This document shows, piece after piece, positions 1 through 42,870 of a stretch of DNA of 42,870 nucleotides. Position 1 is the stretch's first letter, and each line of letters begins with the position of its first letter. A program made the translations under genes and the position numbers. This DNA is from Candidatus Omnitrophota bacterium (GTDB taxonomy: Bacteria > Omnitrophota > Gorgyraeia > Duberdicusellales > 4484-171), in NCBI GenBank assembly GCA_028711575.1, contig JAQTSA010000002.1, positions 1 through 42,870 of the forward strand, given 5' to 3'. A model generated the notes under the pieces. The model was not told the origin of the DNA. It made no database searches and saw only the letters and a list, made by a program, of their open reading frames with translations.

Positions 1-2
1 GT

Positions 3-74
3 AATTGGTTGTCAAATAAGACTCGTTTAAAAACCCAGAAAGCTTCTGAAGAACTAGTCTTAACAGAGGCCTAA
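3..74 (+). other. C-terminal fragment of an ORF entering from outside the window (reads [23 protein letters not shown]); possibly the end of a transposase/integrase
   Basis: Open frame from the left edge to TAA at 72-74, followed at once by a short direct repeat. Identity cannot be established from 23 aa. Confidence 0.3.
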
Positions 75-119
75 AAGGGACACTTTAACTTTGGTAAAAA
101 AGGGACATTTTAACTTTGG
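73..119. repeat. Tandem direct repeat, 2 x 22 nt at 25-bp period (AAAAGGGACAcTTTAACTTTGG / AAAAGGGACAtTTTAACTTTGG)
   Basis: 73-94 and 98-119 differ at one position; possible IS-end-type sequence. Confidence 0.8.
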
Positions 120-177
120 CTTGACATGCAATATTTTTATAGTTGACATAGAGGTAATATATGTTAAAATCACCACT

Positions 178-315
178 ATGAAAAAAGGATTAACAACACC
201 AACAAAACTGAAAGGTAAGCGCAAACACGGTTTTCGAGCCAGAATGGCGACGAAAGAAGGAACAAAGATAGTGAATCGAAGAAGATCTAAAGGGCGAGAA
301 AAGCTTACCGTATGA
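178..315 (+). CDS. rpmH: 50S ribosomal protein L34
   Basis: [45 protein letters not shown] has the L34 signature [18 protein letters not shown]. The provided ORF starts too far upstream; the likely ATG is at 178. Confidence 0.95.
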
Positions 316-518
316 AAGCTATACCCCTATTTCTTATTTCTTTTTATAGAAAGATTTCGTTTCTTTTTCCTTCTCAATGTAAATATTATCCGTCCTGTTC
401 TTTTTATGCCGAGAAAGCCTTTTTACGTTACCCTTTTTTTAAGGCGCTTTTTTTAACTATAACCCGGATTTTTCGTTGTCATCCCCTTTCTAAAGGTGGA
501 TATGACCCGTTGCCATAA
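312..518 (+). CDS. yidD: Membrane protein insertion efficiency factor YidD
   Basis: [25 protein letters not shown]...[17 protein letters not shown] is the YidD family signature; ATGA overlap with rpmH. Confidence 0.93.
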
Positions 519-1990
519 TGGAAAAAAGATTATTTATTGCCGTTTTTATAACCTTTTTGTTTTACTGGGTTTATAGCACAGTCTTCTTTAAACCGCCAAT
601 TAATGATATCTCTACTTCAGAAAATCAGCAACAAAGCAGCGCTGAAACCCCTTCTTTTTCGCCCAGTCCTTTAGATAAAACTTCTTTTACAAGCGATTTA
701 CCGAAAATGAGCAGTGAGGTTGAGACTAAAGAGGCTATAATAGGTAAATATTCTGTATCTTATTCAGAGACAGGTGGTTATATTCTTAGTCTTTCTTCTG
801 GGCGTTATGGTGAACCCTTTCTATACGAAAATATATTTTATATCCCTGACGATAATAATATTGTTTATGACACCACGATTGAAGGAAACACTCTTTCTTT
901 TAAAAATCAACAAACTTCTCAAACTAAATCCTACTCTTTTAACGACAATCTCATAAGTTTTAGTAATAGCAAAGACGAGAAAAAAATACTTTTTTTCTCT
1001 AACAAATTGGTAGACAATGGCTTAGACCAAAGATATCAGGATATTTTTTACAGTAGGACTCAAAATGTAGTCCGTAAACCATTAAGAAAAGTCAAAACCT
1101 TGACCTATGAAGGTTTAGATTATTTTGGCGCCCGCGATCGTTATTTTTGTATAAGTCTAATACCGGGCAGCTATAACTATTCCCTACAAGCCATAAAAAA
1201 CGAAGAGACAAAGCAGACGGACTTTTTCCTATCTTCTCCTCCATCTTCCCTATCATTTTATCTCGGTCCACAGGACGATTCTGTTTTATCGAATAATGGT
1301 ATCCATGGAGTTGTACATTATGGGTTTTTCCATCCGATCGCCCTCGTTATTTCCAAAATGCTTTATTTTTTCCACTCTTTCACTAATAATTGGGGTGTGA
1401 GTATTATCCTTTTAGCAATTACAATTTATGGCTGTTTATTTCCTTTTACCATGAAAAGCACTAAGGCTATGAGGAAAATGCAGATGGTCCAGCCGGAAAT
1501 GGAAGCCATCAGAGAAAAATTTAAAGATAATCCTCAAAAAGTGAATAAAGAAATAATGGCTCTATATAAAAAACATAAAGTGAATCCAATGGGTGGATGT
1601 TTACCAATGTTTTTTCAGCTTCCTGTATTTATTGCTTTGTATCAGGTATTACCCCGGTTGGTAGATCTTAAGCAGGCTAATTTTTTATGGATTAAAGATT
1701 TAACATTGCCGGATCAGGCTTTCACTCTGCCGATTACGATTCCCGTTGTTGGTCAATATATCAATGTACTCCCCCTACTGATAATCATTATAAGTTTGGC
1801 TCAACAAAAATTTATGAGTACTTCCTCTACTTCAGGCTCAGGATCTCAGCAAAAATCGATGGGAATGTTTATGGCAGTCTTCATCGGAATTATTTTTTAC
1901 CGTTTTCCTTCATGCTTAGTCCTTTATTGGTTTGTTCAAAATCTTCTTACTCTCGGGTACCAATACAAAATATCGAAACAACCATCATAA
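518..1990 (+). CDS. yidC: Membrane protein insertase YidC
   Basis: C-terminal 60KD_IMP domain (NWGVSIILLAITIYGCLFPFTMKSTKAMRKMQMVQPEMEAIREKFKDNPQKVNKEIMALYKKHKVNPMGGCLPMFFQLPVFIALYQVL) plus a periplasmic domain. Confidence 0.95.
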   Translation: MEKRLFIAVFITFLFYWVYSTVFFKPPINDISTSENQQQSSAETPSFSPSPLDKTSFTSDLPKMSSEVETKEAIIGKYSVSYSETGGYILSLSSGRYGEPFLYENIFYIPDDNNIVYDTTIEGNTLSFKNQQTSQTKSYSFNDNLISFSNSKDEKKILFFSNKLVDNGLDQRYQDIFYSRTQNVVRKPLRKVKTLTYEGLDYFGARDRYFCISLIPGSYNYSLQAIKNEETKQTDFFLSSPPSSLSFYLGPQDDSVLSNNGIHGVVHYGFFHPIALVISKMLYFFHSFTNNWGVSIILLAITIYGCLFPFTMKSTKAMRKMQMVQPEMEAIREKFKDNPQKVNKEIMALYKKHKVNPMGGCLPMFFQLPVFIALYQVLPRLVDLKQANFLWIKDLTLPDQAFTLPITIPVVGQYINVLPLLIIIISLAQQKFMSTSSTSGSGSQQKSMGMFMAVFIGIIFYRFPSCLVLYWFVQNLLTLGYQYKISKQPS

Positions 1991-1993
1991 TTC

Positions 1994-2013
1994 GCGTTTT
2001 CACGTGAAAACGC
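1994..2013. promoter_or_regulatory. parS: parS-like site 1
   Basis: Perfect 20-bp palindrome GCGTTTTCACGTGAAAACGC containing the TTTCACGTGAAA parS core, upstream of parAB. Confidence 0.85.
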
Positions 2014-2110
2014 TTCTAACCTGTTATTCTAAAATTCTCTCTTATACTAGGTTTTTTTCTGCGATATTCTATACTTGACAGGATGATAGTTATACGTTTT
2101 TCCCAAAGAC

Positions 2111-2128
2111 CGTTTTCACGTGAAAACG
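2111..2128. promoter_or_regulatory. parS: parS-like site 2
   Basis: Perfect 18-bp palindrome CGTTTTCACGTGAAAACG. Confidence 0.85.
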
Positions 2129-2223
2129 CATCTAACTTGTTATTCTAAAATTTTGTGTCTAATAAGGTTTATTTGTGATATTTCATTCATAATACGGCGA
2201 TAATTATCTGTTTTTTCCCAAAG

Positions 2224-2245
2224 ACCGTTTTCACGTGAAAACGGT
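2224..2245. promoter_or_regulatory. parS: parS-like site 3
   Basis: Perfect 22-bp palindrome ACCGTTTTCACGTGAAAACGGT, immediately upstream of the parA promoter. Confidence 0.85.
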
Positions 2246-2260
2246 AAATGGAGAAATTCC

Positions 2261-2290
2261 TTGACAAAAGAAACTGCTCGGGTTTACAAT
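2261..2290 (+). promoter_or_regulatory. Sigma70-type promoter for parAB
   Basis: TTGACA (2261-2266), 18-nt spacer, TACAAT (2285-2290), 34 nt before the parA ATG. Confidence 0.65.
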
Positions 2291-2323
2291 AGCTTATTAA
2301 AAAGGTAAACTAAAAAAGGAATT

Positions 2324-3145
2324 ATGGGAAAAATTATTGGCATTTGCAATCAAAAGGGCGGTACCGGGAAAACAACCACAGCGATAAATTTAAGTTCCTA
2401 TTTGGCTCTTGCTAAAAAGAAAACCCTTTTAATCGATATGGATCCTCAGGGAAATGCGACTTCGGGCATTTCTTTTAGCAGCCAGAATAAACCCTCAATT
2501 TATGAAATAATTTTAAAACGTGCTGAAATAAAAAATTGTATTTATTCCAGCAAATGGCAGAATTTATCTATTATTCCGGGAAATATATCTTTGACCGGAG
2601 GAGAGATCGAATTGGTTGGCCTTGAGCATCGCGAAAATCGCTTAAAAGAGGAATTGAATGAAATCAGTCAGGACTATGATTATATTATAATTGATGCTCC
2701 GCCATCTTTAGGCTTATTAACAGTAAATATCTTAGTCAGTGCCGATACAGTAATAGTTCCGGTTCAATGTGAGTATTATGCTCTAGAAGGGGTATCGAAA
2801 TTGCTTCATACCGTTCATTTGGTTAAGGAACGCTTAAATAGTCATTTGGAGATAGAGGGTGTTCTTTTAACTATGGCTGATTTTCGAACCCGCCTTGCCT
2901 TACAAGTTATTGATGAGGTCCGGTCTTATTTTAAAGATAAGGCTTTTAACACTATTATTCCGCGAAATATTAAGTTGGCAGAAGCACCTAGTTTTGGTAA
3001 GCCAATACATTTTTATGATCCGATATGCGTCGGCTCAAAGGCCTATATTAACCTTGCCCAAGAAGTCTTGGGTTACAAAATAGAAGAAAGTCTTTTAGAA
3101 ATAGTGCAGGAAAAAGCGGAAAAAGACGAAACATTAAGTGCGTAA
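2324..3145 (+). CDS. parA: Chromosome-partitioning ATPase ParA/Soj
   Basis: MGKIIGICNQKGGTGKTTTAINLSSYLA (deviant Walker A), LLIDMDPQGNATSG, YIIIDAPPSLGLLTVNIL. Confidence 0.96.
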   Translation: MGKIIGICNQKGGTGKTTTAINLSSYLALAKKKTLLIDMDPQGNATSGISFSSQNKPSIYEIILKRAEIKNCIYSSKWQNLSIIPGNISLTGGEIELVGLEHRENRLKEELNEISQDYDYIIIDAPPSLGLLTVNILVSADTVIVPVQCEYYALEGVSKLLHTVHLVKERLNSHLEIEGVLLTMADFRTRLALQVIDEVRSYFKDKAFNTIIPRNIKLAEAPSFGKPIHFYDPICVGSKAYINLAQEVLGYKIEESLLEIVQEKAEKDETLSA

Positions 3146-3187
3146 GTTGCTGTAAGCCAGGATATTATAAAAAATGGAGGAAAAAAT

Positions 3188-4012
3188 ATGCAGAAAAGAG
3201 TTTTAGGAAAAGGTCTAGATGCCCTTATCCCTAAACAAGAAAATCAAGGCGATAATAAGGAATTTAGATATATGCCGATAACAGAAATCAGAGTGGGTAA
3301 CTATCAACCCCGAGAAAGAATGAAAGAAGAAGAACTTCAGGAATTAGTCGCCTCAGTTAAATCTAAAGGATTTATTCAGCCGATTGTTGTGCGTAAAACT
3401 GATTTAGGCTACGAGATTGTGGCAGGAGGAAGGCGTTTTGCCGCGGCTAAACAATTAAAGCTGGAAAAAGTTCCGGTTTTAATCAAAGAGTTTGATGACA
3501 AAGATACGCTTGTTTGTGCCATTGCCGAAAACCTTCAAAGAAAAGATCTCAACCCAATGGAAGAAGCCTTGGCTTTTAAGCGTTTGATGGATGAATTTAA
3601 TTACAGTTTGGCCGAAATTGGTCAAATGGTGGGTAAAGATAAAACAACAGTTGCTAATACTTTAAGGTTATTGAAATTGCCTCAGGAGATTCAGGAAGCG
3701 TTACGGAGAGAAGTTTTAACCCGGTCGCAGGCACGAACGATTTTAAGCGTAGATAAGCTTTCGGAACAACAGAATTTATTTCACCAGATTTTACATGAAA
3801 ATCTACCAGTACGCGAAATAGAAAAACGAGCCAAAAAATTTTCTAACAAAAATCTAAAAAAAGATCCGTTTTTAGAACAAGCAGAGGAGGATTTACAAAA
3901 AAGTTTGGGAACTAAAGTGCAAATTTTAAACAAAAAAAATAATCGGGGTAAAGTGGTAATTGAATATTATAGTCTGGAAGATTTGGACAGAGTTATCGAA
4001 AAGTTAAGTTAG
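3188..4012 (+). CDS. parB: Chromosome-partitioning protein ParB/Spo0J
   Basis: LGKGLDALIP N-terminus, NYQPR, GFIQPIVVR, HTH LAEIGQMVGKDKTTVANTLRLLKLP; directly follows parA. Confidence 0.96.
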   Translation: MQKRVLGKGLDALIPKQENQGDNKEFRYMPITEIRVGNYQPRERMKEEELQELVASVKSKGFIQPIVVRKTDLGYEIVAGGRRFAAAKQLKLEKVPVLIKEFDDKDTLVCAIAENLQRKDLNPMEEALAFKRLMDEFNYSLAEIGQMVGKDKTTVANTLRLLKLPQEIQEALRREVLTRSQARTILSVDKLSEQQNLFHQILHENLPVREIEKRAKKFSNKNLKKDPFLEQAEEDLQKSLGTKVQILNKKNNRGKVVIEYYSLEDLDRVIEKLS

Positions 4013-4065
4013 AGAATCAGGGGAAAAGCGATTTTATAAAAAATTTTTAGGTAAAAGGAGAAGAT

Positions 4066-4569
4066 ATGGAGCAAGCAACATTAGTAATAATAAAACCAGA
4101 CGGGTTAAAGAAATCTTTAACAGGAAATATTTTAACTAGGTTATCAGAAACAAAGTTGAAGATTATTGGAGCTAAAGTAGTCGCGGTAACAGAAGATTTA
4201 GGAAAAAAGCATTATAGTCATCTTCAGGACCAACCTTTTTTTGACGAATTGTTAAAATATATTACCGGAAAACTTCATGGCGAAAATAGAGTTATGCCCC
4301 TTGTTTATTGGGGGGAAAACGCGATTAATAAAGTCAGAGAAATTGCCGGAGCAACAAACCCGGAAGAAGCTAATCCGGTAACGATTCGAGGCGCTTATGG
4401 TAGAATTTTAACATCTGGTCTCTTTGAAAATGTTATTCATGCCTCAAGCAGTTCAGATGAGGCAGAAAGAGAAATAAAACTCTGGTTTTCTCCGGTTGAT
4501 ATATCGCGCCCGTTATATCCGGTAGAAGAAATTGAGCAACCGAGTCATAAGGAAAAGGTGTGGCGATGA
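4066..4569 (+). CDS. ndk: Nucleoside diphosphate kinase
   Basis: TLVIIKPDGLKK and the catalytic-His region NVIHASSSSDEAEREIKLWF. Confidence 0.93.
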   Translation: MEQATLVIIKPDGLKKSLTGNILTRLSETKLKIIGAKVVAVTEDLGKKHYSHLQDQPFFDELLKYITGKLHGENRVMPLVYWGENAINKVREIAGATNPEEANPVTIRGAYGRILTSGLFENVIHASSSSDEAEREIKLWFSPVDISRPLYPVEEIEQPSHKEKVWR

Positions 4570-5348
4570 GATCGATGACAGCTTATTCCTCGGCAACAAA
4601 AGGGAAAAAAGAAGAAAGCGTAAAGATAATATTAAGGTCACTTAATTATAAGTACCTGGATATTTTTGTTCATAATTTGCCGGCAGAAAATATGTTTTTA
4701 GAAGAAAAGATAAAGAAGGAAATAAAGAAAAAAGTATCACGGGGAAGAGTCGAGGTTTACGTTTTTATAAAAAAGACTAACGGCAACCTTATGATTCATG
4801 AGCATAATTTTACCAGATATTTAACGGGTATCGGTAAAATTGCTAAAAAATACAAATTAGCAAATGATTTAAAGATGAGCGATTTTTTGAATTTACCACA
4901 GGTTATTTCCTGGGAACAGTCAACTGAGGCAAAAGAAGATTATGTTATTGGGGCGCTTAAAGAAGCTTTGAAACAATTTGTAGCCTTCAAAGAGGAAGAA
5001 GGTGTAGTTATCAAAAAACAAATAGTTCAAAACATAAAAAAGATAAAGAATAACATCCAAACGATAGAAAAAACAATTCCTAAAATCAAGAACGGATTAG
5101 AAAATACGAAAGAAGATATTGCTGAAGAAATTTCATTAATGTCTTTTTACGTTGATAAGTTGACAAAAAAGATTGAAAAAAAACAAAGCGAATCTAAAGG
5201 AAAAGCTTTAGATTTTCTGACTCAGGAAATCTTGAGAGAACTTAATGCCGCCTCCAGCAAAACCAAAAACAAGGTAATCGCGGCATCAATTGTCGATTCA
5301 AAAGCTTATCTTGAGCAAATTCGAGAGCAGGCTCAAAATATTGAATAA
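4566..5348 (+). CDS. yicC: YicC family protein (endoribonuclease YicC-like)
   Basis: MRSMTAYSSA N-terminus (YicC_N) and C-terminal DUF1732-like ESKGKALDFLTQEILRELNAASSKTKN; ATGA overlap with ndk. Confidence 0.85.
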   Translation: MRSMTAYSSATKGKKEESVKIILRSLNYKYLDIFVHNLPAENMFLEEKIKKEIKKKVSRGRVEVYVFIKKTNGNLMIHEHNFTRYLTGIGKIAKKYKLANDLKMSDFLNLPQVISWEQSTEAKEDYVIGALKEALKQFVAFKEEEGVVIKKQIVQNIKKIKNNIQTIEKTIPKIKNGLENTKEDIAEEISLMSFYVDKLTKKIEKKQSESKGKALDFLTQEILRELNAASSKTKNKVIAASIVDSKAYLEQIREQAQNIE

Positions 5349-5372
5349 GCGCCAAAAGTTTTAGGCGTTTTT
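5349..5372 (+). terminator. Candidate Rho-independent terminator after yicC
   Basis: GCGCCAAAAGTTTTAGGCG followed by TTTTTT. Confidence 0.55.
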
Positions 5373-5528
5373 TGCTTTTGGCTTTAGTTTCTTTTTGAGA
5401 AGCGTCTTGGAAAGTTGAGAGAGGGATTCATATTGGATGTCGCCTTTTTCAAAAAGCTTTACTTTTCCTTGTGCCAGTTTACGTTTTTTGTTAAGAATCT
5501 GTTTTAATTCCTTTTTTGGTCGTCCCAT
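5361..5528 (-). CDS. Small basic protein, 55 aa, not in the supplied ORF track (MGRPKKELKQILNKKRKLAQGKVKLFEKGDIQYESLSQLSKTLLKKKLKPKAKNA)
   Basis: Complete ORF on the minus strand with an AAGGAGG ribosome-binding site just upstream; Lys-rich with an AT-hook-like GRPKK N-terminus. Confidence 0.6.
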   Translation of the reverse strand: MGRPKKELKQILNKKRKLAQGKVKLFEKGDIQYESLSQLSKTLLKKKLKPKAKNA

Positions 5529-5689
5529 TAAAATTCCTCCTTGGAGAGTTCATAAAAGTTTAAGCTGTTTCGATCCCTCTTAGAATTATTGATGAAAACC
5601 GAAATTTGTCAAGCAAAAGAATTGGTAACGGTTTCAAAAAAAGTCATCTTCCTATTTTTAGAGTCGAAAAACAGGGTATAGTTAAACGG

Positions 5690-5852
5690 CAAGAGAAAAT
5701 AGTTTAAGGAAAGATAAACAACGAGCAATCAGGGACAAAAAGTTTGTCGACCTATATAGATAGAGAATTTAAAAAAGAGCAATAAAACGAGAATCTAAGA
5801 AAGGCCGAACTTCCTTAAACTACTGAAAAGTAAGGAGTTCGGCATTTTTTTT
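5690..5852 (+). ncRNA. Candidate structured noncoding RNA / leader ending in an intrinsic terminator
   Basis: No ORF; 5700-5710 (TAGTTTAAGGA) is an exact reverse complement of 5812-5822 (TCCTTAAACTA); internal hairpin GACAAA-AAG-TTTGTC (5734-5748); ends in a strong terminator. Confidence 0.45.
5804..5852 (+). terminator. Strong Rho-independent terminator
   Basis: GCCGAAC t TCCTTA - loop - TAAGGA GTTCGGC followed by A and T8. Confidence 0.85.
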
Positions 5853-6245
5853 AAAAGAGTTGAAAAATTAAAGCAAGCCGAGAAGTTTTTCTGAAAATAG
5901 AAAATGAACAAAAAATAGAAGAACAATATAAAAAATGTGCTCTCTGCGGCCATCTATATCAGGAGTTAGAAATGGTTATTCTGTCCTATTGGGCTTAGAT
6001 TAGGATGTTTCCTTTTATTTACCAATGTAATAATCAAGATTTGACCAAGGCCTTAGCTAAAAAAAGGCAAGCGATATATGATTGTTTACATTGGTTTTTG
6101 AGTTTTTACCAATAAAGGTGGAGGTTATCTCTAAAAAAAAGAAAATGGTTACAAACCAAGGCTTAAAGCAGCTGGTAAAACGCCCAATATTAATGGTATT
6201 ATCTAAGGCGTAATGATAAGTAAAATTAAATACCGGGAGGGTTTT

Positions 6246-6608
6246 ATGAAAATTAATTTTATGCTATTTGTTTGGGTTGTTGCTGTTTCTTCAATCTGTC
6301 ATCTTGGATACGGAGATGAAAATGATGGCCGGGAAGTTGTTCTTAGGCCTTTTCTTGAGAAAGATATTGTCACTGTCGGAATAGACAAAAAAAGGTACAA
6401 TGGCTTAATGAGCAACCGGATGGCAAAAGAAGAGAAAAATTATCTTACGCAACGTTTAAATCATCAGGGATTTGAGCTGAATCTTCCTACGAAAGCAAGA
6501 ATAAAGTCTACTAATTTTTGGGAACAAACAGTTGAGGTAGAAATATTAGATGGCCCCTATGCCGGGAAAACCGGTTGGGTATTGTATGAACAAGCTCTTG
6601 GCTATTAA
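6246..6608 (+). CDS. Secreted small protein with an SH3-like C-terminal domain
   Basis: GGGAGG ribosome-binding site, signal-peptide-like N-terminus MKINFMLFVWVVAVSSICHLGYG, C-terminal VEVEILDGPYAGKTGWVLYEQ. Confidence 0.6.
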   Translation: MKINFMLFVWVVAVSSICHLGYGDENDGREVVLRPFLEKDIVTVGIDKKRYNGLMSNRMAKEEKNYLTQRLNHQGFELNLPTKARIKSTNFWEQTVEVEILDGPYAGKTGWVLYEQALGY

Positions 6609-6632
6609 ACAAATTTGTGGTAATCTAATTGT

Positions 6633-7079
6633 GTGAAAAAAATTATCATCATACTTTTTGTAATAGCCGTTTTCCCGAGTCTGGTTTTTTGTAACCAGGC
6701 TTTTGAAGACATTTGTCTTTCGATTTGGCGTCAGGATGCTCCCGATGATCTTCATAATTTGAACTCTAAGTATACCGGAAGCTTAGTCTCCGGAAAGGCT
6801 ATAGTCGTAACGGTTAAAAAAGATATTTACGGGGATGTAACGGTTTCTTTGTATACACCGCCGAAGAATGCCCGCTCAATTAAAATCGAAGCAATAATTC
6901 AGCCTGGACAATCTGCAGAAAGCGCTTTACAAATGCGTCAGGGCGATTTAGCTTATTTCTCCGGAACTTTTTCCGGTTTGTCTACGGCAGTGTCTCAAAT
7001 ATATATTGCTGATGCCGTTGTTACCCGCCATCACGATGTTATTATCCGTGATGATATTGATCGAATAGATTCCCGCTGA
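6633..7079 (+). CDS. Secreted hypothetical protein, 148 aa
   Basis: GTG start, signal peptide MKKIIIILFVIAVFPSLVFC, probable beta-rich domain. Confidence 0.6.
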   Translation: MKKIIIILFVIAVFPSLVFCNQAFEDICLSIWRQDAPDDLHNLNSKYTGSLVSGKAIVVTVKKDIYGDVTVSLYTPPKNARSIKIEAIIQPGQSAESALQMRQGDLAYFSGTFSGLSTAVSQIYIADAVVTRHHDVIIRDDIDRIDSR

Positions 7080-7366
7080 TTAAGCTAAGATTTTTTCCTT
7101 TTATAATGAACAGGTATTTTTTTCTTGAGACTAAAAAGAGATATGGTGCATATTTCCAACATTAGACAGGGTTTGTTGTTTTTTTTCAGTCGGCAGCTAG
7201 GGCAAAATTTTTTTTGGATGTTTTTTTGAGTCGCGCTTAAAGAAAAATTAAACCACATGTGTTAAGTATAGCAAGCTAAAGGCTATATCACAATACGAAT
7301 ATCAGTAAAATTTATTGTCTAAACCATTTTTAGCATGTTATAATAAAATCAATAAGGAGGAGGAAC

Positions 7367-7786
7367 ATGGAAAAAAAACGAGCTTTTGGAATGATTTTGT
7401 CTCGAGGGGTTATTGTTGCCGGAGAAAACTCGACGGTTCTTCATGTTTCTAACCTTATGGTTGAAGAAAATATTGGAGCAGTTGTTATTATTAGAGGAGA
7501 AAAGGTTGTTGGTATTGTTAGTGAAAGGGACATTGTTCGGCGGGTCGTCCATAAGAATTTATCCAGTAAAAAAACAAAAGCGAAAGATATTATGACGACA
7601 AATGTAGTTACCGCGGAATTTAAAGACGGACTTGATAAAATTTACCAAACATTATGTAATGTGAAATTCAGGCATTTGCCAATAACTGATAACGGCGATT
7701 TAGTCGGTATGGCTTCGCAACGCGATGTTTTATATAGTCTTACCCCCAAGGGAAATTCCAGTTCGAAAACTTCCAAAAAAACTTAA
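7367..7786 (+). CDS. CBS-domain pair protein
   Basis: AGENSTVLHVSNLMVEENIGAVVIIRGEKVVGIVSERDIVRRV and VKFRHLPITDNGDLVGMASQRDVLYS; GGAGGAGG ribosome-binding site. Confidence 0.9.
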   Translation: MEKKRAFGMILSRGVIVAGENSTVLHVSNLMVEENIGAVVIIRGEKVVGIVSERDIVRRVVHKNLSSKKTKAKDIMTTNVVTAEFKDGLDKIYQTLCNVKFRHLPITDNGDLVGMASQRDVLYSLTPKGNSSSKTSKKT

Positions 7787-7933
7787 GCCGATAAAGCAAA
7801 AGAAACCGTTTTTAAAGAAATTTAAGTCTTTTGTTGCATTTAACTGTTTTAATATGGTATATATTGATGCTAGTTAAAGTAGAGAGAATATCCTGGAAAT
7901 TTGGTAGAACTAATAAGTAAAAGAGGGAGAAAT

Positions 7934-8275
7934 ATGCGACAAAGACGAAAAAATCCAAGAGTTAATGTTTCTTTTACTGTCGGATGTTGCCAACTTCCCA
8001 AAAAGAAATTTTTTTATACCGTAAGTAAGGATTTAAGTTTACAGGGAATAAAGCTGTTAAGTTCTTATTTTTTCCCCAAAGGCACTAAAATGAAAATACA
8101 AATTAACCTTATAGATAAAGTCTTACGCTTTATCGGTGAAGTAGTCTGGTGTAACGAAGAAAAAGGCAATAACCGCTATCTTCTGGGGTTTCAATTTGTA
8201 GCAGTAACTCAAAGCAGCCAAAAAGAGCTGAACTTGTTTTTAGAAAAAATATCTCCGGCTGTGAGTGTCAGCTAA
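7934..8275 (+). CDS. PilZ-domain protein (candidate c-di-GMP receptor)
   Basis: RQRRKNPR followed by SKDLSLQGIKL (D/NxSxxG) and the beta-barrel pattern of PilZ; ribosome-binding site before ATG at 7934. Confidence 0.75.
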   Translation: MRQRRKNPRVNVSFTVGCCQLPKKKFFYTVSKDLSLQGIKLLSSYFFPKGTKMKIQINLIDKVLRFIGEVVWCNEEKGNNRYLLGFQFVAVTQSSQKELNLFLEKISPAVSVS

Positions 8276-8352
8276 GGTAAAAATTCAGCTAACTCCTTTT
8301 AAAAAATTTGCTATTTAAAATTTGCCTTTTGAACCGCTAAGTAGTATATTTA

Positions 8353-10755
8353 ATGATAGTTGATGAGACTATTATTAAAGATATGAACCTTTCTAAGCAT
8401 AAATCCCATTATTTTTTACTGACCCTGATAGTTTTGTTAGGAATTTCAATTTATTCCCAATCATTAAAAGCCGGTTTTCTTTGGGATGATGAAATGCTGA
8501 TTAAAGATAATATTTATATTAAACATGCCTCAAATCTTGGAAAAATATTCACCCAAAAAATTGGTGCCGGAACCGGGGAAAAATACCCTTTTTATCGTCC
8601 GCTGTTACTTTTAAGTCTAATGGTTGATTACCATCTTTGGGGGTTAAATCCCGTCGGTTATCATTTAGAAACGATTCTGTTTCATGTGTTTGCCGCTCTT
8701 TGTCTGTATTGGTTTATTTTTACTCTTTTTAAGAAAAAGATTTTGTCTTTTTTGGTAAGTTTATTCTTTATGATTCATCCGATTCAAGTTGAAGATGTGG
8801 CTTACATTACCGGCCGATCAGATTCTTTAATGCTTTCTTTTCTTTTGATAGCTTTTATTTTTTATCTGAAAGTACAGCAAAAAGCCAGTCTCGGGAATTA
8901 TTTTATTGCGCTGTTTTCTTTAATAGCTGCTCTTTTTTTTAAAGAAAACGCGGTAGTTTTCCCGCTTCTTTTACTTTTATACCATTTTATTTTTAAGAAA
9001 AAAATAAAACAAGAAGTTTTTTATCCCATTGGTTTTACCGTTGGGGCTTATTGCCTTTTAAGGGTTTTTTTTATGCTGCCTTCGATTTCTAAATCTAAAA
9101 TAGCGATCGTTAGTAGAATTCCCGGTTTCTTTGCCGCCCTTAGCGGATACGCGAAAAATTTATTGTTTCCGGTTAATCTTCATATGGGTTATTCAAATAA
9201 TTTGTTTTCTTTTAAAGACCAGCAAGTTTTATTAGGGACGGCTGTATTTTTTATCCTGCTGTTTTTCTTTGGACGTTACAGAGTAAAAAAACCAATTATC
9301 GCTTTTTCTATCGGCTGGTTTTTTATTAGCTTGATACCGGTCTCTAATATTCTTTATCCGGCATCTAGTTATATGGCTAATCGTTATCTTTATCTTCCTT
9401 CTATCGGCTGTTTTTTGCTTTTAGGGTTGTTTATTGTTTTTTTATTTAATAAAGGTGCTTCTTTCAGAGTTTTGTCGATTGTTTTGTCGTTATTTTGTTT
9501 TGGATTTTTTTCCTGGTCAACGGTTAAACATTCTTTATATTGGAGTAATCCGATAGTCTTTTATACGCATTCTTTGAAATACGCCAAAAATAATGAAATT
9601 ATGCATAATAATTTAGGTAACGCTTACCGTGAGGCGGGACAATACGATAAGGCGATAAATTCCTATCTTAAAGCTATTGAAATTAATCCCAACCGTGATC
9701 AAACCTATAACAACCTGGGAGTTGTATATAAGGAGATCGGAGCATTAGAAAAAGCAATTAGTGTTTACAAAAAAGCTTTGGAAATTAATCCTTTAAATCC
9801 CAAAATTTATAATAACCTTGGCCTTATCTTTTATAGTGCCGGTAATAATAAGGATGCTGAAGATTTATTCATGAGATCGCTAAAGGTTCGCGACAATTAT
9901 CCAACCGCTTATCATAATTTAGGGATTGTTTATAGCCGTTTGGGTAAGAAGGAGAAAGCGGTTGAATTTTTTGAAAAAGCGATAAATTTAGATCCCGACA
10001 ATATTGTCAGTTATGCTGTTTTGGCAAATGAATATAATAGTCTTGGCTTAAATAACAAAGCAATTGCTGTTTATAAAGCCGCTATTAAGCGGGCGCCTTC
10101 TCAGCTGGAACTACATAATAATTTGGGATTGATTTACCGGTCTATTGGCGATTTTAGTTCGGCAATTGAGGCCTATAAGAGGGCTTTAAGGATAAATCCC
10201 GAACAGTCCGAAGTTTATAATAATTTGGGAGTAGCTTATGCTGATATCGGGCAAATTGATTTAGCTATAAATGCTTATCAAAAAGCTTTAGAGATAAACC
10301 CGGAATATAAAAAAATTTATAATAATTTAGGTGTTTTATTCCATAAAAATAAACAGTTAGAAAAAGCGATAGAAAGTTTTAAAAAAGCAATTGAATTTGA
10401 TGAAAATTATGGCCGGGCTTATGAAAACTTAGGAACTGTTTTTCGGGAAGCGGGAAAAAAGAAAGAAGCTATTGCCTGGCTTAAAACTGGGATTAAAAAA
10501 AATCCCCAAAACGCAGGCCTTTATAACCTTTTGGGTTTATTACAATATGAGCAGGGCTTAGATAACGAGGCGGTTGTAAATTATAAGAAAGCAATCGCGA
10601 TTAACGCCGAAAATGGGGATTATTACAACAATTTAGCTGTTCTTTATTTTAAAAACGGAGAACAAGAGTTGGGCGTTGATATTTTAAAACAGGCTGTCCA
10701 AAAAGGGCTAGTTGTGCCGGAGGCGGTTCTTGAGGCCTTAAAGGGCAACAAATAA
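8353..10755 (+). CDS. GT-C-type integral membrane protein with 11 C-terminal TPRs (TMTC-like, putative protein glycosyltransferase)
   Basis: N-terminal multispanning region with GFLWDDEMLI, YRPLLLLSLMVDYHLWGLNPVGYHLETILFHV, HPIQVEDVAYITGRSDSL; then 11 TPRs of the YNNLGxxY type. Confidence 0.8.
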   Translation: MIVDETIIKDMNLSKHKSHYFLLTLIVLLGISIYSQSLKAGFLWDDEMLIKDNIYIKHASNLGKIFTQKIGAGTGEKYPFYRPLLLLSLMVDYHLWGLNPVGYHLETILFHVFAALCLYWFIFTLFKKKILSFLVSLFFMIHPIQVEDVAYITGRSDSLMLSFLLIAFIFYLKVQQKASLGNYFIALFSLIAALFFKENAVVFPLLLLLYHFIFKKKIKQEVFYPIGFTVGAYCLLRVFFMLPSISKSKIAIVSRIPGFFAALSGYAKNLLFPVNLHMGYSNNLFSFKDQQVLLGTAVFFILLFFFGRYRVKKPIIAFSIGWFFISLIPVSNILYPASSYMANRYLYLPSIGCFLLLGLFIVFLFNKGASFRVLSIVLSLFCFGFFSWSTVKHSLYWSNPIVFYTHSLKYAKNNEIMHNNLGNAYREAGQYDKAINSYLKAIEINPNRDQTYNNLGVVYKEIGALEKAISVYKKALEINPLNPKIYNNLGLIFYSAGNNKDAEDLFMRSLKVRDNYPTAYHNLGIVYSRLGKKEKAVEFFEKAINLDPDNIVSYAVLANEYNSLGLNNKAIAVYKAAIKRAPSQLELHNNLGLIYRSIGDFSSAIEAYKRALRINPEQSEVYNNLGVAYADIGQIDLAINAYQKALEINPEYKKIYNNLGVLFHKNKQLEKAIESFKKAIEFDENYGRAYENLGTVFREAGKKKEAIAWLKTGIKKNPQNAGLYNLLGLLQYEQGLDNEAVVNYKKAIAINAENGDYYNNLAVLYFKNGEQELGVDILKQAVQKGLVVPEAVLEALKGNK

Positions 10756-10761
10756 AAGCCA

Positions 10762-12450
10762 GTGAGTATTTTTTACTGCAAAAATCTAAATGATCCGACT
10801 AGAAAGAAAATAAAATTCTTCATATTTCTTGCTATCCTTTCCGGATGCGTTTTCGCTAATACACTTAATGGTGAGTTTCTTTTTGATGATTTAGCTTTAA
10901 TAACAGAAAATAGTTTGTTAAAAAACCCAAACTATTTAGGCCAGCTATTAACCAATCCGATTGGAATCGGAGCGGGTTACGATTACTCTTTTTACCGGCC
11001 GGTTTTGATGTTGAGCCTATTTTTTGATTATAATCTTTGGCGGGAAAATGTTGTCGGCTATCATATCCAGACTATTCTGATTCATCTTTTTACCGCTTAT
11101 GCGGTATACTTTTTTGTTTATACGCTTTTGGCGGATAATTTGGCCGCGATGATAACCAGTTTATTGTTTCTTATTCATCCGGTTCAATGTGAGAACGTTG
11201 CTTATATTACCGGACGTTCAGGTTCTTTAGCGGCACTGTTTCTTTTAATCGGTTTTATTTTTTATTTAAAACAAATAAAAAAATCGAAATTTCTTTATAC
11301 CAATGTATATATTTTTTCTTTTTTGTTAAGCATGTTGTCAAAAGAAACCGGAGTTATTTTTTTCCCTTTAATTATTTTGTATCATCTCGTTTACAAAATT
11401 AAAATAAAAATACGAACAGTTTTTGTTCTAAGCAGTATTATATCTGTTTATTATATTTGGCGGCTAATGATTTTTCCGTTAAATATTACAGCTTTTAATA
11501 AGGTTACACAAATATATCAGAGAATTCCCGGATTTTTTGTTGCCTTGAGCAGTTACTTTAAAGATTTAATTTTACCTTGGGGATTGCATCAAGGAAATAT
11601 CAGTCAAATCTTTTTTTATCGGGATTATCGTGTTTTTATCGGCATTATAATCCTTTTCGTACTTATTATCGGCTGGGTTATCTTCAGAAAAATAAAATGG
11701 TTCGTATTTTTTCTCGGCTGGTTCTTTGTATCTCTTTCTCCGGTGTCGAACCTTTTTTATCCCGCCAGTTCTTATAAAATGAATCATTACCTGTATATTC
11801 CGGTTATCGGTCTTTTTGTTATTTTTTCTAAAACTTGGTTAATGATAAGAAACAAAATAAAGAAAAAATATTTGTTAGATCTGCCTTTAGGATTTTTGTT
11901 TATAGTTTTAGCCGTTTTAGCTTTTTTTAATAATCAGAATTGGGCGAATCCGGAAAAATTTTATTTAAAGCTTATTGATTCTGTTCCTTACAATTTTAAA
12001 GCCTATAATAATTTAGGCAATGTATACAAAACTGAAGGCAATAATCAAAAAGCTTTAAAGTTTTATCTCCAAGCTTTAAAAATAAATCCTAATCATGCCA
12101 AAACCTATAACAATATAGCAATGATATACTATGACCTGGGTAAATTAGATCAAGCTCGGACTTTTCAGGAAAAGGCAATAGCTCTTAATCCCGAATTTGG
12201 ACAGGCTTATTACAACCTTGGTATTATTGTTTACGAACAGGGTTTTATTGAACAGGCAATTGGTTTTTATGAAAAAGCAATTGCCCTAAATCCTTATTTT
12301 TCAATGGCCCACAATAACCTTTCGATAATGTATTTTGTCACCGGACAATACGAGCTAGCCGGCAAACATTGTAAAAAAGCAATTGAGTTAAAGGCTGATG
12401 TTTCTTCGGATTATATACAAGAGCTTAAAAAAAGAGGTTTTTTAAATTAA
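10762..12450 (+). CDS. Second GT-C-type membrane protein with about 4 TPRs (paralog of the preceding CDS)
   Basis: Same block order: GEFLFDDLALI, YRPVLMLSLFFDYNLWRENVVGYHIQTILIHL, HPVQCENVAYITGRSGSL; GTG start. Confidence 0.8.
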   Translation: MSIFYCKNLNDPTRKKIKFFIFLAILSGCVFANTLNGEFLFDDLALITENSLLKNPNYLGQLLTNPIGIGAGYDYSFYRPVLMLSLFFDYNLWRENVVGYHIQTILIHLFTAYAVYFFVYTLLADNLAAMITSLLFLIHPVQCENVAYITGRSGSLAALFLLIGFIFYLKQIKKSKFLYTNVYIFSFLLSMLSKETGVIFFPLIILYHLVYKIKIKIRTVFVLSSIISVYYIWRLMIFPLNITAFNKVTQIYQRIPGFFVALSSYFKDLILPWGLHQGNISQIFFYRDYRVFIGIIILFVLIIGWVIFRKIKWFVFFLGWFFVSLSPVSNLFYPASSYKMNHYLYIPVIGLFVIFSKTWLMIRNKIKKKYLLDLPLGFLFIVLAVLAFFNNQNWANPEKFYLKLIDSVPYNFKAYNNLGNVYKTEGNNQKALKFYLQALKINPNHAKTYNNIAMIYYDLGKLDQARTFQEKAIALNPEFGQAYYNLGIIVYEQGFIEQAIGFYEKAIALNPYFSMAHNNLSIMYFVTGQYELAGKHCKKAIELKADVSSDYIQELKKRGFLN

Positions 12451-12519
12451 GAGAATAGAGTTTTAAAAGTTAAGGGTAAGTGATATAATAATTTTTAACA
12501 ATAAAACAAAAAAAGAAAA

Positions 12520-12864
12520 ATGATGATTATTTTAATAATTACTGGTTTTTGTATTTTAAGTGTTGCTCCTTTTTTTCGCCCCAAAAAGTTACGGTCACGA
12601 ATGATCTTTTTCTTTTTGTGGTTTTTTATTTTCGGTGAACTTTCGGCGTATTTAGGTCTTGCTTTTCAGCACAGGCTTTGGATGAAAACTTGGTATATAC
12701 CACCTCTTTCCGATATAGAATATCTCGCCTTTTGGATAACAGAAACTTGTTTGGTTACTTTTATTGGATTTTTTTGTTATTTGCTTATGGAGTATCAGTT
12801 GCGAAAAGCAAAAAAAGCGACAAATAAGAAGAATGAAAGAAACTCCGGCTACGACAGTCTCTAA
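12520..12864 (+). CDS. Small multispanning membrane protein, function unknown
   Basis: 114-aa ORF with about three hydrophobic helices; overlaps the start of comM. Confidence 0.55.
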   Translation: MMIILIITGFCILSVAPFFRPKKLRSRMIFFFLWFFIFGELSAYLGLAFQHRLWMKTWYIPPLSDIEYLAFWITETCLVTFIGFFCYLLMEYQLRKAKKATNKKNERNSGYDSL

Positions 12865-14383
12865 AATTTTTTCTTTAGGGTGTAATGGGCTAGACGTCTA
12901 TCCGGTAGAGGTTGAAGTTGACACTCAGCGCGGTTTGCCGGCAGTTTCTTTGGTGGGGCTACTGCATCCTTCGGTCAAAGAAAGCAAAGATCGAGTTAAG
13001 TCGAGCATAAAAAATAGTGGGTTCAAGTTTCCTTCTCATAAGATAACGGTTAATCTGGCACCAGCAGATATAAAAAAAGAAGGAACCCAGTTTGATTTGC
13101 CAATAGCCTTAGGTGTCTTAGCCAGCAGCAACCAGGTTGAATTGGATTTAAGCTCGGCTTATATAGTCGGAGAATTATCTTTAGAGGGGCGGTTGCGGGC
13201 AACCCGAGGTATTTTTCCAATGGCTCTTCAAGCGAAAGAAGAACAGAAAAAATTTATTTTTCCGGCCGAAAATTTAAAAGAAGCTCAACTTGTTGACAAT
13301 CAACAAATGTATTCGGTAGAAAGTTTACAAGAAGCGGTTAATCTTTTATCCGGGCAGATAGAAAAAAAGCCGGTTGCCTTTGACAAAAGTCTTATAACTT
13401 GCCAAGAGCAAGAAAACAGTCTGGATTTCAGTGATGTTTTAGGGCAGGGGTTTGCTCGCCGGGGTCTTGAAGTCGCGGTTTCCGGAATGCATAATGTTTT
13501 ATTAATTGGTCCGCCGGGAGTAGGTAAAACTATGCTGGCGAGAAGATTACCCTCGATTCTTCCCGGCCTTAATTTTGAGGAAATGCTTGAGATAACTAAG
13601 ATTTATAGTGTTAGCGGTTATCTCGACAAAAAAAACCCTTTAATAAAGACTCGTCCTTTTCGGTCTCCTCATCATACATCAAGTCATATCTCTTTGGTAG
13701 GCGGAGGAGTTAATGTTTTGCCGGGAGAGATTACTCTTGCCCATTGTGGCATTCTATTCCTTGATGAGCTGCCCGAATTTAGCCGGACATCTTTAGAGGC
13801 TTTACGTCAGCCGATGGAAGATGGGGTGATCACTATTGCCCGGGCTAAGAATCATTTGATGTATCCCTGTAATTTTCTTTTCGCTGGAGCTATGAATCCC
13901 TGTCCCTGCGGGTTCTTTGGCTCCAGGAAAAAAAGCTGCAAATGCTCCAGTTATATGATTCAAAAGTACCGTAATAAAATATCCGGCCCATTGCTGGATC
14001 GAATAGATATTCATCTTGAGCTTTTTGATACCAAAAAAGAAGATTTGTTTGAGGTAACGGAAGAAGCGGAAAAATCAGTGACAATAAAAGCCAGAGTAGA
14101 AAAAGCAAGGCTTATCCAGCAATCCCGGTTTATAAACGAGAAAATATTTTTTAATTCTCAAATGAACAGCAAGCAAATCAAAAAATATTGTAAGCTTAAT
14201 AAGGATGCCGGTGATATCCTGCGAATGGCGATACAGCATTTTAATTTTAGTGCCCGGGCTTATGATAAAATTCTTAAAGTATCTAGAACCATCGCTGATT
14301 TAGCCGGACATGATTATATTTCTGCCGAAGATGTTTCTGAAGCGGTGCAATATCGAAGTCTTGACAAAGATCTCTGGATGTAA
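12833..14383 (+). CDS. comM: ComM/YifB-family Mg-chelatase-like AAA ATPase
   Basis: LIGPPGVGKTMLARRLPSILPGL, RPFRSPHHTSSHISLVGGG, GILFLDELPEFSR, NPCPCGFFGS; likely start ATG at 12833. Confidence 0.94.
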   Translation: MKETPATTVSKIFSLGCNGLDVYPVEVEVDTQRGLPAVSLVGLLHPSVKESKDRVKSSIKNSGFKFPSHKITVNLAPADIKKEGTQFDLPIALGVLASSNQVELDLSSAYIVGELSLEGRLRATRGIFPMALQAKEEQKKFIFPAENLKEAQLVDNQQMYSVESLQEAVNLLSGQIEKKPVAFDKSLITCQEQENSLDFSDVLGQGFARRGLEVAVSGMHNVLLIGPPGVGKTMLARRLPSILPGLNFEEMLEITKIYSVSGYLDKKNPLIKTRPFRSPHHTSSHISLVGGGVNVLPGEITLAHCGILFLDELPEFSRTSLEALRQPMEDGVITIARAKNHLMYPCNFLFAGAMNPCPCGFFGSRKKSCKCSSYMIQKYRNKISGPLLDRIDIHLELFDTKKEDLFEVTEEAEKSVTIKARVEKARLIQQSRFINEKIFFNSQMNSKQIKKYCKLNKDAGDILRMAIQHFNFSARAYDKILKVSRTIADLAGHDYISAEDVSEAVQYRSLDKDLWM

Positions 14384-14406
14384 CTAATTCCAATCTAAGG
14401 AGGAAA

Positions 14407-14745
14407 ATGCGTAAATATAAAAAGCAAATAACTGTTTTGTTGATCATTCTAATCTTGCTGATAGCTATTATCGTTAAAAAACAGAGAAACCCAAAACCAA
14501 AAAGTCAGCCAAATGATTGGGAAGCTGTTATTGAACTGACAAAAGAAGAACAGCGGGCTATACACAAATTGTTGTTGTTAAGAGAGTATTATCCCCAATA
14601 CAGTAATTTAGATAACGTTTCCTTTTTGCGTCAGGTCGTAAAAGAGCGTCCAAAATATAACGATGTTCTCTTAGCTGTCGAGAAACTCAGTTCGCTAAAA
14701 TCCGGCAATTTCAGCTTTGAGATGAAAAAAGAGACTAAAAACTAG
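14407..14745 (+). CDS. Small membrane-anchored hypothetical protein
   Basis: AGGAGG ribosome-binding site; single N-terminal TM helix then a soluble charged region. Confidence 0.5.
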   Translation: MRKYKKQITVLLIILILLIAIIVKKQRNPKPKSQPNDWEAVIELTKEEQRAIHKLLLLREYYPQYSNLDNVSFLRQVVKERPKYNDVLLAVEKLSSLKSGNFSFEMKKETKN

Positions 14746-14897
14746 AAAAGTATTCTCAGCCGGGAAAACATTGTTAGATTTGGGTGCTTAGTTGATTCGT
14801 TTTTTTTACTAGTTAAGGGCTGATAAAAACCGCTTAAATAGTTGTTGATTGAAATCTAATTTATCTTTATAATAGGTTTCACTAAAAAAGAGGTAAA

Positions 14898-15347
14898 ATG
14901 CAAAATTTAACTCATGATTTTCTGAATAATAAGGTTTTTTGGGTCACGGTACTTAGTTGGGCGGTCGCTCAAGGAATAAAAATTATAATCGGTCTTTTTC
15001 AAGAGCGGAAATTCAATTTTTATTGGCTTCTTCGTACCGGGGGAATGCCTTCGGCACATACCGCGGCCGTTGTTTCTTTGTCGGTATCTTTGGGGCGTTC
15101 GGAAGGATTTTCTTCACCGGTTTTTGCCTTAAGCGCCTTATTTGCTTTGATAACAATGTTTGATGCTCAAACCTGGCGTCGTTATATCGGCGTTCAGGCG
15201 GGAATTCTTAATCGAATTATCGAAGATTTGCATGAAAATCGAAAAATAACAGAACAAAGATTAAAAGAACTTGTTGGACATACCCCAGTTGAAGTTTTTG
15301 TTGGAGCAATTCTCGGTGCAGTTATTTCCATCTTGTTTTATAGATAA
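14898..15347 (+). CDS. Divergent PAP2-family membrane protein (DUF212/YuiD-like)
   Basis: RTGGMPSAHTAAVVSLSVSLG...FDAQTWRRYIGVQAGILNRI...LKELVGHTPVEVFVGAILG. Confidence 0.88.
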   Translation: MQNLTHDFLNNKVFWVTVLSWAVAQGIKIIIGLFQERKFNFYWLLRTGGMPSAHTAAVVSLSVSLGRSEGFSSPVFALSALFALITMFDAQTWRRYIGVQAGILNRIIEDLHENRKITEQRLKELVGHTPVEVFVGAILGAVISILFYR

Positions 15348-15409
15348 TCCTGGCAAGTAAAGGTTTGTCTAAACAGTTAATAAACGATTAATTTATAGGA
15401 GAAGATTTT

Positions 15410-16216
15410 ATGAGGCGAATTAACTTTTTTATAGGAGTTGTTGTTGTGCTTCTGGCAGTAGTCTTTTTGGTTTTTTTATTTTCGCCTAAAGGAAAAGTAA
15501 AAGAATCTCCGAAGGTTTCAAAGCATGAGTTGATTAAGCAAGCTGAACAGGCTTTAGCGGAAAATGAACCGGTAAAAGCTAAAACTTTTTATCGTCAAGT
15601 TATGGCTGAAATTGAAGATGTTCAACTGCTTGAAAAAATACGCCGACAAATAGAAACTATCAATATTGATATTATTTTTTCTAAAACTCTCGACGATTGC
15701 AGTATTATCTATGAAGTTCAAGCTAATGACATGTTAGTAAAAATCGCAAAGCGTTTTGGTACAACTGTTAATTTAATAAAAAGAGCTAATGCTTTAGATT
15801 CGGATATAATACATCCCGGAGATAAACTAAAGGTAAATACCTGTAAATTTTTTGTCGTTGTGGATAAATCACAAAACCGTCTTTATCTTCAACGAGGCAA
15901 TGAAGTTATTAAAACTTACATTGTTTCAACCGGCAAAGATAATTCTTCACCGGTAGGCGACTTTACTGTGGTAAACAAACTTCAAAACCCTACATGGTTT
16001 AAAACTGGAGCGGTAATTCCTCCCAATAGCGAAGAAAATATTTTAGGAACGCGCTGGATAGGAATAGAGGCTAAAGGGTATGGTATCCATGGAACCAATG
16101 ACCCGGCTAATCTTGGCAAGCAGGTAACTTTAGGGTGTGTTCGTATGGAAAATAAAGAAGTAGAAGAGCTTTACGATATTATTCCTGTAGGGTCGGAAGT
16201 AACGATAGTCGATTAG
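15410..16216 (+). CDS. LysM-domain L,D-transpeptidase (YkuD family)
   Basis: LysM YEVQANDMLVKIAKRFGTTVNLIKRANALDSDIIHPGDKLKV; catalytic motif HGTNDPANLG..VTLGCVRMENKEVEELYD. Confidence 0.92.
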   Translation: MRRINFFIGVVVVLLAVVFLVFLFSPKGKVKESPKVSKHELIKQAEQALAENEPVKAKTFYRQVMAEIEDVQLLEKIRRQIETINIDIIFSKTLDDCSIIYEVQANDMLVKIAKRFGTTVNLIKRANALDSDIIHPGDKLKVNTCKFFVVVDKSQNRLYLQRGNEVIKTYIVSTGKDNSSPVGDFTVVNKLQNPTWFKTGAVIPPNSEENILGTRWIGIEAKGYGIHGTNDPANLGKQVTLGCVRMENKEVEELYDIIPVGSEVTIVD

Positions 16217-16236
16217 TTTAAGTTAAAGGGGTTTTT

Positions 16237-17190
16237 ATGCAGAGATGGGACTTCGAAAAACCGATAGTAGAATTAGAAGATAAGATTGAAGAACTTAAAA
16301 AGTTTTCAGCCGAAAAAGAGGTTAATTTAAGTTCGGAGATAAAAGATTTCGAAAAAAAACTGGTAAAGTTAAAAAAAGAAGTTTATTCCAATTTAACGCC
16401 ATGGCAAAAAGTTCAGATATCGCGTCATCCCCATCGGCCAACGACCTTAGATTATATTAACTTAATTTTGTCTGATTTTATTCCTATACACGGAGACCGG
16501 CTTTTTGGTGACGATAAAGCTTTAATTACTGGATTTGCAAAATTGGACGGCCGAAAAGTTGCTGTTATTGGCCATCAAAAAGGTAAAGACATCAACGAAA
16601 ATATTGAAAGAAACTTCGGTTGCGCTCACCCTGAAGGTTATCGAAAAGCAATAAGAGTTATGCGTTTAGCTGAACGGTTTAACATGGCGATACTTTGTTT
16701 TATTGATACTCCTGGTGCTTATCCCGGTTTGGGAGCGGAAGAAAGAGGCCAGGCACAGGCTATTGCTGAAAACATAAGAGATATGTTTTTGATTAAAGTT
16801 CCGATTATTGTTGTCGTCATTGGAGAAGGCGGCAGCGGTGGGGCTTTGGGTATAGGAGTCGGTGATAGAGTTTTGATATTAGAATATTCTTATTATTCAG
16901 TTATTTCGCCTGAAGGTTGTGCGGCTATCCTTTGGAAAGATGCCTCTAAAAAAGAAGAAGCCTCCGCGGTTCTTAAACTTACATCAAAAGATCTTCTGTC
17001 GTTGGGGTTGATAGACGCGATTATTTCTGAACCTCAGGGGGGAGCTCACCGCCATTATCAAGAGACAGCGAATAATCTTAAACAGGCTTTGTTAGAGCAG
17101 TTGAAGAGTATTAACTGTACCGCGGAAGAATTAGTCGTCGCTCGTTACGAGAAATTCAGAAAAATCGGAGATTTTAGTGAAGGCAAGTAG
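16237..17190 (+). CDS. accA: Acetyl-CoA carboxylase carboxyltransferase subunit alpha
   Basis: [87 protein letters not shown]. Confidence 0.96.
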
Positions 17191-17429
17191 CAACTGGTTT
17201 TTTCATAGTGTTTGACGATTTTTTTTCCCTCTATAGTCTGCAAAAAAAAGCCCTTTATCGAAAGTAATAGTTATATTTGTTTTTTATTTTAAAGCTAAAA
17301 ACTTGAAGTCAAGAAAAGGGTTCCAAAAACCGAAGGCCTAAATTAAATATGACTGAAAACCGGTTCCTTTTTGAAAGAAGCGATTGTCCTTTCGATTAAA
17401 AAAGTGGTATTATTGAAGTGGGGGAAGAT

Positions 17430-17843
17430 ATGCTCAGGCAGCAAAAACTAAAGGCCTTTACGATCGCTGAATTAATGATTTCAACTTTAATAATTTTAAT
17501 GGCTGTTTTGCCATTATACCAAATTTTTATAAGCGCTCTTCAGTTAACGGCTCAATCCCGGGAAATAGGTATAGCTACCAATGATCTGAAAGATATTTTT
17601 GAGTATATCAAAGGGTTATCTTTTCAGAATGTTACTGTTCCGAGTTCCGGAGGTTTTTCTAATGGGTCGATGATTAACAGTTCAATTATTGGCGAATTTC
17701 TTCTTGAGAATGAAACGATAACCATTTCTTTTCCTAACGGGACAAATGTTGACCCGTTGGTCGTTTCCGGAGAGTTGACTTATACCGGAAAAGATCAGCG
17801 GGTCTATACTCATAGAATGACAACGATAAGGACGAATTATTAA
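17430..17843 (+). CDS. Type IV prepilin-like protein (minor pilin, PilV-like)
   Basis: Class III signal LRQQKLKAFTIAELMISTLIILMAVLPLYQIF. Confidence 0.75.
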   Translation: MLRQQKLKAFTIAELMISTLIILMAVLPLYQIFISALQLTAQSREIGIATNDLKDIFEYIKGLSFQNVTVPSSGGFSNGSMINSSIIGEFLLENETITISFPNGTNVDPLVVSGELTYTGKDQRVYTHRMTTIRTNY

Positions 17844-17859
17844 ACTGGCGGATAGAGAA

Positions 17860-18414
17860 ATGAAAAAAGGCTTAACGCTGATAGAAGTTTTTGTCGTTGG
17901 CTTGTTGGCAAGTCTTTTAGCTGGGATGTTGGTTCTTGCTTTGCTGCAAATGAATCAGATTCTTTCTCAGAAAAATATTCAATCAGGTTTGCAGGCGGAT
18001 ATTCAAACGGCGCTTGATGCTATGACAAAAGACCTTCGTCAGGCCGATTTTGCTAACATTTCAATAACGGTTGACTCACCTTTAACGAATACCGATAGTT
18101 TGCGGTATTTTTTACCTCAAGATACGACTCCCCTTGATGGGGTAGCCGATTTAGATGGTAATATGAACATTATTTGGGATTCAACAAGCAGGCTTTTCAC
18201 TTATAATTTGGCCAATGGGACGCTTGAGAGACAATATGGTTCAGAGGTCGATGTTTTGGCGTCTAATCTTACCCGGATTCAATTTTTTGACCGCAACCGC
18301 GATGCTAGTTTGCACAGTAAAGAAATCAAGGTTATTATTGAAGCTAGCAAAATAGCTTTAAATCAGAGAAGTTATGCTGTCAATTCGACAACGATTATAG
18401 GTGTGCGGAACTAG
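17860..18414 (+). CDS. Type IV prepilin-like protein (minor pilin, PilW-like)
   Basis: MKKGLTLIEVFVVGLLASLLAGMLVLALLQM prepilin motif; GspJ/PilW-like layout. Confidence 0.75.
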   Translation: MKKGLTLIEVFVVGLLASLLAGMLVLALLQMNQILSQKNIQSGLQADIQTALDAMTKDLRQADFANISITVDSPLTNTDSLRYFLPQDTTPLDGVADLDGNMNIIWDSTSRLFTYNLANGTLERQYGSEVDVLASNLTRIQFFDRNRDASLHSKEIKVIIEASKIALNQRSYAVNSTTIIGVRN

Positions 18415-18430
18415 AAGGAGGAACACCCTT

Positions 18431-20143
18431 ATGAACATCATAAAAAGTAAACGTAAGGCAATGGTTTTAATCCTTTCTTTTTTTATTATTGTTATTCTTA
18501 TCATTTCCGGGGGGGCCGCGATTTGGAAAGGAATTTATGAACGAAACACGACTATCCGGAACCGGTTAGAAACCGAAGCCTTGTATCTTGCTGAAGCCGC
18601 AGTAGAGCAGGTTTCCTATAACTTAGCTTATAAGGTAGCAAATTATGTTGCTGAACCGACAGGGTCTAGCGATTTTTTTAATTTATCGGATTTAACCGGA
18701 ACTTTGGCAAATTATCTTTCCAGCGGCTATACTGTTCAGTACAGTTGCCGGTCTTTAGATTTAGAGCAGGCATCCGCTGACGCTTTAGGTATTTCAACTT
18801 TTAGCCGCCATTATCTTGTAACGGCGACAATTACTCATCCCGATTACGATATTTCAGTAACCGTAAATCAAACCATTGCCCGGCACAAGACCTATACCTT
18901 TCAACATGCTGTATTTTATGTTGATGATTTAGAAATGCTGCCGGGTGCGAACATGACTTTGTCCGGTAGAGTTCACAGCAATTCCAGTGTTTACGTTGGG
19001 ACTCACAATACTTTTACGCTTAACACTAATTATTTTCATAGTGCCGAAGATATCTATTATCATAGAAAAGATGATGGGACAACCCTTGGCGGCAGTGTGA
19101 GAATTCTGGTTAATGGGACGACCGATTATGAATTGATGAAAAAACCGGCTGAAGTCGCTCTTGATAGCAACCGCGACGACTGGTATTCTGAGTCCCAACT
19201 TCGGTGGTTGGGTACAGTAGCCAGCAGTGAACATGGTGTAACGGCCCGGGCGGCTCCGGTGATTGAATCAATACAGCCGGACAGTTTTTTTTCAACAACA
19301 GCCCAAAACGCCGGAATGCAAATAACCCGTAACAGTGATGGAACTTATACTATTTATCATAAAGGTTCAACCATTTCTTCAACCGATTTGCCGGGCGGGA
19401 CAATAACTGAGAGTAGTTTTCAGGATAACCGTGAAGGAAAAATAGTATCGGTTACTAATATTGATATTCAAAAGTTAAATCAGAGAGAGGAGTTCACTGA
19501 TTTAAATAGCAACGAGTCTTATGATGCCGGAGAAAGTTATATCGACGCAAACGGTAATGGAAAATACGATCCCAGCTATTTCCCTTCGGGAGAAATTATT
19601 TATGCCACAAGAGTCGACTCTTCCAGCGCTCAGCCTAACGGGATAAGAATCGTTAATGGCAGCGAGTTGAACGGCCCAGTGACGATTGTTTCTAATAATC
19701 CGGTTTACGTACAGGGAGATTATAATAACATTAACAAAAAGGGTTCCGCTGTTATTGCTGATGCTATAAATATATTGTCGAATAATTGGAATGACGGGAT
19801 AAGTAGTTTTAGTAGCCGTAACGCGACTTCTACCAGCGTTAACGCCGCGTTTATAACCGGGATAGTTCCGACTCCCGATGGTGGAGGTACTTATAGCGGC
19901 GGATTAGAAAATTATCCTCGGTTACATGAAAATTGGACGAATGATACTCTACAGATACGCGGATCTTTTGTTGAATTATGGGAAAGCGATATTGCTCAAG
20001 GCAGTTGGCTTTATGGCAGTCCGCGATATACGGCACCGGTAAGAAATTGGGATTATGATACCGGGTTTAATGACCCCAATAATTTACCGCCGTATACGCC
20101 ATGCGCTGTGGAAATTGAGAGAGTAGCTTGGTCATCATCTTAA
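18431..20143 (+). CDS. PilX-like/pilus-tip-associated exported protein
   Basis: N-terminal TM anchor MNIIKSKRKAMVLILSFFIIVILIISGGAAIWKG then a large exported domain; follows PilV/PilW-like genes. Confidence 0.6.
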   Translation: MNIIKSKRKAMVLILSFFIIVILIISGGAAIWKGIYERNTTIRNRLETEALYLAEAAVEQVSYNLAYKVANYVAEPTGSSDFFNLSDLTGTLANYLSSGYTVQYSCRSLDLEQASADALGISTFSRHYLVTATITHPDYDISVTVNQTIARHKTYTFQHAVFYVDDLEMLPGANMTLSGRVHSNSSVYVGTHNTFTLNTNYFHSAEDIYYHRKDDGTTLGGSVRILVNGTTDYELMKKPAEVALDSNRDDWYSESQLRWLGTVASSEHGVTARAAPVIESIQPDSFFSTTAQNAGMQITRNSDGTYTIYHKGSTISSTDLPGGTITESSFQDNREGKIVSVTNIDIQKLNQREEFTDLNSNESYDAGESYIDANGNGKYDPSYFPSGEIIYATRVDSSSAQPNGIRIVNGSELNGPVTIVSNNPVYVQGDYNNINKKGSAVIADAINILSNNWNDGISSFSSRNATSTSVNAAFITGIVPTPDGGGTYSGGLENYPRLHENWTNDTLQIRGSFVELWESDIAQGSWLYGSPRYTAPVRNWDYDTGFNDPNNLPPYTPCAVEIERVAWSSS

Positions 20144-20171
20144 TTATGTTTTTTTACTGAAAGGAGTTAAA

Positions 20172-20540
20172 ATGGGCAGAATACTTGTTGTTGAGGATGA
20201 AATCGAAATTTTAAACCTTCTCGAAAAAGGTTTGAAACGTCACAATTTTACGATTGAGGTTTCCAGAGACGGCCGTGACGCTATAGAAAAGGTAGAAAGC
20301 TTCTCGCCGGATATAGTTATTCTTGATATAATGTTACCGGAGTTAGATGGGGTAAGCGTGTTGAAATGGATTAAAGAACGTTATCCACATGTCAAAGTTA
20401 TGATGGCAACAGCCAAAGATGAAATCGAGGATATAAAAAATGGGTTTCTAAGTAAAGCCGATTACTATATAACTAAACCATATGTTTTTGAAGAAATAAT
20501 TAAAGGCGTACAAATTTTACGTGAATTAAACAGCGAATAA
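20172..20540 (+). CDS. CheY-like response regulator receiver protein
   Basis: ILVVEDEIEILNLLEKGLKRH, DIVILDIMLPELDGVSVLKWIK, MMATAK, ADYYITKPYVFEEI. Confidence 0.93.
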   Translation: MGRILVVEDEIEILNLLEKGLKRHNFTIEVSRDGRDAIEKVESFSPDIVILDIMLPELDGVSVLKWIKERYPHVKVMMATAKDEIEDIKNGFLSKADYYITKPYVFEEIIKGVQILRELNSE

Positions 20541-20575
20541 AGTTTTTAAAACTGTTTTTATTAAGGAGGTTGACA

Positions 20576-21877
20576 ATGATATCGTTACCATTTTTGCCGC
20601 TTAAAAGAAGAATCTGGATAGCAATATCGCTTACAACTTTTATACCGCTAATAATATTTTTGTACTATATTAATGAATATGTTTTGGAATTTCCAGCATT
20701 GGTTTGTTTGGGCTTTCTTGTTTTCCTTGGCTGGTGGATCGTGTTTGAAGTCTTTCGAACAATAACCCGGGTAAACTTATCGTCCAAAAAAGCGCTGGAA
20801 GAACTTGGCCATCAAGCCCCGGCTTTGCCGAATGAGGTAGAAAGCTTAGAATCGGTCATCAGCATGCTTTCGGTCAGAGTAAAAAACAGTTTTGAACAGT
20901 TAAAAGATTTTAGTAAACAGACTGAAGAGCTAAATAGAGAAGTTTCTAAGAAAGTTGTTGTTCTGTCGACTATTTTGCAGGCTAATGAATTGTTCTCAAA
21001 AGAAACCCCTCCGGAAGAAATTGTCCAATTCCTTTTACGGCGGCTACAGGATTCTTTAGGTATGAAATGCTGTTTTTGCGGTTTACACTCGGAGATTAGC
21101 CGACGGCTTCAAATTGTCAGCTGTAACGGAATTGATGCTGTAACGGTCGAGGATATATTCCTTGAAGCCCAAGATTATTTCAATCATTTGTCGAAAACGA
21201 TTATTCTTTCTCCCGGAACACCTAACGATGTGCCTTTTGATTTTCAGGCTAAACTAATGCTGCAAAATATTGCTTTCGCTCCGATTATTTCCGACAAAAG
21301 AATTATTGGGCTAATTGGTATCGGCAATAATTCTTTCAGCGAGGCCTTCAACGAAGATGCTTTGGACGTTTTAAGCCTTTTTTCTCAAAACGTTGCTCTT
21401 ATTTGGGAACATAAACGGTTGTCGATTAAAGTGGAAAATCTGGAAATTTTTGATTCTTTAACTGGACTCTATAACGAGAAATATATCAAGGCGCGACTTG
21501 AAGAAGAGATCCAACGCTCATCGGCTTATCAACGTCCTTGCGGGTTTATGGCGATGAAAATACATTTTTACCACCGTTATCAAAAAGAGCGCGGTGTTAT
21601 TGAAGCAGAAAAACTTTTGAAAAAAGTGGCTAAAATCTTCAAAGAAACTTTACGGCCGATAGATATAATCGGCAGGGTAAGTGTTGATACTTTAGCGGCA
21701 ATACTGATTGAACGCAATAAACGGCAATCACAAGAAGTAGCAAACGCCTTAGGCGAAAAATTAAAGCAGATATATAAGGAAGAAGTCACCTTTCTATTCT
21801 CTGTAGTAGAGAGCCCAGTTGACGGCGTAATTTCTAAGGAGTTACAACAGGCAATAAAAAAGCAATTTGAGGAGTAG
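20576..21877 (+). CDS. Membrane-anchored GAF + degenerate GGDEF-domain protein
   Basis: N-terminal TM helices, GAF-like region, then DSLTGLYNEKYIKARLEEEIQRS (GGDEF-domain start); the active-site region reads IIGRVSVDTLAAIL. ATG at 20576 fits the GGAGGT ribosome-binding site better than the TTG start in the track. Confidence 0.75.
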   Translation: MISLPFLPLKRRIWIAISLTTFIPLIIFLYYINEYVLEFPALVCLGFLVFLGWWIVFEVFRTITRVNLSSKKALEELGHQAPALPNEVESLESVISMLSVRVKNSFEQLKDFSKQTEELNREVSKKVVVLSTILQANELFSKETPPEEIVQFLLRRLQDSLGMKCCFCGLHSEISRRLQIVSCNGIDAVTVEDIFLEAQDYFNHLSKTIILSPGTPNDVPFDFQAKLMLQNIAFAPIISDKRIIGLIGIGNNSFSEAFNEDALDVLSLFSQNVALIWEHKRLSIKVENLEIFDSLTGLYNEKYIKARLEEEIQRSSAYQRPCGFMAMKIHFYHRYQKERGVIEAEKLLKKVAKIFKETLRPIDIIGRVSVDTLAAILIERNKRQSQEVANALGEKLKQIYKEEVTFLFSVVESPVDGVISKELQQAIKKQFEE

Positions 21878-21883
21878 TTATCA

Positions 21884-22327
21884 ATGAGGTTTAATCGGCA
21901 TGACGAAAAACCGTTAGGTGAGATTTTGATGGAAAGAGGGATTTTAACTCGCTTACAGTTAGACGAATCTTTATTAACTCAAAAAAAAGAAGGCGGTTTA
22001 ATTGGCGAAATTATTGTAAATCTTGGCTTTGCTAAAGAAGAAGACATCGCTCATTGTTTTTCTCTGCAATACGGGTTTCCTTATTTACCGCTTACCAACT
22101 ATGAAATATCTAAAGAGGTTGTTGAACTTATTCCTCAGAGTGTTATGAGTCATTATTGTCTTATCCCAATCGACAGGATAGAGAACACATTAACGGTAGC
22201 GATGGCAAATCCTTTAAATATTCACGCGATAGAAGATATAGAGGATTTAACTAAATGTGATATTCAGATTTTTGTAAGTACACCGTCGGATATTCGCAAA
22301 CATATTGAGATGGTAAGAGAAATCTGA
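21884..22327 (+). CDS. Stand-alone MshEN (T2SS protein E N-terminal) domain protein
   Basis: LGEILMERGILTRLQLDESLLTQ...IGEIIVNLGFAKEEDIAHCFSLQYGFPYLPL...ENTLTVAMANPLN; no ATPase domain. Confidence 0.85.
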   Translation: MRFNRHDEKPLGEILMERGILTRLQLDESLLTQKKEGGLIGEIIVNLGFAKEEDIAHCFSLQYGFPYLPLTNYEISKEVVELIPQSVMSHYCLIPIDRIENTLTVAMANPLNIHAIEDIEDLTKCDIQIFVSTPSDIRKHIEMVREI

Positions 22328-22394
22328 TAAACTGCAATCAGTGTCCCACTAACGGTTTTCCACAAATACGGGGAGTTTCCCTCTAAATTTAGTA

Positions 22395-24101
22395 ATGGGG
22401 ATGAAAAACAAAAAATTTACCGAATATCTATTAGAAGAAAACTTTCTTTCTCAGGAAGAGCTTAATAAAATTCTGTTAGTTCAAAAAGAAAAAAAGGGCT
22501 CATTAGTTGAGCTTTTGATCGAATCAGGTTATATTGAAGAGCCTCAAGTTTTAAGTCTGCTTTCCCGATACCTCGGCATGCCCCCGGTTAGAGTCTTACA
22601 TCTTAATATCAGCGATGAAATCCTTAAAATTATACCGGAAAACCTTGCCCGTCAGTATCAGGTGTTGCCGATTGGCCGCATAGGCAATACCGTAACGATA
22701 GCTATGGCCGACCCTTTAAATGTTTTGCTGATTGATGATTTAAAAACTTTAACTGCTTGTCAAATCAATCCGGTTATTGCGCCGTTGTCGGAAATAAAAG
22801 AAGCGATTGGCAATTATTATATGCCTAAAGCGCTTGACACGATTGAGGAAATAGTTAAAGGAAACTCGGCCGAAGGAATTGAATTCATCCAAACTAAAAT
22901 AGATGATTCTTCCGAGGAACATATCCTTAATCCGATTGACGAGGCGCCGGTCATAAAATACAACAATTATATTCTTGAAAAAGCTGTAGAGGAAAGGACT
23001 TCTGACATATTGATTGAACCTTTAGAAAAGTCCGGCAGGGTCAGGTTTAGAGTTGACGGACTTTTAAAAATAGCTGAGACTTATCCTAAGAAAATGCATC
23101 CTTTTATAATTTCCCGGATTAAAGTTATGAGCAATCTTAACATAACGGAACATCGCCTGCCTCAAGACGGCCGGTTTCGCGGTAAAATCCATAATAAAGA
23201 GGTTGATTTTCGGGTTTCAGTTTTGCCTTCAAGCATGGGCGAAAAAATAGCTTTACGGGTTCTTGATAAATCGACTGCTTTTTTAGACTTAGGCCTTCTT
23301 GGGTTTGAGGAAGAAGTAGCTTTAAAAATAAAAGAGGATTCTTTAAAGCCGCATGGTTTAATTCTTGTTTGTGGGCCCACCGGGTCAGGAAAAACTACCA
23401 GTTTATATTCGATAATGAAATACATTTATTCACCGGAAAAAAACATAACAACTGTTGAAGACCCGATTGAATATCAGATGAAAGGAATAAATCAAGTTAG
23501 CATTGAACCGAGCATTGGTTTGACTTTTGCGTCTACTTTGCGGTCATTGTTGCGTCAAGATCCCGATGTGGTAATGATTGGTGAAATCCGTGACGCTGAA
23601 GCTGCCGCAATCGCTATAAAAGCGGCTTTAACCGGCCACTTAGTTTTGTCTACTTTGCATACGACAACTTCTCCGGGTTCAATTTCAAGGTTGCTTAATA
23701 TGGGGATTGAACCTTTTTTGTTGTCTTCAACCTTGGTTGGCGTTTTGACTCAACGCTTAGTTCGGAGGTTATGTCCGCGCTGTAAAGAAGCTTATGAAGT
23801 GCCTTCTGTTCTCAGTGATAAATATTTTAATGGCGAAAAAATTACTCTATATCGACCTAAAGGCTGCAGCTTTTGCCAAAATTTCGGTTATAAGGGGCGG
23901 TTGGTTGAATGTGAATATCTACAAGTCGTTACCCAAGTTAAAGAACTTATTGCCAATCGGGCGACAGAACAGGTTTTAAAAAAAGAGGCCCGAAAATCCG
24001 GTATGTATACTTTACGTCAAGATGGATTGATAAAAGCAAGAAACGGTATAACTAGTCTGGAGGAAGTTTTAAGAACAACGGCTCCTGATGAGCCGTTATA
24101 A
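22395..24101 (+). CDS. pilB: Type IV pilus assembly / type II secretion ATPase (PilB/GspE family) 1
   Basis: GPTGSGKTTSLYSIMKYI, VEDPIEYQMKGINQVSIEPSIGLTFASTLRSLLRQDPDVVMIGEIRDAEAAAIAIKAALTGHLVLSTLHT, CPRC...CSFC zinc motif. Confidence 0.93.
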   Translation: MGMKNKKFTEYLLEENFLSQEELNKILLVQKEKKGSLVELLIESGYIEEPQVLSLLSRYLGMPPVRVLHLNISDEILKIIPENLARQYQVLPIGRIGNTVTIAMADPLNVLLIDDLKTLTACQINPVIAPLSEIKEAIGNYYMPKALDTIEEIVKGNSAEGIEFIQTKIDDSSEEHILNPIDEAPVIKYNNYILEKAVEERTSDILIEPLEKSGRVRFRVDGLLKIAETYPKKMHPFIISRIKVMSNLNITEHRLPQDGRFRGKIHNKEVDFRVSVLPSSMGEKIALRVLDKSTAFLDLGLLGFEEEVALKIKEDSLKPHGLILVCGPTGSGKTTSLYSIMKYIYSPEKNITTVEDPIEYQMKGINQVSIEPSIGLTFASTLRSLLRQDPDVVMIGEIRDAEAAAIAIKAALTGHLVLSTLHTTTSPGSISRLLNMGIEPFLLSSTLVGVLTQRLVRRLCPRCKEAYEVPSVLSDKYFNGEKITLYRPKGCSFCQNFGYKGRLVECEYLQVVTQVKELIANRATEQVLKKEARKSGMYTLRQDGLIKARNGITSLEEVLRTTAPDEPL

Positions 24102-25812
24102 GGCTACAGTTAGAATAAAGATTTCAAAAATTTTCATGATAAAAGAAAGAATTATAAAATATATCCAAAAAAATAAAGCCATTGATAAAAGCGTCTTGCA
24201 GGAGCTCATGGCTACCAAAGATTATAAATCTTTTAAACATCTTTTAATCAGAAAAAATTTATCAACTGAAGAAGACCTTCTTTTACTTTTTTCAAAAGAA
24301 TTTAAAATGCCTTTTCTTGATTTAAAGCGCTACAAAATTTCTTTTAAAAACAAAGAGTATTTACCCAAAGAAGTCGCTTTTCGATATAACGTACTTCCGA
24401 TATGTAAAATTGGTAACGCCTTAACTTTAGCAACAGCCAACCCTTTAGATGTTATTACTTACGATGATATTAAAATTCTTACTTCGGTCGGTAAAGTCGA
24501 TTTAGTTTTGTCGCGGGAGGATGATGTGGCTAAAGCTTTACAAACTCTTTATAAGTCTCCGGAAGAAGTTGTTTCTTTTTTAGACGATGATATATCTTTT
24601 GAGTTAAGTAAGATGGACGGCGAAGATTCGTTAGAAAATCTCGTTACCGAAAGTCAGCGCCCGCCGATTGTTCGGGCAATTGATTTAGTCATTTACAATG
24701 CTTTAAAAAAGAGAGCTTCTGATATTCATATTGAGCCTTATGAAGATGGTTTAATGGTTAAATATCGAGTCGATGGTGCTTTGTCTGAAGAGTTTAGCTT
24801 TCCTAAATCTAATCAAGCCGCGGTTATTGCCCGGCTTAAAATAATTTCGTCTTTAGATATAACTGAATCGCGCCTTCCTCAAGACGGCCGGTTCAAAGTT
24901 ACTTTTCAAGATCGGGAAATTGATTTTCGGGTTTCTAGTTTGCCGATCCAATACGGTGAAAAATTTGTATTACGGGTCCTTGATAAGAAAAGGTTGTCAG
25001 TAGGTCTGAAGAATTTGGGGTTTTCTCCTAAACCGCTCGCGGTATTTGAGCAAGCCAGTAAACATCCTTTTGGGATCATTCTTGTAACTGGTCCAACCGG
25101 TTCGGGAAAATCGACAACTCTTTATTCGATAATCAATCAGATAAATACGCCGGAAAAAAATATTATTACTATAGAAGATCCGATAGAATATCAGATCGAG
25201 GGTATTACTCAGATTCAGGCTAAAGCTGAGATTGGTTTAACTTTTGCCAGTGGCCTTAGATCAGTGCTAAGGCAGTCGCCGGACATTATAATGGTCGGAG
25301 AAATTCGTGACGCTGAAACTGCTGATATCGCCGTAAAAGCGTCCTTAACCGGGGAAGTAATTCTTTCAACATTACATACAAATACGGCGGTTGGCGCGAT
25401 TACTCGATTAATAGACATGGGCGTTGAGCCGTTTCTTTTAGCGTCATCGTTGGTCGCCTCTACCGCTCAGCGGTTGGTCAGACAGTTGTGTTCTCATTGT
25501 AAAGAAGCTTATACTATCGAAGAAGAAACTTTAACTAAACTGTCGTTTAGTTCTAAACAGCGGCAATTTTATCGGGCTAAAGGCTGTAGTCAATGTAATA
25601 ATACCGGATATCGGGGGCGGATAGCAATTCTTGAAATTTTGATGTTAGATGATAGAATTAGAGAAATGATTGTTAATCATGCCAGTGAAGAAGAAATTAT
25701 CGAGTACGCTAAAAAAGCCCAAGACTTTACCTTTTTAAGAGATGACGGGTTTTTAAAGTGCATTGATGGCGAAACTTCTTTAGAAGAAGTCCTTAGAGTT
25801 ACAACTGAGTAA
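24088..25812 (+). CDS. Type IV pilus assembly / type II secretion ATPase (PilB/GspE family) 2
   Basis: GPTGSGKSTTLYSIINQI, IEDPIEYQIEGITQIQ, LRQSPDIIMVGEIRDAETADIAVKASLTGEVILSTLHT, CSHC...CSQC. The start may be the Met at 24136. Confidence 0.92.
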   Translation: MSRYKATVRIKISKIFMIKERIIKYIQKNKAIDKSVLQELMATKDYKSFKHLLIRKNLSTEEDLLLLFSKEFKMPFLDLKRYKISFKNKEYLPKEVAFRYNVLPICKIGNALTLATANPLDVITYDDIKILTSVGKVDLVLSREDDVAKALQTLYKSPEEVVSFLDDDISFELSKMDGEDSLENLVTESQRPPIVRAIDLVIYNALKKRASDIHIEPYEDGLMVKYRVDGALSEEFSFPKSNQAAVIARLKIISSLDITESRLPQDGRFKVTFQDREIDFRVSSLPIQYGEKFVLRVLDKKRLSVGLKNLGFSPKPLAVFEQASKHPFGIILVTGPTGSGKSTTLYSIINQINTPEKNIITIEDPIEYQIEGITQIQAKAEIGLTFASGLRSVLRQSPDIIMVGEIRDAETADIAVKASLTGEVILSTLHTNTAVGAITRLIDMGVEPFLLASSLVASTAQRLVRQLCSHCKEAYTIEEETLTKLSFSSKQRQFYRAKGCSQCNNTGYRGRIAILEILMLDDRIREMIVNHASEEEIIEYAKKAQDFTFLRDDGFLKCIDGETSLEEVLRVTTE

Positions 25813-25824
25813 AAGGAGCGAAAA

Positions 25825-27033
25825 ATGAAATCTTTTTCCTATGTCATCAAAGATAATCAGGGTCAAATCCGTAAAGGAGTGCTTGACGTTGAATCTCAGG
25901 ATAAACTAATTGAGTATTTTCATAAAGAGTCTTGTGTTATTATCTCGATTAAAGAAAGGAAAAAAACAGCTCAGCGGCAACACAGCAGTCGTATCAGCGT
26001 GGATGATTTAGTTATTTTTTCCCGTCAGTTTACCACGCTGATTGAAAGCGGTATCCCGGCGGTTGAATCTTTAGCTATTCTTCAAGATCAGGTGGAAAAG
26101 CCTTATTTTAAAGCGGTTATTGCCATGATTCTAAAAGATGTCCGTGAAGGCGCCTCATTAGCTAATACTTTAAAAAAACACCCGAAAGTGTTTCCCGAAA
26201 TTTACGTCAGCATGGTGGAAGCGGCTGAAGTCAGCGGGAATCTGCCGGAAATTTTAGAACGGTTATCGATCTATCTTGAAAAAAGCAGTGCTTTAAGAAA
26301 AAAAGTAGCTTCAGCCATGTATTATCCGGTCATTATTTTACTAATGGCGGGAGGAATTACAACTTTTTTAATGGTTAAAGTTATTCCGACGTTTCAGAGT
26401 ATATTTGATATGTTGGGCGGAAACTTACCTTTACCAACCCAGATTCTGCTTCTTGTGTCAAATGTTTTACGTTCCTACTTTCTTATTGTGGTGATAGTTT
26501 TTATAGTTGTATCGGCTTTGTTTTTAAAATATATAAATACTGATCGGGGAAAGCGTCAGTATCACAAAACGCTTTTACGGCTGCCGATTTTAGGAAACTT
26601 AATAAGAAAAATTGCGATTGCTAAATTTGCCCGTACTTTTGCGACTTTAGTCCGAAGCGGAGTTACGGTTATAAAATGTTTAGACATAGTAGCTAAGACT
26701 TCGGGAAATAAAATTTTGGAAGAGGCAGTTATCAAAGCGAAAAAATCTATTCTTGAAGGTCAGCCGATATCTTTGCCGTTAGAAGAAAGCGGTATTTTTC
26801 CTCCGATGGTCACAAAAATGATTGCGATCGGTGAAAAGAGCGGAAAACTCGAAGAGATGCTTTCCAAAGTCGCGCAATTTTACGAAGAACAAACCGACGC
26901 GATGATTACCGGATTAAGCAGTTTGATCGAACCTCTGGTTATTGGTGTTTTAGGGGTTGTAATTGGCGGGATAGTTGTGTCTTTATTCTTGCCGATTATC
27001 AAAATAACCCAATATATCGGAACCGGGATGTAA
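25825..27033 (+). CDS. pilC: Type IV pilus inner-membrane platform protein PilC/GspF
   Basis: VIFSRQFTTLIESGIPAVESLAIL, ASAMYYPVIILLMAGGITTFLMVKVIPTF, FARTFATLVRSGVTVIKCLDIVAKTSGN, GEKSGKLEEMLSKVAQFYEEQ. Confidence 0.95.
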   Translation: MKSFSYVIKDNQGQIRKGVLDVESQDKLIEYFHKESCVIISIKERKKTAQRQHSSRISVDDLVIFSRQFTTLIESGIPAVESLAILQDQVEKPYFKAVIAMILKDVREGASLANTLKKHPKVFPEIYVSMVEAAEVSGNLPEILERLSIYLEKSSALRKKVASAMYYPVIILLMAGGITTFLMVKVIPTFQSIFDMLGGNLPLPTQILLLVSNVLRSYFLIVVIVFIVVSALFLKYINTDRGKRQYHKTLLRLPILGNLIRKIAIAKFARTFATLVRSGVTVIKCLDIVAKTSGNKILEEAVIKAKKSILEGQPISLPLEESGIFPPMVTKMIAIGEKSGKLEEMLSKVAQFYEEQTDAMITGLSSLIEPLVIGVLGVVIGGIVVSLFLPIIKITQYIGTGM

Positions 27034-27097
27034 TTGGTTTTATTCTGTTTATTTGTTTTTTAGCCGTAATTAGGCCAAATGTAAAAAAAATGTAAAT

Positions 27098-27126
27098 TTG
27101 ACATTAGTTGTAATAAGTGCTATAGT
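27098..27126 (+). promoter_or_regulatory. Consensus sigma70 promoter for the major pilin
   Basis: TTGACA (27098-27103), 17-nt spacer, TATAGT (27121-27126) with TG two bases before the -10. Confidence 0.75.
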
Positions 27127-27233
27127 TAAATTGAAGTCTTTATCTTTAACCTTTTTAGGCCCAGACTGCCGAAAAAAAGGAGGAAAAGTAGAAGGCAAAA
27201 AAAGGCCTTACAAAACAAATCGGAGGTATCGAA

Positions 27234-27686
27234 ATGCGTAAAGGTTTTACTCTTGTTGAAATTATGATTGTTGTTGCTATTATTGCTCTTTTAGCGGCAA
27301 TAGCTATTCCTAACCTTTTAAGAGCTCGAGTTTCGGCTAATGAAGCTGCGGCCGCAGCGGCGATGCATACCATAGCTGCCGCTCAAATTCAGTATCGGGC
27401 ATCTAACCCGACCTATGCTTCTTTAGGAACTTTAGGTAATGCTACTCCGCCTTATATCGATTCTAGGCTTGCTGGCGGAAGCAAACAGGGCTATAACTTT
27501 ACATCTGGATTTTCAACTGGCGCGAACTTTTGGGCTGCTGGTGAACCTCAAGACAATACCGCCGCGCATACGTTCTATATCGATGAGGACGGTGTTATTT
27601 GTCGTTCTTCCAATACCAGTGTTAGCGCTGAGACTTCACATTTTAACGGATCGGGCTGTCCAACGGGTTATGCTGAAGTAGAATAA
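27234..27686 (+). CDS. pilA: Type IV pilin (probable major pilin)
   Basis: MRKGFTLVEIMIVVAIIALLAAIAIPNLLRARVSANEAAAAAAMHTI; C-terminal Cys-Cys loop; own promoter and terminator. Confidence 0.93.
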   Translation: MRKGFTLVEIMIVVAIIALLAAIAIPNLLRARVSANEAAAAAAMHTIAAAQIQYRASNPTYASLGTLGNATPPYIDSRLAGGSKQGYNFTSGFSTGANFWAAGEPQDNTAAHTFYIDEDGVICRSSNTSVSAETSHFNGSGCPTGYAEVE

Positions 27687-27712
27687 TCACTTAAAGCTAA
27701 ACAATGAAACTT

Positions 27713-27743
27713 AAGGCGGTGGTTTTTAACCACCGCCTTTTTT
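27713..27743 (+). terminator. Rho-independent terminator after the pilin
   Basis: AAGGCGGTGGTTTTTAACCACCGCC followed by TTTTTT. Confidence 0.92.
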
Positions 27744-27823
27744 ATTGACTTGTTTGTTTTTAACAATCGGCTATAATAATTGTAGTCTGGGAAAATTAGA
27801 AAAATAAGATTATATCAAAATTT

Positions 27824-28315
27824 ATGATTATCAAACAGAACCGATTAAAAGCAAAAGCTTTTACCTTAATAGAAATAATGCTCGTTATTACTATTTTAGT
27901 TACTTTAGCGGCGATTGCGATTCCTTCATTGCTGCGGGCTTTTGTTACATCAAAAGAAACGACGGCCATAGCCGCCTTAAAAACAATTCTCACGGCAGAA
28001 ATAAAGTATCGGGCAACTAATCCGGTTTATGCCAGCTTAGAGACCTTAGGCGGTGCTAATTATCCTTACCTCGATTCCAAGCTTGGCTGCAGCACGCCGC
28101 CCTGCAAAAAACAGAACTATTTATTTAATGTTACTCCGCTGAGCGGTAACGGATTTTTTGCTGTTGCTGATCCCGAAGAGCCGGACAATTATCGCACCTT
28201 TTATATCGATGAGTCCGGCGTTATCTGTCGTTCAAATACGACTAATACCCCGGTCGCTACCGCTCATGCCAACAGTTCGTCTTGTCCCCCAGGCTATGAT
28301 CAGTGCGGTCAGTAA
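27824..28315 (+). CDS. Second type IV pilin
   Basis: KAFTLIEIMLVITILVTLAAIAIPSLLRAFVTSKETTAIAALKTI; C-terminal TFYIDESGVICRSNTTNTPVATAHANSSSCPPGY is homologous to the first pilin. Confidence 0.9.
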   Translation: MIIKQNRLKAKAFTLIEIMLVITILVTLAAIAIPSLLRAFVTSKETTAIAALKTILTAEIKYRATNPVYASLETLGGANYPYLDSKLGCSTPPCKKQNYLFNVTPLSGNGFFAVADPEEPDNYRTFYIDESGVICRSNTTNTPVATAHANSSSCPPGYDQCGQ

Positions 28316-28398
28316 TTTATAAAAATTATAAACTGGTCAGGCCGTTGTTTTTTTTCGGTTCTATGGTAATATTGACTTATATCAATCAATAAAACTAA

Positions 28399-30984
28399 AT
28401 GAAACGTATTATTTGTTTTCATATATTTTTGATTCTCTTAGGGTTTGCTCTTTTTGTGAGATCCTTTCCGGCGTATTTTCCTCAGTTTAAAAAACAAGCC
28501 GCTTTTGATGTTGAGTTTAAACAGCGGCAAATTGTCCGAAAACAAGTTGCTGATCGTTACCCGGACTATAACGCGGCGATTAAAGATAAAATTATTTCTA
28601 AAATTGTATCTCAAGACCAAAAAGATAAAGTTTTTTTTAATGCCCAAATAGAAAAAGAGTATGATTCGCTAAAAGCTAAATATCAAGACGAAAAAGGCTT
28701 AAGTTATTTTTTAGAAGTTGACCCTTATTGCCGATTGCGTCATACCCGGCTTATTTTGGAGAATGGTTACCCGGGCAACAAAAAAGATGATAAAAATATT
28801 TATGATACTTTTATGCTTGCTCCGAAAGGAGAACCGGTTCAGCCCCATCGGTTTCTGTATTATTTTTCGGCATACTTTTATAAATTGGTTACGATTTTTT
28901 CTCCCGGCCTTTCTTTAGATACTTTTCTTTTTTATTTTCCCTTATTTCTTTTGGCTGTTTTTTTAATAGCCTTCTACTTTTTTTGCGTGACATTTTTTTC
29001 TGAGGTCACTGCTGTTTTAGCGGTATTTTTTGTAAGTACACCAACAGTTTTTATCTTACGTAGTTCGGCCGGATGGTTCGATACTGACATCCTAAACTTA
29101 TTGTTGCCGTTAACGGTTATCTGGTGTTTAGGCCTTGCTGTCAGAGCCGACCGACTGGCCAAATCTACTTTATTTGCGGCTTTAGCCGGTTTTTTTCTTT
29201 CGATATTTGCTTACCACTGGGTTGGTTGGTGGTTTATCATGTTGGTTAGTTTCGGTTTTTTTGTTTTTGCAATTAGCAACCTGATCTCATTGCATTATAA
29301 GGACCGGGCTGAATTGTTAAGAAAAATAAGGCCTTATCTTTTTTCTTTACTGGTGTTTCTGCTTTCCAGCCTTGGGTTTTGTCTTTGGATAGCTGGATTT
29401 GAGCCTTTTAGTTTTGCCTATAGCTCGCTTCAACAAAACTTTGGTCTGGGCAAATCGATGACTCCATCAATTTGGCCTTTAGTAGAATATACGGTCTCAG
29501 AATTAAAACAAGGCAATCCCTTAAATGTGGTTATTCATCTTGGTTTTGATCTTCCGATGGTTGTTTTGGCTCTTTTTAGCACTTTGTTTGTTTTTATAAA
29601 AGAGAAACGTACCCATCGATCGGACGTTGTTGTTCTTTTGCTGTGTTGGCTCTTTTTTATGGCTTTTGCTTTTCTAAAAGGTGTGCGTTTTTCTTTGTTT
29701 CTCATTGTGCCTTTAGCGGTATTTCTAGCTTACACTATCGAATCCGTTGGCCAGGTCTTAATTGATCGGTTTAAGCATAAAATATCGCCAAAGCTTACCG
29801 CGGTGATTAGTTTAATTTTTCTTCTTGTTGTTTTTAGGATGATTTTTCCTGTAGCTAAAAACTCAATCCAAAATAGCTATTCTTTGATCCCGATGATGAA
29901 CGATACTTTAGCTGGAGTGATGAATGAAATTAGAGAAAAAACCCCCTCAAACAGTATCATCAATTCCTGGTGGGATTACGGAAACTGGTTTAAAGAAATC
30001 GCTCGGCGGAGAACGATAGTCGATCCCCAAATACAAAATCGTCCGATAACTTATTGGATGGCCAGGGTCATTGTTTCCAGCGATGAAGAAGAAGCTATCA
30101 GGGTATTGAGAATGATAAATAATTCTTCTGATTTATTGTTTGACCGGATTAACAAATTTTTTGGTGACGAATTTAAAACAATAGCTTTTTTAAGCCGGTT
30201 AATCAAAGAGCCGTATTCCGCGGCAAAGAAAACTGTCGTTGAATATTCTTTGCCGCCGGAGATTGCCCGCGACATTCTGGATAACCTGTTTATAAAAGAA
30301 CCGGCTCCAGCTTATTTTGTTGTTGATAAAAAAATGATCGGGTTTATGTCGAACATCTCTTTTTTAGGAAACTGGAATTTCCCTAAAGTCTACGTAATTA
30401 AACACCTTAACCAGCCAAAAGATACGGTTTTAAATTATTTGAAAGACGTCTTTGGTTTATCTTTTGCTGATGCTGAGTCCCTTTACAATGAAGTAATCTT
30501 TTCTACGACAAAAAGGGAGGAAAGTGAGGTTCTTTCAAAACGGGTTTTTTTTGTTTTACCGCTTTCCGATGGCGAGGTTTCAGAACAAACAATTTACTTT
30601 GATAACAGCGTTGTTTTTGATTTAAATAAAATCGAGGCAAGAAAGTATTTTGAGGCCGGTAGCCTTTGGCGAAAGTTTGGATTTGTATATTTTTATGACG
30701 GAAATACCGTTTCTTTTTCTAAGTCTAAGCAAGAAGAACCGAAAGAAAAACAAGTTAACCTTCAGAATGCTGAAATTCCTTTAAAATCCGGGGTGCTGAT
30801 TATTAAAGAAAAAGATGCTTTTAAATGCGTAGGGCTTTCTGATGAGCAACTGGCTAATAGTATTTTTAGCCGAATGTTTTTTTTAAATGGTAAAACCCTA
30901 AAATATTTTGTGCCGGTTATCGGCGATCAGGAAACCGGCACAATAGTTTTTAAAATTGAGTGGCCTAAATCGGAAGACTTATAA
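28399..30984 (+). CDS. STT3-family oligosaccharyltransferase (AglB/PglB-like)
   Basis: VDPYCRLRHTRLILENGYPG (first acidic motif), SSAGWFDTDILNLLLPL (second acidic motif), NSIINSWWDYGNWFKEIARRRTIVDPQIQNRPITYWMARVIVSSDEEEAIRVLRMIN (WWDYG catalytic motif); N-terminal multi-TM region and C-terminal soluble domain. Confidence 0.93.
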   Translation: MKRIICFHIFLILLGFALFVRSFPAYFPQFKKQAAFDVEFKQRQIVRKQVADRYPDYNAAIKDKIISKIVSQDQKDKVFFNAQIEKEYDSLKAKYQDEKGLSYFLEVDPYCRLRHTRLILENGYPGNKKDDKNIYDTFMLAPKGEPVQPHRFLYYFSAYFYKLVTIFSPGLSLDTFLFYFPLFLLAVFLIAFYFFCVTFFSEVTAVLAVFFVSTPTVFILRSSAGWFDTDILNLLLPLTVIWCLGLAVRADRLAKSTLFAALAGFFLSIFAYHWVGWWFIMLVSFGFFVFAISNLISLHYKDRAELLRKIRPYLFSLLVFLLSSLGFCLWIAGFEPFSFAYSSLQQNFGLGKSMTPSIWPLVEYTVSELKQGNPLNVVIHLGFDLPMVVLALFSTLFVFIKEKRTHRSDVVVLLLCWLFFMAFAFLKGVRFSLFLIVPLAVFLAYTIESVGQVLIDRFKHKISPKLTAVISLIFLLVVFRMIFPVAKNSIQNSYSLIPMMNDTLAGVMNEIREKTPSNSIINSWWDYGNWFKEIARRRTIVDPQIQNRPITYWMARVIVSSDEEEAIRVLRMINNSSDLLFDRINKFFGDEFKTIAFLSRLIKEPYSAAKKTVVEYSLPPEIARDILDNLFIKEPAPAYFVVDKKMIGFMSNISFLGNWNFPKVYVIKHLNQPKDTVLNYLKDVFGLSFADAESLYNEVIFSTTKREESEVLSKRVFFVLPLSDGEVSEQTIYFDNSVVFDLNKIEARKYFEAGSLWRKFGFVYFYDGNTVSFSKSKQEEPKEKQVNLQNAEIPLKSGVLIIKEKDAFKCVGLSDEQLANSIFSRMFFLNGKTLKYFVPVIGDQETGTIVFKIEWPKSEDL

Positions 30985-31068
30985 TCTTTTGAGGATTTGT
31001 TGACAACTGTGATATCTAGTATAATATTATAGGTAGAGAAACGAAAACAAAATTAAAGTTTTAAAATA

Positions 31069-31539
31069 ATGAAAGGCCAGGCAAGAAGTTTCTTAGTAAA
31101 AGAAAGAAAACTTAAGGCTCAACTCTCTTTGGGGTTCACTTTGGTTGAGATAATGATTGTTATCGCAATTATTATTATCTTAGCCGCCGCCTTGCTGCCG
31201 AACATTCTTCGGGCCCAAATCATATCAAATGAGGCAACTGCCATAAGCAATTTGCGCGGAACGTTTACCGTTTTACAGATATATTATAATGACCATAACC
31301 GTTCTTTTCCCCAGGAATTTTCTGATCTTAGCGGATATATAAGTCAGAAACTGATTTCCGGTGAAAAATCAGGATATTTATTCAATTATACTCGGGATAG
31401 TGCCGATGAATTTCATCTGAATGCTAATCCCCGGACACATAAACGAACCGGCGAAAAATATTTTTATTTAGATGAAACCGGTATAATGCGTTATGATTTA
31501 ACGCAGGAAGCTGACGAGAATGATAACATTACCGAATAG
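31069..31539 (+). CDS. Third type IV pilin-like protein
   Basis: LSLGFTLVEIMIVIAIIIILAAALLPNILRAQIISNEATAISNLRGTF; about 22-aa leader if the annotated ATG is used. Confidence 0.87.
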   Translation: MKGQARSFLVKERKLKAQLSLGFTLVEIMIVIAIIIILAAALLPNILRAQIISNEATAISNLRGTFTVLQIYYNDHNRSFPQEFSDLSGYISQKLISGEKSGYLFNYTRDSADEFHLNANPRTHKRTGEKYFYLDETGIMRYDLTQEADENDNITE

Positions 31540-32497
31540 TAAGATCAGCACAAAAAAAAGTTTTGTTGCTATTAATTTAGGCAACAACAGCGTAAAAGGG
31601 GTAGTAGTTTCGGCTAATAAAATTGTTGATTATTTTATTGAAAAAAAAGATGATCTACCTGTATTGTTAAAAGATATTTGGAGTAAAAAACGAAACCTTC
31701 CTGAAAAAGTTAAAATTTCCCTAAAAGATCCGGCAACTTTGATCCGATATTTTAATTTTCCTAAGTTAGACAAAAAAAAGATGCGGGCCGCGCTTTTTTT
31801 TGAGCTTAACAAACATATTCCTTTTTTACCGCAGGAAGTTTATTTTGATTATGCGATTTTAGAAGAGGCGTCTCCACGGGAAGTTTTTTTACTGCTTGCT
31901 GTCGCTAAGAAACAGTTTATTGATGCAATTGTCAGCGCTTTCCAAAACCAAGGTTTAAAAATTATAGATATTAATTTAGATAGTGTTTGTCTGGCGAATC
32001 TTTTCTTAAAAGTATATAAAGAAGAAAAGAATAAAAACAGCGCTATTTTAGACATTGGGCATAGTTGCTCTAGTTTAAGCATTTTAAAAGATGGCTTGCC
32101 TTTTGTAACTCGGGATTTAGAGTTTAATGGCAGTGATGCTTTTTCAACTTTATCGCATATGAAAGCTCTGCCGCTGAAAGAAATAGAAGCCTGGGTCGAA
32201 TCTCCTGAAAATTCCGGCGAATTTTTATCGTTGATCCAATACAGCATTTCTAATTTAGCCAAAGAAATAAAAAATTCTTTTGACTACTTTGAATTAAATA
32301 AGGGTGAAAGGGTACAAACACTTTATCTTACAGGAGGGTTGGCTAATCTCGCGGAGCTTAATGAGGTTTTTAGTGAATCTTTAGGGCTTGAGGTTAAGAC
32401 TTTGGGAGATTTTTCAAAACTTAATCTGAGTTTACCAGACGCCGAGTTTGATAAGGTTAAAAACGGTTTAGCTGTTTCTCTGGGCTTGTCGTTGTAA
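31520..32497 (+). CDS. pilM: PilM-like actin-fold pilus assembly protein
   Basis: FVAINLGNNSVKGVVVS, ELNKHIPF..QEVYFDYAILEE, AILDIGHSCSSLSILKDGLPFVTRDLEFNG, LTGGLANLAEL. Confidence 0.85.
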   Translation: MITLPNSKISTKKSFVAINLGNNSVKGVVVSANKIVDYFIEKKDDLPVLLKDIWSKKRNLPEKVKISLKDPATLIRYFNFPKLDKKKMRAALFFELNKHIPFLPQEVYFDYAILEEASPREVFLLLAVAKKQFIDAIVSAFQNQGLKIIDINLDSVCLANLFLKVYKEEKNKNSAILDIGHSCSSLSILKDGLPFVTRDLEFNGSDAFSTLSHMKALPLKEIEAWVESPENSGEFLSLIQYSISNLAKEIKNSFDYFELNKGERVQTLYLTGGLANLAELNEVFSESLGLEVKTLGDFSKLNLSLPDAEFDKVKNGLAVSLGLSL

Positions 32498-32514
32498 CTT
32501 AAAGAATTAAAAAA

Positions 32515-33078
32515 ATGGAAAAAATAAAAATCAATCTTAATCCAAGCAAGGAAGAAAAGCTGGAACTATTTTTTGATAAAGCGGTCGAGACTAATCCTTC
32601 CTTAATTATGGTTATTATAGTTATGGCGGCTATAACTTTAGTTTTACAAATGATAGTATTTTCTAAAGGCGCCCGTTACCGGGCTTTAGCCCGGGAGTGG
32701 AAACAATGGGAAAGTAAATATCAGGCTGTAACCGAATTAAAAAACGAAATGATTAAATTAGAGCAGAATAAAAAAATGGTTGAGGGCGGTCTTGTGCCAG
32801 TGAATGTTTCTAAACTGTTGGAAGCGGTTTACGTGTCTTTGCCGAGCAATATCTGGTTTGATATTTTGGAGTATCGGCCTCAGAAATTTTATATTAAAGG
32901 TAAAGTCGTTAAAATGCAGGAAGATGCCATGGTTTCTTTGGGGGATAAATTTATTAAACCTCTGAAAGAACAAAAAGCTTTTACCGATCTTTTTAAAGAA
33001 ATAAATATAAAAAATACCCATAAAACGCTGTATCGCGGCGTTGATGTTTTGGAGTTTGAAATAGAATGTCTAAATTAA
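32515..33078 (+). CDS. pilN: PilN-like pilus assembly protein
   Basis: KINLNPSKEEK N-terminus, one TM helix, coiled coil, periplasmic domain (VYVSLPSNIWFDILEYRPQKFYIKGKV); position between pilM and pilO. Confidence 0.75.
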   Translation: MEKIKINLNPSKEEKLELFFDKAVETNPSLIMVIIVMAAITLVLQMIVFSKGARYRALAREWKQWESKYQAVTELKNEMIKLEQNKKMVEGGLVPVNVSKLLEAVYVSLPSNIWFDILEYRPQKFYIKGKVVKMQEDAMVSLGDKFIKPLKEQKAFTDLFKEINIKNTHKTLYRGVDVLEFEIECLN

Positions 33079-33623
33079 ACCGATTATTAGAAAAAGAAAG
33101 AATTGTCTTTATCGTTTTAGCTTTGATTTGTTTGTTTGGTATTTTTTTTGTTTTACCGGTAAGTTTTACGAACGCTTTTCGGATTGGTAAAGCTAAAGTG
33201 GGAGTAAACGATAAGTTAAATCAAGTTAAGGCTTTTTGGCCACAAAAAGATCAGTACCACAAAAACATTAAATCTTTAACGGAAGAGATTGATTCTGTTC
33301 AATCAAAAATAATTGAATCTCAGCAAGAACCTGAATTTTTGTCATTTGTGTCATCTAAAAGTAAAGAGTTTAATATTGATATAGAAATTCTTCAGCCCCT
33401 AAGCCAGACTTTCTATATAAATTTAGGTGATAAAGTCTTAAATTATTTTCCAGTAAAGATAAAAGCCAAGGGTAGTTATCATGATTTGCAAAAATTTATT
33501 GATTATGTTCAGAACAGCCGGTATTTTATGGAAATAAAAGAGTTAAAGTTGTCTTTTCAAGGAACACATAATACTATTGAGATTTTGTTATGCGGTGTAA
33601 TTCAAAACAAAAAAGAGCAGTAG
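33066..33623 (+). CDS. pilO: PilO-like pilus assembly protein
   Basis: TM helix, coiled coil, then LSQTFYINLGDKVLNYFPVKIKAKGSYHDLQKFIDYVQNSRYFMEIKELKL. Confidence 0.8.
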   Translation: MSKLNRLLEKERIVFIVLALICLFGIFFVLPVSFTNAFRIGKAKVGVNDKLNQVKAFWPQKDQYHKNIKSLTEEIDSVQSKIIESQQEPEFLSFVSSKSKEFNIDIEILQPLSQTFYINLGDKVLNYFPVKIKAKGSYHDLQKFIDYVQNSRYFMEIKELKLSFQGTHNTIEILLCGVIQNKKEQ

Positions 33624-33937
33624 TTATCGGGGTTTTTTTATTAACCGGAATCTTTTTGACTTTGGCTGATAAATCCCATAGCCAAGGCCAGCGAGATCCG
33701 ATGAGTCCTTTAGTTTCGATTAATGGACAAATACTTATTGCTATTGATGATGGGCCCAGCGACCTTATTCTACAGGGAATACTCTATTCACCAGACTCGG
33801 CTTCGGTTATTATAAGCGGCGAAATCCTAAAAGAAAATGATAAAATTTACGATTATCTGGTAGAAAAAATAAGTGAAAAACAAGTCATTTTAGTTAATGA
33901 TAATGAAAAAATAGTTTTAAAATTGGAGGAAGAATGA
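33590..33937 (+). CDS. PilP/GspC-like small periplasmic protein
   Basis: N-terminal TM, RDPMSPLV, DLILQGILYSPDSASVIISGEILKENDKIYDYLVEKISEKQVIL; lies between pilO and the secretin gene. Confidence 0.65.
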   Translation: MRCNSKQKRAVVIGVFLLTGIFLTLADKSHSQGQRDPMSPLVSINGQILIAIDDGPSDLILQGILYSPDSASVIISGEILKENDKIYDYLVEKISEKQVILVNDNEKIVLKLEEE

Positions 33938-35355
33938 AGCTACTATCTCGTTTGTTTTTTATTTCGGTTTTTATTCTAGTCTTTGTGTCCGGGGAAGTTT
34001 TTTCACAGTCGGAAAATGTTATTTCAGCAATTAAATTTAAAGACGCGGATATTAATATTGTTCTGCAGTCTATAGCGGAAAAAGCTGTCAAAGGCGGTAA
34101 AAAAGTCAACATTGTAACTAGTCCCAATGTTCACGGTTTAGTTAGTGTAAATTTAGAAAGTGTTGATTGGCAAACAGCTATGAAAGTAATTTTAAAAGCT
34201 TATGATTATGGTTATGAATGGGTTGGCGAGAATATTGTTCTTGTCGCGCCATTAGATGAACTGGCGGATAAAAGGAAAAAATCAGCTTTGGCAAAAGAAG
34301 CGGAACCGTTAGAAACTAAAACGTTTATTTTGAGTTTTGCTAAGGTCGCTGATTTACAGGGATCAATCGCTAGTTTGTTGACTGAGCGCGGCCGATTAAC
34401 TTCAGATTCAAGGGCGAACGCTTTAGTCGTAGTTGATACTCAGTCAAGCCTGGAAGTTGTCGAAAAAGCTATCAGAAATTTGGATACAATTACTCCTCAG
34501 GTTTTAGTTGAAGCGAAGATTGTGGAAACAAACCTTAATAAATCAGAAAATTTGGGAATCAAATGGAACTTAAAGGTTTCGGCTTCCGGATCAAAGCGTC
34601 CGACGACTTGGCCGTTTACCTCTGAGGTTAAAGGAACCGGTTCAAAAATGTTTCCGGTAATCCAAACGCCAAGCGAGTTGGAAAGGGTTAATACTACCGA
34701 GACCAATGCTTCAGGGGACTCGGTTACTTCTTCAGAAGAACGAGTTTGGAATAAGTTAGCTCCAGGTTTCCCGGCAGTAAGCGCGGATGAATTTACTTTT
34801 GGAACTTTAGATTTTTCCCAAATGCAAGTTGTTTTAGAAGCTTTAGCTGCCCGTTCGGGAACGGAAATTGTATCTAACCCTAAAATAACAACTCTTGATA
34901 ATAGCCCGGCGTCGATTAAAGTTGCGACTGAATGGCCGATACCAAGATACACCTATAATAAAGAGACTGGAACCTATGAGATTACTGGTTTTGAGTATAA
35001 ACCGATAGGCGTAACTTTAAATGTCCTGCCTCAGATTAATCAGGAAGGATATATTACCATGGATATTCGTCCCGAGGTAAGTGAGATTATCGGTGAAGTA
35101 GCTTTTGGCGGCACGGCGAGTTTGCCTTTAGTTAATACTCAGACTACAGCTACCAAAGTTATGGTAAAAAATGGTGAAACCCTTGTTATTGGCGGGTTAA
35201 TAAAAGATAAAAAGGGTGATAATTATCAAAAGATACCGATTTTAGGGGATATTCCCTTTTTAGGTAGAATTTTTAAGTATAAGAGTAAAACTGGCGAGAA
35301 GAAGGACCTTTTAATTTTTATAACGCCGAAGATTATTACACCTAAGCGGGAGTAG
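33934..35355 (+). CDS. pilQ: Secretin (PilQ/GspD family)
   Basis: STN/N0 domain (IKFKDADINIVLQSIAEK), N1-like domain, secretin core IVSNPKITTLDNSPASIKVATEWP..., VMVKNGETLVIGGLIKDKK...IPILGDIPFLGRIFKYKSKTGEKKDLLIFITPKII. Confidence 0.94.
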   Translation: MKLLSRLFFISVFILVFVSGEVFSQSENVISAIKFKDADINIVLQSIAEKAVKGGKKVNIVTSPNVHGLVSVNLESVDWQTAMKVILKAYDYGYEWVGENIVLVAPLDELADKRKKSALAKEAEPLETKTFILSFAKVADLQGSIASLLTERGRLTSDSRANALVVVDTQSSLEVVEKAIRNLDTITPQVLVEAKIVETNLNKSENLGIKWNLKVSASGSKRPTTWPFTSEVKGTGSKMFPVIQTPSELERVNTTETNASGDSVTSSEERVWNKLAPGFPAVSADEFTFGTLDFSQMQVVLEALAARSGTEIVSNPKITTLDNSPASIKVATEWPIPRYTYNKETGTYEITGFEYKPIGVTLNVLPQINQEGYITMDIRPEVSEIIGEVAFGGTASLPLVNTQTTATKVMVKNGETLVIGGLIKDKKGDNYQKIPILGDIPFLGRIFKYKSKTGEKKDLLIFITPKIITPKRE

Positions 35356-35358
35356 ACA

Positions 35359-36156
35359 ATGACTACTGATTTTTCCGGGTTAAAACAGGCACCGTTTAAT
35401 ATTACCTGTAATCCTAATCTTTTTTTTGAGAGCGTTTCCCACAAAGAGGCTTATGCTGCCCTTTTGTACGGTATTCAGTGCAAAAAAGGAATTATTATGA
35501 TTACCGGAGAAGTTGGCACCGGGAAAACCACCCTTTGTAAGGTTTTACTTGAAAGACTTGACTCAAAAACAAAAACTTCTTTGATCTTAAATCCCTGTTT
35601 CAATGAAAGCGAATTGTTACGGGCAATTATTGAGGATTTTGGTATTGCCGATGTAAAGAGAAGCCGGCTTCAAATGATAAACCAGCTAAACTCCTTTTTA
35701 GTTGAAAGCAGCGCTGGTTCGGGTAACGCTGTGCTGATTATTGATGAAGCTCAAAATCTTTCTGATCGTCAGCTTGAACAAATAAGGCTTCTTTCTAACC
35801 TCGAAACTTATCAGCATAAATTATTGCAAATAGTTTTGGTAGGTCAGCCGGAGTTAGTTGATAAACTTAAAAAACCAAATTTGCGTCAGATCCGCCAAAG
35901 AATATTTGTTAAGTATAATTTGTCTCCTTTAAGCCGGAGTGAGATTGAAGAATATGTTAATATTCGGCTCCAGCAAACAGAAAACAAAAATATAATGTTT
36001 TATCCGGAAAGTTACGATATTATTTATAATTTTTCTCAAGGTATCCCAAGGCTGATTAATATGATTTGCGACCGGGCTTTACTTTTTGGTTTTGTTAAGG
36101 AGACTGATATTCTTGATAAAGCGGTTTTAGAATCTTGTCTTAAAGAGTTAATCTAG
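35359..36156 (+). CDS. ExeA/GspA-type AAA ATPase
   Basis: PFNITCNPNLFFESVSHKEAYAALLYGIQCKKGIIMITGEVGTGKTTLCK, AVLIIDEAQNLSDRQLEQIRLLSNLET, LVGQPELVDKLKKPNLRQIRQRI. Confidence 0.92.
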   Translation: MTTDFSGLKQAPFNITCNPNLFFESVSHKEAYAALLYGIQCKKGIIMITGEVGTGKTTLCKVLLERLDSKTKTSLILNPCFNESELLRAIIEDFGIADVKRSRLQMINQLNSFLVESSAGSGNAVLIIDEAQNLSDRQLEQIRLLSNLETYQHKLLQIVLVGQPELVDKLKKPNLRQIRQRIFVKYNLSPLSRSEIEEYVNIRLQQTENKNIMFYPESYDIIYNFSQGIPRLINMICDRALLFGFVKETDILDKAVLESCLKELI

Positions 36157-36192
36157 AAAAAAGAAAAAATAAGAAATAAGAAGGAAGGGTTT

Positions 36193-36726
36193 ATGAGTAT
36201 CATTTACGAAGCCTTAAAAAAACTGGAATTGAAAAAACCAACAAAAGGATTAAAGGTAAATAACCGAACCCGGGCCTTTCAAATGCCCTATAAGACTAAT
36301 TATTTTGCGGTTGTAATCATTGTGTTTATATCTTTAGGGTTTTTGTTTTGGTTTAATAAATTTTCCGATAGCCTTTTGGGTTCCCAAAAAATTGCGACGA
36401 GCCCAGTTAATGCTCTTTCCGGGGGGCTTAAACAATCGGATAGTAGAAGTTTGACCCGCTTTGCTAAAAGCAATGAAGCCGGATTTAAAGTTGAGAAAAC
36501 CTGGCCGCTGACCCGCCAGGATATTAAAGAGAGCTTTAGCGATGATATTTATCAGCTTCAGGGAATCCTTTATACTGAAGACAAGCCGTTTGCCTTTATT
36601 AATGGGCGAAAAGTAAATGTAGGTGATTGGGTAAATAATGCTCGAGTCGATAAAATTACAGTTAATGGAGTTGAACTTGTTTCCGGAAACGACAGCTTTG
36701 TTTTAGGGCTAAATTACAGCGACTGA
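36193..36726 (+). CDS. GspB/ExeB-like protein
   Basis: MSIIYEALKKLELKK N-terminus, TM helix, C-terminal LQGILYTEDKPFAFINGRKVNVGDWVNNARVDKITVNGVEL. Confidence 0.75.
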   Translation: MSIIYEALKKLELKKPTKGLKVNNRTRAFQMPYKTNYFAVVIIVFISLGFLFWFNKFSDSLLGSQKIATSPVNALSGGLKQSDSRSLTRFAKSNEAGFKVEKTWPLTRQDIKESFSDDIYQLQGILYTEDKPFAFINGRKVNVGDWVNNARVDKITVNGVELVSGNDSFVLGLNYSD

Positions 36727-36770
36727 TATTATTTATTCTTTAATTGAAACAAATAAGAGGAGGTTTTAAG

Positions 36771-36974
36771 ATGAAAACAGATTATCAATTAGGGGAAGAT
36801 ATTTTCTTAGCTTGCGGAACTTTTTTTGTTTTAGCCGCGGCGATTATGAAGCTTTTTGATTTTAAAATTAATTTAGGATTATCAATTGCCGACGCTAAAA
36901 CAGTTGCTATTATTGGCGCGATATGTATTTTATTAAATATTGCTTTAAATGTGCAAGAGCTAACCCGTAAGTAA
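36771..36974 (+). CDS. Small two-TM membrane protein, unknown
   Basis: AGGAGG ribosome-binding site; MKTDYQLGEDIFLACGTFFVLAAAIMKLFDFKINLGLSIADAKTVAIIGAICILLNIALNVQELTRK. Confidence 0.5.
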   Translation: MKTDYQLGEDIFLACGTFFVLAAAIMKLFDFKINLGLSIADAKTVAIIGAICILLNIALNVQELTRK

Positions 36975-37075
36975 CCGAACTAAGTAGAATTACCCTCTCG
37001 TTTATTCTTTTCTTAGAGCCGTTTTTTCTGTAGAAATAGGAATCGTTCTATAGTGGCTGATTAAACCAAAAATTT

Positions 37076-38101
37076 ATGGACGACTTGAAGTCATATAGTC
37101 TGGGAGAACTAAAGGCTTATTTGAAAAGCCAAAATTTCGCGGCTTTTCGCGCTGAGCAGATTTTTTATTGGATATACGCCAAAAAAGTCTGCGGCTTTGA
37201 TTCAATGACCAATTTACCTAAAGATTTAAGGGATCATTTTAAGTCCAAATTTTATTTATCCGATATAAGTCTTAACGAACGGCAAATTTCCCAAGACGGA
37301 ACCGAGAAATTCAGTTTTCAACTTAATGATAAAAATCTCATTGAAAGTGTGGTAATTGCTGATAAATTAAGAAATACCTTGTGTATCTCAACCCAGGCCG
37401 GCTGCCGATTTTCGTGCCGATTTTGTTTAAGCGGTAAAACAGGTTTCATACGGAATTTATCGGTTAGTGAAATAATTAACCAATATCTTCTCGTCAATCG
37501 GTTTATTGCGCCCAAAAAGATAACCAATATAGTTTTTATGGGAATGGGAGAACCTTTAGATAATTTCGAAAATGCTGTTAAAGCTATAACTATTTTAACT
37601 GACCCCAAAGCGATAGCCTTTAGTAAAAGAAAAATAACGATATCTACCTGCGGGCTTATACCCGAAATACAAGCTATGAAAAAGCTCGATTTAGGTGTTA
37701 AATTATCGATTTCACTTCATTCAGCCGATAATGATTTAAGAGAAAAAATAATGCCGGTTAACAAAAAGTATCCGCTTAAAGAATTGATTCAAGCTTTAAA
37801 AAAACTTAAGCCCGAGCGAGATGGGTTAACTTTTGAATATTTATTGTTATCAATTAACACTAGAGTTGAGGACGCTGAAAAATTGGCGAAACTCTTAAAA
37901 GGAATAAAATCTAAGGTCAATCTGATCCCATATAACGGGTCGAACTTTCAGTTTAAAGCCCCTGAACCTGAGGATTTAGAACTTTTCACTCAGACACTAA
38001 AAAAAAGAGGCGTTTTCTTTACTGTGCGAAAATCGAAAGGTCAAGATATAAGTGCCGCTTGCGGTCAATTAGCGGTTTATAGGAAAGAAAAGGCTAAATA
38101 A
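37076..38101 (+). CDS. rlmN: 23S rRNA (adenine-C2)-methyltransferase RlmN (radical SAM)
   Basis: TLCISTQAGCRFSCRFCLSGKTGFIRNL, NIVFMGMGEPLDNFENAVKAI, ISTCGLIPEI, SLHSADNDLREKIMPVNKKYPL. Confidence 0.95.
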   Translation: MDDLKSYSLGELKAYLKSQNFAAFRAEQIFYWIYAKKVCGFDSMTNLPKDLRDHFKSKFYLSDISLNERQISQDGTEKFSFQLNDKNLIESVVIADKLRNTLCISTQAGCRFSCRFCLSGKTGFIRNLSVSEIINQYLLVNRFIAPKKITNIVFMGMGEPLDNFENAVKAITILTDPKAIAFSKRKITISTCGLIPEIQAMKKLDLGVKLSISLHSADNDLREKIMPVNKKYPLKELIQALKKLKPERDGLTFEYLLLSINTRVEDAEKLAKLLKGIKSKVNLIPYNGSNFQFKAPEPEDLELFTQTLKKRGVFFTVRKSKGQDISAACGQLAVYRKEKAK

Positions 38102-38830
38102 GTGAAACATTATTCAAAGCCAACTATAAGATTTATCTTATTCGTTGCTGTATTTGTCGGTTTGGTTTTTATCGGCAAAATTTTTTCGGTTGATACCCAA
38201 AATCTTTATAGTTACCTGGATAATATACCTAAACTTTACTCCTCGTTATTCTTTTTGTTTTTTTATGTTGTGGGAACTTTTTTTATATGGTACTTAAAAG
38301 ACCCATTAAAAATTATTGGTGCTCTCTGTTTTGGCGCCTACCTTAGTACCGGACTTATTTACTTAGCCGAAATAATTAATGCTTCGATTTTCTTTTTTTT
38401 CAGTTATAAACTCGGAAAGGATTTTGTCGCTAAAAAAATAAAAGGAAAATTTTCAAAATTATATGAAAAACTGGGAAATTTAGATTTTAAATGGATATTC
38501 CTTTTACGGGTTATACCCTTGATTCCTTATCGAGTCCTTGATTTAAGTTTTGGTTTAAGCCGGGTTCCTTTCCGGAAATACATTATTGTTGTTTTGCTGG
38601 GGTCTTTGCCGCGGATTTTTTTCCATCAATTTCCTTTAGCGCTGCTGCGTGATTTTTCGTTTAAGGAACTATCTGAAAAAATAAATAGTAATCCCTTTGA
38701 GATAATCCCGCTTTTATACCAAAAAATGTCTGAATATTTTTTGAGTCATCCTTTAATTCATTTATGGTTTTTTCTTTATGTCGTTTTTGCCTTTTTTGTG
38801 ATAATAAAGTTTAGAAAGCATATAAAGTGA
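38102..38830 (+). CDS. TVP38/TMEM64 (DedA/SNARE-associated) family membrane protein
   Basis: LGKDFVAKK...FKWIFLLRVIPLIPYRVLDLSFGLSRVPFRKYIIVVLLGSLPRIFF; GTG start adjoining the rlmN stop. Confidence 0.8.
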   Translation: MKHYSKPTIRFILFVAVFVGLVFIGKIFSVDTQNLYSYLDNIPKLYSSLFFLFFYVVGTFFIWYLKDPLKIIGALCFGAYLSTGLIYLAEIINASIFFFFSYKLGKDFVAKKIKGKFSKLYEKLGNLDFKWIFLLRVIPLIPYRVLDLSFGLSRVPFRKYIIVVLLGSLPRIFFHQFPLALLRDFSFKELSEKINSNPFEIIPLLYQKMSEYFLSHPLIHLWFFLYVVFAFFVIIKFRKHIK

Positions 38831-38953
38831 GGATAAGCCGCATTCAACAGTCGGATTATTTAAAAAACGGGTTTTGGGCGCCTTTGGAGAAATATGTTTC
38901 TTTTTATACTTTATTCGGTATAATTGGATTCTAACATAAAAGGAAGGTTTAAA

Positions 38954-39901
38954 ATGGATGATACGATATATAAACTCCCAAGAGAATTTCTGGCTCGGAT
39001 AAAAATTCTCTACCCGGACAAATATCAAAAAATTTGTAGTACTTTTTTAAAAAAAAAGCTAACCGCTTTCAGAATCAATTATCTTAAAACCGATATCCAT
39101 TCATTACGAAAAGAACTTGTAAATACTAGAATTAAGTTTCAGGAATTAACTTTCCCCAAAGGTTCTTTTCTCTTAAAATCGGAATTAAGAATGTTACAAA
39201 AAACTGAGTTATATCTGCAAGGGAAAATCTTTGTCCAAAATGTTTCTAGTATGCTTGTTCCTCTGGTGCTTGGCCCTGAGGGTAAGGATTTAATTTGCGA
39301 CCTTTGTTCGGCGCCAGGCTCTAAAACCAGCCAAATCGCCTCAATTGCTCCGGACTCAACGATTATGGCGATTGAGAAAAATAGAGGGCGGTATTATAAA
39401 CTTTTAGCTAACTTAAAACAACAGGGTGTAGAAAACGTCAAAGCTTTTGTTTTAGACGGTATATGGATACGCAAAAAGTTTCCCGAAACATTTGATAAGA
39501 TTCTGGTCGATGCACCTTGTTCAGCCGAAGGTCTTTTTAATGTTAACAATCCTAGGAGTTATAGCTATTGGAAACCGCGAAAAATCAAAGAGGCGGTGAG
39601 CAAACAAAAACAGCTTCTAAATGCCGCTTTTTATGCTTTAAAGCCGGGTGGCGAAATTGTGTATTCAACCTGTACTTTTGCTCCTGAAGAAAATGAAGTT
39701 ATGCTTGATTGGTTTGTCGATAAATTTAAAGATAAGTTAAAAGTTTTGCCGATACATTTACCGCTGAGCAATGCGATAGAAGGAAAAAGGTTATGGAAGG
39801 GGAAAAAGCTCCTACCAGAAGTGAAACTGTCACGGCGGATTATTCCCAACGAATATATGGAAGCTTTTTTTATCGCTAAGGTAAAGAAGATATCAGATTA
39901 A
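38954..39901 (+). CDS. RsmB/NSUN-family RNA m5C methyltransferase
   Basis: CDLCSAPGSKTSQIAS, DKILVDAPCSAEGLFN, LKPGGEIVYSTCTFAPEENEVMLDWFVDKF. Confidence 0.92.
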   Translation: MDDTIYKLPREFLARIKILYPDKYQKICSTFLKKKLTAFRINYLKTDIHSLRKELVNTRIKFQELTFPKGSFLLKSELRMLQKTELYLQGKIFVQNVSSMLVPLVLGPEGKDLICDLCSAPGSKTSQIASIAPDSTIMAIEKNRGRYYKLLANLKQQGVENVKAFVLDGIWIRKKFPETFDKILVDAPCSAEGLFNVNNPRSYSYWKPRKIKEAVSKQKQLLNAAFYALKPGGEIVYSTCTFAPEENEVMLDWFVDKFKDKLKVLPIHLPLSNAIEGKRLWKGKKLLPEVKLSRRIIPNEYMEAFFIAKVKKISD

Positions 39902-39920
39902 GTTGTATTTAACTAAATAA

Positions 39921-39955
39921 AAAAGGCGCGGTTGTTTAAAACCGCGCCTTTTTTA
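39921..39955. terminator. Bidirectional Rho-independent terminator between convergent genes
   Basis: AAAAGGCGCGGTTGTTTAAAACCGCGCCTTTTTT. Confidence 0.92.
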
Positions 39956-39971
39956 TTTTTACAATTTAGAC

Positions 39972-40238
39972 TTAGAGCATTTCTTTTAGATCTTTAGAAG
40001 CTCGAAAAGCAACTTTTTTCTTAGCAGGAATTTTAATTGTTTCACCAGTTTTAGGGTTACGGCCGGTTCGTGCTTTTGTTTGTTTTACCTTGAATGTTCC
40101 AAAGCCAGAAATAGCAACATCATCTTTCTTCTTTAAAGATACTTTAATAGCATTAAAAACTGTTTCGACTGCCATTTGAGCTTCTTTCTTTGTACTTGTG
40201 TTTTCTGCGACTGCTTCAATTAGCTGAGCTTTATTCAT
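39972..40238 (-). CDS. hup: HU-family DNA-binding protein
   Basis: MNKAQLIEAVAENTSTKKEAQMAVETVFNAIKVSLKKKDDVAISGFGTFKVKQTKARTGRNPKTGETIKIPAKKKVAFRASKDLKEML; start at 40238 with AGGAGGTG ribosome-binding site. Confidence 0.96.
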   Translation of the reverse strand: MNKAQLIEAVAENTSTKKEAQMAVETVFNAIKVSLKKKDDVAISGFGTFKVKQTKARTGRNPKTGETIKIPAKKKVAFRASKDLKEML

Positions 40239-40417
40239 TGAGACACCTCCTTTTTTGTTGAGCAATTAAACCAATGGGTTAACCTTTACATTGGCGGCCA
40301 TAAGTTTAAACGCTAAACGGTTCAAATTGCGAAAAAGCTAATATTTTCAACCCTTTTTACTATTTTATAACCCAAAAAGGTGTTGTCAAGATATTTTAAA
40401 ACAATTATAATAGAAAG

Positions 40418-41227
40418 ATGATAATTACTTTCCAGGATTTTGATAAAATAAAAAAAGCCAGTAACGGTAAGCAATTTTCTTTAAAAGTTGATTTCGGTTT
40501 AAAAGAAGTGCTAGTTGTCAAAGAAGGCCGAATAGCTACGATCGATTCAAGTTTCAGTTTAGATCTATCGGAAAAAATAAAAGATAATTTTTGTTATGCT
40601 CTTGATGAACAAGGACTTAGAAAAATAGCTTATTTTTCAGAAAAGACTAATCGTTATTACAAATTAACTCCGACAGATGATTGGCCAACACTTTCGATTG
40701 GTTCGGTCCCAATGCATCGGCTTCGGTCCGCTCGTTATGATGCTCAAGCCAAAATTGATTTAATCAAACCTTACGGAGAGGTTTTGGATACCTGTATGGG
40801 GCTTGGTTATACGAGTATCCTCGCTGCGAGAACCGCTTCTTGGGTCAGAACTTTTGAGATTGATGAAACAGTTTTTCTTGTTGCTAAAGAAAACCCTTGC
40901 TCCAAAGATCTTTTTTTGCAAGCAAACATCGAGATAAAGTTAGAGGATATTTCTTTGGCTATACAAAATATTAAAACTGAAAGTATTGACTGTATTATTC
41001 ATGACCCGCCGACATTTAAATTATCACCGGTGCTCTTTAATGATAGATTTTATCAACAGCTTTTCCGGGTATTAAAAAAAAGCGGCCGAATGATACATTA
41101 TACTCCTCTGTATAAAATAAAGTCAGGTTTTGATTTTCCTTCAAAAGTTAAACAACGGCTTAAAAGGATAAAGTTTGATGTTAGCGCCTTTTATCCTATT
41201 CCCAGCGCGTTTATCTGCCGGAAATAA
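40418..41227 (+). CDS. Predicted SAM-dependent methyltransferase, COG2521-like
   Basis: VLDTCMGLGYTSILAARTASWVRTFEIDETVFLVAKENPCSKDLF, IIHDPPTFKLSPVLFNDRFYQQLFRVLKKSGRMIHYTP. Confidence 0.75.
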   Translation: MIITFQDFDKIKKASNGKQFSLKVDFGLKEVLVVKEGRIATIDSSFSLDLSEKIKDNFCYALDEQGLRKIAYFSEKTNRYYKLTPTDDWPTLSIGSVPMHRLRSARYDAQAKIDLIKPYGEVLDTCMGLGYTSILAARTASWVRTFEIDETVFLVAKENPCSKDLFLQANIEIKLEDISLAIQNIKTESIDCIIHDPPTFKLSPVLFNDRFYQQLFRVLKKSGRMIHYTPLYKIKSGFDFPSKVKQRLKRIKFDVSAFYPIPSAFICRK

Positions 41228-41236
41228 TTGAAAATT

Positions 41237-42870
41237 TTAAATAAGATTAATATCAATTGATAGGTTTTTTGCTGGAATCTTTGTGATTTCGGATCGGGTT
41301 AATATAATTTTGTTGTTTTGGAGATCAATCGCTTTTCCGTTTAAGGTGATTGCTGTTACTGATAATGTTTTTGATGTTTTGGATTTAGGGGATTTATGAA
41401 AAGTGATGGTAAGTAGTTTTTGACAGTAATTGAAAGTAACCGAGATTGTGGATGTTGTGAAATTTTTAGAATTTATCCGCGGGGAAATTTGTAAATCGCC
41501 AAAGACAAATTCTATTCCCAAAACTTTTTCAAAAAGAGTATAGATATACCAACTTGCTGAACCAGTAAGGTAAAGATAAAGCCCGCGGCCGTCGCTGTTA
41601 AAATATTCCGGTATGATAGGATAGGTTTTTGCTGTTTTTGAGGAAGCCATTTGGTAAATGGAATTAAAGATCTCATAGCCTTGTTCATTAAAATCCCTTT
41701 TATAAAGGGCATAGGCTAGTAATATGCTCATATGATTAAAAAAAGCTCCATTTTCTTTGTCTCCGTAAGCAAAGCCAAAAGCCCGGCCTAAATTAAGGCA
41801 ATTTTTACCGAAATCGGTATTCAGCCGAATACCGGATAATTTTTTGTCGATTAAATGTTTTTTTAATGATTTCCAAACAGACTTTATTTGGTCTTTCGTG
41901 GCAGCTTCGCTGAAAATCGGGAAAACTTGGGATGGCAAAAGAAGAGAAACTTTGTTGTTAAATTTACCCTCAACACGACGGGAGTGATTATCGTAGTAAC
42001 CGTTGAAAAAGCCTTCTTTAAGCCATTCTTTTTTTGTCAGCCAATTAAAAGAGTGGTTAGCTTTTCTTGATAGATCTGAGATCAAGTCATCAATCGCAAC
42101 CTTTTTTTGATCCCCGGAAAAATTATTTTGTTGGGCAAAATACTCATCCAATAAAGCTCTTCGTGCTTTGTAATTGTTATAATCTATCGGGTTTTTCAGT
42201 GAATCAAAAAGAGTGAATAATCCTTTGGCTAGGAGTACCGATGAAGAAACCGCTTTTAAACGAGTAAGCAATGAACATAAATCTAATAAGTTATGGGCAT
42301 ACATAAAACTAAAAGTAACGCTTTCACCTTTGTCAGCAGCCATGTCGAGGCCGTCATTCCAGTCGGCATTTTCTAAAAGGGTGCAGTTGTGGCGGCCGAC
42401 GTTAAAAAATTGAACAACGTTTTGGATTAAGAGATGCTCTAGCAATGACCCATGATAGATTTTATTTTGGTTTGTTCTTAAATAATTGTCCGGATGTTTT
42501 CCTTTTTGATTGATTTCTTTCCCTCGTCTGAATTGGTGGTCTTGGAAGTAAGGAATATTTTTTTCTAAGATTTTTATATCGCCGGTGCGGTGAATATATA
42601 ACTTTAAAGTTAAATAGGGCCAAACACCGTGGTCCATCCATACTCGGCTTATCTGGTTACGGTCGGCAATGAAGTCACCTTTTTTTGTTATTATCGTAGC
42701 GTTTGAGCCATCGATTCTTACTCCCTGAAAACTTTTTAATATTAGCTTTTTCGCGTCTTTTTCTTCGGTAAACAAGAGAGTTAAGGCATCCTGCCAGAGA
42801 TCCCGCCAGCCTCGGCCGCCTTTGCCATAATCAAAGTGGGGCAGGAAAGAATTTCCGAATAGTTTTCGTA
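41237..42870 (-). CDS. GH94-like glycoside phosphorylase / cyclic-glucan-synthase-like C-terminal part; 5' end outside the window
   Basis: GNSFLPHFDYGKGGRGWRDLWQDAL in the same frame upstream of the annotated Met; LLENADWNDGLDMA (catalytic DWND region), YGDKENGAFFNHM, LTGSASWYIYTLFEKVLGI. Confidence 0.8.
   Translation of the reverse strand, partial: RKLFGNSFLPHFDYGKGGRGWRDLWQDALTLLFTEEKDAKKLILKSFQGVRIDGSNATIITKKGDFIADRNQISRVWMDHGVWPYLTLKLYIHRTGDIKILEKNIPYFQDHQFRRGKEINQKGKHPDNYLRTNQNKIYHGSLLEHLLIQNVVQFFNVGRHNCTLLENADWNDGLDMAADKGESVTFSFMYAHNLLDLCSLLTRLKAVSSSVLLAKGLFTLFDSLKNPIDYNNYKARRALLDEYFAQQNNFSGDQKKVAIDDLISDLSRKANHSFNWLTKKEWLKEGFFNGYYDNHSRRVEGKFNNKVSLLLPSQVFPIFSEAATKDQIKSVWKSLKKHLIDKKLSGIRLNTDFGKNCLNLGRAFGFAYGDKENGAFFNHMSILLAYALYKRDFNEQGYEIFNSIYQMASSKTAKTYPIIPEYFNSDGRGLYLYLTGSASWYIYTLFEKVLGIEFVFGDLQISPRINSKNFTTSTISVTFNYCQKLLTITFHKSPKSKTSKTLSVTAITLNGKAIDLQNNKIILTRSEITKIPAKNLSIDINLI

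Follow-up and report, generated by a model that had tools for sequence, protein, structure and literature searches.

To our knowledge, studies of bacterial N-glycosylation have dealt almost entirely with Campylobacterota and a few Desulfovibrio, in which the single-subunit oligosaccharyltransferase (OST) PglB is a general-purpose enzyme, and where type IV pilins of bacteria are glycosylated, the linkage known to us is O-linked only. A second single-subunit OST, AglB, is archaeal. Pilins are served, in a dedicated or semi-dedicated manner, by the O-oligosaccharyltransferases PglL and PilO (TfpO); one account (PMC3643930) relates PglL to the WaaL O-antigen ligases and describes PglL-type genes as often adjoining possible target proteins.

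The locus described here is from Candidatus Omnitrophota and has an OST gene of the STT3 family among type IV pilin genes. The window, by which we mean the whole stretch of DNA that was analysed (42,870 nucleotides of contig JAQTSA010000002.1, assembly GCA_028711575.1), comes from a draft genome of 1.99 Mb in 198 contigs that is 88% complete. Named sequences related to the STT3 put the window in Candidatus Omnitrophota. Its STT3 has the DPxxxxR first motif and the WWDYG motif in common with AglB, from which it is set apart by its bacterial host and by its place within a T4aP-type operon of bacteria (pilMNOPQ). Like PglB it is a bacterial single-subunit OST, but it is linked to pilins rather than to a pgl locus, and its likely substrates lack the preference for an acidic residue at -2 (D/E-X-N-X-S/T) of Campylobacter jejuni PglB. 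The O-linked enzymes PglL and PilO (TfpO) belong to a different family, and the PilO of this operon is, according to Pfam, the pilMNOP alignment protein and not the glycosyltransferase of identical name. We think it probable that the STT3 is a single-subunit N-oligosaccharyltransferase of the cytoplasmic membrane with the adjoining pilins as its main substrates, resulting in an N-glycosylated type IV pilus. The enzyme family is known; its dedication to pilins in a bacterial phylum appears to be new to the literature that we searched, in which we found no publication joining Omnitrophota with an oligosaccharyltransferase and nothing relevant on glycosylation of an omnitroph pilus. Most subscription journals and preprints lay outside that search, and absence from it does not prove novelty.

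The pilus operon in the window and in relatives

The operon extends from 22395 to 35355 on the forward strand in the order pilB, pilB, pilC, pilin, pilin, STT3, pilin, pilM, pilN, pilO, pilP, and pilQ, with an XrtA-family ATPase gene after it (Table 1). Gaps of 83 bp and 84 bp precede and follow the STT3 gene, all on the same strand, and the reading frames and Pfam matches bear out the initial annotation, which had placed it between the second and third pilins, downstream of pilC and the major pilin. The three flanking pilin reading frames all have N-termini of the GFTLVE type. The ATPase related to the XrtA family is kept downstream of the secretin in three further syntenic loci (L031, L033, and L036). 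Terminator-like hairpins were matched 14 times in the region, compared to 4.5 in shuffles, and the strong one after the major pilin gene suggests, by inference, a higher level of transcription for the major pilin than for the downstream STT3.

Table 1. Features of the pilus locus, and the WWCPG paralogue; positions are those of the window unless a locus is named
Feature	Position	Strand	Evidence
PilB-type assembly ATPase 1	22395-24101	+	TIGR02538, 592 bits, below curated cut-off of 675.65
PilB-type assembly ATPase 2	24088-25812	+	TIGR02538, 584 bits, below curated cut-off of 675.65
PilC inner-membrane platform protein	25825-27033	+	T2SSF PF00482, E 6.7e-59
Major type IV pilin, 4 sequons (N69 GNAT, N88 YNFT, N127 SNTS, N138 FNGS)	27234-27686	+	N_methyl PF07963, over cut-off
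Terminator-like hairpin, strong, right after major pilin gene	27713-27739	+	12-bp stem, T tail
Second pilin, 3 sequons (N102 FNVT, N138 SNTT, N150 ANSS)	27824-28315	+	N_methyl, over cut-off
STT3/AglB/PglB-type oligosaccharyltransferase (GT66), 861 aa	28399-30984	+	PF02516, AF2/Foldseek, invariant catalytic residues
Third pilin, 3 sequons (N77 HNRS, N106 FNYT, N153 DNIT)	31069-31539	+	GFTLVEIMIVIAI N-terminus; N_methyl 20.3 bits, just under cut-off of 21.2
PilM	31520-32497	+	PF11104, E 1.3e-26
PilN	32515-33078	+	No Pfam match; named by position and synteny in relatives
PilO	33066-33623	+	PF04350, E 2.5e-6
PilP-like small protein	33590-33937	+	T2SSB PF16537, E 6.8e-5, below cut-off; position and synteny in relatives
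PilQ secretin	33934-35355	+	Secretin PF00263, E 2.9e-49
AAA ATPase, relative of XrtA/PEP-CTERM-associated ATPase family	35359-36156	+	TIGR03015, 281.8 bits, below cut-off of 324.5
WWCPG STT3 paralogue	L002:463-2922 and L047:7518-9977	- (L047)	Motif, T2SS neighbourhood

Just 5' of the two pilB genes, at 20172-22327, are genes for a receiver-domain protein, a GAF-GGDEF protein, and an MshEN-domain protein, which suggest control of the pilus by c-di-GMP. A GH94-superfamily protein is encoded on the reverse strand at 41237-42775, and its place beside the pilus operon is conserved in both G005 and G006.

Matches to STT3 were found in 26 of 97 related genomes, and six of these relatives have orthologues linked to pilus genes. 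In G005, G006, and G028 the gene lies immediately 5' of the last pilin and pilM, the same as in the window; in G015 and G018 it comes after the pilins and is followed by glycosyltransferases, and in G040 it comes after a pilin, close to the contig end. Pilins lay within a few genes of STT3 at 15 of the 50 Omnitrophota loci of the named genome scan; some of these 15 form a separate set of T2SS-like operons made up of pilB, pilC, three to five pilins, STT3, and a family 2 glycosyltransferase (GT2). A lack of STT3-pilin synteny in every relative would have refuted the initial annotation; the linkage recurs, with seven embedded genomes. The gene preceding STT3 at locus L100 encodes a prepilin peptidase. 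At six non-pilus loci (L101, L105, L110, L114, L120, and L140) a receiver-domain response regulator is encoded immediately 5' of STT3, often itself preceded by a protein of 460-490 aa that may be a sensor kinase.

Sequons in the adjoining pilins

If the STT3 modifies its neighbours, the adjoining pilins should be enriched in N-X-S/T. STT3-adjacent T4P pilins had 39 sequons where shuffled sequences predict 22 (z about 4), and the STT3-adjacent pilins of T2SS-like operons had 82 compared to 37 (z 8.4), whereas genomes without STT3 showed no excess in either T4P pilins (30 vs 32 expected) or T2SS-like pilins (42 vs 40 expected). Ser or Thr occupied N+2 in 36% of cases in embedded T4P pilins against 20% in matched STT3-less ones, and in 39% against 17% for the T2SS-like pilins (Fisher p 0.002 and 3e-8, respectively). 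The excess is sharp at this position (36-39% over a background of 18-20%), and no comparable peak was found at the other offsets from -5 to +5. Contrasted at the level of genomes, the difference gave p 0.013 for T4P and 0.0016 for T2SS-like pilins, with a stratified permutation p of about 1e-5. Thr outnumbers Ser at N+2 in the sequons of STT3-adjacent pilins, 75 to 46, and only 8% of these 121 sequons have D/E at -2, compared to a background of 10%. Acidic -2 specificity of the PglB type was rejected on this count, presuming that the pilins are the substrates, and the enzyme should act more like AglB/STT3 or the D. gigas PglB, for which no acidic -2 preference is reported (PMC4894442), than like C. 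jejuni PglB.

Sequon counts were ordinary in two of the seven embedded genomes (G005, 3/14; G006, 2/11), and pilins rich in sequons occur in a small number of genomes that lack STT3 (G037, 3/8; G088, 3/7). Restricted to the family of the window genome and one sister family, the comparison of seven embedded with seven STT3-less genomes went in the expected direction without reaching significance (p 0.13), and a test of phylogenetically independent pairs, with only three usable pairs, decides nothing. The genomes are MAGs, and incompleteness may have mislabelled some of them as lacking STT3. In the pilins beside STT3, in the window and its relatives, sequons are about double the number expected, which, as evidence from sequence alone, points to a putative dedicated system of pilus N-glycosylation. 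The initial annotation had inferred just such a pilin-directed module, and synteny and sequon enrichment both support it; the module is well supported by computation and not proved, N-glycosylation itself being an inference made without any glycopeptide or glycoprotein having been observed.

The STT3 could instead be a general-purpose periplasmic N-glycosylation enzyme that, like C. jejuni PglB, serves many exported proteins, its position in the pilus operon being incidental. Several relatives indeed have STT3 in polysaccharide or glycosyltransferase loci and not beside pilins, and T4P pilins in genomes where STT3 sits elsewhere are intermediate, with a mild enrichment (32/108 at N+2, z 2.3), so that adjacency is not needed for action on pilins. 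However, the pilin linkage is repeated in two operon types, and no N+2 excess is seen when 33 non-pilin proteins predicted to be exported are taken from the window genome (14.4% vs 12.9% background). General glycosylation of the secretome was rejected on this sample, which is drawn from one genome with a crude signal-peptide rule, and we regard the general-purpose enzyme as unlikely, though not to be set aside.

The AF2 model of the major pilin (pLDDT 91.6) bears only a weak likeness to type IV pilins. Of the four sequon asparagines in this model, two (N127 and N138) lie in the C-terminal loop, one (N88) belongs to the first strand, and N69 terminates a short helix.

Fold and catalytic residues of the transferase

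The reading frame opens with ATG, has no internal stops, and encodes an oligosaccharyltransferase of the STT3/AglB/PglB family, whose catalytic activity is inferred. Pfam STT3 (PF02516) matched it with an E value of 1.6e-31 and 110.7 bits (cut-off 24.5), and STT3-PglB_core (PF21436) with 22.6 bits, slightly below its cut-off of 23. Neither of two NCBIfam models reached its cut-off, these being the archaeosortase-linked STT3 TIGR04154 (64.6 bits, cut-off 450) and the PglB equivalog (only 31.8 bits, cut-off 1300). Among PDB sequences, the top match to a profile of 21 homologues was AfAglB (3.4e-27), with human and mammalian STT3A at 6.5e-21 to about 1e-20 and PglB at 5.3e-15. The AlphaFold (AF2) model (pLDDT 86, pTM 0.81) has the OST fold of a GT-C membrane domain and a periplasmic mixed domain. 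PglB (5ogl) tops its Foldseek list at 4.2e-19, eukaryotic (human and yeast) STT3 and AglB come next, and the best 20 matches are all OSTs or OST-containing complexes; those to PglB, AglB, and STT3 span most of the length of the model. Assignment to a non-OST GT-C family (ArnT, PMT, DPY19, or AftA) would have overturned the initial annotation, and it was rejected, since the fold matches of such proteins are far below those of OSTs (DPY19, AftA, and ArnT at 5e-7 or worse) and the HMM search likewise gave an OST.

A full set of STT3 motifs had also been claimed, and every motif quoted was found. D108 lies in EVDPYCRLR, D228 and D230 in GWFDTD, E368 in TVSE, R430 in GVRF, and WWDYG comprises residues 524-528. 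In an alignment of 13 orthologues, D108, R221, D228, D230, E368, R430, W524, W525, and D526 are invariant, the acidic residues thus being kept and not mutated, and Y527 may be F, giving WWD[YF]G. D108 (first loop), D228/D230 (DxD), E368 (the Glu of TIxE), and R430 are invariant in the 21 homologues as well. From established OST enzymology we take the conserved residues to be ligands of the metal, Arg residues of the active site, and the motif that binds Ser/Thr; the alignments agree with this assignment where they cover the residues.

Structure-based identity to known OSTs is low, at 13-16%, and the third catalytic-domain helix, aligned as GDEFKTIAFLSRLI, has neither a clean DK nor a clean MI motif. 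Both points leave room for a catalytically altered transferase of the GT66 fold, or one with a Ser/Thr, lipid, or polysaccharide acceptor, the sequon excess then having some other cause. Yet the OST catalytic set is retained, including the WWD[YF]G signature, and an enrichment specific to N-X-S/T at +2 is not expected of an enzyme that does not act on Asn; we consider this reading very improbable. Least credible to us is that STT3 is a recent insertion or passenger, in the operon by chance and outside pilus biology, as its absence from the pilus operon of several close relatives (G014, G024, G029, and G030, with others) might suggest, since the pilus position is kept clade-wide at about 40% protein identity, the reading frames adjoin in L031 (STT3 begins right after one pilin and overlaps the next), and linkage at 15/50 loci stands against a background roughly estimated at 0-6% of genes.

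Contig C134 of G000 carries a second STT3 paralogue, of 819 aa, with WWCPG in place of WWDYG, adjoining a T2SS/pseudopilin cluster and a PDZ/S41 protease-like gene. Similar paralogues lie by T2SS-like clusters in G023 (two tandem copies, L048) and G047 (L049). The C134 paralogue was rejected as a part of the same system: it belongs to a different clade, and the pseudopilins beside it show no sequon enrichment (7 vs 5.8 expected).

Proposed mechanism, donor glycan, and origin

In the mechanism that we propose for dedicated pilin glycosylation, STT3 would receive, at the periplasmic face, a glycan already assembled on a polyprenyl (pyro)phosphate carrier and would move it to the Asn of N-X-S/T sequons, in which X would not be Pro, Thr would be preferred to Ser, and an acidic residue at -2 would not be needed. 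The pilins encoded beside it would be the main acceptors, and the type IV pilus would be N-glycosylated. It is by inference that we name Asn as the acceptor, a lipid-linked glycan as the donor, a time of transfer in relation to pilus assembly, and a biological role (adhesion, shielding from proteases or phages, or surface recognition). A filament-dedicated N-linked system in Omnitrophota, if true, would extend N-glycosylation to bacterial pili, would give glycoengineering a new group of OSTs with relaxed specificity, and would be a testable case of exchange of N-glycosylation enzymes between archaea and bacteria. Operons with and without STT3, and pilins rich and poor in sequons, form a paired design by which the question is directly testable.

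The initial annotation had noted an absence of glycan-assembly genes nearby. This holds in the window, where no glycosyltransferase was recognisable in the part examined with HMMs, but not in several relatives, where such genes adjoin the orthologue. Some other part of the window genome must direct synthesis of the donor glycan; this genome has four initiating phosphoglycosyltransferases (PF02397) and 17 GT2 matches outside the window, none of them tied to STT3. A GT2 is found immediately 3' of STT3 in 34 of 44 Omnitrophota loci. Its best NCBIfam model is the archaeal AglJ, below cut-off, and because this model (TIGR04182) also matches in all 14 control genomes, we use "AglJ-like" for resemblance only. 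At one locus (L035), GT4s and a Wzx-like flippase come after STT3.

Proteins of the VTT/DedA and divergent PAP2 families can act on polyprenyl-phosphate carriers. The window encodes a VTT/DedA-family protein at 38102-38830 and a divergent PAP2 (DUF212) protein at 14898-15347, which are possibly relevant to carrier recycling. Next after the GT2 at locus L105, and after a second GT2 at locus L128, comes a GT-C transferase of the PMT/ArnT type, with a B12-binding radical SAM protein encoded behind it at L128; this transferase and its neighbours may elaborate the lipid-linked glycan.

A tree was calculated for 88 STT3 sequences from a pattern-based scan, without Campylobacterota PglB. The Omnitrophota STT3s are separate from archaeal (mostly DPANN) AglBs, and six pilus-embedded STT3s, including that of the window, form one clade (SH-aLRT 99). 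The nearest sequences from outside Omnitrophota are mostly from Woesearchaeota/DPANN. In previous work, bacterial homologues fell among the euryarchaeal branches of the AglB tree, and transfer from archaea to bacteria was inferred (PMC4973528); the direction is not settled by the present tree, which has no Campylobacterota PglB. We offer only tentatively, as a conjecture that may well prove wrong, that an AglB-like STT3 and an AglJ-like GT2 were exchanged as a pair between DPANN archaea and Omnitrophota and were joined more than once to pilin operons, both T4P and T2SS-like, giving rise to filament-dedicated bacterial N-glycosylation, with the WWCPG paralogue by the T2SS perhaps doing other chemistry. 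The STT3 on a contig labelled Candidatus Aminicenantes (L133) groups inside the archaeal clade, which may reflect either transfer or a misbinned contig.
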